Assembly (NCBI GenBank): GCA_021108275.1
Contig: JAIORD010000059.1
Span: 1 to 64,000 of the forward strand
From: Methanococcoides sp.
GTDB lineage: Archaea > Halobacteriota > Methanosarcinia > Methanosarcinales > Methanosarcinaceae
Direction: 5' to 3'
DNA: 64,000 nucleotides
Below, piece after piece: positions 1 through 64,000 of this stretch. The notes under the pieces are model-generated. The model searched no databases. It worked only from the letters and a program-made list of their open reading frames with translations, and had not been told where the DNA came from. The stretch's first letter is position 1; the number at the start of each line of letters is the position of its first letter. A program made the position numbers and the translations under genes.

Positions 1-182
1 TGATGATGATCTCTCGTATTTTCATGAACAGAACTCCGTTTTCTTATCTACTGATCGTCTATAATGATTGATATCCTACAGTTAAACATTTCGAATATTC
101 CAGTTAATAGGAACTGAAATGATAAGAGTAAAAAATAATGTAGGAATTAAAAATAAAATATATATCCCAGGGTTCGACAGGC

Positions 183-1292
183 TCAAATGTTCTTTATGAC
201 CCAGGATGTTACTCGTATCCAATTATCAAGAATGGTATCATGATAGTTCAATATCTCGTTAAAAGGTAACTCCGTATCAATATCGAAAATTGAAGGCACT
301 TCTTTCATGATGGCAAAAGCTGCTTTCCTGCCTGCATTTTCAGGTATTAGTCCCCATGAGACTTCATCCATGATGTGGAGGACAGATGCTGTCAGGCTTA
401 CCAGTGTCGGGTCCTTTGCAACTCTGCGTAATTTCTCTATAAATATTGGCTTCTTGTTCTCACCTTCAAGGGTGGATGCCACTTTCCAGTACATTGCCTC
501 ATCCACTTTGAACCTTTCAAGCCTGACAAGCATGTCACGTTGCGTGATGGCTGTAATTCCCGATTGCATTCCTATGGACTTGATGACGGCTTCTATCATG
601 CATTTTCCTATCAGTTCCCCTAATTTGGAATGCTTGCCTGAATCCGTGAGTTTGATAGGGCTTGTGCTGTCTGCCACAATTATCATCATATCGGTTCCGG
701 TGCCTGTGGCTATGCCGCTGGAATAGCGGCTGGGTGCCATAAGCTGTTGCAGTGCAGCAGTCTTAGCTTCGGTCGCAGTTATCATGGCTCGTGTCAGGGA
801 ATAGTCCGGAAGGTCTGCACCAATGAGTAAAATAGCGTTTATCGTTCCTCCGACAGGTTCGAAACGTTCATCTTCCTGATAATAGGAGGCCTCATCTCCG
901 GCACGTCCGCCGTTGACCTCCACTCCTCCGGTGACAATGGCAGTGACCTCAAGACCTCTGAACGAATCCGAAACTACAACAGCGTTCTCCATGGTTGCGG
1001 TCGTAAGCATTCCTGAAGCACGCTCGGGATTAATTCCAAGCCTTTTCGAAACTATTTTCAGATACTCTTCAACACTTCCGCCTTCAAGGTCGGCTGCACC
1101 CTGGCTTCTGTGATCAATGGTGTGGTTCAGGACGCTTTCGATGTTGTCGTGGTAGCCACCATTAAGCCAGGAAGTGCTAAGTGTCTTTCTTCCTTCTGGC
1201 AGTTCTACGACAAGGGAACTGTCTTGCACATAAATGACTTCCTTTCCGGAAGTTTCAAAAAGGATTTTTCTTTCCATCATATCATTGCTCAT
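183..1292 (-). CDS. cbiZ: CbiZ-type adenosylcobinamide amidohydrolase
   Basis: This 369-residue protein matches the archaeal CbiZ family, which hydrolyses the amide bond of adenosylcobinamide to adenosylcobyric acid so that scavenged corrinoids can re-enter cobalamin synthesis in the cytoplasm. The family hallmark is the conserved centre with VTGGVEVNGGRAGD (about residues 118-131), followed by a Gly/Thr-rich GIATGTGTD segment (about 193-201). An N-terminal extension and a C-terminal helical domain of about 130 residues make it longer than minimal CbiZ proteins. The start is ATG at 1292 with a weak G-rich site (GAGGCGA) upstream. It lies upstream of and on the same strand as no close partner; pyrF, its upstream neighbour, ends 70 bp away. 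Corrinoid salvage fits a methylotrophic methanogen, whose methyltransferases need cobalamin. Confidence 0.85.
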   Translation of the reverse strand: MSNDMMERKILFETSGKEVIYVQDSSLVVELPEGRKTLSTSWLNGGYHDNIESVLNHTIDHRSQGAADLEGGSVEEYLKIVSKRLGINPERASGMLTTATMENAVVVSDSFRGLEVTAIVTGGVEVNGGRAGDEASYYQEDERFEPVGGTINAILLIGADLPDYSLTRAMITATEAKTAALQQLMAPSRYSSGIATGTGTDMMIIVADSTSPIKLTDSGKHSKLGELIGKCMIEAVIKSIGMQSGITAITQRDMLVRLERFKVDEAMYWKVASTLEGENKKPIFIEKLRRVAKDPTLVSLTASVLHIMDEVSWGLIPENAGRKAAFAIMKEVPSIFDIDTELPFNEILNYHDTILDNWIRVTSWVIKNI

Positions 1293-1362
1293 TGTATCGC
1301 CTCAGTACTCATAGGGCTCATCATAGTTTCAGTGCAGTTCATCATCACAGGCGGATACAATA

Positions 1363-2010
1363 TCAGCAATTCATTTCATCACATATCTTCTTTGCAGCTT
1401 CTGCCGGAGAATCGGAATTATAGATGCTTCGTCCGACTATTACCCAGTCAGCACCTGCCCTTATAACATCGGCAGCACTGCCTCCCTGAGCTCCCACACC
1501 TGGTGAGATAATGCTCAATTCTTCTCCGATGATCTTACGTATGTCTTTTACTCTTTCAGGTCTTGTTGCAGGTGCTACAACTCCTGAGGCTCCTGCTTCC
1601 ACTGCCATTTTGGCGATATCCTCGGCAACCGGACGGAAGAACTCCACACCACCCGGGTGGCTCATCTCTGTGACCACATAAACATCGGTTCCGAAATCAT
1701 TAGCAACCTTCACACAGGAATCAAGACTGTCGCGACCTGTGAACCCGTGGGTGATGATCCCGGCAGCTCCGGCATTGAACACGTGTTCACAGATAAGTCT
1801 GTCAGTATTAGGTATGTCAGCAACCTTGAAATCAGCGATAACGGGTGCAATTTCCACAAGTTCCTTGACTATACCAAGGCCTTCTCCAAGGACCAGTGGA
1901 TATCCTACCTTTATAGAATCCACATAGTCGGAAACTTCATTTGCGATACGAAGGGCATTCTCCCTGTCAGTTACATCCAGAGCAAGGATGAGTCGGTTCT
2001 TTTTTTCCAT
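1363..2010 (-). CDS. pyrF: Orotidine 5'-phosphate decarboxylase
   Basis: OMP decarboxylase converts orotidine monophosphate to UMP in the last step of de novo pyrimidine synthesis, acting as a cytosolic dimer. The N-terminal LALDVTD supplies the first active-site Asp, IKVGYPL the Lys, and [10 protein letters not shown] (about residues 60-69) the catalytic Asp-Lys-Asp cluster. The C-terminal phosphate loop is visible as [10 protein letters not shown] followed by [12 protein letters not shown]. At 215 residues it has the short archaeal length. The start is ATG at 2010, preceded by AAAGGAG at a spacing of 7 nt, so the start is well supported. It is probably transcribed alone or together with cbiZ downstream. 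Confidence 0.95.
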
Positions 2011-2078
2011 TGGACAACTCCTTTAAGGTCAGGTATCTCACCAGCCGAACATCAATAGCTGGTCCGTTTTATTTTAGT

Positions 2079-4028
2079 TCATTGTTCCCCTATTTCATTA
2101 ACCTTTCTTTTCAGAGCTTCAACAACTGCCGGATCCTGAAGTGTGGATATGTCCCCTATCTCTGTTCCATTCGTGATAGCCTTTAGAACACGCCTCATTA
2201 TCTTGCCGCTTCTCGTCTTTGGCAGCTCCTCGGTGAAGATGATCTTCTTTGGGCGTGCGATAGGTCCGATCTCATCTACCACATGCTGCTTCAATTCATC
2301 TTCAAGTATTGAACATTGATCGCCACAGGATGATTCGAGGATCACATATGCATAGATGACCTCTCCTTTTATCTCGTCCACTTTTCCGTCAACCGCAGCT
2401 TCGGCAACCGAGGGGTGTGAGACCAGTGCACTTTCGATCTCCATTGTTCCGAGCCTATGGCCGGACACCTTGATGACATCGTCCAATCTTCCAAGTATCC
2501 AGAAATTACCTTCCTCATCCTTACGTGCACCATCGCCGGCAAGGTAGGTATCGGTTCCCCATTTGCTCCAGTATGTGTCAATGAACCTCTGTTCGTCCCC
2601 GTTTATGGTACGTATCATACTTGGCCAAGGGTTCTGAAGGGCAAGGTAGCCTCCTGAGTCAATTGGCACTTCATTGCCTTCATCATCAAGGATGTTGGCT
2701 TTTATTCCCGGGAACGGGCGTGTTGCAGTTCCCGGTCTCATCGTGGTGATGCCCGGTAATGGGCTTATCATTATCATTCCCGTCTCTGTCTGCCACCATG
2801 TATCAACGATAGGGCATTTCGATTTGCCTATGATCTCATAGTACCAGAGCCATGCTTTTGGATTGATGGGCTCACCCACACTTCCCAAAAGTCGCAATGA
2901 GGACAGGTCATACTTTTCAGGGATCTCTTCCCCCCACTTCATGAAAGTGCGTATTGCTGTCGGTGCTGTGTAGAATATCGTCACACCGTATTTTTCAACA
3001 ATGTCCCAGAATCTACCCTTGTCCGGGTAATCAGGTGCACCTTCGTGCATTACAATGGTAGCACCGTTGGAGAGAGGCCCGTAGACAAGATATGAGTGCC
3101 CTGTGATCCATCCGATGTCTGCAGTACACCAGAAAATATCATCGTCCTTTAGATCGAAGATCCAGTTCGATGTCACATGTGTCCCGACCATGTAACCGCC
3201 GGTCGTGTGAACAACTCCCTTTGGTCTGCCGGTGGTTCCACTGGTGTACATGATGAAAAGTATGTCCTCTGAATCCATAGGTTCAGGTTCGCATTCAGAA
3301 TCCATGTTATGAATTACATCCTTCCACCACACGTCCCTTTCCTCTTTCATTGGAATTACGTTTGCAGCATGATCGACCACAATAACCTTTTCGACCGCCG
3401 GGGCATTTTGAAGCCCTTTGTCAGCTCTTTCCTTTTGTTGTATGAGATTTCCTTTGTGGAAGTAACCATTACATGTTATGACAAATCGACTATGTGCATC
3501 TTCCACACGTTGTGCCAGTGCTTCTGATGAGAACCCGGCAAAGACGACACTGTGGGGTGCACCTATCCTTGCACATGCAAGCATGGCTATGACAGCTTCA
3601 GGTATCATCGGAAGATATATGGTAACGACATCTCCTTTCTTCACTCCGAGCTCTTTCAGACCTGCAGCAAAGCGAGCAGTCGCATCCCTGAGTTCTTTAT
3701 AGGTGTAGGTTTCGGAGTTCTCCATCTCCCCTTCCCAGATGAGTGCGGTCTTATCACCATGTTTCAGGACATGACGGTCAAGACAGTTGTAGGATGCGTT
3801 CAGTTTTCCACCGTTGAACCATTTTGCATGGGGAGGCTGCCAGTCAAGGACAGTGTCCCATTTTTTGAACCAGTCGATGTTATCGGCCAATCCCTCCCAG
3901 AACCCTTCGATATCAGCCTCAGCTTTTTCATATATGTGAGGGTCGTTCATATTGGCATTTTTGACAAAATCTTCCGGTGGGTGGAATTCATCTTGCTCTT
4001 TAAGTAAAGATTCTATTGTTTCGGTCAT
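2079..4028 (-). CDS. acs: Acetyl-CoA synthetase, AMP-forming
   Basis: This 649-residue ANL-superfamily enzyme activates acetate with ATP and CoA to acetyl-CoA, AMP and pyrophosphate. The N-terminal acyl-CoA synthetase cap is followed by the nucleotide-binding loop [18 protein letters not shown] (about residues 262-279), the acetate-pocket region with DTWWQTETG, the hinge [16 protein letters not shown], and the C-terminal catalytic Lys in [11 protein letters not shown], which is the usual site of regulatory acetylation. Full length, no defects. The start is ATG at 4028 with TGGGGA upstream. About 860 bp of non-coding DNA lies upstream, leaving room for a long leader. The pyrophosphate it releases could be used by the membrane pyrophosphatase encoded at 5627 on the other strand; that link is inference. 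Confidence 0.96.
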
Positions 4029-4889
4029 GTTTCCCCAGTCCCTATTTTTTTAATGGTTTGCATCAATGTTAACGATTAATCAGGTAAATATGTAGTGGTC
4101 AACTAATATTTTTAATAATTCAGCTCATATTTCAATTTTGTAGGCCTATTAAAAATTCATTCTCATATGTATTAAATGACAAGTGTTCTTTTGATCTTAT
4201 ATATTTACAAATTCAGTCATATCGATGGTAAATATATTTTTTATTAATTCCATATTGTCAGATCGATCTATTTGGTGTGATCCGATCTAAAATTATTGAT
4301 ATGAAAAAAGTTCATTCAAGGTACGATGTTTGATTAAAAACAGGCTAAATATGGAATGGTAAGCTTCAGCACAAATATTGATACTTATGGAAGGAATGCA
4401 GAATTAAAGTGAATTTTCAATATCCTTATCTTCCATTCATATGGATCAGGTAAAAATGTCTGCCATAATAGTGTAAATCTTGAAAATGGAATTCTGAAAA
4501 GGGTAGATAAAATGCCATATGTCGTTTATATGATAAGCGCAGGTATTAGAAAAAACTTGGGCATGGGGAGTGTGGTGGTACGTCTAAGAAACTACCTGCG
4601 CCATGTATCCTTTTGTTAACAATGTTATAAATAAATTGCGAATGTTAATAACTTCCTATTTATATTTAATAGCTTTGTCAATGTCAGGTAGTTACTATTT
4701 GATCTTTATTATTTCTTCGAGCAGCAAATCGGGACTTGGATCCATGGCAGAAGGTATTATAGGACTATTATTTCCTTTATTGGACCATGCGAAAACCTTC
4801 TCCTGTTATGCTCAAAAGGATATTTTCTTCATTTTTTCAATGTTCATATAATAAAAAGTACATTATTTAGCTATCAAAACCTATTCTTT
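4029..4889. other. Intergenic region with one strong hairpin
   Basis: This 860-bp AT-rich stretch separates the acs start from the stop of the small secreted-protein gene. It must hold the acs promoter. I see no convincing gene. An 82-codon plus-strand frame (4603-4851) has no ribosome site and no recognisable family. The one clear structure is the hairpin at 4537-4601, listed separately. Confidence 0.5.
4537..4601. ncRNA. Candidate structured RNA or long hairpin
   Basis: Perfect 9-bp arms GCGCAGGTA (4537-4545) and TACCTGCGC (4593-4601) enclose a second pair of arms TTAGA (4546-4550) and TCTAA (4583-4587), so the two stems stack with only a 5-nt bulge on one side. The apical loop is G-rich. 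GC-rich stems stand out in a surrounding of about 30% GC. It could be a structured RNA on either strand or a terminator; there is no T-run directly after it on either strand. No known RNA family is recognised. Confidence 0.35.
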
Positions 4890-5339
4890 TCATATCTGCT
4901 GATAGAATATATCGGGGGTTGCTTTGACATCGTTTACTGTCTTTGTCTGTCCGTTGGGGTAGATGACTTCCATGGAATGTACCATGGTGCCGAGATCGCG
5001 GCTGTCGTGGAGGTAATAGTCATCACTGAGCCTTGTAACATCCTTTAGCGATATCTTAACAGTGTCATATCCAACTTTCTCTATCTTCACATCTTCATAT
5101 TTTGAGAATATGTCCATGAATGAGGATTCAAGATGTCTTGTACCAAAGGCAAGAATATACATTCTGGCAAAGAAATTGAGGCTATATGTTACTGTTACCG
5201 AGCTATCGGTCTTGTCAAAGCGCATGACCACTTTATCAAAGTGGATGATATCATTATTTTCTGGCATAGCGTATGCGCATATGGGTAGAAATGTGGAAAA
5301 GAGGACCAATAATATTACTATGAAAGAAAATGATCTCAT
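4890..5339 (-). CDS. Small secreted or lipid-anchored protein, unknown
   Basis: I do not recognise this 149-residue protein. The frame is open from 5408, but the ATG at 5339 gives a clean signal peptide: MRSF, then a hydrophobic stretch ending in ICAYA, so it is probably exported. The mature part is a single compact domain rich in beta-strand patterns, with FDKVVMRFDKTDSSVTVTYSLN, a middle FGTRHLESSF segment, and a C-terminal MEVIYPNGQTKTV. There is no Cys near the cleavage site and no membrane anchor at the C-terminus. The Shine-Dalgarno site is weak. No neighbour is close enough to form an operon. Confidence 0.65.
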   Translation of the reverse strand: MRSFSFIVILLVLFSTFLPICAYAMPENNDIIHFDKVVMRFDKTDSSVTVTYSLNFFARMYILAFGTRHLESSFMDIFSKYEDVKIEKVGYDTVKISLKDVTRLSDDYYLHDSRDLGTMVHSMEVIYPNGQTKTVNDVKATPDIFYQQI

Positions 5340-5566
5340 ATTCAGTTGAATTGTATTACAAGTAAATATTAGTAACGCAAAATATGAAAATATTGGAATA
5401 ATTTGCATTGAGCGGGTCTAACACATGTGAAATCCGCAGAGAGTGCAACAGTTTAACATTTTACAATCGATACATTCATATCTTGTGTGTTCTATTTCAA
5501 CCTGCTTTTAGCATGTTATATAGTTGAACGATTCGTTCCTTCAATGGAGCGATAATTCAGTGACCT

Positions 5567-5576
5567 TTATATAATG
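5567..5576 (+). promoter_or_regulatory. TATA box of the pyrophosphatase gene
   Basis: TTTATATAAT lies 50 bp upstream of the translation start of the pyrophosphatase gene. Exactly the same ten bases precede the membrane-protein gene at 8630, supporting it as a real archaeal TATA element. Transcription should start about 25 bp downstream, giving a leader of roughly 25 nt that contains AAGGAG. Confidence 0.6.
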
Positions 5577-5626
5577 TATCATATTGATCAAATAATTATT
5601 AGATCTAAACAAAAAGGAGTATGAAT

Positions 5627-7645
5627 ATGGATAGTTTAATTTACCTTGCCCCTCTGGCAGGTATCGTAAGCTTGGCATTTGCTGCATTCTTTGCTTCCGG
5701 TGTTCTTAAAGAAGGAACCGGTACAAAGGAAATGCAGGATATATCACTTGCGATCCAGGAGGGTGCTATGGCTTATCTGAACCGTCAGTATAAGACCATA
5801 GCTGTAGTAGCAATTGTTCTTGCTGCGCTGATGTTCTTCCTTCTGGGAGACGACAGTGGCAAGATCACAATCGGATTCCTCGTTGGTGCAGCTGCATCTG
5901 CACTTGCCGGATATGTTGGAATGAACGTATCTATCAGGGCTAATGTCAGGACAGCACACGCAGCTTCAAAGGGCTTGCAGGAAGCAATGTCCGTCGCATT
6001 CCGCGGTGGAGCTGTGACAGGACTTGCAGTAGTAGGTCTTGCACTGCTGGGTACCAGTGGTTTCTATATTATTTTCGGCGATGTTGACCTTGTGATCGGA
6101 TTCGGTTTCGGTGCAAGTCTTATCAGTCTTTTCGCAAGGGTCGGTGGAGGTATCTTCACAAAGGCAGCGGATGTCGGTGCTGATCTTGTAGGTAAGATCG
6201 AGGCTGGTATTCCTGAAGACGATCCAAGGAATGCTGGTGTCATTGCTGACAACGTAGGTGACAATGTCGGTGACTGTGCTGGCATGGGTGCAGATCTGTT
6301 CGAGACATATGTCGTTACCGTTCTTGCATCAATGCTTCTTGGTTCCCTGATCCTTGAACAATTTCCAAATGCTATCCTTTACCCATTGATCCTTGGTTCA
6401 GTGGCTATATTCGCATCCATCATCTCTATGTTCTTCGTGAAAGTAGGTAGTGATGGAAAGATCATGAAAGCTCTCTATAAGGGTGTTGCAGTATCAGCAA
6501 TTCTTAGTCTGATCGCATTCTATTTCGTGACCGATTACCTCATGGGTGACATGAGATTGTACTACGCATCTATTGTGGGTATTATCATAATGGTATTGAT
6601 GGTAGTATTTACAGAGTACTACACTTCCACAAGCTTCCGTCCGGTAAAGACAATTGCCAAGGCATCCGAAACCGGTGCTGGTACAAACGTCATCTCCGGT
6701 CTCGCTATTGGATTTGAGAGTACTGCACTTCCACTTATCATCATCATTGCTGGTATACTTGGATCCTACTTCGTAGTAGGCGGTGCAACTGATCCTGCAA
6801 TGGGTGTTTACGGTATTGCTATTGCAGCAGCAGCAATGTTGTCAACGACCGGTATGATCGTGGCTCTTGACTCATACGGTCCTATCACCGACAATGCTGG
6901 TGGTATCGCTGAAATGGCAAAGATGCCTGCGGAAGTACGCAAGATCACCGACGCACTCGATGCGGTCGGAAACACAACGAAGGCTGTAACAAAGGGTTAC
7001 GCAATAGCTTCTGCAGCACTCGGTGCACTGGCACTTTTCGCAGATTACAGACACAAGGTTAACCTCGAAGCAGGTTCACTCAGTCTTGACAACCCTATTG
7101 TTCTCGTTGGTCTTCTTATCGGTGCGCTGCTCCCATTCCTGTTCACTGCTGTTACTATGAAGGCAGTAGGAAAGGCAGCATTTGCTATTGTTAACGAAGT
7201 TCGCCGTCAGTTCAGGGAGATCCCTGGTATCATGGAAGGCACCACAAAGCCAGAATATGGCAAATGTGTGGACATCGTTACTGCAGCAGCTATCCGTGAA
7301 ATGGTGATTCCAGGTATCCTCGCTATCTTCGTTCCACTTTTAGTTGGAATCGTGCTTGGTCCGGTAGCTCTTGGCGGATTACTTATCGGTATCATCGTTT
7401 CAGGTCTTCTCCTCGCTATGACCATGAACAATGGTGGGGGAGCATGGGATAACGCAAAGAAGCTCATCGAAGACGGAGAATATGGCGGAAAAGGTTCCGA
7501 TGCTCACTTGGCAGCAATTGTCGGTGACACAGTCGGTGACCCATTCAAGGACACATCAGGTCCTGCACTTAACGCTCTGATCAAAGTAGTGAACATGATC
7601 GCTATCCTGTTCTCTTCTCTGTTCATCGGCAAGGGATTGTTCTAA
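5627..7645 (+). CDS. hppA: Membrane-bound proton-pumping pyrophosphatase, K+-independent type
   Basis: The 672-residue protein hydrolyses pyrophosphate in the cytoplasm and pumps ions outward across the membrane. It has about 16 membrane segments and the family signature [19 protein letters not shown] (near residues 207-225), plus a second Asp-rich substrate site [14 protein letters not shown] near the C-terminus. The sequence [10 protein letters not shown] (near residue 450) carries Lys at the position that separates K+-independent enzymes from K+-dependent ones, which have Ala (GNTTAA). K+-independent enzymes of this family pump protons. Two ATGs are possible; AAAAGGAG lies 1-2 nt before the first (5621) and about 7 nt before the second (5627), so 5627 is chosen. 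It is monocistronic, with a TATA box at 5567 and a terminator at 7671. Confidence 0.95.
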
Positions 7646-7670
7646 TTCGAACAATTTAAAAACGAATTAC

Positions 7671-7716
7671 GGGTCGGGAATATCCCGGTCCATTTCTTTT
7701 CTTTTTTTCTAATTTC
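7671..7716 (+). terminator. Terminator after the pyrophosphatase gene
   Basis: A 9-bp stem, GGGTCGGGA (7671-7679) with TCCCGGTCC (7683-7691), has a 3-nt loop and is followed by a T-rich tract. It begins 25 bp after the hppA stop. The remaining sequence up to 7948 holds nothing recognisable. Confidence 0.75.
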
Positions 7717-7948
7717 AGTTTAATTTCATTGCTTTGAGTATATTGTCGAATGCCAAAGCTTAAGCTCTTCATCTTTGATCTTTCAGAATAATGAGGATGG
7801 CTGAAGGTTAGTAATAGAAGTTATTATATTTGGAAGAATACTTCTTCCCGTCAGCCAATTTTACTACTAATTCAAATGTATTGATGGTCGATCATTGCTT
7901 CACAATATTAAAAGAGATGTGGGGTCCTTTGATCGCCTTATTTTAATT

Positions 7949-8407
7949 TTAAGCATCCACCATCTCAAAGAGAACTCCACGCCTTGTCAACTCTTCAGTT
8001 ATCTCTTCATAGAATATTCCGGTACCTACAACGTTGTCATGTGTGAATGTCTCCACACGTCCTGCAGGACCGCCAACTGTTGTTGTCTGTGCTCCACACG
8101 AAGGACTCTTGGGAACTCCCAGTACTTTGATGGCACAACCTTCCTGATAGAACTGTTCGATCATGTCTGCAAAGGGTTCAAACAGTGAATGGCAGAATCT
8201 CCTGTAATTTGGATTTTCAAGCTGGTCTCTGGTGATTTCCCTTCGGGATGCACCAAGATATATCAGTTCCGGGCATGGCAATTGTACGATGTTCCTGCCC
8301 TTTGTATCAACCAATGGAGGTGCTTTTATGCCTTTAAGCCTTGAACTTACATTTGCAAGACAGTGCCCGATTACCAGTATTTCTTTCCCCTTATTTTCTT
8401 CCACCAA
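7949..8407 (-). CDS. TudS/DUF523-related putative desulfidase
   Basis: The 152-residue protein resembles the TudS/DUF523 family, small proteins that bind a [4Fe-4S] cluster through three cysteines and in characterised members remove sulfur from thiouracil. Visible here are Cys in the N-terminal IGHCLANVSSR (near residue 16), PCPELIYLG (near residue 45) and GVPKSPSCG (near residue 104), the last being the strongest family motif. The start ATG at 8407 is preceded by AGGAGG-like sequence at suitable distance. It stands alone between hppA and a divergent membrane-protein gene. Substrate unknown; the family assignment is good, the desulfidase role is by analogy. Confidence 0.7.
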   Translation of the reverse strand: MVEENKGKEILVIGHCLANVSSRLKGIKAPPLVDTKGRNIVQLPCPELIYLGASRREITRDQLENPNYRRFCHSLFEPFADMIEQFYQEGCAIKVLGVPKSPSCGAQTTTVGGPAGRVETFTHDNVVGTGIFYEEITEELTRRGVLFEMVDA

Positions 8408-8579
8408 AAACTCCTCCTAACTTGTTATTATTAAATTTCTGCTACTAATTAAAGATGTGGATATGTTATTTGTATTAACATTGGATTGTAATGTTGAATG
8501 TATTGATGTTGGATATGGTAAATATCGATAGTCGATGTTAAAGTGATAAGATCATCACAGATATTATATCTATGTAATA

Positions 8580-8589
8580 TTTATATAAT
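8580..8589 (+). promoter_or_regulatory. TATA box of the membrane-protein gene
   Basis: TTTATATAAT sits 41-50 bp upstream of the ATG at 8630 and is identical to the element before hppA. AAGGAG at 8615-8620 is the ribosome site. Confidence 0.6.
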
Positions 8590-8629
8590 GTCAGCTACGG
8601 TTTAAGCTTGTCTCAAGGAGCTACTAAAA

Positions 8630-9535
8630 ATGAATGAAGATCTTGGAAGAATATTGAATAAAGGATTCAGCACCTGGTCACATAATTATGGAATTGCTGT
8701 TCCTTTCTTTTTGAACATGATGGCATCGCTTTTCATTTTAATGATGGCTATTTTCATAATACCGTTCATTGTAGCTGCAACATCAATGTCTGATATTGGG
8801 GGCACATCTTCACTCACAACAGAAGAAAGCATGGAGCTTCTCATGTCTCTGTTCTCTGATAATATTGTTTTAGTTCTGGTGCTTGGTCTGATAGCATTTT
8901 TAGCCATCTCATTTGTCCAATCATATTTTGAGGCAGGGGCAATAGGAATGGCACAGGCGGCATCCGTATCAGGACATACTACCTTTAATGACATGTTCCG
9001 TGCAGGAAAGGAGAATGTGTTCAGTCTTTTCTTTACCAGGATCATCATCTCCCTGATCTTTATCGCGGGGATTGTGTTCATAGTTCCAGGTATGCTCACC
9101 ATGGGCGATTTCAATTCATTTATCGACAATCCCGAGAACGCCCTTCTTACAAGTCTGTTATTGCTCTTCGGATTCTTGCTATGGGGTCTTTACGTTCTGG
9201 TGATCGATATTATCTTCAGTGTTGTCCGATTTGGTCTTGTCCTGGACCGCCTCGATCCTATGGAAGCCCTTGAAAAAGGTTACAGGTTCTTCATGAACAA
9301 CAAGTTAGTCGTATTTCTAATGTACCTGGTAGTGATCGGGCTCTCCATAGCCATCAATATGGTCGGTGAGCTCATTAGCTATGTGGAAGTACTTGCGAAT
9401 GCCTGGATATTTCTGAGTTTTGTTCTATCTTTTGCAGTTATACAGCCTCTTGTGACTGTATGGTGGACCCGTCTTTACATGGATCGAACTGGAAAAGAAC
9501 TCTATGACATAAGCGATCTGCTCGAGTATCCCTGA
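8630..9535 (+). CDS. Multi-pass membrane protein, unknown
   Basis: The 301-residue protein has about six hydrophobic segments (roughly residues 22-48, 80-102, 135-157, 172-200, 222-246 and 258-285) with a short polar loop after the first. The layout, and the segment SVVRFGLVLDRLDPMEALEKGYRFF between helices four and five, recall archaeal integral membrane proteins of the DUF4013/DUF7847 type, which have no established function. AAGGAG precedes the ATG by 9 nt. It converges with the Ncs6-type gene 54 bp downstream. No partner suggests a role. Confidence 0.7.
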   Translation: MNEDLGRILNKGFSTWSHNYGIAVPFFLNMMASLFILMMAIFIIPFIVAATSMSDIGGTSSLTTEESMELLMSLFSDNIVLVLVLGLIAFLAISFVQSYFEAGAIGMAQAASVSGHTTFNDMFRAGKENVFSLFFTRIIISLIFIAGIVFIVPGMLTMGDFNSFIDNPENALLTSLLLLFGFLLWGLYVLVIDIIFSVVRFGLVLDRLDPMEALEKGYRFFMNNKLVVFLMYLVVIGLSIAINMVGELISYVEVLANAWIFLSFVLSFAVIQPLVTVWWTRLYMDRTGKELYDISDLLEYP

Positions 9536-9589
9536 GAACCAGCTTAAAAAATAGGTAGTAGAAGAGGCAATCGATAAGATAGACTGTAT

Positions 9590-10498
9590 TCAACTGCGTC
9601 CAAGCAATTTACAGGCCTGGCATAGCGATGCTGTACAGGTCTCCCCGCATACACGACATTTTGATAGTTCGGTCTGGGGATATTCTTTAGCAATTATTCC
9701 CACTGTTTTGTCGAAACCTCTCATGATGGAATATTTAGTTCCGGGGTGCCTGACCTCAAACTCATTTATCATATCCCTGACCTCGCCCCTCAGGGCTTCA
9801 TGAGCATAAGGACACTCGCTCATATCGAAGGGCAACTCATTGACGATAGCATACAGGGCCACTTCTTTTTCGGGAACTTTTCTCAGAGGTTTTGCACGAA
9901 GGACAAGCCCCTCGATAGCCCGCGGAGGTGAGAGCCTTATCATTCTATCGACATCTCCTCCGAGGTGGTTCATCATTATCGTCTGTGCCTCATCATCAAG
10001 GTTATGTCCGGTGGCAAGTTTAGTGGCACCTATCTCATTTGCGATCTTGTTCAGGAGCGATTTTCTTAGGACACCACAATAACTGCATGCACCCAGTTTT
10101 CTTTCCTGTGCGGTCAGTTCATCAAGGGTCTTATCATACTCATCTTTAAAAGAGCGGACAATATGCCTGATACCAAGTTCTGATGTCAGCTTTCTTGCCT
10201 TTTCCAGAGTTTCCTCGCGATATCCGGCAATCCCCTCATCAATGGTAATGGCCACTATCTCAATATCTCTTCTCACGCCGAATACCTTGTGTAAAAGGTA
10301 TAACAGAACAACGCTGTCCTTTCCTCCGCTCAATGCCACGGCAATGATGTCACCTTTTTCGATCTTATACTGCTTTCTGATGGTGAGCTTCACCTTGCGT
10401 TCAACATCTTCGATAAAGTGTCTCTTGCATATGTGCATGCCGGAGTATTTCTGGAATATAATGGCGTCCCTGTTACATTTCATGCATTTGATAGACAT
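9590..10498 (-). CDS. Ncs6/TtuA-type tRNA 2-thiolation protein
   Basis: This 302-residue protein belongs to the TtuA/Ncs6 (TIGR00269) group that adenylates and thiolates uridine 34 or 54 of tRNA, using a sulfur carrier protein. An N-terminal zinc motif begins CMKC with a second half around CKRHF; the PP-loop ATP-binding motif ALSGGKDS lies near residue 53-60; the central CSYCG (near 137) and a Cys in DMSECPYAHE (near 222) are the cluster/catalytic cysteines; a C-terminal zinc ribbon has CRVC and CQAC. All key residues are present. Whether it acts on U34 or U54 cannot be decided from sequence. Upstream lies the accessory insert of 10.5-16.7 kb, so this gene marks its left flank. Confidence 0.9.
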   Translation of the reverse strand: MSIKCMKCNRDAIIFQKYSGMHICKRHFIEDVERKVKLTIRKQYKIEKGDIIAVALSGGKDSVVLLYLLHKVFGVRRDIEIVAITIDEGIAGYREETLEKARKLTSELGIRHIVRSFKDEYDKTLDELTAQERKLGACSYCGVLRKSLLNKIANEIGATKLATGHNLDDEAQTIMMNHLGGDVDRMIRLSPPRAIEGLVLRAKPLRKVPEKEVALYAIVNELPFDMSECPYAHEALRGEVRDMINEFEVRHPGTKYSIMRGFDKTVGIIAKEYPQTELSKCRVCGETCTASLCQACKLLGRS

Positions 10499-10830
10499 TG
10501 GGAAGTGCTCCTTTCATTCTCAAAAGGAACTATTATATTAGAACTTTGGGGTAATGGTCAAATTGTAAAAATACTACTCTTCTAAAAATTTAACTTATTT
10601 GAGTTCGAACCCAACCCTAGCATAGCAAGTCGGGGTAATAGGTATCTTGAAAAATAGATGCTCAAAAATTTTAAGAGTCAATTCAAAACAAAATATCAAA
10701 AATTGTTTAATTCTTGATTTTTTTGATTCATTTGAAAATCATCAATCGTATTTTATAATTGTTAAAAATTTAAGTTTCTTTGTTTTTATCTGATTTTGTT
10801 TGCAACATTATTAAAATAGCAGAAAATAGG

Positions 10831-10849
10831 GGCTCTGTAGAAATCCTCA
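10831..10849 (-). repeat. Solitary IS terminal-repeat-like sequence
   Basis: GGCTCTGTAGAAATCCTCA lies just beyond the end of the transposase fragment, where an IS terminal repeat is expected. Close variants occur at 11229-11247 (GGTTCTGTAGAAATTCTCA), inverted at 44443-44456 (ATTTCTACAGAGCC) and at 61494-61511 (GGCTCTGTGAAAATCCTC). Confidence 0.55.
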
Positions 10850-11032
10850 TTTGAATAATAAAAATAATCTGGCAAACCTGTCAATGTTATGCACTAATAC
10901 CTTGAATTTAATTTCTTTTAGCTGATTCCAGTACTTTTTTGCTCTAATTTCCTCACCATATTTTCTTTTCAGAACAGAGAACATCATTTCTGCCAGATTT
11001 CTATTATGATACAGTTCTTCATCAAATTCCAT
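10847..11032 (-). pseudogene. C-terminal fragment of a DDE transposase
   Basis: Only 61 residues remain. The pattern YHNRNLAE followed by [21 protein letters not shown] and ending [13 protein letters not shown] is the typical C-terminal end of DDE transposases of the IS5-like type common in Methanosarcinaceae; the Glu of NLAE would be the last catalytic residue. The N-terminal catalytic Asp residues are gone. It reads toward the IS-end motif at 10831-10849, so this is the right-hand stub of a dead insertion sequence. Confidence 0.7.
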
Positions 11033-11228
11033 ATCATTTTTCTACGGTACTTACCTTTGATCTTCTTTCTTTTCCTCTCTCTAAAAAAAATATATTGTTC
11101 ATCACCTATCAACATACTAAAATTTGTATTTAGAATTTGAAATTAGAATTAACGGTTCGTATATTTTATTAGTAGTGTACACTATTTTTAATATTACTTA
11201 AAATTCTACTTTAAAATGTAGAATTTTG

Positions 11229-11247
11229 GGTTCTGTAGAAATTCTCA
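11229..11247 (-). repeat. Second IS terminal-repeat-like sequence
   Basis: GGTTCTGTAGAAATTCTCA matches the IS-end motif at 10831 with few changes and in the same orientation. It lies about 115 bp before the 1091-residue gene and suggests more than one IS event at this border. Confidence 0.45.
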
Positions 11248-11361
11248 ATATTCGGACAATAATCCAATTTAAAAATATTGGGAGATGATAACTCCTTTTA
11301 ATTAGTGCTAACTGTGTTAACTTTTTGTTTAATTTATTTATTTCTTAGGAGGGAGATATCT

Positions 11362-14300
11362 ATGAAGAATGAAAATCCTCAAGGCACGGAAACAAAGAAC
11401 ATCAGTGTTTCCATAGATGAAGTCTTTAGCATAGTTGATTTAATAGAAACGGAAATTAGCAAACATGTTAAGCAACGCGAAACTTACGATGAAAGCCGAG
11501 CAGGTAAAACAAGAATAGATAAAGAAACAGTATTATCATCAATCGACGAGACCCTATCAATTAGCGATGCGATTCAAAGCAAAATAAATGAACACATATC
11601 AATGCGTGTCGCCAAGTCCAGGGTGTATGAACAAAAAGCAGAAGTTGCCTTTAAAAATTTCATTCCATCGAAAGTATCGGAGGAATTGCGTAAAGATACA
11701 ACTTACATTTCCTCGGGCGATAACCAACAGACGGCTCAGGAAACGATTATCAAAGCCGACCTCACCCAAATGGGGGAAGTGAAATGGAAAAAAGGTATTA
11801 CTCTAAGCCTGTCAGATAAGGATTTGAGTGAACTTGGAATTCAAAAAGTTGATGACGGGTCTATCGGGAATGTTCAACCAGACAAACTGATGGCCTATAT
11901 TGAAAAACGAACATTGCAGACTGAATTGTTTGCCAGAGCAGATTTGCTTACCAATTGCAAAGTAAGCAAAGTTGCTGAACAGGCCCTTGAAGATATTATC
12001 ATTCCTGAACCTGTTGAATCCACAGATACAACTCAATCGGATATCTTTGAGCAAAATACTGACAGTGAAGGAAATGAATTAACAGTAGATTCTTTGGTGA
12101 AAGACCAAGTTGCCTTGCAAATGAAGCATACCACTTCCCCGGAGGCGAAGTTGAATTTTGGAATTTCGGACCGTGCAAGTCAAAAGGATATTGAGCTGGA
12201 TACGAAAGGATTCAACATAAGCGGTGGTCCGGCAGATGTGGCTGCTTATCATGATTTTTATGATCTTCAAATTGCTTTCCGCCATATATGGACTGAATTA
12301 TTCGATCAAGAGTTGGCTAAAAAAGGAAAAGAGCTTTATGAGGAAGCTCTCAAAGAAAAAGACTATAAAGGTATAAAAATACCGAAAGACACGGTTACCT
12401 CAGTTGAGGAGCTTAAACAGTTTAAGGACTACTTGCGTCACACCAAAGAAAAAATCGCTGGTGATGATCCAAGATTTAAAGAGGTAAAAACCTATCTTTT
12501 GCCAGAAATAACGGCTTTTCAATGGAGCTGTTTGGACGAGCCAACACAAGATGCAATCTATGGTCTAATGCTCAGTTTGAAAGCAAGTTCCTCCGCATCT
12601 GGTTATGCTCCAGGTGCCGCCGGAAAGGTGGTATTTCAGGAACAAACAGATGCTCGAAAAATACTTGTTACTGCCCTTAATAAAAAAAGCAGAATTGAAA
12701 ATCTATTTGAAGATCTGGAAGAACGTTTGAAGGGAAAATACTCATTCGATGTTTTTGCAAAAAACGCCATCAACTTTGGTATCCTTGTTAACTATAGGCA
12801 AAAGTGGAACCCGCTGAATTATCAAGTCGGTGAACTTGTATCTACTATACCAATGGCTCCAAAGGAAGTACGCCGATATACAAAGAAAAAAGTCGTAAAA
12901 AAGAGTAGGGCCATCAAAGAAATAGAGAATGCCTTACAAATCAAAAAAATGGATTCTTCTGATACCTATCGTTCACATGCCGAGATTATTCGCCGTGCCA
13001 CGAACAAAACAAATTTCAACCATACGGCTGAAGGGGGGGTTAATTTTGCTGTTTGGAACGCAAAAGGAAGCCATAGTATGACAATTGATGCTGCCAAACA
13101 CTCCTCTCAAACAAAAAAGGAATTTCGCGAAGCCGTATTAAAGGCAGCACAAGAATATAAAAATGAATATAAGCTGGAGATAAATACGACTACCAGTGAA
13201 GAATATGAAGAGGCAACATCAGGCGAAATCAGTAATCCAAATGACGAAATTTCGGTTACGTACTTATTTTATGAACTTCAGCGTCGTTATGAAGTGAGCG
13301 AAAAAATCCATAAACTGACTCCGGTGGTATTAGTAGCCAATGAAGTACCTCGTCCAGATGAAATTGATGAAGATTGGCTGCTGGCCCATGATTGGATTTT
13401 AAGACGAGTGATTTTCGATGATTCTTTTGTTACCGGTTTAGATTACTTATCTGATAAGTTTGTTGGGGATGAGTTGTCAGTGGATGTACTTCAAAATAAT
13501 CTAGACATCCAGTTGAAAATAGTTGATAAGGTGGCACAACAAGTAACTATGACTTCCAAAGCCCTTGAGAAAACGCAAGAGGCTCTTGATATAGCCATGA
13601 ACAAATATGCTAAGAGTTTAACCAGCAAGGATGAAGGGTTCTTGTCCGACGTTAATACCTTTTTATTTGGCGGAGCATCAGATACGTCCGAAACGATCCT
13701 GGCCCGGGCAGAAGCAGCCAAGGAAACATTCCAACGTGCCGAGCGGAAAGAAAAAGAGATGCGCACACGTCTTCAACACGAAGTAACGGCACTAGAGTCT
13801 GCGACCAGTAAATACTCTCAAGCTCTTGAAGAACAATTTAATCGCAGAACTGAGATTCTGAGACTTCGAGTGCATGTGAAAGATAATATCCTTTATTATA
13901 TGCAGGCTATTTGGGACCAGGAACCACCAGACCAGCGGTTTTTTAGACTCTACCAACTTAAAGTCCCAGACATTAAGTATACTCCTGGGGTCAAATCCGC
14001 ACCTAGTGAAATAGATGTTTGGGTGGGCGGTAAAAAAACGCAATTCATAATCGATTTAAGTATTCCTGCACAAATTGACGTTAATTATAAGAGCTTAATA
14101 GAAGTCGCAGACCTTGACAACTTGCTTGGTTACAAAGGAAATTACATGATCTTTCCACTTAAACGAAATAATCCCGTGACCCTCTATATGATGCAGGACT
14201 ATATGGATCTACAAGAAACAGCACAGCTATGGGATCCAGATGAAGCAGGCAATTACACTATAGATGAATTAAAACAATTAATTCAATGTTATTTTGAGAT

Positions 14301-14637
14301 AAATCCAGGTGCTTTTACAGAGGACGTAAGGAACAAATATAGGGATTTGCTAATTAAGCGCCTCATGGACCCCCACCATGACAAAGAAATCGTTATCGCA
14401 CCGACAGATTCCCTATATATCGAGGCGTTACCAGGCAAGCATCCAATTCTCGAGGATTTCAAGCTTATCCATCGGGTAGTTGATGTTAAAAAGGCACAAT
14501 CTGAAGTGCGTCACGAAGAACTGGAGAATATTCGTCTGGCAGCCAGGGTAGTTAAAGGTGAATTTGATGACCCGGACGTGGAGAAGAAGATTGTTATTGA
14601 AAGGGATACAGACGTTAATGTCTCGACGGATTCCTAA
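11362..14637 (+). CDS. Large coiled-coil protein of unknown function (first gene of accessory unit)
   Basis: I do not recognise a named family. The frame is open from 11305, but AGGAGGG at 11347-11353 places the start at ATG 11362, giving 1091 residues. There is no signal peptide or membrane segment, so it should be cytoplasmic. The N-terminal 60 residues hold two short similar units (SIDEVFSIVDLIE and SIDETLSISDAIQ). A middle part (about residues 480-720) is mixed alpha/beta with a basic TKKKVVKKSRAIKEIENAL stretch and a well-ordered YLFYELQRRYEVSEKIHKLTP segment. Residues about 740-870 are coiled coil (ALEKTQEALDIAMNK, RAEAAKETFQRAERKEKEM). The C-terminal third carries a beta-rich domain and an EF-hand-like DPDEAGNYTIDEL loop. 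It is followed after 21 bp by the 529-residue gene. The size, cytoplasmic design and coiled coil suggest a scaffold or particle component; this is inference only. Confidence 0.8.
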   Translation: MKNENPQGTETKNISVSIDEVFSIVDLIETEISKHVKQRETYDESRAGKTRIDKETVLSSIDETLSISDAIQSKINEHISMRVAKSRVYEQKAEVAFKNFIPSKVSEELRKDTTYISSGDNQQTAQETIIKADLTQMGEVKWKKGITLSLSDKDLSELGIQKVDDGSIGNVQPDKLMAYIEKRTLQTELFARADLLTNCKVSKVAEQALEDIIIPEPVESTDTTQSDIFEQNTDSEGNELTVDSLVKDQVALQMKHTTSPEAKLNFGISDRASQKDIELDTKGFNISGGPADVAAYHDFYDLQIAFRHIWTELFDQELAKKGKELYEEALKEKDYKGIKIPKDTVTSVEELKQFKDYLRHTKEKIAGDDPRFKEVKTYLLPEITAFQWSCLDEPTQDAIYGLMLSLKASSSASGYAPGAAGKVVFQEQTDARKILVTALNKKSRIENLFEDLEERLKGKYSFDVFAKNAINFGILVNYRQKWNPLNYQVGELVSTIPMAPKEVRRYTKKKVVKKSRAIKEIENALQIKKMDSSDTYRSHAEIIRRATNKTNFNHTAEGGVNFAVWNAKGSHSMTIDAAKHSSQTKKEFREAVLKAAQEYKNEYKLEINTTTSEEYEEATSGEISNPNDEISVTYLFYELQRRYEVSEKIHKLTPVVLVANEVPRPDEIDEDWLLAHDWILRRVIFDDSFVTGLDYLSDKFVGDELSVDVLQNNLDIQLKIVDKVAQQVTMTSKALEKTQEALDIAMNKYAKSLTSKDEGFLSDVNTFLFGGASDTSETILARAEAAKETFQRAERKEKEMRTRLQHEVTALESATSKYSQALEEQFNRRTEILRLRVHVKDNILYYMQAIWDQEPPDQRFFRLYQLKVPDIKYTPGVKSAPSEIDVWVGGKKTQFIIDLSIPAQIDVNYKSLIEVADLDNLLGYKGNYMIFPLKRNNPVTLYMMQDYMDLQETAQLWDPDEAGNYTIDELKQLIQCYFEINPGAFTEDVRNKYRDLLIKRLMDPHHDKEIVIAPTDSLYIEALPGKHPILEDFKLIHRVVDVKKAQSEVRHEELENIRLAARVVKGEFDDPDVEKKIVIERDTDVNVSTDS

Positions 14638-14658
14638 GTTGAATCCGGATGGTTTTCC

Positions 14659-16248
14659 ATGGCTAATCCTACAAACAACACACAGTCGAGTTCTCGTGGT
14701 ACTGCAACCACGAGTACGACTCCGGATTCACGATTAAATGCGCGTCCTCATACAGTATTTCGTTACCGAGGTATGAAAAGAGAGTCAGTACAGCGACTTG
14801 ACAGCTATGCAGCTTCCCTGCGGCAAGGGATGCAAGCCAGCGTAAGAACAATGTCCAATAGTCAACTTTTAGACGAGGCCAAGCTGCTGAACACTCGTCT
14901 TTTTGAATCAAAAGAAGAAATTGGTCCGCAGGAAAAAGAAGCGATTGCGGAAACCTTGATATTAATGCGACAGGAGCTTGCGTACCGTATTCAAAAGGCT
15001 GCAGAACACCAAAAAACGACTCAACCGGTCCTTGAGCATATCAAATGGGAGGGCAAAGGCGGGCATGTCAATGATATCTACCCATTTTTCATGGTTGATT
15101 ATTGGTCGACCTTTGTAAAAACAAAGTCGCTGTCCAAGTTCATCCTCCCGAAGTCTGCTGAAATCGCCAAATGGACGAATACAAAACTAATAGAAGAAGC
15201 AGAAGGACTCAATAATATTTTCCAGAAGTATCTAACGGCGAAAGAAAAAACGAAAAAGAATATAAGCCCGATTGCGGACACATTAATCGTCATGCACAAT
15301 GATATGGATCGGCGGATTGGGGAGGCAACGAGAAAGCAAATGAAGTTCCCCCCCATTCTCAGAGGAGTTACCTGGATTAGCGAGAATCTTGTAGGAATTG
15401 CAGAGGGAGTTTCCCCGTTTTCAATGATCGATATCTGGAGCTTGTACAAAAGTCCGAAGCAACGACCGAAACGTCTTGTGAAACGATATTCTTTTGGAGA
15501 TGAGGTAATAGAGGGGGATTTCCCTCAAAAACCAAAGAAATGTATAGTCCCTACAAGAATTACAGAGAAGAAGGCGGCAGATAGAGCGCGAAAAGCAATT
15601 GATATTGCCGCTCGCTTGGCGAACTTCAAGGGGGAATTGTGGTATTACTGCATACTGCATCGGATGGGAAAACGCAATGCTGATATGTGGTGGATGGACC
15701 AAAATGCGTTTATTGCAGCAGGCATTTTTGAAAAAGATTTGTTGGTAAACTTTAAGTTAAGGATTGAAAAAGATGCAGCAGTTAAGACTACTAAGATAGG
15801 GAATTATACACTTTCAACTAAGCAGATAACAAAACTGAACAAAATTGATAAAGATTGGGCACGAAAAATTGTATACCCTGAAGAATTCGGGATGACTAAG
15901 CATAGAGCTGATTTGGAGTGTATAAAGCTTGCAAAAGTGTTAGCTAAACCTGAACTGGACAAGTATTGGGTCCAGCATTTGAAAAATAGAAATGCCAGTA
16001 GAGAATTACTGAAAATAATAAGAGACTCATGGTGCGATGACAGGATTATCTTGACTAAATTAAGTGAACTTCGCAAGAAAACAGATGATGCATTTTCACA
16101 GATGAAGACAATTGAAAATAGTGTGCCTAATTGTGATACTTCATCTACGGCGCCCTATCTTACCAGGAAAATTTGTAGTAGATGGAAAAAAGCGGTAGAT
16201 GACAATAATTCCTTTCTCAACTGTAAAAAAAAATATGGGAATAAATGA
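14659..16248 (+). CDS. Unknown protein with an internal duplication (second gene of accessory unit)
   Basis: This 529-residue protein is not recognised. After a Ser/Thr-rich N-terminal tail of about 30 residues come two copies of a helical unit: residues about 65-150 and 170-265 each contain a leucine-rich helix (DEAKLLNTRLFESKEEIG versus EEAEGLNNIFQKYLTAKEK), a helix with LILMRQELAYRI or LIVMHNDMDRRI, and end in a Pro-Phe-Met-Trp signature (YPFFMVDYWSTF versus SPFSMIDIWSLY). The C-terminal half is basic and helical, with a Trp-rich GELWYYCILHRMGKRNADMWWMDQ segment. No signal peptide. Its gene starts 21 bp after the 1091-residue gene and is followed 10 bp later by the broken third gene, so the three formed one transcription unit. 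Confidence 0.8.
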   Translation: MANPTNNTQSSSRGTATTSTTPDSRLNARPHTVFRYRGMKRESVQRLDSYAASLRQGMQASVRTMSNSQLLDEAKLLNTRLFESKEEIGPQEKEAIAETLILMRQELAYRIQKAAEHQKTTQPVLEHIKWEGKGGHVNDIYPFFMVDYWSTFVKTKSLSKFILPKSAEIAKWTNTKLIEEAEGLNNIFQKYLTAKEKTKKNISPIADTLIVMHNDMDRRIGEATRKQMKFPPILRGVTWISENLVGIAEGVSPFSMIDIWSLYKSPKQRPKRLVKRYSFGDEVIEGDFPQKPKKCIVPTRITEKKAADRARKAIDIAARLANFKGELWYYCILHRMGKRNADMWWMDQNAFIAAGIFEKDLLVNFKLRIEKDAAVKTTKIGNYTLSTKQITKLNKIDKDWARKIVYPEEFGMTKHRADLECIKLAKVLAKPELDKYWVQHLKNRNASRELLKIIRDSWCDDRIILTKLSELRKKTDDAFSQMKTIENSVPNCDTSSTAPYLTRKICSRWKKAVDDNNSFLNCKKKYGNK

Positions 16249-16258
16249 TAAGGAGCAT

Positions 16259-16712
16259 ATGCCGCGGCTAATCGGGTAGCCGGGAGTATTTCTACCCGAC
16301 TACTTTTAAGCCGACTAAAAGGTATGCACTTTACAACAAAGAAGGAGATAATTTCAGTTTATATGAGCATGAAAGATCCTATAAGTTACATGGCTTAGGC
16401 CATTTGAACAATCCTTTTCCTAATGGTGATAAAGAATGGCATGCTGATATCTGGTTGGACATTCTGCGTTTACATTATGGGATTATAAAACCAATAAATA
16501 TTGAAAGCAAGTATTCTTCTCTTTTTGCTACCCCACAACTTACAGTTAGTACTCCAAATGTACTAAGAAGATTTAAGAAAATTAACAAAAGGAAGCCGTG
16601 GTCAAAGCGGATAAAGCCTTTCAATTTTTGCAGTGTAGGTTTTCAGGTCATAAAGGAAGCTGAGAAACCTGTCAAGCCTTTAGCTCCTTTTTCCAATGAT
16701 CCTCAGAAAATC
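16259..16712 (+). pseudogene. Third gene of the accessory unit, frameshifted and cut off at its 3' end
   Basis: AAGGAG at 16250-16255 and ATG at 16259 start a frame that stops after six codons (MPRLIG, TAG at 16277). Skipping one T at that point continues with SREYFYPTTFKP and a good coding pattern: KRYALYNKEGD, then EHERSYKLHGLGHLNNPFP, WHADIWLDILRLHYG and RIKPFNFCSVGF. The segments are ordered like a real protein, faintly recalling fragments of plasmid-borne polymerase-like proteins, but I would not name it. Coding similarity ends near 16712; beyond that the frame is only the antisense of the ABC ATPase gene. So the gene has one frameshift and a lost C-terminus, and 16712 is the right edge of the insert. 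The stop lies inside a small hairpin (16272-16299). Confidence 0.55.
16272..16299. other. Hairpin at the frameshift site
   Basis: TCGGGTAG (16272-16279) and CTACCCGA (16292-16299) form an 8-bp stem with a 12-nt loop. The 5' arm contains the premature TAG of the third gene. It may act as a terminator for the two upstream genes, or be a chance palindrome created by the mutation. Confidence 0.4.
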
Positions 16713-16716
16713 AGTA

Positions 16717-17415
16717 TCATTTTTCTTCCCCACCTTCGTCCATCATCTCATCGCTAACTAAAACCCCATCTTCGAGGGTGATCACTCTGTCAACATACTC
16801 AGTATGCCACAGTTCATGTGTTACCATCACAATTGTCTGTCCATAATTGTCATTCAGGTCTTTGAACACATCCAGTACTTGTTTTGAGTTGTTGGTGTCC
16901 AGGTTTGCACAGGGTTCATCAGCAAACATTATGTCAGGCTTTTTGGCTATGGCCCTTGCGATAGCCACTCTTTGCTTTTCTCCGCCAGACAGTTCATCAG
17001 GGATCCTGTCCTGTTTTCCCTTTAGGCCAACCTTTTCTAATGCTTCAAGGGCGGTCTTATAAGACTCCTTTTTTGATCTTCCTTCCATCATGGAAAGCAC
17101 ATAAACATTTTCAGCAGCACTCATCTCATTAATGAGTGCATAGTCCTGGAATACATAACCGACCTGTGTCAGCCTGTAATAGCTTCTTTCGGCTTCAGGC
17201 AGGCTGGAAACCTTTAATCCCCGAATGGTGTATTCTCCGGCGGTCGCATCGTCCAACAATGCCAAGATCCTCAACAGAGTCGTTTTTCCACTACCAGATG
17301 CACCCATAATGGCTACAAATTCCCCTTTCTTTATTTCGAAAGAAACACCATTGAGAGCCTTGACAGCAGTTTGCCCTGATCCATAATATCTTTTCAGGTC
17401 TTTCACAACGATCAT
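16717..17415 (-). CDS. ABC transporter ATP-binding protein, MacB/LolD type
   Basis: This 232-residue nucleotide-binding subunit powers the permease encoded just upstream. Walker A is GASGSGKTT (near residue 39-47), the Q-loop follows in VFQDYALI, the signature is LSGGEKQRVAIARA, and Walker B with the catalytic Glu is DIMFADEPCANLD; the H-loop is VTHELWHTEY. The frame is open to 17460, but the ATG at 17415 starts at the usual MIVVKDL and has GGGGAAGATG upstream within the end of the permease gene. The last gene of a three-gene operon (surface protein, permease, ATPase). It borders the accessory insert directly, with the foreign DNA ending about 5 bp beyond its stop. Confidence 0.92.
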   Translation of the reverse strand: MIVVKDLKRYYGSGQTAVKALNGVSFEIKKGEFVAIMGASGSGKTTLLRILALLDDATAGEYTIRGLKVSSLPEAERSYYRLTQVGYVFQDYALINEMSAAENVYVLSMMEGRSKKESYKTALEALEKVGLKGKQDRIPDELSGGEKQRVAIARAIAKKPDIMFADEPCANLDTNNSKQVLDVFKDLNDNYGQTIVMVTHELWHTEYVDRVITLEDGVLVSDEMMDEGGEEK

Positions 17416-17416
17416 A

Positions 17417-18625
17417 TCATCTTCCCCATATGGCTTTGAGTATGCTCTCTTTTGATACACTCCAGGCAGGAAGTGTTCCGGCTATCACTGATAATGTAAG
17501 CATGGTAATTATGCTTTGAATGAGCAGCATAGGGTCGATCACGGGTCTTATCTCCATGGTCTCGTAGAATACTACCGGATTTGCCTGGAAGTAAAACATG
17601 AGTGATAAATATAGGGCCAACCCTGCGATTATTCCTAAAGAAACATAGAATGTACTAAGGAACGCATAGGACAATACTATTGATCTGGGGGTAATGCCTA
17701 TTGCTTTTAAAATACCAATCTCTTTTTTCTTATTAAGTATGTTGATGTAGATAATGATAAGGATCAATGCAGCGCCCACGATCAAACTCACGAACTTTGA
17801 CATGATGTCTATAGCACCCATGCTTTGCATTGCCTGCTTTATTAGGGTCTCTGATTTATCAGCCCAGGTGAAGACCTGCTCATTCACTCCGGCTTCTCTG
17901 ATCTTATCCTGGATCTGTTCTTCAGTTCCTTGCTTGTCTATCCTTACAACTACGCTGGTAGCTTTGCTTCCTTCCAGACCATATACTTCTTCTATCTCTT
18001 TGTAGTGGACCAGAGCATTAAGGTCAACAAGTTCGAATGTGCCTTCCATGATACCTTTGACCTTATAGGTCTTCTTTACGCCATTGCTGTACGTTACATC
18101 AACAAGAGACCCTACCTTAACTTCACCCAGGTTATCATATATCTCTGATCCGAAACCTGTACCTGCGATCATGGCACCGATGATTATCTCATCTCGGGAA
18201 AGCTCTCCCAGGAAATCCCCGTCAGTAATAATATATGGATATTGTGATATTTCATATTCTTCCGTGGGGAGCATCCCTGTCACAGTTACTCCTACAACAT
18301 TCTGTTTATGATCGATCGATGCCCCCACATCAAGCCTCTTTGTTGCGGCCCTTACTCCTTCAACAGCCCGGACCTTCTTCAAGACGCTATCAGCGTTGTT
18401 GATGTAGGTGTTGTCCCCTGTTGGTTCAATGACAACGTCCCCATAAGGGTAATCCTGCATAAATCCAGTGAATAGAACGGTCATTCCTCCTATCATTGAT
18501 GGAAGGAACACTAAGTTCATAAAAATGAGTGAGAGAACAAAGACTATGAACATCAGTGTTTTTTTGTTTCCTCTCTTTACACTGCTGGATGCAATAAGAG
18601 CCCCCACCCTGATATCGTTGATCAT
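17417..18625 (-). CDS. ABC transporter permease, FtsX/MacB type
   Basis: The 402-residue permease has the MacB/FtsX plan: one N-terminal membrane helix (about residues 24-48), a large extracytoplasmic domain of about 200 residues (MacB periplasmic-core type), then three C-terminal helices (about 270-295, 315-345 and 365-390) of the FtsX domain containing KKKEIGILKAIGITPRSI. Such exporters work mechanically on extracytoplasmic substrates and do not pump through a channel. It is separated from the ATPase gene by one base and from the upstream surface-protein gene by 12 bp, so the three proteins probably act together. Confidence 0.9.
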   Translation of the reverse strand: MINDIRVGALIASSSVKRGNKKTLMFIVFVLSLIFMNLVFLPSMIGGMTVLFTGFMQDYPYGDVVIEPTGDNTYINNADSVLKKVRAVEGVRAATKRLDVGASIDHKQNVVGVTVTGMLPTEEYEISQYPYIITDGDFLGELSRDEIIIGAMIAGTGFGSEIYDNLGEVKVGSLVDVTYSNGVKKTYKVKGIMEGTFELVDLNALVHYKEIEEVYGLEGSKATSVVVRIDKQGTEEQIQDKIREAGVNEQVFTWADKSETLIKQAMQSMGAIDIMSKFVSLIVGAALILIIIYINILNKKKEIGILKAIGITPRSIVLSYAFLSTFYVSLGIIAGLALYLSLMFYFQANPVVFYETMEIRPVIDPMLLIQSIITMLTLSVIAGTLPAWSVSKESILKAIWGR

Positions 18626-18637
18626 GTTGGAGACCTC

Positions 18638-19867
18638 TCATTCTTCTTTGTTGTCAGCAGAGTTATCACTGCCTTCCATTAACTGCTTGATTATCTCATC
18701 TTTTGACTTTTTTGTTCTATAATTATTGTAGACCAATCCTCCAATGACCACTAAGACGATCAATACGATCGCAGCTGTTCCTGCTCCACTATTACTTTCC
18801 AGAACAATAAGATTGATGCTGGTTTCAATTTGTTCTTCCCCAAAATCATCACTATATGTAATGGTTACAGGGATCTCATATTCCCCTGCCTGATCTGCTA
18901 TAAAAGTAATTACTGCAGGTCCATCCTCATTTGGATCAAGAGTTCCTATGAATGATTCTTTTAGTCCTTTGAATGGATGGTCAGCATAGACCCTTATTGA
19001 ATTTATTGTCCTGTCACCAGAGTTTTCGATCCTCATGGTCAACTCCACAGTCTCATCCATATATGGAAGAACCGGATCGACCTTTACAGATGCAAGGTTC
19101 AGACTCCCTTTTTGATCAAGCACGGTTATTGTAATGTCATATTCAGCTTTTTGCTTGCCAAAATCATCTTCATAATAAATGATAACAGGTATCTCGAACT
19201 CTCCTGATTGGTTCGCCTTGAATTTGAACAATGCAGTTTGAGTGCCATTCATGCCAAGAGTTCCAATTGTAGAATTCTTAATTCCTTTAAACTCATGATC
19301 CAGGCTGACTGATACAGACTTTGCGATTGCTTCCCCGAAGTTCTCTATGCCTAATCTTAAGTCAACTGTATCTCCTTCATAGATGTATTCAGGACTGGTT
19401 GTGACAGAAGAGATTCTTGGTTCAGCGTCTTCGCCTATTACCCTGATCTCAACTTCATAATATTTTGTTGTTTCCAACTCCATATTTGGATATGTTAATC
19501 TCATCTTTATGACATGAGGTCCAGGGTTGGCATCAGTAGTTGTCCTCATATGGTATGTCAGCTGTCTTTCACTTGTACTATAGGTTAATTTAGGAATTTT
19601 AGTGACCAGGTCTTCTGTAACTATGATATCCGAAGGGATGCTGATTATCTCAAAGGTAATTTCTTCAGGAGCTTTAGACCCACAACTCTCAATATTAATT
19701 CCCATGGTGAATTCTTCATCGATACCTATTGAACTAGGACTTATTTCCTGTATCTCTGCATTTACGCATATCTCACCAGAACTTTGTGCTCCAGCAGTAG
19801 AGATCCCTGTTAATATAACTGCAAAAACCAATAAGAGAAAATATATTAGTCTTGTATGCTGATTCAT
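18638..19867 (-). CDS. Surface protein with CARDB-like repeats and C-terminal anchor
   Basis: This 409-residue protein has a signal peptide (hydrophobic LIYFLLLVFAVILTGI, cleavage near AGA), an N-terminal beta domain, then two clear repeats of about 100 residues (starting near PRISSVTTSPEYIYEGDTVDLRLGIENFG and SLNLASVKVDPVLPYMDETVELTMRIENSG) of the COG1361/CARDB type, each ending in EFEIPVIIYYEDDFG or EYEIPVTITYSDDFG. A C-terminal membrane helix (about 372-390) followed by a charged tail anchors it with the bulk outside the cell. It is the first gene of the operon with the MacB-like exporter, so it is a plausible extracellular partner or substrate-binding part of that exporter. This link is inference from the gene order. 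Confidence 0.85.
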   Translation of the reverse strand: MNQHTRLIYFLLLVFAVILTGISTAGAQSSGEICVNAEIQEISPSSIGIDEEFTMGINIESCGSKAPEEITFEIISIPSDIIVTEDLVTKIPKLTYSTSERQLTYHMRTTTDANPGPHVIKMRLTYPNMELETTKYYEVEIRVIGEDAEPRISSVTTSPEYIYEGDTVDLRLGIENFGEAIAKSVSVSLDHEFKGIKNSTIGTLGMNGTQTALFKFKANQSGEFEIPVIIYYEDDFGKQKAEYDITITVLDQKGSLNLASVKVDPVLPYMDETVELTMRIENSGDRTINSIRVYADHPFKGLKESFIGTLDPNEDGPAVITFIADQAGEYEIPVTITYSDDFGEEQIETSINLIVLESNSGAGTAAIVLIVLVVIGGLVYNNYRTKKSKDEIIKQLMEGSDNSADNKEE

Positions 19868-20057
19868 TCTTTATTCACCTCAGTTCGAACCTTTTCGACA
19901 TATTCAATAAGATCTTTGAAGATCAAGTATAATGCAACCATTTGCCGATAACAATATTTGATGATTTTGAACATTTCTTAATATATACTCTTCCAACATT
20001 ATATATAAAATATCACTGTAGTTGATTGTAACGTATGTTGCTATCGATTTCTTGATA

Positions 20058-20088
20058 TTGACCATAAAATAGGTTACTTTATGGTCAA
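20058..20088. promoter_or_regulatory. 11-bp inverted repeat, possible operator
   Basis: TTGACCATAAA (20058-20068) and TTTATGGTCAA (20078-20088) form a perfect inverted repeat with a 9-nt spacer. It lies in the 353-bp region between the divergent surface-protein and ccmA genes, directly before a TATA-like TTTATAATA (20091-20099) on the plus strand. The position fits a regulator site for the ccm promoter. The rest of this intergenic region shows no gene. Confidence 0.45.
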
Positions 20089-20220
20089 AATTTATAATAG
20101 CAGGCTTACGACTGTTTGGTGAATTATTCATTTAGATATGTCTTATGGATGGTATCATCCATAGACTGAACAGGCGTATTCATCAAAACGTTAATTTATG
20201 CAGAACGCAATCTTATTCCG

Positions 20221-20949
20221 ATGGATACTATACTGTCTCTCAATAATGTCTCAAAGAAGTTCGGCAACATACCTGTACTAAAAGACATTGATCTGGACAT
20301 AAAGAAAGGGGAGTTCGTAGCTCTGCTGGGTGCTAATGGTGCAGGCAAGACGACCCTTGTAAAGATCATGTCAGCCCTCTCCTCTCCTTCTGAGGGTAAT
20401 GTAATGGTCAACGGCAATGATATTTCAAAGGACCAGGGTTCATTGAGGGGTATCATAGGCGTCATTTCCCATGAAACCTATCTCTACAACGACATGACGG
20501 CAATAGAGAATCTGCGCTTCTTTGGACGGATGTATGGTATTGCCAGTGAGAATCTTGAAGCTCGTATAAATGGATTGTTGGAGCAGGTCGAGCTTGTTAA
20601 AAGGGCAGATGACCGTGTATCCACATTTTCCAGGGGTATGAAGCAGCGTCTTTCCATCGCAAGGGCACTTTTACATGAGCCTTCAATTCTTTTTCTGGAT
20701 GAACCTTATACAGGACTTGACCAACACGCAGCCCACACATTTGAGAAGGTGTTGCTGGAGCTTGACCCAAAGGACACCACAAGACTGATGATAACCCATG
20801 ACATCAACAGAACGTACAACATGTGTGACCGTGTTATCATACTCGATAAGGGAAGTATTGTTTTCGACAGCCCTATGTCTGAAGTGGTCTCAGCAGAAGA
20901 ACTGAGGGACATATACTCATCACACGTGGGTGACAATGATAATTTTTGA
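20221..20949 (+). CDS. ccmA: Haem exporter ATP-binding protein CcmA
   Basis: This 242-residue ABC ATPase has Walker A GANGAGKTT (near residue 38-46), the signature FSRGMKQRLSIARALL, and Walker B ILFLDEPYTGLD. The assignment to CcmA rests on its neighbours: a CcmB-like membrane protein follows after 12 bp and a CcmC-like protein after that. Together these move or present haem for attachment to cytochrome c outside the membrane. Multihaem cytochrome c is used by many Methanosarcinaceae in electron transport. The ATG at 20221 is preceded by no strong ribosome site. Confidence 0.88.
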   Translation: MDTILSLNNVSKKFGNIPVLKDIDLDIKKGEFVALLGANGAGKTTLVKIMSALSSPSEGNVMVNGNDISKDQGSLRGIIGVISHETYLYNDMTAIENLRFFGRMYGIASENLEARINGLLEQVELVKRADDRVSTFSRGMKQRLSIARALLHEPSILFLDEPYTGLDQHAAHTFEKVLLELDPKDTTRLMITHDINRTYNMCDRVIILDKGSIVFDSPMSEVVSAEELRDIYSSHVGDNDNF

Positions 20950-20961
20950 TATGGGATCAAC

Positions 20962-21636
20962 ATGATACGCATTCTTCATATTGCAGCAAAGGACCTCAAA
21001 GAGGAGTTCCGCACCAAGCAAATGCTCAATTCAATGGTCCTTTTCTCATTGCTTGTCATAGTAGTGTTCAGTATTACATTTGCTCCTATACTTGGCTCTT
21101 CTCAGGACGTGGCAATGGTCGCTCCGGGTGTACTCTGGATAGCCTTCATCTTCGCAGGTTCCATAGGCCTTTCACGCTCCTTCGTGGCAGAACTGGAAAA
21201 CGGCTGTCTCGAGGGTTTGAAATTATGCCCCATAAACAGGAGTGCCATATACACTGGAAAGATGATGGCGAACCTGTTGCTGATGCTACTGGTCGAGATC
21301 ATAACCGTGCCTCTGTTTGCTATCATGTTCAATTACAGCATAACAGGATATTTCTGGCTTGGTATCATAATATTCCTTGGTACTGTGGGTTTTGTCTGTG
21401 TGGGAACACTGCTTTCAGCTCTGACAGTGAACACAAGGACCCGGGAAATATTACTTCCTGTGCTGTTATTGCCTCTGTTGCTTCCTGCCCTTATTCCGGC
21501 TGTGATGGCGACCGGAAGTATCCTCATGGGTGCATCCTACGGCGATATCACTCAGGAATTACGGCTTCTGCTTGTATATGATGTCGTTTTCTTCCTTGTA
21601 GCACAGCTTGTGTTCGAATATGTAATACAGGATTAA
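20962..21636 (+). CDS. ccmB: Haem exporter membrane subunit CcmB
   Basis: The 224-residue protein begins with the amphipathic AAKDLKEEFRTKQMLNSM typical of CcmB and has six membrane helices. The polar loop after the second helix contains SFVAELENGCLEGLKLCP, matching the conserved E-x-E-x-G-x-L-x-G-L region of CcmB. It forms the membrane part of the CcmAB complex that drives release of the haem chaperone during cytochrome c maturation. It begins 12 bp after ccmA. Confidence 0.88.
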   Translation: MIRILHIAAKDLKEEFRTKQMLNSMVLFSLLVIVVFSITFAPILGSSQDVAMVAPGVLWIAFIFAGSIGLSRSFVAELENGCLEGLKLCPINRSAIYTGKMMANLLLMLLVEIITVPLFAIMFNYSITGYFWLGIIIFLGTVGFVCVGTLLSALTVNTRTREILLPVLLLPLLLPALIPAVMATGSILMGASYGDITQELRLLLVYDVVFFLVAQLVFEYVIQD

Positions 21637-21698
21637 AACTTATATATCGGTTGAGATGTACTACCTACATTGTTCTAAGTTGATCATCGAGGTTTCCA

Positions 21699-22406
21699 AT
21701 GTCGGAGAGTTTTTTAAGAGATAAGTTCCTGCCAGTTCTGTCCGCAACGACCATGTTGCTAGCTATTGGCATGATTATTTTCTACCTTCCGGATATGAAA
21801 GGTGCCTCTGGGGAAACCCTTGATATGAGCTTTAGGATATTCTATTTCCACATGCCTCTAGCCATAACTTCCTATCTGGCTTTCACGGTGGTATTCTTTT
21901 CCAGCATTCTGTTCTTGAGAACAGGTAACTATAATTATGACATTCTTTCCCGCTCGGCAGCTGAAGTAGGTGTCATTTTCGCGTTCCTTGTTCTGGCAAC
22001 CGGTTCCATCTGGGCCAAGGCTACATGGGGATGGTATTGGGTATGGGAGCCAAGACTTACAACATCTCTTGCACTTTTTCTGGTCTATGTTGCTTATATT
22101 GTGCTTCGGCAGGCAGTTGATGGTGCGGACAAACGTGCACGTTTAGCTTCTGTTTTCGGAATACTAGGTTTTATCTCAGTTCCGTTGAGCTTTTTATCCA
22201 TACGCCTGTGGCGTTCAGCTCACCCGCTGATGTTCGGTGACACTTCAGGTTCAGGCGGTGGAGGACTTGAAGGTACTTCCCTGCAGCTGACATTAGTGGT
22301 GAACGTCATTGCATTTGTCCTTCTTTTCATCACTCTTGTGGTGTACAAGATGCGAAACGAGCAGATGGAAGAAATGGCAGATGAACTCAGAGCTTCACTT
22401 GACTGA
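21699..22406 (+). CDS. ccmC: Cytochrome c assembly protein CcmC
   Basis: This 235-residue membrane protein of the haem-handling family has six helices, His in YFHMPLA (near residue 51) and the tryptophan-rich haem-presenting loop WGWYWVWEPRLTTSL (near residue 110-124). The usual motif ends WWVWD; here Glu replaces the Asp. A second conserved His occurs in WRSAHPLMFG. It should bind haem on the outer face for handover to the carrier CcmE. It lies 62 bp after ccmB with a TATA-like CTTATATAT between them, so it may also have its own promoter. No ccmE or ccmF is in the window. Confidence 0.87.
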   Translation: MSESFLRDKFLPVLSATTMLLAIGMIIFYLPDMKGASGETLDMSFRIFYFHMPLAITSYLAFTVVFFSSILFLRTGNYNYDILSRSAAEVGVIFAFLVLATGSIWAKATWGWYWVWEPRLTTSLALFLVYVAYIVLRQAVDGADKRARLASVFGILGFISVPLSFLSIRLWRSAHPLMFGDTSGSGGGGLEGTSLQLTLVVNVIAFVLLFITLVVYKMRNEQMEEMADELRASLD

Positions 22407-22461
22407 ACGCCTGACCCTGATTTAGCAACACCTATAAACGAATGGTAGCTGATTAGGATGC

Positions 22462-23544
22462 ATGCTTTTTGAACCTATAACTATAGCAGGACTGACTGTA
22501 ATGAACCGTTTCGTGCGTTCAGCGACCAATGAGGGAATGGCTGAATTGGATGGAACTGTGACCAAAGGGATAGGGGACATGTATGAAGACCTTGCCCGGG
22601 AAGATGTCGGCTTGATAATTACGGGCTATTCATACGTGGATGTCAAAGGACAAAGCGATGAAAGGCAGCAGGGTATCTATGATGACAGGTTCATCGGACC
22701 CTATGGGGAAATTGTCACAAGGGTCCACAAGTATGGCAGCAAGATATTCATACAGATAGTCCATGGCGGCAGGCAATCGATCGTAAAGGAAGGAGTTCCT
22801 CTTTTAGCACCTTCGGCAGTCGAAGATTCAGCTTCCGGGAAAGTTCCTGTGGAGATGACCGAAGAGGATATCCTTGATACCATTGAGAATTTTGCAGAGG
22901 CTGCAAGACGTTCAAAGGCAGCAGGATTCGATGGTGTTCAGATACACTGTGCTCACGGCTTCCTGTTAAGCAGTTTCATTTCCCCTTATACTAACCGCAG
23001 GACCGATAAATGGGGTGGGTCTGTGGAGAATCGGGCAAGGGTTGTCACTGAGATCGTTAAAAGAATTCAGGAAAAGGTCGGAAATGACTTCCCTATAATG
23101 GTGAAGATGAATACCACAGATGGTTTTGATGTGTCCTCAGGCAAGATCGGGCTTGATGCTCCTGAATGTGTGGAAATTGCCAGCCTTCTTGAAAAAGCCG
23201 GAGTTTGTGCCATCGAAGTAAGTGGCGGGATATTAGAAGCAGGTCCGGTCATGTCTCAGAAGGGTATTGACTCTGAAGATAAGGAAGCATATTTCAGGCG
23301 TTATTCCAAAATGATACGTGATACGGTGAAGATACCTGTCATACTGGTAGGCGGAATTCGTACAAAGGCCGTGATGGAATCTATGTTAAGGGGATATGCT
23401 GATATGGTGTCGCTCAGCAGGCCATTTATTGCCGAACCTGACCTTGTTGTGAGCCTTAAGGAAGGGAGCGACCGGGTTAAATGTGTGTCATGTAATGGGT
23501 GTTTCAGGACGGATGGGGTTTCCTGCACTTATAATTTTGACTGA
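22462..23544 (+). CDS. Old yellow enzyme-type NADH:flavin oxidoreductase
   Basis: The 360-residue FMN-binding TIM barrel has the family order: LFEPITIAGLTVMNRFVRSAT at the N-terminus, IQIVHGGRQS (near residue 96), the active-site His pair in FDGVQIHCAHGFLLSSFISP (near 154-173) and RTDKWGGSVENR. A phosphate-binding GG segment follows in ILVGGIRTKA. The C-terminus has a Cys-rich CVSCNGCF cluster reminiscent of the iron-sulfur motif in 2,4-dienoyl-CoA reductase-like members, but the protein ends there without the second flavin domain. Substrate unknown. The ATG follows closely on a TATA-like CTATAAAC, so the mRNA may have a very short leader. Confidence 0.88.
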   Translation: MLFEPITIAGLTVMNRFVRSATNEGMAELDGTVTKGIGDMYEDLAREDVGLIITGYSYVDVKGQSDERQQGIYDDRFIGPYGEIVTRVHKYGSKIFIQIVHGGRQSIVKEGVPLLAPSAVEDSASGKVPVEMTEEDILDTIENFAEAARRSKAAGFDGVQIHCAHGFLLSSFISPYTNRRTDKWGGSVENRARVVTEIVKRIQEKVGNDFPIMVKMNTTDGFDVSSGKIGLDAPECVEIASLLEKAGVCAIEVSGGILEAGPVMSQKGIDSEDKEAYFRRYSKMIRDTVKIPVILVGGIRTKAVMESMLRGYADMVSLSRPFIAEPDLVVSLKEGSDRVKCVSCNGCFRTDGVSCTYNFD

Positions 23545-23613
23545 CCTTTCATTTTTATTCTTTTTCTTTTTTTCTTTGTTACCTTTTTATAGTTGTCTTG
23601 CCATCATTAATTT

Positions 23614-24291
23614 ATGAGGTTGGATGCATATCTTGTTGACATAGGTTCTTTTAAATCACGTGGTCGTTCTAAAAAGGCTATAGTTGATGGTCATGTGAAG
23701 ATCGATGGTTCTGTTGTAACAAAACCTTCTAAAGATGTTTCGATTGATGATGACGTTAAGGTGGATGAAGGGCTTGATATGCCAAAGGGATATTTCAAGT
23801 TAAAAGGAATACAGGATGAGATCGGTCTTATAAAAGAAGGCGATTCTGTCCTTGATCTGGGTTCAAGTGCAGGCGGTTTTATTGTATTTGCATCTGAGAT
23901 CGCAGCTGATGTGAGGGGTCTGGAGTTCAGCCGTGATTTCAGGGAAGAGCTTGGTCAAATAGCTCATGAAAGAAGTAATGTTTCGGTCATGTTCGGTGAT
24001 GTTTTTACCTTCCCTCTTGAGACCATGGCGCCGGAGCCTGTGGATGTCATCCTGAGTGATATGACCCTTGAACCGGAGGATTCACTAACAGCTCTTAAAC
24101 GTGTGCTTCCATTGCTTAAATTGAATGGACGTTTGCTTCAGGTGATAAAGGTCTCAAAAAGGATCAAGAGGGAACCTCTGCTTAGTATAATGGAAGGGTT
24201 TGGACTTGAAATTCAGAACGTGATTGAATCCGAGAAGCAGGAGATATACGTTGTTGCACGCAAGATCGGTGAGGTGGAGGATACGGATTGA
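23614..24291 (+). CDS. TlyA-like S4-domain RNA methyltransferase
   Basis: The 225-residue protein starts with an S4 RNA-binding domain (MRLDAYLVDIGSFKSRGRSKKAI to about residue 50) and continues with a FtsJ-type Rossmann methyltransferase: the AdoMet loop is VLDLGSSAGGF (near 81-91) and the acidic motif DVILSDM. This arrangement is that of TlyA, which methylates cytidine 2'-hydroxyls in rRNA. The archaeal target is not known. A TATA-like TTTTTATAG lies about 25 bp before the ATG, so the transcript is probably leaderless. Confidence 0.8.
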   Translation: MRLDAYLVDIGSFKSRGRSKKAIVDGHVKIDGSVVTKPSKDVSIDDDVKVDEGLDMPKGYFKLKGIQDEIGLIKEGDSVLDLGSSAGGFIVFASEIAADVRGLEFSRDFREELGQIAHERSNVSVMFGDVFTFPLETMAPEPVDVILSDMTLEPEDSLTALKRVLPLLKLNGRLLQVIKVSKRIKREPLLSIMEGFGLEIQNVIESEKQEIYVVARKIGEVEDTD

Positions 24292-24436
24292 TCTTTCGAT
24301 TTTTGCTCACTCACTCCATCTTATCAATGCTTCTAAACCATTGATCATTGACCGTTCGACCGTTATATCGGTCATTTATTTTTATTGCATAAGTGTCGGT
24401 TCTACTCAATATTTGACAAGATAAAGGAGGTCTACA

Positions 24437-25018
24437 ATGCTTCTCAAGATATATGGGAAAGGTCGTCCATTTCGTCTTTTTGTTGCTGGGCTTCATGGGC
24501 AGGAATGGCAGGATACTTCAGATGTACTGTTGAATATTGAGCGCCCGGTATCAGGCACTCTTGCTATACTGCCTGTGGTAAGCAGGGGGAAATATATTTC
24601 CACGCTGGACGGGGATTATTATAAAGATATGGGGAAACTTATCATTGATTTAGTGAAGGCATATCGGCCTGACATCTATGTCGAGTTGCATTCCTACTCT
24701 TCAGATAATTTTCATAAATTGGTCTCAAGCACAAGGATACATGAAAAAGGTGTGCCGGGATTCAGTGTTCTGGAAAATAATGTGTTGATGGGTTCTGTTT
24801 CGCCTCATATTAGGAGGGATCATTTTCCGGTGGAAGCTTTGTGTCTGACATTTGAGGTAGAAAGGTCGAATCAAAGCTCGAAAGAGTTTGCTGCGAAGAT
24901 GCTTCAAGTTGTAAAAGAATGCCGTTCAAGGGATGGTTTCATCGAATATATGATGGAACGCTATCCCAATGTGGCTAAAAAAGCAATAGAAGACTATAAA
25001 AAATTTTATGGATCGTAA
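24437..25018 (+). CDS. DUF2119 protein, carboxypeptidase/deacylase-like
   Basis: The 193-residue protein matches DUF2119, found mainly in methanogens. It begins LLKIYGKGRPFRLFVAGLHGQEW, in which GLHGxE resembles the zinc-binding HxxE motif of M14 carboxypeptidases and aspartoacylase-like enzymes, and has a second matching His in VELHSYS (near residue 77). A conserved C-terminal Glu lies in LTFEVER. These are the expected metal ligands and general base for an amide hydrolase; the substrate is unknown. AAAGGAGGT ends 5 nt before the ATG, a strong ribosome site. Confidence 0.75.
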   Translation: MLLKIYGKGRPFRLFVAGLHGQEWQDTSDVLLNIERPVSGTLAILPVVSRGKYISTLDGDYYKDMGKLIIDLVKAYRPDIYVELHSYSSDNFHKLVSSTRIHEKGVPGFSVLENNVLMGSVSPHIRRDHFPVEALCLTFEVERSNQSSKEFAAKMLQVVKECRSRDGFIEYMMERYPNVAKKAIEDYKKFYGS

Positions 25019-25037
25019 GGTTTCCCTTACTATCCAT

Positions 25038-26651
25038 TTACATTCCTTCGTAGTTGTGGATGTTGTGTTCAGGGTTCACATCCATCATCTGCTGCCTTTG
25101 TGCTTTGAGCATGTCGTCAACACGTAATACCATGTTGGCAACCTCGGAAGCGGATTTGATGGCTTGTTTCTTTACCCTGAGGGAATCAACAATGCCTTTT
25201 TCGAGAGTGTCAATGATCTCGGTTGTGTAAACATCAAGACCAGCGTTCTTTATCTCAGTGTGTTTTGCACGAAGTGCGAGGATGGTGTCTATACTGTCCA
25301 TACCTGCGTTGATTGCAATTTCCCTTGGAATGCTCTCAAGTGCTTCAGCAAATGCTGCGACAGCAAGCTGTTCGCGTCCTTCTACACTGGTTGAGTAGAC
25401 TCTGAGTCCCTGTGCGATCTCGATCTCGGAAGCACCGCCACCTGCAACGATCATGCCATCTTCGATGGTGTTCTTGACCACGTTGAGTGCATCATCCATT
25501 GTACGTTCAAGGTTATCGGTGATATGTTCCGTACTTCCCCTGAGGAGGATGGTGATGGTGTTCGTGTTCTTGCAACCTCTGATGTATGTCTTACCAAGGT
25601 CGAATGCACCGATCTGTTCAATGAGGTCTGCGGTTCCAAGGTCCTTCTCGGAGATGTCCATGATATTCTTGACAATGTGTGCTCCGGTTGCTCTTGAGAT
25701 CGCTTTAATGTCGTCTTCATTTACACGTCTGATCGCATAGACTCCTTTCTTCTGGAAATAGTCCATTGCGATCTGGTCAATGTTCTTTGTGCCAATAATG
25801 ACGGTTGCTCCGGTCTCAAGGATCTTGTCGAGCATTGCTTCAAAGTCTGCTTTTTCCTGATCAATGAACTCTTTCATCTTATCAGCTGAATCGATCTGGA
25901 AAGATGCTTTGTTCTTTGTCTTCTTGACAGAGATGTCTGAAGCGAGAATGGCGATCTTTGGTTGGTTCACCTTTTCGGGCATTGCTGAATGGAGGCGTGC
26001 CTTGTTAACAACGATGCCTTCAAGGAACTCGGTCTCATCGATCTGCTTTCCAGGGTCCTGTGTAAGCATTATATTGTTCAGGTCGACCTTTCCATCTTCC
26101 TCTACTTCGAGTGCAGCATCAATACAAATGTTTGAGATATGGTCTGCAAACGCTTCTGAAGACTTGCCTGCAATGGTGGTCTTTGCAATGTTCACAAGGA
26201 CGTCCCTGTCCTCTTTTGTGACCTGTACTGCATAATTGTCAAGTAATTCCATTGCCTTGCTAGATGCTTCCAGGAACCCTTTGATGATAACTGTAGGATG
26301 GATCCCGGTGTCAAGAAGCCCTTCTGCTTTCTCAAGAAGTGCGCCGGCAAGAACGACAGCACCTGTTGTACCGTCACCTGCAATTTGTTCCTGGGTCTTT
26401 GCAACTTCGACGATCATCTTAGCGGTTGGATGTTCGATATCCATCCCTTTTAAGATCATTGCGCCATCGTTGGTAAGTATGATGTCACCCACAGCATTGA
26501 CAAGCATCTTGTCCATTCCCTTTGGTCCAAGTGTTGTCTTTACTATATTTGCAACTGCTTTTGCTGCTGCAATGTTCATGTGAAGTGCATCCTTGCCCTG
26601 TGTCTGTTCCTTTCTTGGATCTATAATTGTTGGCTGACCTAGTCCTGCCAT
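25038..26651 (-). CDS. Thermosome subunit (group II chaperonin)
   Basis: This 537-residue chaperonin subunit builds double rings that fold proteins in an ATP-driven cycle with a built-in lid. The nucleotide site shows TLGPKGMDKMLV (near residue 41-52) and AGDGTTGAVVLAG (near 89-101), with the second-half GGGASEIEIAQ and DVYTTEIID. The end NIHNYEGM lacks the usual Gly-Gly-Met repeat tail, though Met remains last. GGAGGT sits 9 nt upstream of ATG. It is monocistronic and divergent from dphB. Confidence 0.95.
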   Translation of the reverse strand: MAGLGQPTIIDPRKEQTQGKDALHMNIAAAKAVANIVKTTLGPKGMDKMLVNAVGDIILTNDGAMILKGMDIEHPTAKMIVEVAKTQEQIAGDGTTGAVVLAGALLEKAEGLLDTGIHPTVIIKGFLEASSKAMELLDNYAVQVTKEDRDVLVNIAKTTIAGKSSEAFADHISNICIDAALEVEEDGKVDLNNIMLTQDPGKQIDETEFLEGIVVNKARLHSAMPEKVNQPKIAILASDISVKKTKNKASFQIDSADKMKEFIDQEKADFEAMLDKILETGATVIIGTKNIDQIAMDYFQKKGVYAIRRVNEDDIKAISRATGAHIVKNIMDISEKDLGTADLIEQIGAFDLGKTYIRGCKNTNTITILLRGSTEHITDNLERTMDDALNVVKNTIEDGMIVAGGGASEIEIAQGLRVYSTSVEGREQLAVAAFAEALESIPREIAINAGMDSIDTILALRAKHTEIKNAGLDVYTTEIIDTLEKGIVDSLRVKKQAIKSASEVANMVLRVDDMLKAQRQQMMDVNPEHNIHNYEGM

Positions 26652-26819
26652 AGAATCTGAACCTCCTGATAGTCTTAATTATAAGAATTGGTATAGTGGT
26701 TTTATTAAATATGAATGAAACTAACTGTGTATGGTTCTATAAATACGTTTCGAGTAATTCCCTTGTCTTTATCGCATATGTTCAAAAACTTTAACATACA
26801 AGCTGATTTTTACCATATT

Positions 26820-27623
26820 ATGCTTGATTTTGTAGGACTTGGTCTGTTCGATGAAAAGGATATTTCCTTAAAAGGTCTTGAAAAGATACACAATGCTGAC
26901 AAGGTCTATGTTGAGTTCTATACTTCCATTCTAATGGGAACTGATCTCGAAAAGATGGAACAGCTCTATGAAAAGAAGATAACTTTGCTCTCAAGGGAAG
27001 ATGTGGAGCAACATGCTGAGGATTGGTTGGTCGATGCGAAGGACAGGAATGTAGTCTTTTTGACAGGTGGGGATACCATGGTGTCCACGACACATGTGGA
27101 CCTGCGTCTGCGGGCAGCGGATATGGGTATCGAGACGACCCTTATACACGGAGCTTCCATCGCATCTGCTATATGCGGGCTTTCCGGCCTCCAGAACTAT
27201 CGTTTTGGTAAATCCGTCACCATACCTCACCCTTATGTGAGCAGCCGTGGGGTAAGGGTGGTATCTCAGACTCCTTATGATACTATCAAGAAGAACATCG
27301 AAGCAGGACTCCATACGGCTGTTTTCCTTGACATAGACAAGGACAAAGGCTATATGACAGTCAATCAGGCAATGGAGATCTTGCTTGAGGTCGAGGGTAA
27401 ACTTGGTGAAGGTGTTATGAACGATCGCCTCGCAGTAGGGATCGCTCGTGCTGGTTCACCATCCCCTGTGGTGAAAGCGGACTATGTTGAAGCTCTAAGG
27501 AATTATGATTTCGGGGGACCACTTCATATAGTTGTGATCCCGGCAGAGTTGCATTTTGTCGAAGCAGAAGCTCTTGTAAAGCTTGCTGGTGCACCTGAAG
27601 AGATCCTTGAGAATGTGGATTGA
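26820..27623 (+). CDS. dphB: Diphthine synthase
   Basis: DphB transfers methyl groups from AdoMet to the modified histidine of elongation factor 2 during diphthamide synthesis. The frame is open from 26715, but the family start is the internal ATG at 26820 (MLDFVGLGLFDEKDIS), giving 267 residues. The tetrapyrrole-methylase fold is seen in VGLGL, VVFLTGGDTMVSTTH (near residue 80-94) and the IHGASIASAICGLSGLQNYRFG segment. The C-terminal GIARAGSPSP fits the second lobe. It is divergent from the thermosome gene. Confidence 0.93.
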   Translation: MLDFVGLGLFDEKDISLKGLEKIHNADKVYVEFYTSILMGTDLEKMEQLYEKKITLLSREDVEQHAEDWLVDAKDRNVVFLTGGDTMVSTTHVDLRLRAADMGIETTLIHGASIASAICGLSGLQNYRFGKSVTIPHPYVSSRGVRVVSQTPYDTIKKNIEAGLHTAVFLDIDKDKGYMTVNQAMEILLEVEGKLGEGVMNDRLAVGIARAGSPSPVVKADYVEALRNYDFGGPLHIVVIPAELHFVEAEALVKLAGAPEEILENVD

Positions 27624-27723
27624 TATTTTATCACTTTCTCCTTTTTAATTTTATCAATATCCAGCTGTCCATAAAGCACAATAGATATAAATCGTAAGCA
27701 CCTTTTTCCGTGAGAGAGTGACA

Positions 27724-29397
27724 ATGCACGGTTCAGTAGGAATTATTTCAGGTGAGACCGGTTCGTTTGGTTTTAACTTCCTTATTTCAGATAGTACTGC
27801 CGTTCATCGAGGGGAATATGTAAAGGCATGGCACGAGTCGGATGGCTGGGTGCTTTGTCAGGTGTTATCCATCAAAAGATCAAGCGATGTAGCCAATAAC
27901 AAACATTCTTTCGATGAGGCAAAAAAGGTCTTCGATGAACTGAAAAAGGAAAGTAAGGCGAACAAAAGGTCAGATCGTATAGTTGCAGAGGCTACGGTTA
28001 TAGGAAGTCGTGACCCATCCGGTCTTCTTAGGTCTCCTAAGACTCCGTTCAGCCCTGGAGATGAGGTTTTCCCGGCAGACAATGACCTTATAAGTTCAGC
28101 ATTAGGTCTTTCAGGCAATGAGATGTACATTGGCATGCTGGATGGCACGGACATTCCTGTTCATCTTAGTGTGAACAGCCTTGTTCAGAAACATGTCAGT
28201 ATACTTGCAAAGACCGGTAGTGGAAAGTCATACACTGCTGCTGTATTGCTCGAGGAACTGCTTGATCGTAAAGTTCCCCTTCTGATAATCGATCCTCATA
28301 GCGAATATGCTTCAATGAAGGATCCTTCTTCGAAAAATGATGGTTTTAAGAAATTTGGCATATCCCCTAAGGGCTATGGTTCTGATGTTACTATCTATAC
28401 TCCTGCTAACAAAGTGATAAATCCTAATGCCGATGAGCTTTTCAGATTGAACGGGAACAATCTGACGGCAAAGGACCTGACTGCTATCTTCCCTGATAAC
28501 TTCACGGCAACCCATATCGGTATTCTCTATGAGGCCATACAGAAACTGCGGGCTGAGATGGAAACCTATACTCTTGATGATATCATCTTCGAGGTCGGGA
28601 ACAATGAGAGCAAGGCTCGCTGGAACGTGATGGGTGTACTTGAGGATATTCGTGATTCAGATATCCTTTCTTCCTCTCCCACTGAGCTCAATGAGCTTAT
28701 GTGCAATGGTAAAGCATCGGTCATCGATTTCAAGGGTGTGCCTCCGGAACTTCAAAGTATGATAGTTGCACGTCTTTGCAGTGCGCTTTTCGAGGCACGT
28801 AAGCTGAACTCGATCCCTCCTGGTATGCTTGTGGTGGAAGAAGCCCACAATTTCGCACCTGAAAGAGGATTTAGCAAGACCGTAAGTTCTGAGGTACTGC
28901 GCACTATCGCATCGGAAGGGAGAAAGTTCGGTCTTGGAATGATGGTGATATCCCAGCGTCCGGCAAGGATCGACAAGAACGTCCTCTCACAATGTGGTAC
29001 GCAGGTCATTATGAAGGTCACTAATCCAAATGATCTGAAATCCATTAGTAAGGGTCTGGAAGGTGTCAATTCTTTCGTGGAGGACGAACTTATGCGATTG
29101 CCGCCGGGTGTCGCCATGCTGGTGAGTAATGATATTGAAAGACCGGTTCTTGTGGACATCAGGGTTAGAAAGTCAAAGCACGGCGGTGAATCTGTCAATG
29201 TTCTGAAGAGCTCGCGGAAGGCGTCTCCTGAACCTGTTAAGCGTGCTTCTAAAAAAGTAAGTTCTCCTCCTCCGAAGCCTGTGTCTGTGGAGCAGAAAGT
29301 TCCCTCGGACAGTCCACCTCCCAAAAGGATACCCACCAAAGAGGTTGAGAAAGAGGGAGGCGGTCTTTTCAAGAAAATATTCGGTTCGGAAAAGTGA
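27724..29397 (+). CDS. HerA-like hexameric ATPase
   Basis: The 557-residue protein has an N-terminal HAS-barrel-like domain, a P-loop AKTGSGKSYTAAVLLEELL (near residue 162) and Walker B MLVVEEAHNFAPE with an arginine-finger region ISQRPARIDKNVLSQCGTQ. This is the HerA/FtsK-like arrangement; HerA works with NurA and Mre11-Rad50 in DNA end resection. The C-terminal 80 residues are Pro/Lys/Ser-rich and poorly ordered, unlike classic HerA, ending with GGGLFKKIFG. No nurA is next to it; the Mre11-like gene at 62012 is distant. ATG at 27724 is preferred to GTG at 27718. Confidence 0.85.
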   Translation: MHGSVGIISGETGSFGFNFLISDSTAVHRGEYVKAWHESDGWVLCQVLSIKRSSDVANNKHSFDEAKKVFDELKKESKANKRSDRIVAEATVIGSRDPSGLLRSPKTPFSPGDEVFPADNDLISSALGLSGNEMYIGMLDGTDIPVHLSVNSLVQKHVSILAKTGSGKSYTAAVLLEELLDRKVPLLIIDPHSEYASMKDPSSKNDGFKKFGISPKGYGSDVTIYTPANKVINPNADELFRLNGNNLTAKDLTAIFPDNFTATHIGILYEAIQKLRAEMETYTLDDIIFEVGNNESKARWNVMGVLEDIRDSDILSSSPTELNELMCNGKASVIDFKGVPPELQSMIVARLCSALFEARKLNSIPPGMLVVEEAHNFAPERGFSKTVSSEVLRTIASEGRKFGLGMMVISQRPARIDKNVLSQCGTQVIMKVTNPNDLKSISKGLEGVNSFVEDELMRLPPGVAMLVSNDIERPVLVDIRVRKSKHGGESVNVLKSSRKASPEPVKRASKKVSSPPPKPVSVEQKVPSDSPPPKRIPTKEVEKEGGGLFKKIFGSEK

Positions 29398-29445
29398 TGT
29401 CTCAACGGATGGGTTTATAAAGGCAGTACTTATAGTGGTGTAATT

Positions 29446-29727
29446 GTGGCAGCAGATCTGAATGAAAAGGTCGAAAGGTATGAACGGCTATTGAGAGAAG
29501 CTCTTGCTAAAGCCGATATAAGCCCTATCGAGAATTCACATATGCGTACGGTGGCTGAGGATTACAAGAATATGGCCCGCTCCTATTATGAGGACGGTAT
29601 ACATTTTATCAAGTCTGAAGACCCCGTGAATGCGCTTATATGTTTCAGTTATGGGCATGCATGGTTGGATGCGGGTGCACGACTTGGTGTGTTCGATGTC
29701 GATGACGATGTGTTGTTCACAATATGA
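29446..29727 (+). CDS. DUF357 protein
   Basis: The 93-residue all-helical protein matches the archaeal DUF357 family, with the conserved core YKNMARSYYEDGIHFIKSEDPVNALICFSYGHAWLDAGARLG (about residues 43-83). The family is widespread in Euryarchaeota, of unknown function, and resembles HEPN-like helical bundles. The start is GTG at 29446. It lies 48 bp after the HerA-like gene and may be cotranscribed. Confidence 0.85.
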   Translation: MAADLNEKVERYERLLREALAKADISPIENSHMRTVAEDYKNMARSYYEDGIHFIKSEDPVNALICFSYGHAWLDAGARLGVFDVDDDVLFTI

Positions 29728-29803
29728 TGATAATTCAATAATTTTATTTTAAATAGAAAACAATGAATGTTTTAAAGATGCAGTATTTGGAGAGAATAAA
29801 ACG

Positions 29804-30148
29804 ATGACAAATTATCATGTTACACTTGAAGCGGCTTGGTTGGTAAGAGATGTAGAAACAGCAGATGATGCTATTGGGGTAGCCATCTCAGAAGCTGGAA
29901 AAAGATTGAACCCTAAAAAGCTTGATTTTGTAGAGGTTGATGTAGGTACTACTTACTGCCCTGCCTGCAGTGAACCATTTGGCAGTGTTTTCATTGCAGC
30001 TAACACAGCGCTCGTTGGTCTTGTTCTTGAGATGAAGGTATTCGATGCTGAAAGTGATGAACATGCTTCAAGGATTGCCAAATCCGTTATTGGGAAGGCA
30101 CTTACGGATGTTCCTCTGAACGTTGTGGACGTTGAAGAGTTCGATTGA
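29804..30148 (+). CDS. DUF555 (UPF0212) protein
   Basis: This 114-residue archaeal protein has the family core [34 protein letters not shown] and a CPAC motif in [16 protein letters not shown], suggesting a metal or redox site. The C-terminal half is a regular alpha/beta unit. Function unknown. GGAG precedes the ATG. Its stop lies 13 bp before the PfkB-family kinase start, so the two are probably one operon. Confidence 0.87.
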
Positions 30149-30161
30149 GTGGAGTTTGAAT

Positions 30162-31064
30162 ATGTCTGATTCCATCTCCGTTGTGGGCCACGCTGCAATA
30201 GACTTTCTTTTTGATGTGGAGGGTATTTCAGGTCCCAATGAATCAAATCCTATTGTGGACTATCAGCGTTTCTACGGAGGTGGGGCAGCCAATATCGTTG
30301 CAGCTATTGCTATCCTTGGCGGGAAATCCCAGTTGATATCCGCCGTGGGTGATGATTTTTCAACTTCCGGTTACGAGGACCACCTTGAGTCTTTAGGTGT
30401 CGACCTTTCCCTGCTCTTCAGGCTTAAAGGGGAAAAAGGAACGGCTGCATATGTTTTTACTGATCCTTTTCATAATCAGTCCACTTACTTCTATTGGGGT
30501 GCTTCTGCAAAACTGAAAGAGCTGGAACCTCCTGAAGTTGATTTTGTCCACCTTGCTACTTCGGAGTCTAATTTCAATGCAAAGATGGCAAAAAAAGCGA
30601 AGTTCGTGTCTTTCGATCCGGGGCAGGACCTTGTGACATACACAAGGAATAATCTTGAAACTGTCCTTGCGAATACTGATATTCTTTTCACTAACAAGCA
30701 TGAGATTAAGCGGGTCTGTGAGATGACCGAAAGCTCCTTTGAGGATATCAGGGCGCAGATTGATGTTGTCGTTGTCACTTACGATGCTGATGGAAGCAAG
30801 ATATTCACTGCGGATGCTGAATATGAAATTCCTATCGTTCCTGTAAAGGCACTCGACCCTACAGGTGCGGGTGATGCTTATCGCGCGGGTTTCCTTGTGT
30901 CATACAGGCGTGGTTATTCTCTTGATGTATGTGGCAGGATAGGCGCAACAGTTGCTTCCTTTGCAGTAGGGACTGTTGGATGCCAGACCGATCTTCCAAC
31001 ATGGGGTGGTATGGTCGTCAGGTACGAAAGTCATTTTGGAGCATTTCCATCTTTGGATGGTTAA
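30162..31064 (+). CDS. PfkB-family sugar or nucleoside kinase
   Basis: The 300-residue kinase phosphorylates a sugar, nucleoside or similar alcohol. The start is ATG 30162 with GGAG 7 nt upstream. Family motifs are YGGGAANIVAAIAILGG (near residue 37-53) and the catalytic DPTGAGDAYRAGF (near residue 232-244), where the Asp of GAGD is the general base. A shortened N-terminal lid is typical of archaeal members, some of which act on nucleosides. The substrate cannot be read from sequence. Confidence 0.85.
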   Translation: MSDSISVVGHAAIDFLFDVEGISGPNESNPIVDYQRFYGGGAANIVAAIAILGGKSQLISAVGDDFSTSGYEDHLESLGVDLSLLFRLKGEKGTAAYVFTDPFHNQSTYFYWGASAKLKELEPPEVDFVHLATSESNFNAKMAKKAKFVSFDPGQDLVTYTRNNLETVLANTDILFTNKHEIKRVCEMTESSFEDIRAQIDVVVVTYDADGSKIFTADAEYEIPIVPVKALDPTGAGDAYRAGFLVSYRRGYSLDVCGRIGATVASFAVGTVGCQTDLPTWGGMVVRYESHFGAFPSLDG

Positions 31065-31198
31065 GTTCCTTTCATTATCCTTTTTTCAACAGGTCGTTGT
31101 TTTCCCTAACAACAAATTATTTTTACACATTTCTATACTAAAACCTGTCAGGTAAGGGTTTGCGTTATCCTGTGATCAAAGCAAAATTGACCCTATGT

Positions 31199-31240
31199 AA
31201 AAAAAAAGTTATCAATACCGTGTATTTCAACACGGTATTG
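31199..31240 (-). terminator. Terminator of ppdK
   Basis: CAATACCGTGT (31213-31223) and ACACGGTATTG (31230-31240) form a perfect 11-bp stem with a 6-nt loop. On the minus strand it is followed by a run of T (A-run at 31199-31207). It begins 10 bp after the ppdK stop. Confidence 0.85.
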
Positions 31241-31250
31241 GTAATGTTGT

Positions 31251-33905
31251 TTATTGTTTGTTCTCAAGGACTGCGTGTGCGGCTGCAAGCCTTGCAATAG
31301 GCACACGGAATGGTGAACAACTGACATAGTTCAGTCCGACGTTGTGTCCGAACTTCACGGATTTTGGTTCTCCGCCGTGTTCTCCACAGATGCCTATCTT
31401 TATGTCCGGTCTTGTTGCACGTCCTTTTTCGATTCCTATCTTCACAAGCTGACCGACACCCTCCTGGTCGAGCACTGCGAACGGGTCATCCTCAAGGATG
31501 CCGCTTTCAAGGTAGGATGGCAAGAACTTACCTGCATCATCTCTGCTGAATCCGAAGGTCGTCTGTGTCAGATCGTTAGTTCCGAAGGAGAAGAACTCTG
31601 CTTCCTTTGCTATCTGGTCTGCGGTGAGGGCTGCTCTTGGCAGTTCTATCATCGTACCTACCAGATAGTCGAGCTTAATTCCCATTTCTTCCATCACAGA
31701 TTCAACAACGGTGGTAACGTGTTTCTTGACGAACTCAAGCTCTTTTACGTGGCTAACAAGAGGTATCATTATCTCAGGTACTATCTTCATACCTTCCTTT
31801 GAAAGCTCGCATGCAGCTTCGATGATGGCCTGTGCCTGCATTTCGTATATCTCAGGATATGTGATACCAAGGCGGCATCCTCTGTGTCCGAGCATTGGGT
31901 TTATCTCTTTCAGATATTCGATACGTTCGCCTATCTTCTTAACCCTATCCATTTCTTCCTGTGATGTGTCCGAAGATTCGAGCTCTCTGAGTTTATCCAT
32001 GACTTCTTCGTGGACTGGCAGGAACTCATGGAGGGGTGGGTCAAGTAACCTGATAGTTACCGGGAATCCTTCCATTGCTTTGAAAATACCGATAAAGTCC
32101 TCTCTCTGCATTGGCAGGAGCTTCTTAAGCGCTATTTTTCTGGACTCGATATCCTCGGCCATTATCATTTCACGCACAGCGGGGATCCTGTCTTCTCCGA
32201 AGAACATGTGCTCTGTTCTGCACAATCCAATTCCCTCTGCACCGAAATCACGTGCAACCTCAGCATCATGTGGTGTGTCGGCATTTGTCCTTACTTTTAG
32301 GGTGCGTACTTCGTCAGCCCATGTGAGTATGGTCTCAAGCTCGTCAGTAACTCCCGGAAGGATGAGGTCGACCTTTCCTAAAATGATATTTCCTGTGGAG
32401 CCGTCAATGGAGATCATGTCTCCTTCCTTGACGGTATAATCACCAACATTGAATATCTTCTCTTTCATGTCGATGGTGATCTCGCCGCATCCTGCAACAC
32501 ATGGCTTACCCATGCCTCTTGCGACAACAGCAGCATGTGATGTCATTCCACCGCGAACTGTCAATATGCCTTCTGCAGCGTTCATACCGCCTATATCTTC
32601 AGGTGATGTCTCTGCACGTACGAGGATAGTCTTCTCACCATTCTTTGCCATTTCTTCAGCGTGTTCGGCTGTGAACACAACTTCTCCGACAGCTGCTCCT
32701 GGGGATGCAGGAAGTCCTGTTGCAATTACCTCGTATGTTGAGGTAGGGTCGATGTTCGGATGCAGAAGTCTGTCTATCTGTTCAGGCTCGACCCTTAAGA
32801 GTGCGGTATCTTTATCGATAAGTCCTTCTTCGACCATTTCGGTAGCTATCTTAATAGCCGCTGCTGCCGTTCTCTTGCCGGTCCTTGTCTGAAGCATGAA
32901 CAGTTTGCCTTTCTCTATGGTGAACTCGATGTCCTGCATGTCCTTGAAGTGATCCTCCAGTTTCATGTAGATATCAACGAGCTGGTCATAGACCACAGGC
33001 ATAGTGTTCTTGAGGGCTTTGATGGGTTGTGGTGTTCTGATGCCTGCAACCACATCTTCGCCCTGGGCATTGATGAGATATTCTCCGAAGAATCGCTTCT
33101 CACCTGTTGCTGGGTCTCTTGTGAACGCAACTCCTGTTCCGGAGGTTTCGCCCATGTTACCATAGACCATGCTCTGTACATTGACTGCGGTTCCCCATTC
33201 TCTTGGGATGCCGTTCAGTTTTCTGTAGGTTTTAGCACGCTGGTTGTTCCATGAGCTGAACACTGCATCGATGGCCATCTGGAGCTGTTCCCTTGCATTT
33301 TGAGGGAATTCCTTTCCGGTCTCATCTTTGATGATCGTCTTGAACTTTTCAACGAGTTCCTTAAGATCTTCCACTTCAAGGTCATTGTCCTGCTTTACGC
33401 ATTTGTCTTTCTTCTTTGAAGAAAGGGCGGACTCGAACTTTTCATGGTCGATATCAAGCACTACGTTAGCAAACATCGTGAGGAATCTTCTATAACTGTC
33501 ATAAGCGAATCGTTCGTTTCCGGTCTTAATAGCAAGTCCGACCACCGAATCATCGTTTAGCCCAAGGTTGAGGACCGTGTCCATCATTCCCGGCATAGAT
33601 ACACGGGCACCTGATCGTACTGAAAGGAGAAGTGGGTTCTTTAGGTCCCCGAAATTCTTCTTTGTTGTACTTTCAAGTTGTTTGATAGCGTTATCGATAT
33701 GCTCTTCAAGGCCTGGAGGGTACTGCCCGTTCTTAAGATAGAGCGTACAGACCTCCGTTGTGATCGTAAAGCCAACTGGCACTGGAATTCCCAGATTTGA
33801 CATTTCTGCGAGGTTGGCACCTTTGCCCCCAAGCAGGTCTCTCATACTGTTTTTGCCTTCAGTTTCGTTGTTTCCGAAAATGTACACAAATTTATTATCT
33901 GCCAC
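31251..33905 (-). CDS. ppdK: Pyruvate, phosphate dikinase
   Basis: PPDK interconverts pyruvate, ATP and phosphate with phosphoenolpyruvate, AMP and pyrophosphate, linking acetate-derived pyruvate to gluconeogenesis. The 884-residue protein has the N-terminal ATP-grasp domain (GGKGANLAEMSNLGIPVPVGF; RSGARVSMPGMMDTVLNLGLN), the central swivelling His domain GGMTSHAAVVARGMGKPCVAG (near residue 455-475), and the C-terminal PEP/pyruvate barrel with GLCRTEHMFF and the catalytic Cys in IGICGEHGG. All functional residues are present. The start is GTG at 33905, preceded by GGGAGG at a spacing of 8 nt. Confidence 0.96.
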   Translation of the reverse strand: MADNKFVYIFGNNETEGKNSMRDLLGGKGANLAEMSNLGIPVPVGFTITTEVCTLYLKNGQYPPGLEEHIDNAIKQLESTTKKNFGDLKNPLLLSVRSGARVSMPGMMDTVLNLGLNDDSVVGLAIKTGNERFAYDSYRRFLTMFANVVLDIDHEKFESALSSKKKDKCVKQDNDLEVEDLKELVEKFKTIIKDETGKEFPQNAREQLQMAIDAVFSSWNNQRAKTYRKLNGIPREWGTAVNVQSMVYGNMGETSGTGVAFTRDPATGEKRFFGEYLINAQGEDVVAGIRTPQPIKALKNTMPVVYDQLVDIYMKLEDHFKDMQDIEFTIEKGKLFMLQTRTGKRTAAAAIKIATEMVEEGLIDKDTALLRVEPEQIDRLLHPNIDPTSTYEVIATGLPASPGAAVGEVVFTAEHAEEMAKNGEKTILVRAETSPEDIGGMNAAEGILTVRGGMTSHAAVVARGMGKPCVAGCGEITIDMKEKIFNVGDYTVKEGDMISIDGSTGNIILGKVDLILPGVTDELETILTWADEVRTLKVRTNADTPHDAEVARDFGAEGIGLCRTEHMFFGEDRIPAVREMIMAEDIESRKIALKKLLPMQREDFIGIFKAMEGFPVTIRLLDPPLHEFLPVHEEVMDKLRELESSDTSQEEMDRVKKIGERIEYLKEINPMLGHRGCRLGITYPEIYEMQAQAIIEAACELSKEGMKIVPEIMIPLVSHVKELEFVKKHVTTVVESVMEEMGIKLDYLVGTMIELPRAALTADQIAKEAEFFSFGTNDLTQTTFGFSRDDAGKFLPSYLESGILEDDPFAVLDQEGVGQLVKIGIEKGRATRPDIKIGICGEHGGEPKSVKFGHNVGLNYVSCSPFRVPIARLAAAHAVLENKQ

Positions 33906-34880
33906 TAAGTTTTCCTCCCACTGGAAGATATTTGATTAAGGGTTTGGATAGCGTTTAATGCTTGCAATTATCATGTCATTTAAATGAAATTATTTTCATT
34001 GCCCGAAGTTATACGGACATGGATCTCATTGGACATATCTAGACGACACTGTCGTTTATTGTGTGATTACTCTTAAGTGTTGTCGTTGATATCGTCATTT
34101 TGCCTTTTTTGTATGATATGTGTGAAAAAATACCTCTAAAAATATCCTTAAAGTCCTAATTATTTCCATATTCTGGACAGTGTCCTTTAGCAAATATAGT
34201 TGTCATTGATGTATAAATTCTGTTATTGTCTATGTTTTCGAGATCTTGTGGGGATTATAGTTTGCCTTTGCAATTAGCATCATGGCCATAATTCGACATA
34301 CATTCTTCACATTCATATTTTAGTGGAAATTCATCCACTTCCTCTTCAATTCGTCTGCATCTTAATACCGAATCAGTATGCTGGCTGCACATTATCTTGG
34401 AAAACATATCCCTTCTATTCATTTTCAGGTCACTTTATTATATTCAAAAACAACCGTTAACCAACACTAACGGCCCGGTTATCATCAAATTTAAGTATTC
34501 CTGTTGCTAATGCACAAAAAACGCTTTGTAAGCTCTTCTCGACAAAATTCACATTCCTATAAATGGCTCACTTGCATGTGGGTTGATTTGGGGGCTGGAA
34601 TCTTAGCGAAGTACTGAAATGACCTTTCCTATGGAAATATATACATACCTGAGGATCCCATTCAATTGCTTGTAGTTGATGTATTCTTTGTTTATCTTAT
34701 CATTCATAGTTTTCATATTTGCAAATATACGGTGGTAAAGACATGTTTTTAGAATAATTACTGATTATTTTTTTTATGAATTGAAATTGGATTATTAAAG
34801 AGATTGCGAAAACTATATATATTAGATGTCGTATGTATATATATCATCTAATTAATTTATATATTGATGGTAATAGGCAT
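33906..34880. other. Long intergenic region with one small candidate gene
   Basis: About 975 bp separates ppdK from gar1. It must hold the ppdK promoter and the gar1-tfb promoter (TATA-like CTATATATAT at 34813-34822). A 55-codon Cys-rich frame on the minus strand (34255-34422) is listed separately. I see no RNA family in the rest. Confidence 0.5.
34255..34422 (-). CDS. Small Cys/His-rich protein, unknown
   Basis: A 55-residue frame from ATG 34422 to TAA 34255. It has CSQH (residues 12-15), a single Cys at 22, CEEC (38-41) and a last Cys at 51 (DANCKGKL), a spacing that could bind one zinc or an iron-sulfur cluster. Charged residues are evenly spread and the composition is protein-like in an otherwise AT-rich gap. 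The ribosome site is weak (GTGA). Small metal-binding proteins of this kind are common in Methanosarcinales. It could still be a chance frame. Confidence 0.45.
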   Translation of the reverse strand: MNRRDMFSKIMCSQHTDSVLRCRRIEEEVDEFPLKYECEECMSNYGHDANCKGKL

Positions 34881-35141
34881 ATGAAACGACTTGGAACTGT
34901 TGTGCAGATCGTTGCACACAATGGGTTACTTGTGAGAGGGGACAACATTGGACCGGACACAGCGTTAAAGGACCTTCCACGTATCAATTTATTTGTTGTG
35001 GATAAATCCGTAAGACGTATCGGTAAGGTAAATGGTGTTATCGGCTCTGTCGTTTCTCCTTATATTAGTATAAAGGTCACTGATGATGTCAGCGCATCTG
35101 ACCTTCGAAAGTATTTAAATGAAAAGCTGTACGTGAAATAA
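34881..35141 (+). CDS. gar1: Gar1-like H/ACA RNP protein
   Basis: The 86-residue protein is the archaeal Gar1 subunit of H/ACA ribonucleoproteins that guide pseudouridylation of rRNA, where it regulates substrate loading and release by Cbf5. The beta-barrel core shows MKRLGTVVQIVAHNGLLVRG, RIGKVNGVIGSVVSPYISIK. The upstream ATG at 34833 would add 16 unrelated residues, so ATG 34881 is chosen. It is followed after 67 bp by tfb, an arrangement I recall from other Methanosarcinales. Confidence 0.9.
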   Translation: MKRLGTVVQIVAHNGLLVRGDNIGPDTALKDLPRINLFVVDKSVRRIGKVNGVIGSVVSPYISIKVTDDVSASDLRKYLNEKLYVK

Positions 35142-35208
35142 ATAGCAATTCACTTAGATATAAAGTGGGTAAGCATAAAAATTTTTGGAAAACCGAGGCA
35201 ATGATAAT

Positions 35209-36222
35209 ATGGTGGAAGTTGAAAGAGTAAGACATTCTGATACTTCAGAGAGAGAAAAGATACGTGCTATGATCAAGGCACGTAAGGAGAAAGAAAAGAC
35301 TACAGAGGTCGAGAACAAGGTGGTCGAGTGTCCGGAATGTGGCAGTCGTAGCCTTGAACAAGACTATGAGCGCGCGGAATTGGTATGTGCTGACTGTGGT
35401 CTTGTTGTGGATGCCGAGTTTGTTGATGAAGGTCCCGAGTGGCGTGCTTTCGACCATGATCAGCGTATGAAGCGTTCTCGTGTTGGTGCACCTATGACCT
35501 ACACGATCCACGACAAAGGTCTCTCTACTATGATCGACTGGAGGAATCGTGATTCTTATGGCAAATCAATTTCTTCCAAGAACCGTGCACAACTGTATAG
35601 GTTGAGAAAGTGGCAGCGTAGAATTAGGGTAAGCAATGCTACTGAAAGGAACCTTGCTTTTGCACTATCCGAACTTGATCGTATGGCATCTGCATTAGGT
35701 CTTCCACGTACTGTTCGTGAGACAGCTGCAGTTGTTTACAGAAAAGCGGTCGATAAGAACCTCATCCGTGGCAGGAGTATTGAAGGTGTTGCAGCGGCTG
35801 CGCTTTATGCAGCATGTCGCCAGTGCAGTGTACCTCGTACCCTTGATGAGATCGGAGAGGTTTCAAGGGTAAGCAGGAAAGAGATCGGAAGGACATACCG
35901 TTTCATCTCCCGTGAACTTTCGCTTAAACTGATGCCAACTTCCCCTATAGATTACGTTCCAAGGTTCTGCTCAGGTCTGAACCTTAAGGGTGAGGTACAG
36001 TCAAGAGGTGTGGAGATCCTTCGTCAGGCATCTGAGAAAGAACTCACAAGCGGACGTGGTCCTACTGGTGTAGCGGCAGCAGCTATCTATATCGCTTCCA
36101 TTCTGTGTGGCGAGCGCAGAACGCAGCGTGAGGTTGCAGATGTTGCCGGAGTGACCGAGGTCACTATTCGTAACAGGTATAAGGAACTAGCAGAAGAATT
36201 GGATATCGAGATAATTCTCTGA
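35209..36222 (+). CDS. tfb: Transcription initiation factor TFB
   Basis: TFB bridges TBP on the TATA box and RNA polymerase and helps set the start site. The 337-residue protein has the N-terminal zinc ribbon CPECGSR...CADCGLVV (about residues 40-63), the B-reader/linker with [20 protein letters not shown], and two cyclin-like repeats (starting near [18 protein letters not shown] and [19 protein letters not shown]), each with helix-turn-helix elements. The ATG at 35209 is preferred over an in-frame TTG at 35185. The two cyclin folds give strong identification and the protein is full length. Confidence 0.96.
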
Positions 36223-36315
36223 TTTGTTTAACGGAAACTGCAAAGGCGCTGGTGTGGCCTTTGCGGTTTTATTTTTTTCTATATCGTCTTGCTTATATAG
36301 GACCATTGTATCTCT

Positions 36316-36933
36316 ATGCTCATGCTGGAACTTTTCAAGATGTTTTCCATTGGTTTCATCGTAGCACTTACTGGTGCTCTTGTGCCGGGACCTATGCTTT
36401 TTGTGACCATCGAAGGTACTCTGAAAAAAGGTTGGAGGGCAGGACCTGAGGTATTTCTCGGGCATGCGATAATCGAAACTTTGGTGCTCATTCTCATTCT
36501 TTTCGGACTTACTGCTCTTATCGGTGAGCGGGAGATGGCATTTATCTCAGTGACCGGAGGTCTGGCACTGGTTGTTTTCGGCATGATGACCATCATGGGT
36601 GCACGAAATACGTCGTATGATTCACAGTCTCAAGATAAAGTTCCATCGAACTCACTGGTTGCCGGTATTGTCACATCTGTATCAAATCCTTATTTCTGGA
36701 TCTGGTGGCTGGCAGTGGGAAGTGCTCTTGTACTTGAAAGTTATAAAATTGGAATGGTGGCGGTGTTATTCTTCATCATTGGCCACTGGCTCGCAGACCT
36801 TGGCTGGTTCACTGCCGTGTCGCTTTCCTTTAGCAGGGGCAGAGGGATGTTCTCCCAAAGGACATACAAGCAAATTCTTGTATCATGCGGGATATTCCTG
36901 ATATTGTTCGGTGGCTGGTTTGCCATTGGATGA
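36316..36933 (+). CDS. LysE-family export protein
   Basis: The 205-residue membrane protein has six predicted helices and the LysE/RhtB N-terminal signature LTGALVPGPMLFVTIEGTLKKGWRAG (near residue 16-41), where the PGP motif is diagnostic. Family members export amino acids or related compounds. The central SNPYFWIWWLAVGSAL segment is also typical. The substrate is unknown. It lies 28 bp before the Trm5 gene and may be cotranscribed. Confidence 0.85.
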   Translation: MLMLELFKMFSIGFIVALTGALVPGPMLFVTIEGTLKKGWRAGPEVFLGHAIIETLVLILILFGLTALIGEREMAFISVTGGLALVVFGMMTIMGARNTSYDSQSQDKVPSNSLVAGIVTSVSNPYFWIWWLAVGSALVLESYKIGMVAVLFFIIGHWLADLGWFTAVSLSFSRGRGMFSQRTYKQILVSCGIFLILFGGWFAIG

Positions 36934-36961
36934 GGTATTTTGATCGTTAGGAGATATAGCT

Positions 36962-37957
36962 TTGAAACATCCGTGTATTTTTATCCCGAAGAATGAAGGT
37001 GAACCTGTTAGAAAGGTAATTCTGGAGCTTGACCTGCTCGATAAGGGTCTAAAAATAGTTTCAGTGGATGCCGATCTATGCCTTCCGCTTTCCAGAATGC
37101 TCTCTTCTGAGGAGATGGCGCTTTTGCCAAAAGAAGCACGACAGGAGGAGCGGGAGTTCGAGTCCCATGACAAGTTCCTGACGCTTGAGGATATTCTTGG
37201 TTTCACTCCTTCGTATGAGGTGGTGGGTGACATTGCACTCATCGAAGCTGATGAAGCCGATGCTGAGAATATCGGAAAGGCTCTTCTGGAGATCCATCGC
37301 CACGTAAAGACCGTGCTTGGTGCGATTTCAGCGGTTGAAGGCGAGTTCCGGACCCGCAGGTTCAAAGTGATAGCTGGGGATGGTCGTACCGATACTGTGC
37401 ATAAGGACCATGGCTGCAAATATCATGTTGATCTTTCACGCGCTTATTTTACTCCTCGGCTTTCTACTGAGCGCCAGCGCATTGTTTCACAGGTGAGTGA
37501 GAATGATGTGGTGGTGGATATGTTCGCAGGTGTCGGGCCTTATAGCATCCCCATTGCAAAAAAATGTAAAAGGGTAATTGCCATGGATAAGAATCCAGAT
37601 GCAATTCATTTCCTAAAAGAGAACGTAATTCTCAATTCGGTCGATAATATCGAGGTAATTGAAGGCGATGCCAATGAGATCGTAAGAAATTTCGAAGGCA
37701 TGGGCGATCATGTGATAATGAACCTCCCTCATAGTGCGGATGCATTTCTTGACGCCGCTGTCCTTGCTACCGCTTCAGGTGGTGTTATCCACTATTATGG
37801 AATGACCCACGAAGACGACCTTTATGATGGCTCTCTCAAGCTGATTTCAAATGCTGCTGAGAAAGCAGGACGTGTTATAGAAGTTCTGGAATGCAGGACT
37901 GTGAGATCATATGCCCCACATCAGTATAATGTGTGTATCGAGGTCCGTATTAGCTGA
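36962..37957 (+). CDS. trm5: tRNA (guanine37-N1)-methyltransferase Trm5
   Basis: Trm5 methylates N1 of G37 next to the anticodon, which prevents frameshifting. The 331-residue protein has the N-terminal D1/D2 region with RTDTVHKDHGCKYHVDLSRAYFTPRLSTER (near residues 140-170) and the Rossmann AdoMet site VVDMFAGVGPYSIPIA (near 182-197), followed by AMDKNPDAI and the catalytic NLPHSADAFL (near 259). The start is TTG at 36962 with GGAGA 7 nt upstream, which is unusual but well placed; no in-frame ATG gives the full N-terminus. Confidence 0.92.
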   Translation: MKHPCIFIPKNEGEPVRKVILELDLLDKGLKIVSVDADLCLPLSRMLSSEEMALLPKEARQEEREFESHDKFLTLEDILGFTPSYEVVGDIALIEADEADAENIGKALLEIHRHVKTVLGAISAVEGEFRTRRFKVIAGDGRTDTVHKDHGCKYHVDLSRAYFTPRLSTERQRIVSQVSENDVVVDMFAGVGPYSIPIAKKCKRVIAMDKNPDAIHFLKENVILNSVDNIEVIEGDANEIVRNFEGMGDHVIMNLPHSADAFLDAAVLATASGGVIHYYGMTHEDDLYDGSLKLISNAAEKAGRVIEVLECRTVRSYAPHQYNVCIEVRIS

Positions 37958-37970
37958 TCTGGCCGAAATG

Positions 37971-37980
37971 GTTATATCAT
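37971..37980 (+). promoter_or_regulatory. TATA box of tRNA-Thr
   Basis: GTTATATCAT lies 30-39 bp upstream of the tRNA 5' end, the expected spacing for an archaeal tRNA promoter. Confidence 0.5.
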
Positions 37981-38009
37981 AAAATCCTTATTAGGTATAA
38001 GATTGAAGT

Positions 38010-38081
38010 GCCGTCGTGGCTTAGCGGTATAGCGGCTGATTCGTAATCAGCAGGTCGAGGGTTCAAATCTCTCCGACGGCT
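38010..38081 (+). tRNA. tRNA-Thr(CGT)
   Basis: A complete cloverleaf: acceptor GCCGTCG/CGACGGC, D-arm with GCTTAGCGGTATAGC, anticodon stem GCTGA/TCAGC around loop TTCGTAA (anticodon CGT, reading ACG Thr), T-arm GAGGG-TTCAAAT-CTCTC with one G-T pair, discriminator T. CCA is not encoded. No intron. A hairpin terminator follows directly. The 3' end is repeated at 48313 and in part at 57391, marking this gene as an integration site. Confidence 0.97.
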
Positions 38082-38106
38082 TGGAATCTCGGGGTTAAAA
38101 GCCCCT
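38071..38106 (+). repeat. Direct repeat copy 1: tRNA-Thr 3' end plus terminator (att site)
   Basis: These 36 bp run from the T-arm through the tRNA end and the terminator hairpin CGGGGTTAAAAGCCCCT. They match 48313-48348 with one mismatch (G at 38084, A there). This is the tRNA-restoring side of an integrated element. Confidence 0.85.
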
Positions 38107-38120
38107 CTCTTCTTATTTTA
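38090..38120 (+). terminator. Terminator of tRNA-Thr
   Basis: GGGGT/GCCCC form a 5-bp stem (one T-G pair) around TAAAA and are followed by a pyrimidine- and T-rich tail. The same hairpin is preserved in the repeat at 48331-48348. Confidence 0.65.
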
Positions 38121-38166
38121 TTGTTATAAATTATGTAATCAAATTACATTATACCATTTAAAAAAG

Positions 38167-38173
38167 TATATAT
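38167..38173 (+). promoter_or_regulatory. TATA box of the two-gene unknown unit
   Basis: TATATAT lies 29 bp before the ATG at 38202, so the transcript should start at or very near the start codon (leaderless). No ribosome site is present, consistent with this. Confidence 0.5.
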
Positions 38174-38201
38174 CCTTCAACAGTTTATTACCTATAGTAT
38201 T

Positions 38202-39191
38202 ATGACTATAAAATCTATGTTTCTTCCGAAAGAAGGATTGCAGGGTGAAGAGATTCCTTCTCATATTACTTGGGATAATTTAGAATATGATCAAATATCA
38301 CTTGACTTTCCTGATTTTTTAAAAATAAAAGAAATATATAATGTTAGCGCTTTGGAAAATGATTGTAGCGCTTGTTCTATAGATATTGTATCTCCAGATG
38401 TTGATGGATATGTTGGCTTACTCTTTGAATCTTTAAGATCTGAATGTGAAAAGAAATTGACAGGTTTTGTTACTTTCTCTTTTATTAGAAATGGTACTGT
38501 CTTTTATAGAAAGAAAAAAGAAATTTCACTACATAGACCTCTAATAGAGGTTCTTCAAGTCCCTTTATCTATAAATATATCTTTTCCTGAAAAAGAGATC
38601 GATAACAAAATATGTATATCGAATATTGGGGATGCAACTTCTGTTTTAGTTTTGATGACTGCTGAAGAAAGTGAGATTGCTGAAGATTTATCGGATGATC
38701 AAAAACAGTCACTAGATGAAATCAGTAAAAGTTTAGAAGATGAAGTTTTATTTTTAAAAGAAACTTATCCTAAGCACAGTATATTGCTAGATGATTTCCT
38801 AAATATTGCTAGAGATCCAGAACTACCTTCGAAGGATTTCAATAATCGATTTGAGGAAACTCTTTTAAATGATTCTATATTTTCAGATTCGTTTGGAGAC
38901 TCCATCCAGAGGATTTTCATTACAAATATAAAATTTAAAAGCTTAATAAATAGTTTTGTTGCTTATACGGAATCTTTAGTAGGTAGCAAAATTTTCATAT
39001 TTAATCCATTTACGATTATTCCTCTTTCTGAAGAACCAAAAACAATACTTTTAAGATTAGTTCAATCGGATTTACTATTAAGTGAATATGATCCTATTGA
39101 GATTCAACCAATTACTATTTCTGCAAATAGTAAAGGAGCAATAGAGCTGCATAAATTATTTAATTGGGGGGATAATGGTATTGAACGTTGA
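38202..39191 (+). CDS. Unknown protein, first of an overlapping pair beside tRNA-Thr
   Basis: I do not recognise this 329-residue protein. It has no signal peptide or membrane helix. The N-terminal 170 residues show alternating strands (beta-sandwich-like, with ITWDNLEYDQISLDFPDFLKI and VLQVPLSINISFPE), the middle is a charged helix (EESEIAEDLSDDQKQSLDEISKSLEDE), and the C-terminal part returns to mixed alpha/beta (FIFNPFTIIPLSEEP). It is AT-rich (about 30% GC) compared with the core genes, which suggests transfer. Its last 17 bases overlap the next gene, so the two are translated together. It is the first gene inside the element flanked by the att repeats. Confidence 0.75.
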   Translation: MTIKSMFLPKEGLQGEEIPSHITWDNLEYDQISLDFPDFLKIKEIYNVSALENDCSACSIDIVSPDVDGYVGLLFESLRSECEKKLTGFVTFSFIRNGTVFYRKKKEISLHRPLIEVLQVPLSINISFPEKEIDNKICISNIGDATSVLVLMTAEESEIAEDLSDDQKQSLDEISKSLEDEVLFLKETYPKHSILLDDFLNIARDPELPSKDFNNRFEETLLNDSIFSDSFGDSIQRIFITNIKFKSLINSFVAYTESLVGSKIFIFNPFTIIPLSEEPKTILLRLVQSDLLLSEYDPIEIQPITISANSKGAIELHKLFNWGDNGIER

Positions 39192-40098
39192 TAAGCTTCT
39201 GCAAATTGTTGGTAAAATTCATACATCCCTTAGTGATACATCTAAAATTAAGAGTAAATCGATTTCTATAAGGTGTCCGGAAAATAAGGGTATTTGTAGC
39301 GTCGGATTTGAAATAAAGGCTGGTCTTAGGCGAAGTATTTGTAGTAAAATAACAGTTCCTGTCCCCAATCTCACAGATGTACAGTTAACTGGCTATCCAT
39401 ATTTATCTCAAGAAAATAAAGCTATTGTTATTTCTAATGATAAATTTGACATAATTTTTAAACATTTGTCTAAACATACAGAGACGTTTATTGCAGAAGT
39501 TGAATTTACTTTGCCAGATGGTGGTTATTTAGATAACCTAGTTCAAAGGAGTAGTCAAACAGAATCAATGACTGATTCTAAAGATGAATATTGGATGGAT
39601 GCTCAGTTAAAAAATGTTGAAATACTTAAGACTGAATATGGCAATGTGAGTTTACGTGATATGGATTTTTACGTTGATGTTGGAGTTCAGGAAGATGTTA
39701 AAACGCAACTTCCATCTTCATTTCTTGATGATATAAAAATTGTTGATGCTTGGTTATCTGAATCAGATAGAGTAAAAAAGTATAATTATTCCATGGAACA
39801 TCTCAGACAGTCAAAGAAAACAAAATATGCAGGTGAAGAAAAAAATCTGCTTAGAAATTTGAATGAATTGTTTGCTTCTAGCAGATTTGAGTCATTTGTT
39901 GATGTGCAACATCCTTTCCATTATTCAAAATGTGAGAAAGTAAATGATTTTATGGACCTTTCTCAATTGATGAGTTTCCCAAGAAGTATCAAAGTGATTT
40001 CAAGGACAAATTTAAGTTACGAAAACCCTGCTGCAGAAGGCAAATTAATTTATAACAAAAAAGCTTTGAGAAAGGAAATTAAAACGATTTTTGACTGA
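39175..40098 (+). CDS. Unknown protein, second of an overlapping pair
   Basis: The 307-residue product is not recognised. Its ATG at 39175 lies inside the end of the previous gene. The N-terminal half is beta-rich (CSVGFEIKAGLRRSICSKITVPVPNL; FIAEVEFTLPDGGYL) and contains three Cys; the second half is helical and charged with VDVGVQEDVKTQLP and a long basic segment near RVKKYNYSMEHLRQSKKTKYAGEEKNLL. No catalytic motif is visible. The beta-sandwich start shared with its partner suggests the two may be distantly related or form a complex. A hairpin terminator follows at 40123. Confidence 0.75.
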   Translation: MVLNVDKLLQIVGKIHTSLSDTSKIKSKSISIRCPENKGICSVGFEIKAGLRRSICSKITVPVPNLTDVQLTGYPYLSQENKAIVISNDKFDIIFKHLSKHTETFIAEVEFTLPDGGYLDNLVQRSSQTESMTDSKDEYWMDAQLKNVEILKTEYGNVSLRDMDFYVDVGVQEDVKTQLPSSFLDDIKIVDAWLSESDRVKKYNYSMEHLRQSKKTKYAGEEKNLLRNLNELFASSRFESFVDVQHPFHYSKCEKVNDFMDLSQLMSFPRSIKVISRTNLSYENPAAEGKLIYNKKALRKEIKTIFD

Positions 40099-40122
40099 CC
40101 TTTTTTTGTATGTATAAATAAA

Positions 40123-40149
40123 GTGAGTGGTAAAGTCACTCACAGTTTT
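40123..40149 (+). terminator. Terminator of the unknown pair
   Basis: GTGAGTG (40123-40129) and CACTCAC (40137-40143) form a 7-bp stem followed by AGTTTTGCTT. Confidence 0.6.
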
Positions 40150-40176
40150 GCTTGATTCGATATGCTGTTTTAGCCA

Positions 40177-40401
40177 TCAGATTAACCCCCTTGATTGTTT
40201 TAGATCATCCAGACTCATCTCTCCGTGTCTGACAGGTTCTAGAAGCTCATCTAACTTTTCTCTAGCGAGCTTATCGATTTTAAGCATTATCTTTTTTGAT
40301 GGTGATAAATGGTTTATAAATTCATCATCAAAGTTTTCAAAATAGTTGGCATCAAGAATAGGTTGCTTTGTTAAATTAAATTGATCGTTTATACTAAACA
40401 T
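40177..40401 (-). CDS. Small charged protein, unknown
   Basis: A 74-residue helical protein with no recognised family. The second half, KKIMLKIDKLAREKLDELLEPVRHGEMSLDDL, looks like a real amphipathic protein. GGGAG directly abuts the ATG, which is too close for a normal ribosome site, so the start is uncertain. It faces the unknown pair on the other strand. It could be a small partner such as an antitoxin-like protein, but nothing shows that. Confidence 0.4.
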   Translation of the reverse strand: MFSINDQFNLTKQPILDANYFENFDDEFINHLSPSKKIMLKIDKLAREKLDELLEPVRHGEMSLDDLKQSRGLI

Positions 40402-40439
40402 CTCCCTGAGTGTTTAGCAAAAAAGGGTGCATATTCGAC

Positions 40440-40690
40440 GCACCTTCTGGATTGTTGTGATTTTTGTGGCTATTTTCTTTGTGGCTTTTCTCGTTTGGCT
40501 TATTATTGATTGGCTTTTTTTGTTGTGGCTTATTTTTGTTTGGCTTTTTTGTTGTGGCTTATTATTGTTTGGCTTATTGGTGTGGCTTATTATTGTTTGG
40601 CTTTTTGTCGCTCGGCCTCTGGTGGGCCTCTTGCTTTTTGTATTGCCTTATTTTTGTGCCTTTTTTTGTATTGCCTTTTGGTTTTGTTAT
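40440..40690. repeat. T/G-rich imperfect tandem repeat
   Basis: About 250 bp built from variants of GTGGCTTATTNTTGTTTGGCTT with a period of about 26-30 bp. The plus strand is almost free of A-rich codons, so all three plus frames stay open by chance and spell hydrophobic repeats. The strand asymmetry is extreme. It lies between the small minus-strand gene and a truncated gene and is probably not coding. Confidence 0.65.
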
Positions 40691-40850
40691 CCTTTGAAAA
40701 CCTTTTTTGCAATAATTCCTTAGACCTTAAAATATATCAAACTATCTAAAGTTAATAAAAACATTATTGAATATGTTTTTATGTCTTGATATTTTGCAAT
40801 ATTTCATTAACTCTGACTTCTACCAATTCACTTATTTTCGATTCCATTAA

Positions 40851-41225
40851 TTTGGAAATCAAAGATATGCATATCGAATATTATTTATTCAGAAAACAGC
40901 GAACAGTAAAGGACAAGCCGACAGAGTTATCGAATTCGTTAAAAGTGGTTCTCCCCTAGCAGAAGCTGTCAACAAAGATTATTACGTCATTAAAGAAACT
41001 GAAAAAAACAAATATTTACCGAAACAAATTGTTAAAATGATGAATAATGAAGGCTACACTAAATTTACAATGCATTCCCATACAAAACTTTGGCAAAGTC
41101 AGGATGCTAGAAACCTAGGTAAAGGATATGGGATATGGGTAGCTGACAAAGCATGGCACTGGTATGAACGTTGGGTTGATTTCGTAAGAGAACACTGTCG
41201 TGAAAACAGTGACAAATATGCCTAA
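40851..41225 (+). pseudogene. 5'-truncated gene of unknown family
   Basis: A frame open from a stop at 40848 to 41225 encodes 124 residues but has no start codon until MMNNEGY at 41037, while coding quality begins well before it (ADRVIEFVKSGSPLAEAVNKDYYVI, about 40914-40990). The C-terminal part, with YTKFTMHSHTKLWQSQDARN and AWHWYERWVDFVREHC, looks like the conserved end of a larger protein of a type seen in mobile elements. The 5' part has been lost next to the tandem repeat. Confidence 0.5.
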
Positions 41226-41564
41226 ACCCTAAACCATGGTTCTATGGGTAATCTCTTTTCTACTATTATTTTTTCATTTTTTTCGATAGCTATTTTTAGG
41301 GGAAGTGGTTTTCACTCATCACTCGTCGACTTTCAATAATATATTCGTGATTCAACGGATATAATCGTACTTTAAAAAAGACAAACAATCTATAGACTAT
41401 CTTCCCCATTTTTAGCAAATGAAGTAAGTATTGAAGATGGATCGATATCATTGTCGGATATCCATTCTTTGCTGACTTTAAATCAAGTTGCAAATAAAAA
41501 ATAATGCAAAAATATATAGCATACAAGCAAACATTTACTGGCTGTTGAGGTCGGGAGTACAAAA
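41226..41564. other. Intergenic, nothing recognised
   Basis: AT-rich 339-bp gap. A minus-strand frame here overlaps the start of the NERD gene and has no protein-like pattern. The promoter of the NERD gene is probably near 41510. Confidence 0.4.
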
Positions 41565-42254
41565 ATGGCACAGATATTAAAAGAACAGGATAGTCTCGAT
41601 GAAGCAGGTGGTAAAAGAGTTTTTGGAGGAATTGGTGCAGTAATCCTGGGAATCTTGATAATATATTTCACTGAAAGTGGCTTGATAGGGTTTGGTTTAA
41701 TCCTTGCAGGAATCATAGTAGTCAAGCAAGGAAATACCTTTTGGAAAGGGGCAGAAGGTGAAGATATGGTAACTAATCTTCTGGAGAAACTTCCTGATAA
41801 TTGGTATGTACTTAATGACATGGTAGTAGGTTCTTCACAAATTGATCATGTTGTAGTTTGTCCTAAAGGGGTTTACACAATCGAAACTAAGAATTATAGA
41901 GGAACAATCTATGGAAATGCTGAAAAAAAGAATTGGATGCAGGTTTTTCCTAATGGTTCAAAATATGATTTTTATAACCCAGTTAAACAAGGGAACAAAC
42001 ATTCTTTAGAACTAAGTAGGTATCTTGAGTCAAATGGGATTAAAACATGGATTAATACTGTAGTTGTATTCCCAAGTGAAGAAGTGGAATTAAAAGTATA
42101 CTCTCCCAAAACACAAGTACTGTACCTTACAGAATTAGCTGCTTATTTTATGAATAAAACAGATTCAATCAATCAAAATACTTGTGATGAAATTGTAAAT
42201 TGCATACAGAATTTAAACCCAACAAATTATGAAAATATGGATCACAATAATTGA
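41565..42254 (+). CDS. Membrane-anchored NERD-domain protein
   Basis: The 229-residue protein has two adjacent membrane helices (about residues 19-55, VFGGIGAVILGILIIYF and LIGFGLILAGIIVV) and then a NERD (nuclease-related) domain on the cytoplasmic side: AEGEDMVTNLLEKLPDNWYVLNDM, then SSQIDHVVVCPKGVYTIETKNYRGTIYG, with the Asp and ETK residues expected at a PD-(D/E)XK-like site. NERD proteins are common in mobile and defence-linked DNA; the true activity is often untested. GGGAG precedes the ATG. It stands alone inside the first element. Confidence 0.85.
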   Translation: MAQILKEQDSLDEAGGKRVFGGIGAVILGILIIYFTESGLIGFGLILAGIIVVKQGNTFWKGAEGEDMVTNLLEKLPDNWYVLNDMVVGSSQIDHVVVCPKGVYTIETKNYRGTIYGNAEKKNWMQVFPNGSKYDFYNPVKQGNKHSLELSRYLESNGIKTWINTVVVFPSEEVELKVYSPKTQVLYLTELAAYFMNKTDSINQNTCDEIVNCIQNLNPTNYENMDHNN

Positions 42255-43043
42255 CTTATTTACAGGTTATCAGAATGCTAAGATTGATAAGCCGTTTACG
42301 TTGAATGCTCATGTAAGGGAAAGGTTGGAAAGCATATATGAGATAAACAACAATCTAAAATTTAGAAAAGTGATATTTTTATAAGATAATTATATCCCCT
42401 ACTTGCTATGCGGTGATATTACGTATTTATATAGTTTAAAAAAGTGTGTTGGAAATCCCACCCCTCAACCTCACTCATTTCTTCCATATGTCTTCCAATA
42501 TTGCCTTTTTCCATATGGATAACCCTAAATAGGGGGTTCATCCATATAGTTTTCCTTTTTGTTCTGAAAATTGCTATCATTTACCTCCTACCTTATGTAC
42601 TATTGTATAAAAAATTAGAAAACACGTCAATGATTGGAATAAGCACGCAAAGTTATGAAGAAACAGACGTTTTTTAGGAGTTCTAAAAGGGCAAAAAATA
42701 AGTTTTGGGGAGTGGGGGATAAGTGGTTGGGGGTGCTGCCCTTAAAGAACTCGCTAAATCCACGTAAACATTATACAACTATAAATATATTACCATATAG
42801 AGTAATCGAAGAGGAATATATTAGTGATTGAAATAAGAGCACAACCTTGACCTCCGACTTTCTATGCGAGGGAAGCGATTTGAACCCGCAAATCTATCCA
42901 AGTCTTAATCTTAACATCTCTTGTCGGGATGTCAGATATTGAAGAATTACAATTGTAACTAAAATGCAAGTCGGGAAAGTAGATGTTATGGATAATTTTT
43001 TAAGTTCCTTTTGATATTTAATAACTTAAATGGAGGTAACTTT
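42255..43043. other. Long non-coding region with a G-rich inverted repeat
   Basis: A stretch of about 790 bp with no convincing gene. It holds the inverted repeat 42667-42765 (separate entry). On the minus strand, 42866-42900 resembles the 3' end of a tRNA (GGGTTCAAATCGCTTCCCTCGCA), but its T-stem does not pair, so it is at most a fragment left by an old integration. Confidence 0.5.
42667..42765. repeat. Long imperfect inverted repeat with G-rich loop
   Basis: The left arm (42667-42693, including GAGTTCTAAAAGGGCA) pairs with the right arm (42737-42765, including TGCCCTTAAAGAACTC) over about 27 positions with a few mismatches and small gaps. The 43-nt loop contains runs GGGG, GGGGG and GGGGG on the plus strand, which could form a quadruplex. 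It may be a degenerate mobile-element palindrome or a structured RNA. Confidence 0.5.
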
Positions 43044-43379
43044 TTGGTAAACGATGATGTAGAGGTTAAACCTGTTAATACTCGTCAGCTTTTGCATGGC
43101 GTATACAAAGGGATACATTATCAGAAAAAATCTGAGCGATCCCCTCATTATTTGGAGTTCAGTGATTGCACTCAGATGAATATATGTGTTCCTGTTATAC
43201 ATTATATCCTGACTCGTGAGATGGTTGATGATTTTATAGAGCGGTGTATTATTCAGGATTATCCAACTCAAGTTCATAGTATTGTAAACGGGGATTTTGA
43301 GTTGGATGTTAAAGATGAAAAATTGGTCGTTAAGAAAAGGTTGAAAACGATATCTCCTACAAGACATAGGGTTTATTGA
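43044..43379 (+). CDS. Small unknown protein with TTG start
   Basis: This 111-residue protein is not recognised. The perfect GGAGGT at 43032-43037 lies 6 nt before a TTG at 43044, which I take as the start; the upstream in-frame ATG (43011) would place the ribosome site inside the gene. The protein is mixed alpha/beta, with VKPVNTRQLLHGVYKGIHYQKKS and a basic tail KDEKLVVKKRLKTISPTRHRVY, which suggests nucleic-acid binding. It lies alone within the first element. Confidence 0.6.
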   Translation: MVNDDVEVKPVNTRQLLHGVYKGIHYQKKSERSPHYLEFSDCTQMNICVPVIHYILTREMVDDFIERCIIQDYPTQVHSIVNGDFELDVKDEKLVVKKRLKTISPTRHRVY

Positions 43380-43449
43380 TTAAATAAAACTATATTACAA
43401 TTGCTAAATTTGACATTCGTACATTTAAGGTAAGATATAGGGGGAACTT

Positions 43450-43575
43450 ATGAAAGTATTATTAATTGATGTGGATAGCAAAATCCCAAATATAGCCTTA
43501 ATGAAATTCAGCAGTTCACTAATATATAATCCCTTCTATAATAATTCCCATTTATCTACAATATTCAACTGTTAA
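43450..43575 (+). pseudogene. N-terminal fragment of a radical SAM/B12-binding-type protein
   Basis: AGGGGGAACTT precedes ATG 43450. The first 18 residues (MKVLLIDVDSKIPNIALM) match the usual start of cobalamin-binding-domain radical SAM proteins, but similarity ends at about 43515 and the frame stops at 43575 after 41 codons. The rest of the gene is missing. Another sign of decay in this element. Confidence 0.5.
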
Positions 43576-43655
43576 CATCGGTTTTAGCTTCCGTCTCACC
43601 CATTCCGCAACAGTTTTTACATATGAAAATTAACAGATTTTCATGATCCCACATA

Positions 43656-44096
43656 TCATCGCACAACCAGCACCGGTACCTTGGAATGTCTAACAACATT
43701 CTCTGCTACACTACCGATTAAGAACCTCTTAACTCCCGTCAAACCAAGTGTCCCCATCACTATCATGTCAATATTATTTTTCTCTGCATAATCGATGATC
43801 TCTTCAGCTGGTCTGCCTTTGAGCAATACAGATTCCACCTGAACTTCAGCTTCCTTTCCAGCTTCTTCTACATATGCATTTGCACGTACTCCCCTATCAA
43901 ATAATATTTCTTCAATTCTGTTCGCCCAGCTTATGCCCTTTCGTGCAAACGGGCCATACTCATCAGAAACAACAGATATTGCATAAACTTCAGCCCCAAT
44001 CCTTTTTGCAATTTCAATACCAGAAGAAACTGCGTTTTTGACATTATCTGAATCGTCGGTTGCAATCATAATTTTCTTACAAATATTCCTTTTCAT
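43656..44096 (-). CDS. Universal stress protein, UspA family
   Basis: The 146-residue protein has the ATP-binding UspA pattern: an N-terminal KIMIATDDSDNVKNAVSSGIEIA strand-helix, a middle VLLKGRPAEEIIDYAEKNNIDMIVMGTLGLTG, and the phosphate loop GTLGLTGVKRFLIGSVAENVV (near residues 117-137, pattern G-2X-G-9X-GS), so it should bind ATP. GGGGAG lies 8 nt before ATG 44096; an in-frame GTG at 44105 is less likely. Single-domain UspA proteins respond to stress as dimers; the partner is unknown. Confidence 0.9.
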   Translation of the reverse strand: MKRNICKKIMIATDDSDNVKNAVSSGIEIAKRIGAEVYAISVVSDEYGPFARKGISWANRIEEILFDRGVRANAYVEEAGKEAEVQVESVLLKGRPAEEIIDYAEKNNIDMIVMGTLGLTGVKRFLIGSVAENVVRHSKVPVLVVR

Positions 44097-44105
44097 CTTA
44101 TCCAC

Positions 44106-44718
44106 TCCCCTTTTGTCCCATAATCTAATAGAGACAGTTTATAGACTCGTTTGTAGCATTTTAACTCATGAGTCTTGATAGATGCAATTTACACAACTGA
44201 AACTTATCCTAAATATTACTTTGGACACATCCTATAAGAGTGATTTGTCAATTGATAGATAATATATAACCATAATAATATTAAAAATTCATTTCAAATC
44301 GAGTAGTATAGGCTTTATTTTGCGATTGGAAATACATGAGGAGGGGACTTCACCGCATATAAAGTATCGTATGATGTCGTTTATATGAGTTTAAACTGAA
44401 ATTAGCGAACTACTGTAGTTGTAAATTTAAGATAGTATTAAGATTTCTACAGAGCCAATATTTGATATTCTACTCATTTTCGAGTTTGTCTAGTAACTTT
44501 CAAATATATCCCTATAAGTTACATTAAAAGAGCCTCTGAATTTTATATAAGAACAGATACAATTCTAAAATTTTATATACTACTGTACAGTTACTAATTA
44601 GTGTTCAGTTCAGTTGAACATAACGCTCTTGATACCATTTATAGAAATAAAGTATGGAGTCTGATGAATATAATTTCAATCCCTATGCTATAAGTATATG
44701 AAAATGAAGGTGCTTTTT
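44106..44718. other. Intergenic region upstream of modA
   Basis: About 610 bp, AT-rich. It contains a solitary inverted IS-end motif (44443-44456) and two TATA-like sequences, TTTTATATAA (44541-44550) and TTTTATATAC (44571-44580), of which the second is the better candidate for modA. No gene is seen. Confidence 0.45.
44443..44456 (+). repeat. Solitary IS terminal-repeat-like sequence, inverted
   Basis: ATTTCTACAGAGCC is the reverse complement of the motif at 10831. There is no transposase nearby. Confidence 0.4.
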
Positions 44719-45531
44719 ATGAATAAAAGAAATCAAACGTTAATGGTTGCCATAGCAATCATTATTGTAATAGTTCTTTCGGCTTTCTCAATTAATTCGA
44801 ATGATGGCGAACAGAAACCTACCTCCATCACCATATCTGCATCAGCAGTGTTGACTGAAGTTTTCACAGATATGGAAGAAGAATTTGAGGCTGATAATCC
44901 TGATATAGATGTCATAATGAACTTTGCAAATGCTGGTTCTCTAAGGATGCAAATTGAAGGAGGGTCACCCATAGATGTGTATGCTCCAGCAGATAGAGTC
45001 CAAATGGATATTCTGGCTTCTGATGGATTCGTTTACAACGATTCCCGAAAAGACTTTGCAGGTAGCTACCTTGTGATAATAGTTCCAAAAGGCAATATTC
45101 TTAACCTAACAACAATGGAGGACCTTTCAAAGCCTGAAGTAAAAAGGATAGCGTCCACCGATACACAAATTTCAACAGTGGGTAAGTATGCAAAACAATC
45201 ACTGATTGGAAAAGGCTTATGGAATATCGTGCAAAATAAGATGATAGTTGGTGATACGGTAAAATCCGCAATGGTTCATGTAGAGAGAGGAGAAGTTGAT
45301 GCAGGATTTGTCTTTATGACAGATGTCAAGACTGCAAAACCAGATAGCATAGAAGTGATAACTTCTGTACCGATGAGTGAAACTATTTATTATCCCATAG
45401 CTGTAGTTACATCAACCCAACACCAGAATGAATCTCAGATGTTCGTAGATTTTGTCACGGGAGAAAAAGGTAGCTCAATATTGGAGCAGTACGGTTTCAC
45501 AATTCCAAAACATGATTTAGAAGGTACCTAA
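44719..45531 (+). CDS. modA: Molybdate/tungstate-binding protein ModA
   Basis: This 270-residue solute-binding protein captures molybdate or tungstate outside the membrane. It starts with a signal/anchor helix (LMVAIAIIIVIVLSAFSI) and continues in the typical ModA pattern: ITISASAVLTEVFTDMEEEFEADNPDIDV, NFANAGSLRMQIEGGSPIDVYAPAD, and VHVERGEVDAGFVFMTDV. ATG 44719 is preferred to 44698 because AAGGTG lies 5 nt upstream of it. No ModB permease or ModC ATPase follows, so it is an orphan here unless they are elsewhere in the genome. modD and a DUF364 gene follow after 430 bp, so a molybdenum theme is clear. Confidence 0.9.
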   Translation: MNKRNQTLMVAIAIIIVIVLSAFSINSNDGEQKPTSITISASAVLTEVFTDMEEEFEADNPDIDVIMNFANAGSLRMQIEGGSPIDVYAPADRVQMDILASDGFVYNDSRKDFAGSYLVIIVPKGNILNLTTMEDLSKPEVKRIASTDTQISTVGKYAKQSLIGKGLWNIVQNKMIVGDTVKSAMVHVERGEVDAGFVFMTDVKTAKPDSIEVITSVPMSETIYYPIAVVTSTQHQNESQMFVDFVTGEKGSSILEQYGFTIPKHDLEGT

Positions 45532-45963
45532 TAAGGACCTTCTTTGTGGTTAGCCAGATTTCCTGCAATACAACGTTTTTCACTAAATAACGATGAAGCT
45601 TCAAATATATTAATTTCCTTTAGGTTTATTCAAAATGGGCTATAGTTCTATTGTAGTGCTTTAATTATTCTCCCAACGTTCCTTGAACCAAAATTCAAAT
45701 CCTTTTCCTTTGCTTTTTTCTTCAAAAGCCTATCATCTTTGCCAAGATAGTTAGATCCCATAAATCCCGTCAAGTTTGAAATATCTCTATGCAAGCTTAA
45801 AATCAAAATTTACCATCTACTGTATAAACTTATGTGCATATAATGTTAATTTCAGGATAAATTAGCAACTTATTTCTAGACGTTATCGAATTAACATATT
45901 CATACTACAGAATTCGATATCGTGCAATATAGGATGCATTGATGCATAACAAAAGGTGACAAG
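45532..45963. other. Intergenic region between modA and modD with a gene remnant
   Basis: The place where modB and modC would be expected holds only 430 bp. On the minus strand 45648-45790 has a protein-like stretch (LTGFMGSNYLGKDDRLLKKKAKEKD) ending in TAG at 45648 but with no proper start, so it is a remnant of some other gene. Confidence 0.4.
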
Positions 45964-46755
45964 ATGATTGAACTATTCGAACATTATTTGCTGGAAGATT
46001 GCCCCTATGGGGATGAGACCACCGAACTTCTCCAAATCGAGGGGCAAGGATCTCTTAAGATAATGTCAAGAGATGCGGGTATTGCAGCCTGTGCAGACGA
46101 CCTTGCGGAGTTCTATGGGAAAAAGGGAATGAAAGTGACCTCATATTTGGACAACGGAGAGAGTTTTGAAGAAAATTCCACACTCTTCGAGGCAGAAGGT
46201 GACCTCAGGACGATCTTCAAATTATGGAGAATATCACAGACATTCCTTTCCATGACATGTGCTATTGCAACAAAGACAAAAATGATTTCCGATGCTGCAA
46301 AGGCCGTGAATCCTGATGTGATAATTGCCACTAGTAGGAAGACACATCCAGGCTTCCGCAAATATGAGCTTAAGGCCGTCAGGGTAGGAGATGGAGATCA
46401 CCACCGAAACTCCCTGAGTGATTCGGTCCTTATAACACAGAACCATTTCAATGTTGTCGGTTCTTTCGGAAAGCTCAATTCAATGAGGAAGATCGAGATT
46501 GAGCCAAGGACAAGGGAAGAGGTCTTCGAATATGCACCAATTGCAGACGTCCTGCTCCTTGATCACTACACTCCCGAGGAATTAAAGGAAGTGGCACCTG
46601 AGCTTCGCAAACTCAACCCAAAACTTGAGATCGCAGTTGGTGGCATCGAATTTAAGGACATACCAAAATATGCAGCAACTGTTGATATAGTCGTGACCAC
46701 TGCACCATATTATGCAAAACCTTTTGATCTCACAACGAAAATAAACAGGCTCTGA
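45964..46755 (+). CDS. modD: ModD, pyrophosphorylase-like molybdenum protein
   Basis: The 263-residue protein is homologous to quinolinate phosphoribosyltransferase (NadC) but belongs to the ModD branch found in molybdate-transport operons. It has the NadC-like layout: EHYLLEDCPYGDETTELL at the N-terminus, the active-site TSRKTHPGFRKYELKAVRVGDGDHHRNSLSD (near residue 118-148), and a C-terminal barrel with LLLDHYTPEEL and IAVGGIEF. The true NadC has Arg-Thr-Thr-Pro at the site where this has RKTHPG. AAGGTGA precedes the ATG by 4 nt. The biochemical role of ModD is not known. Confidence 0.9.
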   Translation: MIELFEHYLLEDCPYGDETTELLQIEGQGSLKIMSRDAGIAACADDLAEFYGKKGMKVTSYLDNGESFEENSTLFEAEGDLRTIFKLWRISQTFLSMTCAIATKTKMISDAAKAVNPDVIIATSRKTHPGFRKYELKAVRVGDGDHHRNSLSDSVLITQNHFNVVGSFGKLNSMRKIEIEPRTREEVFEYAPIADVLLLDHYTPEELKEVAPELRKLNPKLEIAVGGIEFKDIPKYAATVDIVVTTAPYYAKPFDLTTKINRL

Positions 46756-46780
46756 TGAGAAACACACAGGCGGAAATAAA

Positions 46781-47569
46781 ATGGAAGATAATTCGTTAAT
46801 GGCAATGTTGCTTGAGCAGATCAGGCAGGAACTCGAAGGAAAACTGGATGGCATCTATGTGGAAGATGTAAGGGTGGGTGTTGTCTATAGCGGAGTGAAG
46901 ATAACAGGCGGCTACGGAGGAATCGCAGCCACTCAACCTCAATCAGGCTCATCTCACTGTACAACACTGCCGAAGGCAGGAGATATGTCCAGCAGTTCTG
47001 CATCAGAGGTCATGGAAATGGCACTCTCTGACAACACGCTCAAAGCTGTTGTTGGAGTGGCGGTCGTAAATGCACTGGCAACTATGATATGCGACCTTCA
47101 TCCTGAAAAGTATGCATTATCCGATGTTGATGTGCTTGACCTGATAAAGCCAGGAGACAAAATTGGAATGGTAGGCCATTTCAGCCCAATGATAGCACGG
47201 ATACTGAAGATAACAGACCAGCTTACAGTGATTGAAAAGAAGGATATCATTGATGAACGTATAGCTGTCGTTCCAGAGAATAATGCTTCCGAAGTACTTT
47301 CAGGGTCAGATGTTATCATAATCACTGCCAGTACACTTGTAAATGGAACAACTGATGAGCTTATATCCATGAAGAAAAATGCACGTGAAGTAGTCCTTCT
47401 CGGCCCTTCCACAGTGATGTTGCCACAGCCGTTCTATGATAAAGGATTCACTGCGGTGATGGGAACACGAATAAACGATACTGACACTATGTTAAAGGTC
47501 GTTAGTGAAGCAGGCGGCACTAATCAATTACTCAAAAAATGTGGTGAGAATATCTCATTTGTTAAATGA
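46781..47569 (+). CDS. DUF364 protein, putative metal-handling Rossmann protein
   Basis: This 262-residue protein has the DUF4213 N-terminal cap (about residues 8-95, with VRVGVVYSGVKI and SGSSHCTTLPKAGDM) and the DUF364 Rossmann-like domain (PGDKIGMVGHFSPMI, SDVIIITASTLVNGT, REVVLLGPSTVMLPQPFYDKGF). DUF364 proteins accompany nitrogenase and heavy-metal genes and may bind molybdate, FeMo-cofactor precursors or similar ligands. It begins 26 bp after modD, so the two are cotranscribed. In this context a role in molybdenum delivery or storage is reasonable inference. Confidence 0.87.
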   Translation: MEDNSLMAMLLEQIRQELEGKLDGIYVEDVRVGVVYSGVKITGGYGGIAATQPQSGSSHCTTLPKAGDMSSSSASEVMEMALSDNTLKAVVGVAVVNALATMICDLHPEKYALSDVDVLDLIKPGDKIGMVGHFSPMIARILKITDQLTVIEKKDIIDERIAVVPENNASEVLSGSDVIIITASTLVNGTTDELISMKKNAREVVLLGPSTVMLPQPFYDKGFTAVMGTRINDTDTMLKVVSEAGGTNQLLKKCGENISFVK

Positions 47570-48009
47570 CATTATAAGATAGACCCCCCACTAGAAAATG
47601 AATTGCAGAATGGATACGTTCAGGTTCTACACAAGAGAAGATACGCCCACTGAGGCCATCCGATCCATTATCAACTCACTCGAGAATATCATGGACATCC
47701 ACCAATGTAACTTTGAAGTACTGACCATATCCTTGGTTGAAATTATGTTTTGTCGAAATACTCGACCAGATTAAACATACAATCTTGACATACCCTGTCA
47801 AGGTTGTCTATTAACACCTTAAACAGATGATTCATAGATTTTGTCAGAATCATAATCATGTTTACAAGGGATGTTATCAAGAGATTTATTTGTGTACAGC
47901 ACTTATACACAACCGTGACAATGCTTCTGTTCAACAGCTCTTAACAAAACCTTTTAATAATAATCATACATAAATCAAATTGTAATTTTAAAACGTTCCT
48001 TTCAAGGCA

Positions 48010-48095
48010 GATAACGAGCGTAGGTTTAACACGAGGTTAATGGCTCGCTCGAGGCTTTCTTGTTACAAGACTAACCAGTCACTGGTTTTATTTTT
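48010..48095 (+). ncRNA. Candidate structured RNA with terminator
   Basis: CGAGCG (48015-48020) pairs with CGCTCG (48046-48051); inside it TTAAC (48026-48030) pairs with GTTAA (48036-48040), with a symmetric 5x5 internal loop. After 21 bp follows the palindrome AACCAGTCACTGGTT (48073-48087) and a T-rich tail. Upstream a TATA-like TTTTAATAATAA lies near 47950. No known family is recognised; this could instead be the 3' end of an RNA read from the gene fragment before it. Confidence 0.35.
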
Positions 48096-48096
48096 A
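48073..48096 (+). terminator. Palindromic terminator
   Basis: AACCAGT-C-ACTGGTT is a perfect 7-bp stem with a single-base centre and is followed by TTATTTTTA. Confidence 0.55.
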
Positions 48097-48179
48097 TCAT
48101 AATGTAGTTAATTACAATCGGGTCTAATTTTCATGTTTCTCTATATTTAATATTATCAAAATATGGTATATGTTAGTGT

Positions 48180-48220
48180 TATGTGAACGAACATTTATTT
48201 ATTTATTTACCGTTCACATA
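48180..48220. repeat. 10-bp inverted repeat beside the att block
   Basis: TATGTGAACG (48180-48189) and CGTTCACATA (48211-48220) are perfect inverted copies with 21 AT-rich bases between. The right arm overlaps the start of the block repeated at 57277. It may be a recombinase arm-binding site or a regulator site. Confidence 0.5.
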
Positions 48221-48278
48221 GTATTAAATATCGAATCTGATTATTCAAGAAGCAATCAGATGTTCCTAATAAGACAGA
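48203..48278 (+). repeat. ~75-bp block repeated at 57277-57351, copy 1
   Basis: The block contains ATCTGATT and AATCAGAT as an 8-bp inverted pair around TCAAGAAGC, followed by GTTCCTAATAAG. Copy 2 differs at about 10 positions but keeps both arms. In both copies the tRNA-end core CGACGGCT follows about 40 bp later, so block and core form one unit. Confidence 0.75.
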
Positions 48279-48312
48279 AAGATGATGAGCTTTGAATCAG
48301 GGATTTTACTCC

Positions 48313-48348
48313 CTCCGACGGCTTGAAATCTCGGGGTTAAAAGCCCCT
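48313..48348 (+). repeat. Direct repeat copy 2: tRNA-Thr 3' end plus terminator (att site)
   Basis: Thirty-five of 36 positions equal 38071-38106, including the last 11 tRNA bases and the terminator hairpin. No tRNA body precedes it. This is the distal att site of an element of about 10.2 kb. Confidence 0.85.
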
Positions 48349-48962
48349 TTATTTTCATTTTTATCATAGTGTACTCTAAGTTCAAATCTTACCCCCAAAC
48401 AGTAAGTTGGGGATATAGTAATCTCTGATTTTTTGTACGCCATTATTTTGGATTGATTGGATTCAAGAATAAGAGATCATCAAATTAACTTTACTCTTTA
48501 AAAGCGTAACTCCTTTTCAAGACTACTGGTACCACTCAGAGCATAGTTCATGCATTACATTTATGTGGTAGAAAACATTCCAATCCATAAAATATACTTA
48601 CACAGTTTCGGATGGAATCTATATCAGTGACAATTTTGCTGTTATAGTGTGCTGTAACTTCATTTTTCTGATTTGATCTGATGTATATTGCCTTAAAATA
48701 CCCAATGGTAATTTCCTAATAAAGCTACTTGTATATGCCTTATGGATTATATTCATTATCAAAAAGTAGTATACATCATATCATATGAGGTAACTTTATA
48801 TACAACAGCAGTTATGTTATGGAAATCAACTAAACTTGTCTTATCCAATAAAAATCGTATTTAATTTAATATGGTGTATAAATTATCAATTTGGGTGGTA
48901 TATATTTTGTTAATTAGAGACATTTTAAACAAATCTTAAATCCTTATAAGAGGTGCTTGTGA

Positions 48963-49452
48963 ATGAACATGGTACTTCTAAGCGTTGTGGGGATACTGTT
49001 TGCCATTCTTCTATTTGGTATTAAGACCGGGATTGGCTGTGGTTTTTCTAATCGCAGCACGAAAGAGATCCTTGCTATTGCAGGCAGCTATTTCATTTTA
49101 TCAATAATAATCGGCAGTCTGATAGGGTATGTGGACCAGTCGAACCTTGATGTTATTGCGATCATGGGTATGTCTCTCCACGTCCTGGTTGCGTTGTTAC
49201 TGATTGGGGCAGGATCTATACCCAGAAACAATGGAATTGCGGGTGTGATGTTTTCCATCGGACATAACCATTGTAAAGAATCCAGGCCAGGAGAACATGA
49301 AAATCATTGTCAAGGAAGGACAGGATATTGAAGTCCTGAACATGACCGAGCAGATCGGTGGTGGTACCGGTGAAGCACTGGGTACGGCCTACCAGCTGGC
49401 AGATGGTCGTGTTGTTTACGTTCCTGAAACCGGGAACGAGACTGGCAACTGA
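48963..49452 (+). pseudogene. Deletion fusion of DUF2162 (HmuT-like) and DUF2149 (HmuV-like) genes
   Basis: The first about 92 codons (to near 49240) encode the N-terminal half of a DUF2162 membrane protein: three hydrophobic segments starting VLLSVVGILFAILLFGIKTGIGCGFS. Around 49250 the reading shifts to +1, where SDITIVKNPGQENMKIIVKEGQ continues to GTAYQLADGRVVYVPE and a stop at 49452; this is the C-terminal part of DUF2149. A deletion has removed the rest of DUF2162, the expected ExbB-like gene between them and the first part of DUF2149. In frame 1 the piece 49297-49452 (51 codons with AGGAG upstream) could still be translated. The families are those that accompany CobN-type HmuS in bacterial haem uptake, and the CobN gene follows immediately. 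Confidence 0.65.
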
Positions 49453-49591
49453 CCTTTTCAAGAGTGTGTGGTAATGACAAATAGAAATTTTGAATGAAAT
49501 GAAAATGTGTGGTTAATAAAAGTTTGAGACATCCCGGAGCCAGCCTCCAAGCAATGTTCCGGGACGTCTTGCACATTATTAGGTGGATAAC

Positions 49592-52500
49592 ATGCAAAAT
49601 GTAAAACATAAATTATTGATTTTAAGTGTATTGCTTATGCTGGCACTCATACCAGTGGTATCGGCAGAAGAAGATGAATATGCAAATATGGAACTTTTTG
49701 GCAGTACGATCAGTGAGAGTAGTACTGCAGAATATAGTTTTTCTAATTTGCCTGATGGCTTCTATAAGATAAGATCCGCATGGGAATCCGAATCTCCAAT
49801 GGGGGGTATCTATTACTTCATTGGAGAACGGACCGTAATTGTCCAGGATGGAAATGCTGTTAGTGGTGCGGATGTAATTGCAGAATCCGTTACCCAAACC
49901 GAGATGGATCAGCTAAAGGACAGGATCGAGAATGGCACCTGTGCAGCATATATTGGTCAGGCAACAGTTTCAGGAACAGCAATGTTCGAGATGATGCCTG
50001 GAACAAACGTTGCACAAAAGAATGCAACCATGGGAATCTTTAGGATACCTGTGGAAGAAACATTGATGGCAACTGTGACCAGCGATAGTGACACTGCTGA
50101 ATATGGCTTTTCTGATTTGCCTGATGGCTTCTACAAGATAAAATCCGTTTGGGAATCCGAATCTCCAATGGGGGGTATCTATTACTTCATCGGAGAAAAG
50201 ACCGTAATTATCCAAAATGGAAATGCTGTTAGTGGTGCGGATGTAATTGCGGAATCCATTACCAAAACTGAGATGGATTTGCTAAAGGATAGGATCGAGA
50301 ATGGTACAATTTCATCTTACAGCGGTCAATCATCAATCTCAGGAACTGCTATGTTCGAGATGATGCCTGGAACAAACGTTGCACAAAAGAATGCTACAAT
50401 GGGAATCTTTAGGATACCTGTGGAAGAAACATTGATGGCAACTGTGACCAGCGATAGTGACACTGCTGAATATGGCTTTTCTGATTTGCCTGATGGCTTC
50501 TACAAGATAAAATCCGTTTGGGAATCCGAATCTCCAATGGGGGGTATCTATTACTTCATCGGAGAAAAGACCGTAATTATCCAAAATGGAAATGCTGTTA
50601 GTGGTGCGGATGTAATTGCGGAATCCATTACCAAAACTGAGATGGATTTGCTAAAGGATAGGATCGAGAATGGTACAATTTCATCTTACAGCGGTCAATC
50701 ATCAATCTCAGGAACTGCTATGTTCGAGATGATGCCTGGAACAAACGTTGCACAAAAGAATGCTACAATGGGAATCTTTAGGATACCTGTGGAAGAAACA
50801 TTGATGGCAACTGTGACCAGCGATAGTGACACTGCTGAATATGGCTTTTCTGATTTGCCTGATGGTTTGTACAAGATAAAATCTGCCTGGGAATCCGAAT
50901 CCCCAATGGGAGGCATCTATTACTTCATTGGAGAAAAGACAGTAATTATCCAAAATGGAAATGCTGTTAATGGTGTGGACGTAATTGCAGAATCCGTTAC
51001 CAAAACTGAGATGGATCTGCTAAAGGACAGGATCGAGAATGGTACCAGTTCATTTTACAGTGGTCAATCATCAATCTCAGGAACTGCGATGTTCGAGATG
51101 ATGCCTGGAACAAACGTTGCACAAAAGAATGCAACCATGGGAATATTCAGGATACCTGTGGATGAATCATTGATAGCAATCGGGACCAGCGATGGTGCTA
51201 CTGCAGCGTATGATTTTGGCAGCCTTCCAGATGGCCTTTACAAGGTCAGATCTGTCAAGGAATCCCAGTCCCCAATGGGAGGTACCTATTACTTCATCGG
51301 AGAAAGAACGGTGGTCGTGCAGGATGGAAATGCCATCACAGGCGCCGCTTTTATTTCAGAATCCACCAGCAAGACCAAGATGGATCTGCTAAAGGATATT
51401 ATCGAGAACGGAACCTCTGCCGCTTACAGTGGTCAGGGGACGGTTTCAGGAACAGTGATGTTCGAGATGATGCCCGGAACCAACATGCCACAGCAGAATG
51501 CAACCATGGGAATATTCCTTGAGGAATTGTTCGAAACTAAAACATCACCATCACCATCTATAGACGTGTCAGCAAGATTCTCTGCAAATGCAACTTCCGG
51601 TGATTCCCCTCTTACAGTTCAGTTCACAGATGAATCCGTAGATGCTTTATCATGGTTCTGGGACTTTGGAGATGGAACTAATTCAACCATACAGAACCCT
51701 GTCCACACTTATGGTAGTGTGGGAAATTATGATGTATCACTTACAATAACAGCTCCGGATGGCACAGGTACTGAGGTAAAGAAGGATTACATCACCACAC
51801 AACTTCCGGATATGTATAAAGACAAGAAGATCCTGTTCCTGATAATTGGCGCAGAAGAAACATGCTGGGTAAAAGAAGCAGCTATAGAAATGGGTCTGAA
51901 CAATGTCGATGTCTATGGTAGCTACCGCATGATTGAGGTTGATAACCTTTACAGTCCCTTCAATGATAGTATTGATACAGGTCTATATGACATCATATTC
52001 ATATCACGAAAAGGTGGAATGAGTTTCCTTGGATCAAATCTGAAGCCACAGATAGTTGAAATGATGGAAAATAAGAATCCTGAAGCACAGGTCGTTGACT
52101 GGAACTATGGAGTAGGGACAGTAAACCATACAGAACATCAATACATTGCTGACTATTGGGATGAGGAATATGATGGAAATGTCATTCGTCTGATCACATA
52201 TCTTTCAGTAGTGGACCTTTCAAGACCATTCAGTGAATATGATGGCACAATAGAGATCGAAGAACCAGCTATAATGCCGGATGTAGGGATCTATCACCCT
52301 GATGCCAGAATGGTCTTCGATGATCTGGAATCCTATTTAGAATGGTATGGAGAAGACACTGGAACCCACCATGTCTATAACCCGGATAATTACACAGTAG
52401 GCATTACTTTCTTCCCAGCCGGGGATGATAGTATATGTAACGAGGTTATAGAGAGCGTTATAACTGAACTTGAGTCCAGGGGAATTAACGCCATCCCGGC

Positions 52501-54253
52501 CTACAGGCCAGATGTCCTGTATACAGATAATGCCTACCGCTTCTTCACTGTCGATGGTGAATGGAAAACAGATGCTTTCATCGATCTTGGAAAAGGTGTA
52601 TGGATCATGTCCTCTCTTGTGAGTGACACAGAATACCTGGAGGAAGCAAATGTTCCGGTCATCAATGGAATCATCTATCAGGGTACCATTGAAGAATGGG
52701 AGAATTCCAGTACAGGTCAAGACTGCTGGTTCCAGTACCAGATCCCGATCATGGAGATCGGTGGTGAGATCGAGTCCATAGTAGTTGGAGGTCAGGAATA
52801 TGATGAAAACCTGGGTGCCAGAGTGCTCAAACCTATTGATTACCAGATAGACTGGATGATCGACAGGACTGTAAGCTGGATTGACTTACAGCATACCGAT
52901 AATGAGGACAAGAAAGTTGCGGTCATATACTATGCCCATGGAAAGCAGTCGGCACTGGTAGCAAGCAACCTTGATGTGGTCCCAAGTATTCCGAACTTCC
53001 TGAACGCCATGAACCAGAGCGGTTACGACCTTGGTGGATCACAGCTAAACGATTCCGAATTCCTGGAAACTGTGCTTCAGCAGGGAAGGAACATTGGGGT
53101 ATGGGCTCCCGGCGAACTTGAATACATGGTCGAGAACTATGATGTCGAGCTATTGCCTGTGGAAACCTACATGGAATGGTTCAACGACGAGATTGAAACC
53201 GAGGCAAGGCAAAGCGTACTTGATGCATGGGGAGAAGCACCAGGAAATGCAATGGTCTATGAGAACGAGAGTGGAAAGTACTTTGTCTTCCCGAAGATCG
53301 AAGCCGGAAACGTCCTTGTTCTTCCTCAGCCTGCAAGAGGATTCTCACAGAATGATACTACACTTTATCATGACCAGACAATACCACCTTCACATCACTA
53401 CATTGCATTCTATCTCTGGCTGGAGAATGGGTTCGATGCCGATTCCATTGTACACTTCGGACGCCATGGAACACAGGAATGGCTGCAGGGCAAGGGTACA
53501 AGCCTTTCTGTAAAAACCTGCTGGCCTGCAATCCTTATACAGGATACACCTGTAGTGTATCTCTACGATGTTGGAGGTATTGGGGAAGGAATAACAGCAA
53601 AGAGGAGAGGCAATGCTGTAATGGTTGACCATTCAACACCTGCCATCGTTAGTGCAGGCCTGTACGGCAATCTCACACTCCTGCATGACAAGATGCACTA
53701 CTACGAGACAGAAGAAGACCCAGTCATGGTAGAGAAATACAGGATTTCAATTATAGAGACATACGATGAGCTGAATTTCGAACAGGAATTCAATGTTTCT
53801 GCAGATGACCTGAGGAATATGAATGATACAGAGTTTGACAATTTTGTGCTGACAGGTCCGGTACACGACTATCTGCATGAACTTGCAAGCGAATACATAC
53901 CATATGGATTGCATGTCCTCGGAGAACAAATGAATCAGGAAGGGCAAATAGCTATGGTGAAATCAATGCTTGGCCTGGAGTTTGAGGAGCATGTCAAAGC
54001 GATATGCGATGATCCGCATGAAGTGGATACAGCACATTCACCGAATATTCTTGACAACCTGTTAGAAGATGTTCTTGTCAATGAATTGTCACCGACCGAT
54101 GCAGTTACAGGTCGGTTCAACACTTCAGGCATCACCACGAACGTCGTTTCGACGGTAATAAGTGATGAAAATGGAACATATGAGTTCACAGACATCAAAG
54201 ATGGGAATTACACGATATATGCAGCAAATTATATTGATTCGATGGACTTCTGA
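49592..54253 (+). CDS. Giant cell-surface CobN/HmuS-type chelatase, N-terminal part up to an in-frame TGA
   Basis: This frame of 1553 codons starts at ATG 49592 (AGGTGG 5 nt upstream; GTG 49583 is less likely). A signal peptide (LLILSVLLMLALIPVVSA) is followed by five copies of a 123-residue beta repeat (about 49720-51530) with LPDGFYKIKS, SPMGGIYYFIGE and GTAMFEMMPGTN; copies two and three are identical in DNA. Then come a PKD domain (about 51585-51800, WDFGDGTN) and a CobN chelatase domain (from about 51815) with the active-site-like HFGRHGTQEWLQGKG (53451) and GIGEGITAKRRGNAVMVDHSTP. The chelatase is then interrupted by inserted carboxypeptidase-regulatory-like repeats, inside the first of which the TGA at 54251 falls. 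The C-terminal half of CobN continues in the same frame at 54254. Likely an outer-surface tetrapyrrole metal chelatase or dechelatase; by its domains related to HmuS. Confidence 0.85.
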   Translation: MQNVKHKLLILSVLLMLALIPVVSAEEDEYANMELFGSTISESSTAEYSFSNLPDGFYKIRSAWESESPMGGIYYFIGERTVIVQDGNAVSGADVIAESVTQTEMDQLKDRIENGTCAAYIGQATVSGTAMFEMMPGTNVAQKNATMGIFRIPVEETLMATVTSDSDTAEYGFSDLPDGFYKIKSVWESESPMGGIYYFIGEKTVIIQNGNAVSGADVIAESITKTEMDLLKDRIENGTISSYSGQSSISGTAMFEMMPGTNVAQKNATMGIFRIPVEETLMATVTSDSDTAEYGFSDLPDGFYKIKSVWESESPMGGIYYFIGEKTVIIQNGNAVSGADVIAESITKTEMDLLKDRIENGTISSYSGQSSISGTAMFEMMPGTNVAQKNATMGIFRIPVEETLMATVTSDSDTAEYGFSDLPDGLYKIKSAWESESPMGGIYYFIGEKTVIIQNGNAVNGVDVIAESVTKTEMDLLKDRIENGTSSFYSGQSSISGTAMFEMMPGTNVAQKNATMGIFRIPVDESLIAIGTSDGATAAYDFGSLPDGLYKVRSVKESQSPMGGTYYFIGERTVVVQDGNAITGAAFISESTSKTKMDLLKDIIENGTSAAYSGQGTVSGTVMFEMMPGTNMPQQNATMGIFLEELFETKTSPSPSIDVSARFSANATSGDSPLTVQFTDESVDALSWFWDFGDGTNSTIQNPVHTYGSVGNYDVSLTITAPDGTGTEVKKDYITTQLPDMYKDKKILFLIIGAEETCWVKEAAIEMGLNNVDVYGSYRMIEVDNLYSPFNDSIDTGLYDIIFISRKGGMSFLGSNLKPQIVEMMENKNPEAQVVDWNYGVGTVNHTEHQYIADYWDEEYDGNVIRLITYLSVVDLSRPFSEYDGTIEIEEPAIMPDVGIYHPDARMVFDDLESYLEWYGEDTGTHHVYNPDNYTVGITFFPAGDDSICNEVIESVITELESRGINAIPAYRPDVLYTDNAYRFFTVDGEWKTDAFIDLGKGVWIMSSLVSDTEYLEEANVPVINGIIYQGTIEEWENSSTGQDCWFQYQIPIMEIGGEIESIVVGGQEYDENLGARVLKPIDYQIDWMIDRTVSWIDLQHTDNEDKKVAVIYYAHGKQSALVASNLDVVPSIPNFLNAMNQSGYDLGGSQLNDSEFLETVLQQGRNIGVWAPGELEYMVENYDVELLPVETYMEWFNDEIETEARQSVLDAWGEAPGNAMVYENESGKYFVFPKIEAGNVLVLPQPARGFSQNDTTLYHDQTIPPSHHYIAFYLWLENGFDADSIVHFGRHGTQEWLQGKGTSLSVKTCWPAILIQDTPVVYLYDVGGIGEGITAKRRGNAVMVDHSTPAIVSAGLYGNLTLLHDKMHYYETEEDPVMVEKYRISIIETYDELNFEQEFNVSADDLRNMNDTEFDNFVLTGPVHDYLHELASEYIPYGLHVLGEQMNQEGQIAMVKSMLGLEFEEHVKAICDDPHEVDTAHSPNILDNLLEDVLVNELSPTDAVTGRFNTSGITTNVVSTVISDENGTYEFTDIKDGNYTIYAANYIDSMDF
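49720..51530 (+). repeat. Five tandem 369-bp coding repeats
   Basis: Units begin near 49720, 50089, 50458, 50827 and 51196, each 369 bp (123 codons), the last incomplete. Units two and three are identical over essentially the full length, units one and four are close, unit five is diverged. This implies recent duplication or gene conversion within the gene and in-frame length change. Confidence 0.85.
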
Positions 54254-56953
54254 ATGATTAATAAGGAAAGTCTTCACATAGAGAACGAACAGGATGTTTT
54301 TGACAAAGATATTTGCATTGTAGCCGACCACGAAGAGCTTGATAATGTCCTGGGGCTTTTGCATGATTCTAGGTTGATAGGTGATGCATCTGTCTCAGGA
54401 AAGACATTCTCAAACGGCCCAATGGGTCTCACAAATCTCTCAGGGTCAATTGTTGCAGTTAAACAGGGTACAGAGATCCTGGGGGTAGTTGAAAGTGATT
54501 CCGAAGGAACATACAGTTTCACAGAACTTAACGATGGGGAATACACGGTAGTTGCGATTAATTATGTCAGTGCAATGAGCTTCTGGACAATCGGAGAAGT
54601 TACACTTAACATTGGATCCGGGCAGAACATCGCAGATCAGAACATTGAGTTGAAGGTTGACAATAGCAATGAGGTTGATGCTCTTCTTTCAGAGCTACCA
54701 ATTGCATCCGTTTCAGGAAAGACATTTGCAAATGGTCCTATGGGCCTGACAAACCTATCCGATTCAATTGTTGTGCTCAAACAGGATTCGGAGATTCTAG
54801 AAGTAACAGAAAGCGATGCAGAGGGAACTTACAGGTTCTCGGATCTTAAAGATGGAGAATACACTGTAGTTGCAATTAACTACGTAAGTGCAATGAATTT
54901 CTGGATGATCGGAGAAACGACAGTCAATATTCAATCTGGACAGAACATGGAAGATATGGATCTTGAACTTACACGTGACAACAACAATGATGTGGATGAG
55001 GTACTATCCCTTATCGAGGGTGCGTCTGTCTCAGGTGAAATATACTCAAATGGTCCGATGGGTTATACTGACCAACCCGGAAGCATCGTTGTCGTCGTTC
55101 AAACCCAGGCAGACATAAATAAAGGGCAAGAGCAGGTTATAGATGATCTGGAACTTGCTATTCTCTATTCTGAGAACATCAGAGCCTGCAAGGATCTGGA
55201 GATCCAGAGCATGCTCAATGCTCTTGATGGAAGGTATATCCCACCAGCTCTCGGAGATGATCCGGTGAGAAGCCCGGATGTCATGCCTACCGGAAAGAAC
55301 TTCTTCGCATTTAATCCAAGTCTTGTTCCAACGGAGGAGGCATGGGATGCCGGACAGATCCTTGTGGATGCATTCCTGGAAGAATGGGTCACCCGGAACG
55401 GAGATTATCCAAGAAAAGTTGGATTTGTACTGTGGTCTGGTGAGTCAATGAGACACAAGGGTGTCATGGAATCCGAGATCCTTTATATGATGGGTGTTCG
55501 ACCTGTATGGGATTCTTCAGGCAATTTTATCGATGTGGGGATTATTCCGGAAGAAGAACTTGGCAGGCCCAGGATCGATTCTGTTGTCACCATGACCGGC
55601 ATCTACCGTGATAACTGGAAGTGGCAGGTTGAGCTTATGGATAGGGGTGCACGTCTGGCAGCCATAGAAAACAGTTCCTCATATGCAAATTATGTCAGTG
55701 AGAACTCCGATCTGATCTATGAGGCATTGATGGCCACAGGCAACTATTCAGAAGAAGAGGCGAGGCAGCTTTCAATGTGCAGGGTATTCGGTCCCGACGA
55801 AGGTAGCTGGGGAGCCGGTGGATTCAGAGAAGCTGTAAGTGCCAGTGGTACCTGGGAAGAAGAAAGCAAGCTTGCCAACCTCTACATAGACTCCATGAGC
55901 TATGCATATGGTGACGACATATGGGGCAATTGTGACGGGGATGTTTTCAGACAGGTACTTTCCGAAACAGATGCTGTAATGTTCAGTCGCAGTGGCAATG
56001 ACAACCGTGGAAGTGGTAGTGTGGTCTTTGATCATGTCTACGAGTTCTTCGGAGGATTTGGAATGGCTGTGAGGAACGTATCAGGAGATACTCCTGAGAT
56101 GTATATCGCAAATCTCAAGGATCCGAACGAGGCCTTCGTAGAGACAATGGGTGAGTTCCTTGCAAGGGACCTTCGTTCCAAGTACTTCAATCCAAAATGG
56201 ATCGAAGGTATGATGGAGCACGGTTACACCGGAGCAAGCGAGATGGACAGTGTTCTTAAAGACTTCTTCGGATTGGGTGTCACGCTGCCGGATGAGATCA
56301 CGGATGATATGTGGAACGAGTTCTATGATGTGTATGTTCTGGACAAGTACGACCTAGGCCTAGATGAATGGTTCCAGGAGGAGAACCCATGGGCTAGCCA
56401 GTCCATGGATGCCAGAATGCTGGAAGCCGTACGTAAGGGCTACTGGGATGCCTCAGATGAGGTCGTCCAGAACCTTGTAAAGGAATATGTTGAATCCGTT
56501 GTGCAGGATGGTGTTACATGCTGCCATCACACCTGTGGAAACCCAACACTTGATAGCTATGTCCAAGGCATAATGTCTGTACCTGGAGTTATCGATCAGG
56601 ATACTATGGATGAGTACAACCGGTTGATGAAAGAAGCAACACATAGGGTGCCATCAGCTTCCAGATCCACTTCTCACAGTAGCAGTGGGTCGAGTGCCTC
56701 TGCTTCTATAGTGGAATCCACAAACAACCAGACTTCTGTAAGTGATGCAGGTTACGGAACAACAACTGAACAGGCAACTAAACAAATCACACCCGATAAT
56801 TATGTTGAAGGATACGAAATGACAAAAGAATCCGTAAACAATGAGGAAAATGCGTCATCAACATCCTTCTCCAGTGCTGATATTTTAGGCAGTGTGTTGG
56901 TCATATTAGCAGTTGGTGCCATATCTATCGGTTTCAGGAGACGAAGGATCTAA
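54254..56953 (+). CDS. Surface CobN/HmuS-type chelatase, C-terminal part after the TGA
   Basis: This 899-codon frame directly follows the TGA in the same frame and has no signal peptide and no ribosome site, so it is the continuation of the same gene and not an independent one. It completes the broken repeat (MINKESLHIENEQ...), has two more full repeats and part of a third (VSGKTFSNGPMGLTNLS, FWTIGEVTLNIGSGQN), then resumes CobN: VIDDLELAILYSENIRACKDLEIQSMLNALDGRYIPP, DVMPTGKNFFAFNPSLVP, FVLWSGESMRHKGVMESEILYMMGVRPVWD and WKWQVELMDRGARLA. A Ser-rich linker (about residues 780-830) leads to a C-terminal membrane helix (ILGSVLVILAVGAISIGF) and RRRR, anchoring it outside the cell. CTCCHHTCGN (near 755) is a Cys/His cluster that could hold metal. 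Confidence 0.8.
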   Translation: MINKESLHIENEQDVFDKDICIVADHEELDNVLGLLHDSRLIGDASVSGKTFSNGPMGLTNLSGSIVAVKQGTEILGVVESDSEGTYSFTELNDGEYTVVAINYVSAMSFWTIGEVTLNIGSGQNIADQNIELKVDNSNEVDALLSELPIASVSGKTFANGPMGLTNLSDSIVVLKQDSEILEVTESDAEGTYRFSDLKDGEYTVVAINYVSAMNFWMIGETTVNIQSGQNMEDMDLELTRDNNNDVDEVLSLIEGASVSGEIYSNGPMGYTDQPGSIVVVVQTQADINKGQEQVIDDLELAILYSENIRACKDLEIQSMLNALDGRYIPPALGDDPVRSPDVMPTGKNFFAFNPSLVPTEEAWDAGQILVDAFLEEWVTRNGDYPRKVGFVLWSGESMRHKGVMESEILYMMGVRPVWDSSGNFIDVGIIPEEELGRPRIDSVVTMTGIYRDNWKWQVELMDRGARLAAIENSSSYANYVSENSDLIYEALMATGNYSEEEARQLSMCRVFGPDEGSWGAGGFREAVSASGTWEEESKLANLYIDSMSYAYGDDIWGNCDGDVFRQVLSETDAVMFSRSGNDNRGSGSVVFDHVYEFFGGFGMAVRNVSGDTPEMYIANLKDPNEAFVETMGEFLARDLRSKYFNPKWIEGMMEHGYTGASEMDSVLKDFFGLGVTLPDEITDDMWNEFYDVYVLDKYDLGLDEWFQEENPWASQSMDARMLEAVRKGYWDASDEVVQNLVKEYVESVVQDGVTCCHHTCGNPTLDSYVQGIMSVPGVIDQDTMDEYNRLMKEATHRVPSASRSTSHSSSGSSASASIVESTNNQTSVSDAGYGTTTEQATKQITPDNYVEGYEMTKESVNNEENASSTSFSSADILGSVLVILAVGAISIGFRRRRI

Positions 56954-57276
56954 TACCAATTTAGTAGCACTTCGATAATGTTGTCGAAGTGTATTTTTAT
57001 TTTTTTGTTTTGGTTATCGATCCTCAATACTTGGTTATCTGCATGCCATAAACAGTATAAAGGGAATCTTGGGCTTTTGACGTTCTTGCTTATGGCCGAT
57101 GTTTGAATTAATAATCTATAATATGCATGGTGCGGCTGCTTCAGTCATTCTGGTAAACGTATTATCAGAGTTATGTTTTTTAGAGATGTCTATGTCTTCG
57201 ACTTGCTGTTAAAGGGATAAGATCCGAACTTACATTTTCATCAATTTACTGGCTAGTTTGTTGGTCGAAAATCTTT

Positions 57277-57351
57277 TTATTTATCGTGCACTTAGTACTA
57301 AGTATCAAATCTGATTACTCAAGAAGCAATCAGATGTTCCTAATAAGGCAG
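57277..57351 (+). repeat. ~75-bp block, copy 2
   Basis: This copy matches 48203-48278, keeping ATCTGATT/AATCAGAT and GTTCCTAATAAG. The 10-bp inverted repeat found left of copy 1 is not conserved here, apart from a short GTGCAC palindrome in the same place. Confidence 0.75.
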
Positions 57352-57390
57352 ATTAATGAAGTGTATTGGATCGGAGAGCTTGCTCCCCCC

Positions 57391-57398
57391 CGACGGCT
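57391..57398 (+). repeat. Degenerate tRNA-Thr 3' core, copy 3
   Basis: CGACGGCT repeats the last seven acceptor bases and discriminator of tRNA-Thr. It is too short alone, but its place 40 bp after the repeated block equals that of copy 2, which makes it a credible third att site. The terminator hairpin is absent. Confidence 0.5.
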
Positions 57399-57837
57399 CC
57401 ATTTTATTTAAATTTAAAACCCATTTTTTGTGTTGTTATCATTTTGTAGCAAAGACACTTTGAAGAAATTTCCAGGCAGATGAATCAACTTACACTATAG
57501 TTAAATTAAAGACTCAATTCTTAACTAATATGTAGCTTTCTCGCTAGCTTTTTTTATGCCCTTTTTTATTAATAAAATAATTTATACTCCGGGCCATTTC
57601 AAAACTCCTCTTTCGTTCTGTTCCCGCATATTTGAGTGTGATGGTAAAAAATAAAAAAATATAGTTTCATTGTTCATCAGGGAAATCTTCAAATTTCATT
57701 CCACTCCATATAAATTATTGTATGGGGTATGATCTATGTTTTTGAGATCCGCCAATTGAATGGGTTGTTAACTATAGAATGTATTTTATACAATAATCTC
57801 ATAAAATGGTTACGTTTATTGGAAAAGGGGATTAGAG

Positions 57838-60800
57838 ATGAAGATTAAAAAACTTATATTCAATCTAGTAATTATTTCTTTAATACTATTCTCAACTGGG
57901 ATAGGGTATGCAACAAACACAGATATCCAAAATAATTCTGCTGATGCGTACTTTAAGGCAGAGTCAACATCTGTTTTTGAAAGCATAGCCCAGATAGAAG
58001 ACTCTAAATCCAGTATGACAGATGCCCAACAAAAATTGAGCACTGATCTCCTTAAACTGATAAACGAGAACGATCCTGATGAAGAACTAATAATTACTGA
58101 ACTGCAGATGGATACTCCTGCTCAGTTCAGTACTACAAACTTTATTTCCAAAAACCTTGATAACCAAATTCCCGATGATCTGGTCTATGCCTACATCTAC
58201 TTCGATCCATCATCAAAAATTGAAAATATCGAACCTTATGTATGGAGCATAACAGACAGAGATGCCAAGAACAAAATCGCTGTCGCATGGGTAGAGGTCA
58301 GCAACCTGGAAAAGCTGGCAGGCATTGAAGATGTTAGGAATATAAGAACAGTCCTGCCACCAGAAGTGAGGAAAGGTTCGGTTACCACGGAAGGGGATGC
58401 AATCCACAGGACCGATCTGGTCAGGACAAATTATTCATACAACGGGACAGGGATGAAGATAGGAGTGATATCTGATGGAGTCAATAATTTAACAAGCGCC
58501 CAAAGCTCAGGAGACTTGCCTCTAAATGTGACAGTAATAAATGACAATATGAGTGGCGACGAGGGTACCGCAATGCTCGAGATCATCCATGACATGGCAC
58601 CAGGTGCTGAGCTTTATTTCCACGATCACGGTAGCAATACACTTGCCTTCAACTCTGGCATTGATGCCCTTGTGGATGCAGGATGCGATGTTATAGTCGA
58701 TGATATCTCTTGGTTATTGGAGCCCTTTTTCGAAGACGGCGTGGTTGCATCACATGTAGCTGAAGTAATCGCTAACAACGATGTTATTTATGTATCCTCT
58801 GCAGGGAATAGAGGCTATGCACACTACCAGGGAAACTATTCCGGTGATGGAACTGATTTTCATAACAAATCATATCATCTGGAAATACTCCCAGATAAAG
58901 AAGCATGGATCTTTCTGCAATGGGATGATCAATTTGGCTCATCCAACAATGACTATGACCTTTACCTTTTAAATAGGGACAATGGAGAAATATTGGATAA
59001 CAGCACTAACTCACAAGAAGGATATCACGATCCTAGCGAATATATAATGTATTCAAATCCCTTGAACTCCACAATAAATGCAACCATTAAAATAAAGAAC
59101 TACAATAATTCAGAACCCAGAACACTGGAACTCTACATATACAAAATAGGAGTTGACCAGTTGGATAGCACCAACCTTACAACTGCCGACTCCATATTTG
59201 GACACCCTGCAGTTCCAAATGTTATTGCAGTGGGAGCTATTGATGCAAATGATCCTGGAAATGATGACATAGAATACTTCTCATCTCAGGGTCCAGTGAC
59301 AATTTCATATCCAACACAGGTCTTGCGGCCCAAACCTGATATAGTCGGAATCGATGGCGTGAATATAACAGGAGCAGGTGGCTTCGACAAACCATTCTAC
59401 GGAACCAGCGCATCAGCACCCCATGTCGCAGCCATTGCAGCCCAGATCTGGTCTGCCACGCCTGACAAGACAGCACCCGAGATACGTGAGATACTGTACT
59501 CCTCTGCGTTCGATCTTGGGGATACAGGATTTGATAATGTATATGGTCACGGTCGAGCCGACGCGTTGAATGCGTACAACGAAACAACAAATCCACCTTT
59601 GTTCTCGAATGAGTTTCCACTCACTGGCTCTTACACTAACAACAATAACACCAATGTAGTTGTCAATATAACTGATGGGGGAAGTGGTCTAAACCTAAAT
59701 GCTTTCAACATGATGATCAATGGTTCATCCGTGGTATTTTCAAATACAACGATCGACAACGGATACAGAATAGAGAATATAACCTCCCAGCCATACCCCG
59801 ATGGCATAATAAATGTATCAGTAACTGCGGAAAACAATTTCAGTGTTAGTGCCACCTACTTATGGTTCTTTATCGTAGACGCAACAAAACCCACATCAAC
59901 AAAACCGGATGATATCGAGTTTTCAGCAAACAGCACTGCAAACTTCGCATACTGGAAACTCTTCGACCTTCATCCGGAATACTACTGGGTACTGCTCAAT
60001 GGAACTGAGATAATTTCGCCACAGCAGTGGACAAATGACACCAACCTCAGCATTCCGATAGATACAAGCATCGGATTGGGAGATTTCAATTATACCATAC
60101 AATACAATGATACAGCAGGCAACTATGGAGATCCTGACACAGTCATGATCAATATAAATGACACATCATCACCTTATGCATTTGGAAATGTCCCTGCAAA
60201 TGGTTCGTATATCAATAACCCACAGCCTTCGATCTACATAAATATCGCAGATAACGCATCCGGTGTGAACAAGAGCAGCATCTCAATGATAGTTAATGGT
60301 ACTGAAGTTGATTTCACGAACGTATCGATATCAAAGGGTTATAACATATCAAATGATACATCCATGGACTTTACCCACAACCAGATCATAGATGTCACTG
60401 TCAATGCTACTGACAACAACAGCAACTTCATGAGTCATAGCTGGTCATTTGCCATAGACCTAGAAGACCCGACAATTGATATTACCTCACACTTGGATGG
60501 AAGCTCAACAATATCTGAATCAGTGATAATTTCAGGGATTGCAAATGGCACGGGTTCTCCTGTATCTGTGACCGTAAATGGTGTGGAAACCGCTTTTGAA
60601 GGACAGGATAGCATATTCAACCAAACAACTCCCCTTTCCTTGGGCACCAACACAATTTATGCAAACATCACAGACTCAGCAGGGAACTTCAACACAACTT
60701 CCATAAACATCACGCGGACCTCTCCGACAACCTCAAAGAGCAGCGGTGGTGGCGGTGGTGGTGGAGGCACTACAGGTGAAGCATACGAGAACATACAGAA

Positions 60801-61452
60801 GAAAGAGGTAATAAGCCAGTTCGTGATCAAAGGTGATGAGATCTCTTACGAATTTGTGGAGAGGGAGAACGATATAGGTAAGATTAGTTTCAATGCCCTC
60901 AAGAATTCAGGAAAGATATCCGTCACGGTTGAAGTTCTAAAGGACAGGTCCTCAAAAGTGGATAAGGACCCTGAAGGAAAAGTATACGGACACATGAACA
61001 TCTGGGTCGGCAAGACAGGGTTTGCGACCGAGCAGAACATAGCCGACCAGGTGATAGGTTTCAGGGTCAATAATTCATGGGTCAATGATAACAACATCAA
61101 TGAATCCACCATCATCCTCAACAGATACCATGATGGTGAATGGAACCGGCTCCCCACCACAAAGACAGGGGGGGATGGGGTATATCTCTACTTTGAGGCA
61201 AAGACACCTGGCTTCTCACCATTTGTGATAACTGGAGATGAGAATGAAGCTCCAATGGTCAAAGAAGAGTCTGCAAAACTGATATCTTCAACAATTAAAG
61301 ATGGGAATTCAATCGGAGATACGGAGGGCTCAAGTGTAAATAAAATAGGGGTCCCCACATTATTATTAAAGATTGCAGTTGTGGGCGGATTGTTGGTCCT
61401 TCTGATTGGATACTTCAAAAGGAAATACCTTTTCAGAAAATTGAAAAAATAA
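57838..61452 (+). CDS. Large surface S8-type serine protease-like protein with adhesion domains
   Basis: The 1204-residue protein starts with a signal peptide (LIFNLVIISLILFSTGIGYA), then a prodomain-like part (to about 195) and a subtilase domain (about 200-580): Asp in KIGVISDGV, the oxyanion Asn in YVSSAGNRG, and Ser in FYGTSASAPHVAAIAAQIW. At the usual His motif (GHGTH) the sequence is GDEGTAMLEIIHDMAPGA, so Glu stands where His is normal. A long bacterial-like inserted domain with NYSGDGTDFHN lies between. Three Ig-like modules (about 590-960) carry many NxT/S sites, then come a Gly9 linker, a PGF-pre-PGF domain (AYENIQKKEVISQF to TPGFSPFVITG) and a C-terminal membrane helix with a basic tail. 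It is anchored outside the cell and may process surface proteins, or bind without cutting. Confidence 0.85.
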   Translation: MKIKKLIFNLVIISLILFSTGIGYATNTDIQNNSADAYFKAESTSVFESIAQIEDSKSSMTDAQQKLSTDLLKLINENDPDEELIITELQMDTPAQFSTTNFISKNLDNQIPDDLVYAYIYFDPSSKIENIEPYVWSITDRDAKNKIAVAWVEVSNLEKLAGIEDVRNIRTVLPPEVRKGSVTTEGDAIHRTDLVRTNYSYNGTGMKIGVISDGVNNLTSAQSSGDLPLNVTVINDNMSGDEGTAMLEIIHDMAPGAELYFHDHGSNTLAFNSGIDALVDAGCDVIVDDISWLLEPFFEDGVVASHVAEVIANNDVIYVSSAGNRGYAHYQGNYSGDGTDFHNKSYHLEILPDKEAWIFLQWDDQFGSSNNDYDLYLLNRDNGEILDNSTNSQEGYHDPSEYIMYSNPLNSTINATIKIKNYNNSEPRTLELYIYKIGVDQLDSTNLTTADSIFGHPAVPNVIAVGAIDANDPGNDDIEYFSSQGPVTISYPTQVLRPKPDIVGIDGVNITGAGGFDKPFYGTSASAPHVAAIAAQIWSATPDKTAPEIREILYSSAFDLGDTGFDNVYGHGRADALNAYNETTNPPLFSNEFPLTGSYTNNNNTNVVVNITDGGSGLNLNAFNMMINGSSVVFSNTTIDNGYRIENITSQPYPDGIINVSVTAENNFSVSATYLWFFIVDATKPTSTKPDDIEFSANSTANFAYWKLFDLHPEYYWVLLNGTEIISPQQWTNDTNLSIPIDTSIGLGDFNYTIQYNDTAGNYGDPDTVMININDTSSPYAFGNVPANGSYINNPQPSIYINIADNASGVNKSSISMIVNGTEVDFTNVSISKGYNISNDTSMDFTHNQIIDVTVNATDNNSNFMSHSWSFAIDLEDPTIDITSHLDGSSTISESVIISGIANGTGSPVSVTVNGVETAFEGQDSIFNQTTPLSLGTNTIYANITDSAGNFNTTSINITRTSPTTSKSSGGGGGGGGTTGEAYENIQKKEVISQFVIKGDEISYEFVERENDIGKISFNALKNSGKISVTVEVLKDRSSKVDKDPEGKVYGHMNIWVGKTGFATEQNIADQVIGFRVNNSWVNDNNINESTIILNRYHDGEWNRLPTTKTGGDGVYLYFEAKTPGFSPFVITGDENEAPMVKEESAKLISSTIKDGNSIGDTEGSSVNKIGVPTLLLKIAVVGGLLVLLIGYFKRKYLFRKLKK

Positions 61453-62011
61453 ATGATCAATTGCAATATTCATTTTTTAAATGGGTATTTTCCGGCTCTG
61501 TGAAAATCCTCTTAATTTTCACTAATGATCAAGAGGATATTTGAGGGCCAATCTCCCATGAGCATTTTTAAAGTGAAAGTAAGGAAACCTTACTCATAAA
61601 TGATCTTGCCGCAATTTTCCTCATATATCTCAATCGCGGATGGGGCTTCGAAGAAAAGTTTTATGATCCTTGTAAACACTGGATACTTTTTATGGATTGA
61701 TTTTTCCATGATTTCTACAAGACTGAATTTTCAATAATTTAAAATCATTATTTTCGGCCCAAACTTTCTAGACTTGCCCTCTTGGATAAAATGCATGTTA
61801 CTTAGAGTCTCTACAATCCACAATGAACTATATTTGTTAACTTGTCAATATAGTATCAGGAAGTAAGGTAGGAGTAATAATATTTTTTCATATGACTAAT
61901 GTGCCGCCGAATGTTTTTCATTTACTGTCACTCTGCCTGGTGCAATTTCATAACTTTTAAATAATAATCATCTATCTAATAATATTAGAAAATTTCTGAA
62001 AGGTTCCCCAC
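61453..62011. other. Intergenic region with an IS-end remnant and a short frame
   Basis: GGCTCTGTGAAAATCCTC (61494-61511) resembles the solitary IS ends elsewhere in the window. A 39-codon minus-strand frame (61590-61709, MEKSIHKKYPVFTRII to NCGKIIYE) is protein-like but too short and without ribosome site, so it may be a gene remnant. Nothing else is recognised. Confidence 0.4.
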
Positions 62012-63322
62012 ATGACCGCAAAAAAAAGCTCAAACCCCAAAGATAATGAAAATCTCATCTTTGTACACACAGCGGACCTTCACCTGGACAGTCCTTTTCA
62101 TGGACTTTCAGAGATCAATCCTCAATTAAGTGATGTGATGACAAAGGCTACATTTGCTGCTTACAACAATATCATTAATACTTGTATTGAAAAGAATGCT
62201 GATTTTCTTTTAATTTCCGGCGATATATACGATAGTGCCGACAAAAGCCTTTATGCCCAGCTAAAATTTCTCGAAGGACTTAAAAGGCTTTCAGCAGCAG
62301 GCATTGCAGCATACATTACACATGGGAATCATGATCCTTTGAATGGATGGTCTGCAAACTTGGAATGGCCTGATAATGTCAAAATTTTCAGTGGGGATGA
62401 TGTAGAAAGCGTTTTCGTGGAAAAGAACGGTAAAGTGGTCGCTACCATCAATGGGATTAGTTACCGTACAAAGAACATTCAGGAAAATCTTGCAAAACGT
62501 TTTCAACAAAAGGAGCCGGGTTCTCCATTCACTATAGGGATGCTCCACTGCACGGTGGGTCCAGGTGAAGGTCATGACCCTTATGCACCGTGCACTATGC
62601 AGGACCTTAAAGGATCAGATTATGATTACTGGGCACTTGGCCACATACATTATCCACAGGTAATGGCAACCGATCCTTACATCGTCTATTCCGGCAATCC
62701 GCAGGGAAGGGATCCCGGGGAATTGGGGGAGCGGGGATGCATGTTAGTGGAAGTGAATAAAAAAGGTGATACTAAGGTCGATTTTGTACCGGTGGATTCT
62801 GTTCGATGGTACATCGAGGATATGTCTGTAGAAGAGCTTGAAACAGAAGCAGATCTGATTGGAGCACTGGAAGATAAGATGGACAAGCTCTCTGAAATTG
62901 CAGATGGCAGGTATGTTATCTGTAGGTTCAGACTTCAGGGCAGAAGCCAATTAAAACGACTTCTGATAAAAGAGGACTTTTTGAACGATATTGTGCAACA
63001 TCTGCGGGAAAACTATGATATAGGTCCGGGTTCGGTCTGGATAGAAAGACTGAAGGATGAAACCTCTTTCCCGTTCGAGCGTGAGAACCTTTTAAGCAGA
63101 GATAATTTCATTTCCGATATATTGAGCATAACCGATGAGATATGTTCTGACCGTGGTGATCTTAAGGAACTTGATGAACCTTTACATTCTCTTTTTGGAA
63201 AAGGGAAAATAAGGCATCTTCTAAGGTCTTTCGATGAAGAGGAACTTGTCAGTATCGCAAGGAATGCAGAACAATTGCTTCTGAACAATTTGATCCCTGA
63301 GGGTGAGTATGAGAATAACTGA
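62012..63322 (+). CDS. Mre11/SbcD-like nuclease (YhaO type)
   Basis: The 436-residue calcineurin-fold phosphoesterase has the metal-binding motifs in order: FVHTADLHLDSPFHG (near residue 19-33), LLISGDIYDS (near 70), ITHGNHDP (near 103), MLHCTVG (near 174) and WALGHIHYPQ (near 211). These build the two-metal nuclease site. The C-terminal part (from about 275) is a helical capping and ATPase-contact region. The DNA-end arrangement is that of YhaO/SbcD. It overlaps the next gene by 14 bp, so it is coupled to a Rad50/YhaN-like ATPase, its partner. AAAGGTT precedes the ATG. Confidence 0.9.
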   Translation: MTAKKSSNPKDNENLIFVHTADLHLDSPFHGLSEINPQLSDVMTKATFAAYNNIINTCIEKNADFLLISGDIYDSADKSLYAQLKFLEGLKRLSAAGIAAYITHGNHDPLNGWSANLEWPDNVKIFSGDDVESVFVEKNGKVVATINGISYRTKNIQENLAKRFQQKEPGSPFTIGMLHCTVGPGEGHDPYAPCTMQDLKGSDYDYWALGHIHYPQVMATDPYIVYSGNPQGRDPGELGERGCMLVEVNKKGDTKVDFVPVDSVRWYIEDMSVEELETEADLIGALEDKMDKLSEIADGRYVICRFRLQGRSQLKRLLIKEDFLNDIVQHLRENYDIGPGSVWIERLKDETSFPFERENLLSRDNFISDILSITDEICSDRGDLKELDEPLHSLFGKGKIRHLLRSFDEEELVSIARNAEQLLLNNLIPEGEYENN

Positions 63323-64000
63323 TCTGAACATAGACGGGTTTGGAAAGTTCAATGATCTTTCCATTAATGGTCTGGGTGAGGGATTGACTGTGCTGCATGG
63401 TGAGAACGAAGCCGGAAAATCCACTTTGCTTTCATTCATAAGGAGGATGCTTTTTGGTTTCCCGGACAAGAGGAGCAAATGCAACCATTATCCTCCGTTC
63501 AAGGGTGGACTGCATGGTGGAAGACTTTCGGTTTACGGGGATGACGGGGCTAATTACGCCCTGGAAAGATATGCAAAGGATGGGTTGAACGTCTATCTTC
63601 CAGACGGTACCATCAAAGGTGAGGCAGAACTTGGAAAGTTACTTGGCAATGCAGATAAGGATGTTTTTGAGAATGTCTATGCTTTTGGTCTGGACGAACT
63701 ACAGGATTTCGACAGGCTGAACGGAGAGTCTATCAGCGGGAAACTGTATAGTGCAGGAACTGGTATTGGTGCTGCTTCTATCTCTTCCATTCAACGATTT
63801 TGTGATACTAAAAAAGGGGACCTGTTCAAACCATCTGGAAAGAAACCATTGATAAATACTCTTTTTACTGGGATCAATAATATCGAGCAGAACATAAAGG
63901 ATATCGAAGATGGACAATATACCTATGATCTGTTGCATAGTGATATCGGGGATACGGAAAAAAAGATAAGTGAGCTCAAGGAAAAAAAGTCAGTTCTTTT
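63309..64000 (+). CDS. Rad50/SbcC-like ATPase (YhaN type), N-terminal part, runs off the window
   Basis: The frame starts at ATG 63309 inside the end of the nuclease gene and stays open to the window edge, about 230 codons. The N-terminal ATPase half shows MRITDLNIDGFGKFNDLSI, Walker A HGENEAGKSTLLSFIRRMLFG (near residue 32-52) and YAFGLDELQDFDRLNG, then the start of a coiled coil (about 195 onward, IEQNIKDIEDGQYTYDLLHSD). It matches the AAA_27/YhaN pattern; the signature motif and Walker B would lie beyond the edge. Together with the nuclease it should form a Mre11-Rad50-like DNA-end processing complex. Confidence 0.88.
   Translation, partial: MRITDLNIDGFGKFNDLSINGLGEGLTVLHGENEAGKSTLLSFIRRMLFGFPDKRSKCNHYPPFKGGLHGGRLSVYGDDGANYALERYAKDGLNVYLPDGTIKGEAELGKLLGNADKDVFENVYAFGLDELQDFDRLNGESISGKLYSAGTGIGAASISSIQRFCDTKKGDLFKPSGKKPLINTLFTGINNIEQNIKDIEDGQYTYDLLHSDIGDTEKKISELKEKKSVL

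What the first reader, a model, noticed from the sequence alone, without database searches (positions are those of the whole stretch)
11362..16712. Undescribed three-gene unit (1091 aa, 529 aa and a third, broken gene) in an accessory insert
The three genes are closely spaced in one direction (21 bp and 10 bp between them) and bordered by IS remnants on the left and a sharp junction with the ABC operon on the right. The proteins are cytoplasmic, large, coiled-coil or repeat-built and match no family I can name. The second protein has an internal duplication ending each time in a Pro-Phe-Met-x-x-x-Trp signature. Fixed sets of unnamed large proteins in a mobile region are typical of defence, conflict or particle-forming systems. 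This is the best candidate for a new system in the window.
Basis: partly seen in the sequence, partly recalled or inferred. Interest (0 to 1): 0.7.

Follow-up and report, generated by a model that had tools for sequence, protein, structure and literature searches.

The report
Carrier-plus-variable-toxin gene pair in methanogen
A methane-producing archaeon carries a mobile two-gene unit, one conserved large protein followed by a partner that differs completely from lineage to lineage, which looks like an undescribed toxin-delivery pair shared by archaea and bacteria.

Summary
The two large genes are real: A (11362-14637, 1091 aa) and B (14659-16248, 529 aa). The third gene is not part of the unit: it is a fragment of a multi-copy family-B DNA-polymerase-like gene and is absent from a horizontally moved copy of the pair. 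A and B are under purifying selection. They occur in 3 of 100 relatives, including another genus at 95% DNA identity over the pair only, so they move as one cassette.

Relatives of A (30-63% identity) occur in another archaeal class, a haloarchaeal plasmid and rhizobial megaplasmids. In each of the five lineages A is followed, on the same strand, by a 323-604-aa gene whose product has no detectable similarity to the other lineages' partners, except a Pre-toxin TG (PF14449) region shared by the haloarchaeal and Sinorhizobium ones. A also shares its middle and C-terminal domains with large proteins that carry fused effector-like domains (for example Peptidase_C70) where A stops.

Best reading: A is a conserved carrier or delivery protein and B a lineage-specific toxin supplied in trans. 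Export route, toxicity and B's activity are untested. No immunity gene and no contractile sheath were found.

The parts
11362..14637 (+). Gene A, 1091 aa: conserved carrier-like protein. Middle domain about residues 465-720 with a Ser/Thr/Gly-rich hairpin-like segment at about 550-585, coiled-coil stretch about 710-830, C-terminal conserved domain about 835-1075.
14659..16248 (+). Gene B, 529 aa: variable partner (putative effector). Tandem duplicated helical unit at about 59-160 and 166-275, each ending PFxMxDxWS; lineage-specific C-terminus.
11279..16314 (+). Extent of the horizontally moved cassette, as shared with another genus (G013) at 95.3% DNA identity.
16265..16313 (+). Hairpin directly behind B, at the right end of the cassette; possible transcription end (not called by the consensus terminator scan).
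10830..10849 (+). IS-end-like 20-nt repeat (GGGCTCTGTAGAAATCCTCA).
11228..11247 (+). Second IS-end-like repeat (90% identical) just left of the cassette.
10847..11032 (-). 61-aa ORF that reads like a transposase C-terminal fragment (by eye).
   Evidence: not confirmed by a profile
16314..16712 (+).

Best explanation
A and B form a two-component toxin-like system that spreads as a cassette. A is a conserved, non-Sec carrier or delivery protein. B is the effector, encoded as a separate gene right behind it and replaced from lineage to lineage, in the manner of polymorphic toxins. Shown by sequence: conserved A, non-homologous B, fixed gene order, mobility, Pre-toxin TG domains in the haloarchaeal and Sinorhizobium partners, and homology of A to proteins that carry effector-like domains fused at their C-terminus. 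Inferred: that A binds B and carries it out of the cell or across a target membrane, possibly through the Ser/Thr/Gly-rich hairpin between two long charged stretches; that B then poisons the recipient (other members probably being nucleases); and that release is by lysis or an unknown exporter.
For: (1) A is 30-63% identical over roughly 700-1100 residues across five independent lineages, all pairs E < 1e-85. (2) In all of them a same-strand gene of 323-604 aa follows A at -17 to +100 bp. (3) The B proteins have no detectable similarity between lineages (E > 1), except a ~117-aa PT-TG region shared by Salinirubellus and Sinorhizobium. (4) PF14449 Pre-toxin TG above cut-off in the partners of Salinirubellus (3.7e-9), S. 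terangae (1.5e-13) and S. mexicanum (1.2e-13). (5) A's middle domain (hhalign 99.4%, E 3e-21) and C-terminal domain (96.2%, E 2e-9) recur in 1000-1760-aa proteins, several of which continue into Peptidase_C70 (E 7e-25), DUF2272 (E 1e-15) or an OmpA match just below cut-off, where A stops and B begins. (6) The same cassette sits in another genus at 95.3% identity with sharp ends. In G003 the insert is about 99% identical to the window while flanks are mostly 90-97% (dS 0.016 in A against 0.21 for a flanking gene). (7) Purifying selection on both genes, dN/dS about 0.24 against G013.
Against: The window's own B has no toxin or pre-toxin domain match and no relative outside the three methanogen copies. 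No immunity-like gene follows B in any locus. There is no signal peptide on A or B and no contractile sheath gene in the host, so no export route is known. The nuclease-like C-termini of other partners are my motif reading; Pfam gives no toxin domain there. Structure predictions without usable alignments were uninformative (pLDDT 37 and 43). Only five independent A lineages were found.
Confidence: 0.58

Rival explanations
1. An intracellular defence or abortive-infection system: A is the conserved sensor or scaffold and B the exchangeable killer that acts in the infected host cell itself, so that no export is needed.
For: No signal peptides, no export genes seen, mobility, a conserved-sensor plus variable-effector layout, and no immunity gene needed if B is held inactive by A.
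Against: No PADLOC match. The Pre-toxin TG domain and fused domains such as OmpA, DUF2272 and Peptidase_C70 in A's cousins point to extracellular or delivered effectors. A has no recognisable sensor, NTPase or nucleotide-binding domain.
Confidence: 0.17
2. A structural or envelope-associated protein pair (surface appendage, storage or particle-forming) whose partner merely evolves fast; no toxin is involved.
For: Large helical and repeat-built proteins; the window's B has no toxin signature; a fused cousin has an OmpA-like segment.
Against: Partners are non-homologous, not just diverged; Pre-toxin TG domains; patchy, mobile distribution.
Confidence: 0.15
3. Cargo or structural genes of an unrecognised virus or transposable element, with A and B serving the element's own transfer.
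For: Sharp cassette ends, IS ends at the left, transposase genes near several copies.
Against: No relatives in IMG/VR or among phage records; no recombinase, replication or packaging gene travels with the pair; A and B alone make up the shared stretch.
Confidence: 0.08

Closest known systems
Polymorphic toxin systems (Zhang et al. 2012, PMC3482391)
   Same: Conserved trafficking-type part with a variable toxic-type part; pre-toxin domain PF14449 in the haloarchaeal and Sinorhizobium partners; mobile; partners replaced by non-homologous versions.
   Different: The toxin-like part is a separate gene rather than a C-terminal domain of the carrier; no known leader domain matched; no immunity gene seen.
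Large unnamed proteins with a fused effector-like C-terminus (G093 and G416 with Peptidase_C70-like ends; Haladaptatus with DUF2272; Psychrobacter with an OmpA match; also Streptomyces, Ruegeria, Nostoc)
   Same: Share A's middle domain and its C-terminal domain, including the Ser/Thr/Gly-rich segment after the LAP motif.
   Different: Effector is fused in one polypeptide; only about 20% identity; N-terminal halves unrelated in sequence.
PVC / extracellular contractile injection toxins
   Same: Diverse effectors and frequent lack of immunity genes (PMC3482391).
   Different: No sheath gene in the hosts and no tail genes nearby.
Two-component (AB-type) protein toxins
   Same: A conserved translocating partner with a separate active partner would be the same working principle.
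   Different: No sequence relation to any such toxin in Pfam or the PDB; analogy only.

Membership tests
Polymorphic toxin systems | Conserved trafficking part combined with non-homologous toxic parts | tested here: met
   A pairs 30-63% identity, E < 1e-85; cross-lineage B pairs E > 1 except the PT-TG region
Polymorphic toxin systems | Recognised pre-toxin or toxin domain | tested here: inconclusive
   PF14449 above cut-off in the Salinirubellus and two Sinorhizobium partners; none in the window's B or in the Ciceribacter and G339 partners
Polymorphic toxin systems | Known secretion leader | tested here: not met
   no family match and no signal-like N-terminus in A or B
Polymorphic toxin systems | Adjacent immunity gene | tested here: not met
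   only spurious or unrelated short ORFs after B in all loci; PVC-type toxins also often lack one
Polymorphic toxin systems | Toxicity of the variable part | not testable with these tools
   needs expression experiments
Pre-toxin TG family PF14449 (window's B) | Match above the gathering score | tested here: not met
   no match listed in the window's B even at E 10
Extracellular contractile injection / PVC toxins | Contractile sheath gene in the host | tested here: not met
   PF04984 absent from six genomes, three control genomes ring
Known anti-phage defence systems | Match to a PADLOC model | tested here: not met
   best is Csm2 at E 0.02, 13.9 bits, below NCBIfam's own cut-off for that family
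Core family of the fused-effector proteins | Shared middle and C-terminal domains | tested here: met
   hhalign probability 99.4% and 96.2%

The most novel reading that the evidence does not exclude
A is the founding member of an unrecognised, non-Sec, non-contractile protein delivery platform found in archaea and bacteria. It works either with the effector fused to it or with exchangeable effectors supplied by the next gene, and in methanogens it serves as a weapon against neighbours.
Probability: 0.3. Interest if true: 0.78.

Novelty: new variant of a known kind. Interest (0 to 1): 0.55.

Why it matters
Polymorphic toxins are considered rare in archaea (PMC3482391), and the carrier family has no name in Pfam, NCBIfam, PHROGs or PADLOC. 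If A delivers B, it gives a new way to find effectors: look at the gene behind A. It would point to protein warfare by methanogens, about which little is known, and it joins a set of large unnamed bacterial and archaeal proteins with fused effector-like domains into one testable family.

Tried and rejected
Third gene as immunity or third component: rejected, it is a PolB-like fragment outside the moved cassette. Viral origin: no relatives of A or B in IMG/VR, and none of A among phage records; the fused family gave no IMG/VR hit either, and its single phage-collection hit (MT835996) is an unverified scaffold whose genes look like actinobacterial chromosome. Contractile injection system: no sheath gene. 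Structure: two single-sequence AlphaFold2 runs gave pLDDT 37 and 43 and were discarded. PDB sequence and profile searches gave only chance hits. Weak Pfam hits (DUF2225, YebG, Csm2) were not believed: below cut-off. Homology of the window's B with the 323-aa partner in G339: some pattern similarity around 'DLEC', but BLASTP E 0.13-1.7, so not claimed. Hits of the A profile in G220, G287, G296, G061 and G289 cover only the transthyretin-like N-terminal domain that the window's A lacks.

Full report
OBSERVATION. Gene A (11362-14637) and gene B (14659-16248) lie in the same direction, 21 bp apart. A is preceded by AGGAGG. No library names either protein: the best hits are DUF2225, YebG and Csm2, all below cut-off. 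Neither has a signal-like N-terminus or a transmembrane-grade segment. B's internal duplication is strong (score 125 against a maximum of 51 in 1000 shuffles) and each copy ends in PF[FS]M[VI]D[YI]WS. The third gene does not hold. The longer frame (16314-16712) is a C-terminal piece of a ~890-aa protein with the family-B DNA polymerase motifs DFTSMYPTV and YMDTDSVF (motif reading from general knowledge); intact copies are scattered through Methanococcoides and relatives.

WHOSE GENOME. The contig of the near-identical neighbour G003 (36786 bases) has the length of JAIORJ010000186.1, a Methanococcoides MAG contig that carries the same genes at 99%. G003 is of the same genus as the window, so the window is taken to be from Methanococcoides.

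A CASSETTE THAT MOVES. Among 100 relatives A is found full length only in G000, G003 and G013, and B only in the same three. G013 belongs to another genus, yet its copy is 95.3% identical over window 11279-16314. Apart from a 46-bp match at 10825-10870 (an IS end), nothing else in the window matches that locus. The shared stretch begins in the leader of A and ends just after a hairpin behind B (MFE -21.7 kcal/mol, z -2.3; not called by the consensus terminator scan). In G003 the whole insert from about 10.4 to 16.7 kb is 98-100% identical to the window, while most flanking 400-base windows are 90-97%. Synonymous divergence is 0.016 in A and 0.012 in B against 0.21 in a flanking gene. The insert was therefore most likely exchanged between the two species after they split. 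In G006, the only other relative in which both flanks were found in the fetched stretch, 4.4 kb of other DNA occupies the site. IS-end-like repeats lie at 10830 and 11228, and a transposase gene with the same kind of end lies just left of the G013 copy. Both genes are under purifying selection (dN/dS 0.24 against G013). The part with the highest dN/dS is B 267-399 (0.80) and the lowest is the middle of A, 365-728 (0.05). G013's A has one in-frame TAG at codon 780; that genome encodes a pyrrolysyl-tRNA synthetase, so the codon may be read through, or the gene may be broken there.

RELATIVES OF A. tblastn against plasmids finds A in a Salinirubellus plasmid (haloarchaeon), Sinorhizobium terangae, S. 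mexicanum and Ciceribacter thiooxidans, with decayed scraps in S. medicae and Ensifer. A phylum sample of 394 genomes adds G339, in another class of the phylum, at 63% identity. All A pairs align over roughly 700-1100 residues at 30-63% identity (the two Sinorhizobium and the methanogen copies among themselves higher) with E < 1e-85. The haloarchaeal and rhizobial copies carry an extra N-terminal transthyretin-like domain (fold by eye).

WHAT FOLLOWS A. In each of these loci a same-strand gene of 323-604 aa comes next, at -17 to +100 bp. These partners are not homologous between lineages: BLASTP E > 1 for all cross-lineage pairs except Salinirubellus and Sinorhizobium, which share about 117 residues covering PF14449, Pre-toxin TG. 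Beyond that stretch they differ. By eye the Sinorhizobium and Salinirubellus C-termini have the D...(D/E)xK...Q layout of restriction-endonuclease-like nucleases, and the Ciceribacter one an LEH...N...NL layout of HNH nucleases; this is a lead, not a test. None of the partners queried (window, S. mexicanum, Salinirubellus, Ciceribacter) has a relative elsewhere in the plasmid collection beyond its own lineage.

THE FUSED COUSINS. A's middle region (about 465-720) and its C-terminal region (about 835-1040) match, in profile-profile comparison, a second set of 1000-1760-aa proteins from methanogens, haloarchaea, Proteobacteria, Streptomyces and Nostoc (99.4%, E 3e-21; 96.2%, E 2e-9). Several of these continue past the shared C-terminal domain into an effector-like domain: Peptidase_C70 in G093 (E 7e-25) and, by sequence similarity, G416; DUF2272 in Haladaptatus (E 1e-15); an OmpA match just below cut-off in Psychrobacter; and by eye a lytic-transglycosylase-like end in Caballeronia and a GH19-like end in Nostoc. 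A ends where these proteins continue, and B starts there. In nearly all members examined a Ser/Thr/Gly-rich, charge-poor segment lies about 50-75 residues behind the LAP motif, between two long charged, probably helical stretches (the Salinirubellus peak fell further downstream). This pattern would suit a hairpin that inserts into a membrane, but the only structure prediction possible (no alignment) was worthless.

MECHANISM. Shown: conserved A, replaced B, fixed order, cassette mobility, pre-toxin domains in the haloarchaeal and Sinorhizobium partners, effector-like domains fused to A's cousins. Inferred: A binds and delivers B; B acts in a recipient; the hairpin helps it across. Unknown: the way out of the producing cell. 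There is no signal peptide, no sheath gene in six host genomes and no immunity gene. Toxins of PVC-type contractile injection systems also often lack immunity genes (PMC3482391), so the absence does not exclude a toxin; it would fit a target unlike the producer. The strongest rival is an intracellular defence pair, with A as sensor and B as killer.

VERDICT. It is a two-gene, not a three-gene, unit; the carrier is conserved and the partner is exchangeable. It works like a polymorphic toxin with the toxin in trans, but it is not filed as a member: the secretion leader and immunity gene were looked for and not found, and toxicity is untested. Novelty: a new variant of a known kind, built on an unnamed carrier family.

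Noticed in passing
window 49583-56953: A CobN/Mg-chelatase-like surface protein with PKD and carboxypeptidase-regulatory domains is split by one TGA at 54251-54253, where the sister repeats in the same protein read SAMSFW/SAMNFW (Trp): an interrupted or read-through cobaltochelatase-like gene.
   Followed up: partly
L032 3333-4343, L033 6916-7938, L034 7062-7754: The transthyretin-like domain at the N-terminus of several A homologues also heads 230-340-aa ORFs near radical-SAM genes with a PqqD-like N-terminus in other archaea of the phylum, possibly peptide-natural-product clusters.
   Followed up: no
L009 9584-12859, codon 780: The G013 copy of A has an in-frame TAG where the window has CTG; G013 encodes PylS, so this may be a pyrrolysine codon or a recent break.
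   Followed up: partly
window 16314-16712 and many genome loci: A ~890-aa family-B DNA-polymerase-like gene is multi-copy in Methanococcoides, with many fragments, suggesting a mobile element of its own.
   Followed up: partly
L038 9651-10649 and L042 9854-11092: In Ruegeria and Novosphingobium the cousins of A are also followed directly by a gene, and the two downstream proteins resemble each other by eye (EIGGYLNLL...IRSDF): a further partner family.
   Followed up: no
L073 (MT835996): A GenBank record labelled Bacteriophage sp. looks like a piece of an actinobacterial chromosome.
   Followed up: partly

Follow-up and report, generated by a model that had tools for sequence, protein, structure and literature searches.

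The window, the whole stretch of 64,000 nucleotides from Methanococcoides sp. that was analysed, holds at positions 48963-56953 the start of a DUF2162 gene fused with the last part of a DUF2149 gene, followed by a CobN-like gene with the features of a surface protein. The locus raises the question whether archaea have a counterpart of the bacterial HmuSTUV haem system, and what would drive a chelatase outside the cell. HmuS, the dechelatase of the Bacteroidota HmuYRSTUV system of gut bacteria, removes iron from haem in a reductant-dependent reaction, and HmuUV is usually explained as the power source of an outer-membrane receptor. The CobNST cobaltochelatase and the ChlHID Mg-chelatase are cytosolic, ATP-driven enzymes with AAA+ partners. 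In the following, T stands for the DUF2162 gene, U for the ExbB gene, V for the DUF2149 gene and S for the surface CobN-like gene.

The gene pieces, the surface architecture of S (signal peptide, surface repeats, PKD domain and C-terminal anchor) and a CbiZ gene in the same window had all been predicted from the letters, and profile searches, repeat finding and hydropathy bore them out (Table 1). The hydrophobic stretches at both ends of S, judged by hydropathy only, argue against the cytosolic location that CobN has in CobNST.

Table 1. Features of the S locus and the CbiZ gene in the window
Feature	Positions	Strand	Evidence
CbiZ	585-1202	-	PF01955 E 1.7e-58
T remnant, start of DUF2162 gene	48963-49265	+	PF09930 E 4.5e-21, profile 2-80 of 223; blastn 48880-49265 = L019 384-770
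Deletion junction	49261-49265		blastn to L019: 384-770, then 1932-2343; L019 770 and 1932 meet
V remnant, end of DUF2149 (HmuV-type) gene	49261-49452	+	PF09919 E 8.6e-19, profile 36-92 of 92
S, surface CobN/HmuS-like gene, about 2450 codons in one frame, broken by TGA	49592-56953	+	
Signal-peptide-like N-terminus of S	49592-49666	+	sequence; hydropathy
About five tandem repeats of 369 bp in S	49724-51513	+	TRF score 2493
PKD domain of S	51572-51796	+	PF18911 (PKD_4) E 1.4e-16
CobN domain, first part; contains HFGRHG motif	52151-53983	+	PF02514 E 2.7e-156, profile 2-602; alignments
His of HFGRHG motif	53465-53467		aligns with HmuS His538
Insert within CobN domain, SdrD/carboxypeptidase-regulatory-like repeats, contains TGA	53984-55120	+	
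In-frame TGA	54251-54253	+	TGG (Trp) at aligned position of L019
CobN domain, second part	55121-56464	+	PF02514 E 8.7e-150, profile 676-1089 of 1090
Asp-His of second CobN part	56030-56035		aligns with HmuS Asp1208-His1209
C-terminal hydrophobic stretch and basic tail (putative anchor)	56876-56950	+	hydropathy

Comparison with L019, a locus in a genome of the same genus that holds the intact orthologue, revealed that a deletion of about 1.16 kb had removed the rest of T, the whole of U and the first part of V with its membrane aspartate. The reading frame of the T remnant extends to 49331, out of frame with V. S consists of two open reading frames in one frame with the TGA between them; this single stop could be a sequencing error, the draft having 60 contigs. 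Elsewhere the window genome carries an intact operon of the order DUF2162-ExbB-DUF2149-CobN-CobN. We conclude that the window carries an archaeal T-U-V-S operon as a decaying paralogue. Being broken, this copy is no working system by itself. It might be a mere pseudogene that means nothing beyond decay, as the deleted U and the stop in S would suggest, but such a reading holds for the window copy only, the genome having its intact operon and a paralogue. The intact orthologue and the strong constraint on both CobN parts, which were split by domain (dN/dS 0.096 for the first and 0.081 for the second), likewise argue against it, and we regard it as highly improbable. We did not accept C4, another locus of the window genome, as a third intact operon, since T is absent, U is shortened (181 aa) and only the last part of an S accompanies V.

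Intact relatives do carry the three genes beside a surface CobN, as the original prediction had required. In the order of the window genome, 62 stretches picked by T, V or S matches yielded 43 complete TUV loci, 34 of them accompanied by an S that lies no more than 1.6 kb away and on the same strand. Outside this order, S lies at most 2 kb from V in 16 of 20 DUF2149 loci (14 on the same strand), these loci representing 20 of the 55 matching genomes and mostly high-scoring V. In family f1, 41 of 45 genomes have PF02514, PF09919 and PF09930 all together, and the remaining four, drafts spread over four genera, lack all three. Of 118 V sequences from archaea and bacteria, at least 90% retain the membrane aspartate. 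Surface CobN, DUF2162, ExbB and DUF2149 form a gene group that is widespread among archaea of this phylum.

An S-U-V core, with a different T, hence exists in archaea, in contrast to the published absence of a complete operon. Passages of PMC12583661 and PMC10846266 describe archaea or methanogens as being without a complete (or entire) hmu operon and call the roles of their HmuS/BtuS homologues unclear. BtuS, which belongs to the same broad protein group as archaeal S, is proposed as a third type of CobN-like protein in a section of PMC6460266. For M. barkeri, excerpts of PMC10846266 name two BtuS copies that change with the iron/sulfur source and deny an entire operon, whereas T-U-V-S groups were found here in that order of archaea. 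Table 3 of PMC10100974, in its accessible portion, includes Methanomicrobia among the clusters matched by HmuS and HmuV. In the accessible portions of the literature found on CobN, DUF2162, DUF2149, HmuS/U/V and BtuS, the archaeal T-U-V-S operon is not named, a literature search for DUF2162 by name found no paper, and no biochemical work on any archaeal member came to light.

How closely does this group resemble HmuSTUV? Archaeal U and V matched Bacteroidales HmuU and HmuV by hhalign with probability 100 each, at 35 and 43% identity, respectively. The tree places the archaeal surface S on one side with HmuS, apart from cytosolic CobN and ChlH (support 100/100). S shares its CobN domain with CobNST and ChlHID; it differs from them in lying outside their side of the tree and in being grouped with a proton-channel gene pair. 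HmuS (PDB 9d26) was also the top PDB match of archaeal S, with 460 bits versus 433 for CobN; a further search gave 213 bits versus 171 for ChlH and 167 for CobN, and the second CobN part of the window S scored 317 bits with HmuS, 226 with CobN and 215 with ChlH. Likewise common to both systems are the location outside the cell with anchors, read from sequence for archaeal S, and the presence of S, U and V within one gene group, which the window copy has lost. The proposed counterpart of HmuSTUV therefore stands for S, U and V. It does not detectably extend to T, for which HmuT had been placed in DUF2162: two HmuT sequences had no match in a Pfam scan, hhalign of HmuT with DUF2162 reached a probability of only 1.6, and we dropped this equation. 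The predicted structure of HmuT (pLDDT 84) had no PDB match at E ≤0.001; that of HmuV was weak (pLDDT 59). Further differences are the gene order, mostly T-U-V-S in archaea versus S-T-U-V in bacteria, and the surface repeats and PKD domains that many archaeal S add, with several S paralogues. The hemophore HmuY and the receptor HmuR are not expected in these archaea, which have no outer membrane.

We then compared the chelatase site with that of HmuS, where the expected likeness was found in part. His538, Glu577, Asp1208 and His1209 of HmuS are present in the window S and in the Asp-His subtype to which it belongs. Of the second haem site of HmuS, formed by Met79 and His254, the haem ligand His254 occurred in none of the 64 aligned surface rows from archaea, and Met79 was infrequent (within the Asp-His subtype only in L042 and L043), the alignment of the head domain being weak. 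Phe502 is unconserved in these rows. The 64 rows comprise nine Asp-His, 51 Asp-Asp (as in CobN), one Asp-Gly and three without the catalytic histidine; in the phylum sample, this residue is lost from four of the 15 aligned S. Candidate substrates are haem, corrinoids and F430; haem or another iron porphyrin is the likeliest substrate of the Asp-His subtype, and corrinoids are possible substrates of the Asp-Asp subtypes.

A surface S that removes cobalt from scavenged corrinoids, or inserts it, might instead serve the corrinoid-rich methylotrophic and acetyl-CoA pathways, with CbiZ treating the ring inside the cell. CbiZ in the window and the CobN-like Asp-Asp of most S agree with this. So do a protein with a B12-binding domain between S genes (L036), DUF1638 near S (L036; by gene cluster L030), and FecCD and Peripla_BP_2 genes near TUV (L042; by gene cluster also L043 and L066). 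Six S loci (L008, L015, L018, L022, L025 and L032) lie near putative acetyl-CoA decarbonylase/synthase (cdh) genes, named from their sequence. However, the cdh neighbours are confined to two genera and are encoded on the opposite strand, and we rejected this one position as proof of corrinoid use. Iron genes near TUV or UV (L029, L043 and L067) and HmuS, not CobN, as best PDB match also speak against corrinoids. We consider a corrinoid machine rather unlikely.

As the best explanation, and a somewhat probable one, we propose that archaeal T-U-V-S is a membrane complex of a proton-driven stator and a surface tetrapyrrole chelatase or dechelatase, of which the window copy is a decayed paralogue. 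S is predicted to be an extracytoplasmic class I enzyme of the CobN/HmuS fold, which its C-terminus would anchor and its repeats would hold away from the membrane. U, of ExbB type, and V, with one hydrophobic helix and the conserved aspartate, would form the stator; T, a hydrophobic "predicted transporter" with a conserved cysteine, may be the partner for metal or electron transfer. The U-V pair would use the proton (or sodium) gradient to move domains of S or to release its product. Outside the cell, metal would be stripped from a tetrapyrrole that has been scavenged, and an importer, for instance FeoB, would then carry the metal inward. A second U-V of the window genome adjoins an Fe-dependent repressor and FeoB. 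If the surface chelatase works, methanogens and their relatives would reclaim metals or tetrapyrroles on the outer side of their membrane.

U shares the MotA_ExbB domain, and V the membrane aspartate, with ExbB-ExbD-TonB, TolQR and MotAB, the resemblance of V to ExbD coming from sequence and a portion of PMC10100974. Unlike in those systems, the predicted partner is a surface chelatase and an outer membrane is absent. Another view is that T-U-V energises large surface proteins in general, and that S is no chelatase, acting as a tetrapyrrole receptor or carrier that passes its ligand to an importer. Indeed, TUV or UV without S adjoins genes for beta-helix/NosD-type (L070 by Pfam; L063 and L064 by gene cluster), S-layer (L068 by Pfam; L069 by gene cluster) and other surface proteins, and the catalytic histidine is absent from the TUV-linked S of L160, L162, L163 and L168. 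A B. fragilis btuS1 btuS2 double mutant, according to a section of PMC6460266, still made protoporphyrin, which counts against the best explanation. On the other side, within the order set the catalytic histidine is retained by 61 of 64 surface rows, and PF02514 and PF09919 are absent together in four genera; we consider a general energiser with a non-enzymatic S quite improbable.

The archaea concerned have no outer membrane for U-V to serve, and the pair may instead supply its energy directly to the surface chelatase. It would thereby replace the AAA+ ATPase of cytosolic CobN/ChlH. Since the usual explanation of HmuUV falls away in a single-membrane organism, what TUV does can be tested directly there. 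More tentatively, and leaning slightly against it, we suggest that class I chelatases run on either of two interchangeable engines: AAA+ rings that use ATP, for enzymes inside the cell, and a proton-driven stator of ExbB and DUF2149 for those outside. On this view, HmuUV-type pairs would drive the chelatase and not a TonB-dependent receptor. If this is true, the accepted scheme for gut Bacteroidota would change too. HmuS functions without ATP, as stated in a passage of PMC12583661. In ten f1 genomes that have both S and V, no ChlI/ChlD match appeared (TIGR02442, E 1e-20); this profile replaced PF01078, which was unusable as a marker because it matched every one of the 45 genomes and of the 14 controls. 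In ten other genomes with S (the window's own, G019, G024, G029, G053, G096, G033, G037, G049 and G065) an AAA+ partner for S is possible, because a ChlI/ChlD pair occurs there without a short CobN. In G057, G073 and G112 a short, cytosolic-type CobN lies 0.5-6.4 kb from ChlID.

Intact relatives carry the genes predicted to lie beside the surface CobN. Within the order, 62 stretches contained 43 complete loci of T (DUF2162, PF09930), U (ExbB type) and V (DUF2149, PF09919). S, the CobN/HmuS-like surface protein (PF02514), is encoded at most 1.6 kb away and in the same orientation at 34 of these 43, and not at nine; the stretches were picked from T, V or S matches and are not a random sample. 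A fairer test used a single V locus, mostly with high-scoring V, from each of 20 genomes among the 55 matching ones outside the order. T, U and V occurred together at 19 of these 20 loci, and S was found within 2 kb of V at 16, on the same strand at 14 and on the opposite strand at two (L158, L159). Among 119 genomes sampled at the order level, PF02514 was present in 73 (a count that includes cytosolic CobN), PF09919 in 70 and PF09930 in 63. In the window's family the three are found together in 41 of 45 genomes, and the other four (G061, G098, G106 and G108), drafts that are 97-99% complete, lack all of them. Since these belong to four genera that otherwise have the three families, gene content points to repeated joint loss. 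In the accessible literature on CobN, HmuS, DUF2149, DUF2162 and archaea, we found no report of an archaeal T-U-V-S operon or of U-V driving S. The available part of PMC12583661 calls archaeal roles unclear and these species devoid of complete hmu operons; that of PMC10846266 reports two M. barkeri BtuS that changed with iron/sulfur source, the entire operon being described as lacking; and that of PMC10100974 gives Methanomicrobia for the HmuS and HmuV clusters.

U and V resemble their counterparts in the Bacteroidales haem system. At the best 80 of 175 Bacteroidales HmuS loci, archaeal profiles matched 75 ORFs as HmuU, with a median E of 2.2e-50, and 71 as HmuV, with a median E of 1.3e-38. 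The order S-U-V was seen in 69 of these 80; nine of the 11 exceptions end soon after S or within U, L142 has S-U-V with an extra U, and L094 has U-V ahead of S. Comparison of archaeal with Bacteroidales profiles gave a probability of 100 for U (35% identity) and for V (43%), in line with the original prediction that HmuU is of ExbB type and HmuV a DUF2149 protein. Its placement of HmuT in DUF2162 was rejected: T against HmuT gave a probability of 1.6, and the two HmuT scanned (L075, L109) had no DUF2162 match. In PDB searches HmuS was the best match for S of contig C1 of the same genome and for both halves of the window gene. A careful 33-row tree, with a long HmuS branch and rooted by choice on seven cytosolic-type rows (five archaeal, CobN 7c6o and ChlH 4zhj), placed 21 archaeal surface S in one group (99/95) and five HmuS in another, both together being separated from the cytosolic-type rows with 100/100. 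A quick 81-row tree agrees.

The likeness to HmuS extends in part to the chelatase site. His538, Glu577, Asp1208 and His1209 (HmuS numbering) are kept in the window gene, the S of contig C6, L019, L022, L042, L043, one S each of L048, L053 and L055, and L172 and L173 of the phylum sample, but His254 is present in none of the aligned surface rows and Met79 is rare among them. In the quick tree this Asp-His subtype forms a single clade nested within the archaeal S and is not the sister group of HmuS, so the shared His may be either ancestral or convergent. Asp-Asp occupies the Asp1208-His1209 site in 51 of 64 surface rows, as in CobN 7c6o. The catalytic His is lost in three of these 64 rows and in four of 15 phylum-sample S (L160, L162, L163, L168); S proteins lacking it cannot use the same chemistry.

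In the window, as originally described, pieces of T and V precede the CobN-like gene. Nucleotide alignment with the closest relative used, the intact same-genus orthologue in L019, revealed that about 1.16 kb is absent (L019 384-770 corresponds to window 48880-49265, and 1932-2343 to 49261-49672). Lost with it were the remaining T, the whole of U and the V start including the membrane Asp. ORF and Pfam calls gave the CobN-like gene as two ORFs in one frame, parted by a TGA where L019 has TGG; this single TGA rests on a 60-contig draft genome. The expected surface architecture was recovered: the N-terminus resembles a signal peptide, a 369-bp unit is repeated about five times, a PKD domain is present, and the C-terminus has a hydrophobic segment followed by a basic tail. 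SdrD-like repeats are inserted in the CobN domain and split it. Protein identity to L019 is 93% for the first CobN part and 92% for the second, with dN/dS of 0.096 and 0.081; the enzyme part was thus under constraint until recently. The repeats and the insert are too divergent for good alignment.

Features of the window at the S locus and elsewhere
Feature	Position	Basis
Two large adjacent ORFs (1110 and 529 aa)	11305-16248	no Pfam match at E 0.001
Short tandem repeats, TGGCTTATTATTGTT type	40460-40679	
Solute-binding protein, QPRTase-like gene, DUF364/DUF4213 ('putative heavy-metal chelation'), upstream of locus	44698-47569	
DUF2162 start	48963 onward	ORF + Pfam calls
DUF2149 end	to 49452	ORF + Pfam calls
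Big surface subtilase-like ORF near S locus	57838-61452	Peptidase_S8 by Pfam

The genome has six CobN-domain matches in four genes: the window gene, a 2066-aa gene on C6 that is intact, and a pair of adjacent intact genes on C1, where the order is DUF2162, ExbB (PF01618), DUF2149, S, S and a YHS+FrhB-like gene. A further U-V pair without T (L067, contig C4:137000-149000) has U shortened to 181 aa and, on the other strand, only the last part of S, which aligns over 52 aa to the end of the C1 S at 96% identity. Its neighbours are an Fe-dependent repressor and FeoB; the pair is another decayed copy, set among iron genes.

A MotA_ExbB domain is found in U, and V has a single hydrophobic helix with an Asp that at least 90% of 118 V sequences, archaeal and bacterial, retain. 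The archaea studied here have no outer membrane, yet their U and V stay tied to S. In the B. theta papers, in their available parts, what HmuUV drives is an outer-membrane receptor (PMC12583661, PMC10100974). HmuS is described in the accessible text of PMC12583661 as needing no ATP and requiring NADH in vitro, and the isolated enzyme as halting after one or two turnovers; this is compatible with a missing energiser. An influence of HmuTUV on HmuS activity is allowed by the available part of PMC13227078, but a btuS1 btuS2 double mutant of B. fragilis still made protoporphyrin according to that of PMC6460266. Short-frame CobN (1226-1301 aa), assumed to be cytosolic, lies 0.5-6.4 kb from ChlID in G057, G073 and G112. 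No ChlI/ChlD match at E 1e-20 was found in ten genomes of the family with long-frame S and V (G004, G009, G014, G041, G045, G080, G084, G086, G090, G102). A ChlI/ChlD pair without short (cytosolic-type) CobN is present in the window's own genome (ChlI-like and ChlD-like, C9:58396-60944) and in nine related ones (G019, G024, G029, G053, G096, G033, G037, G049, G065), which counts against U-V as the engine of S. From the lack of an outer membrane, the retention of U-V with S, the ten genomes without ChlI/ChlD and the turnover limits of HmuS, we infer that U-V works on S.

Among 41 rows of T of normal length, including some from S-less loci, at least 90% retain Cys at GCG, at CPVC and at one later position, and the long T of three S-less TUV loci has the first motif and part of the second changed. 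This pattern is no more than a hint that T transfers metal or thiols. In L063, L064 and L070, T has changed Cys and a TPR- or SNAP-like extension, and it stands with U-V close to surface proteins of beta-helix or other type; surface proteins other than S also seem to be served by TUV. In L068 and L069, stretches in which no S was found, U-V adjoins an S-layer protein gene (by Pfam and by gene cluster, respectively).

Neighbouring genes hint at two substrates. For iron, L043 and L067 have an Fe-dependent repressor next to V, L029 has one at a distance of 7 kb from S, and FeoB occurs in L029 and L067. Hints of corrinoid come from a protein of L036 (10375-10929), encoded between two S genes, that has a B12-binding domain and a hydrophobic N-terminus and may be an exported corrinoid binder, from DUF1638 in L036 and, by gene cluster, L030, from six loci in which genes that we take to be cdh lie close to S, from FecCD and binding-protein genes in L042 and, by gene cluster, L043 and L066, and from CbiZ in the window.

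A YHS+FrhB-like (F420-type) reductase gene directly follows S in eight of nine fetched same-genus TUV-S loci, L019 being the exception; Pfam was run on L007 only (6860-8029), the others being L014, L016, L020, L021, L023, L024 and L028. It is a possible electron source. Large subtilase-like surface genes also lie near S in L029, L044, L045, L046 and L047 by gene cluster, that of L045 being likewise Peptidase_S8 by Pfam.
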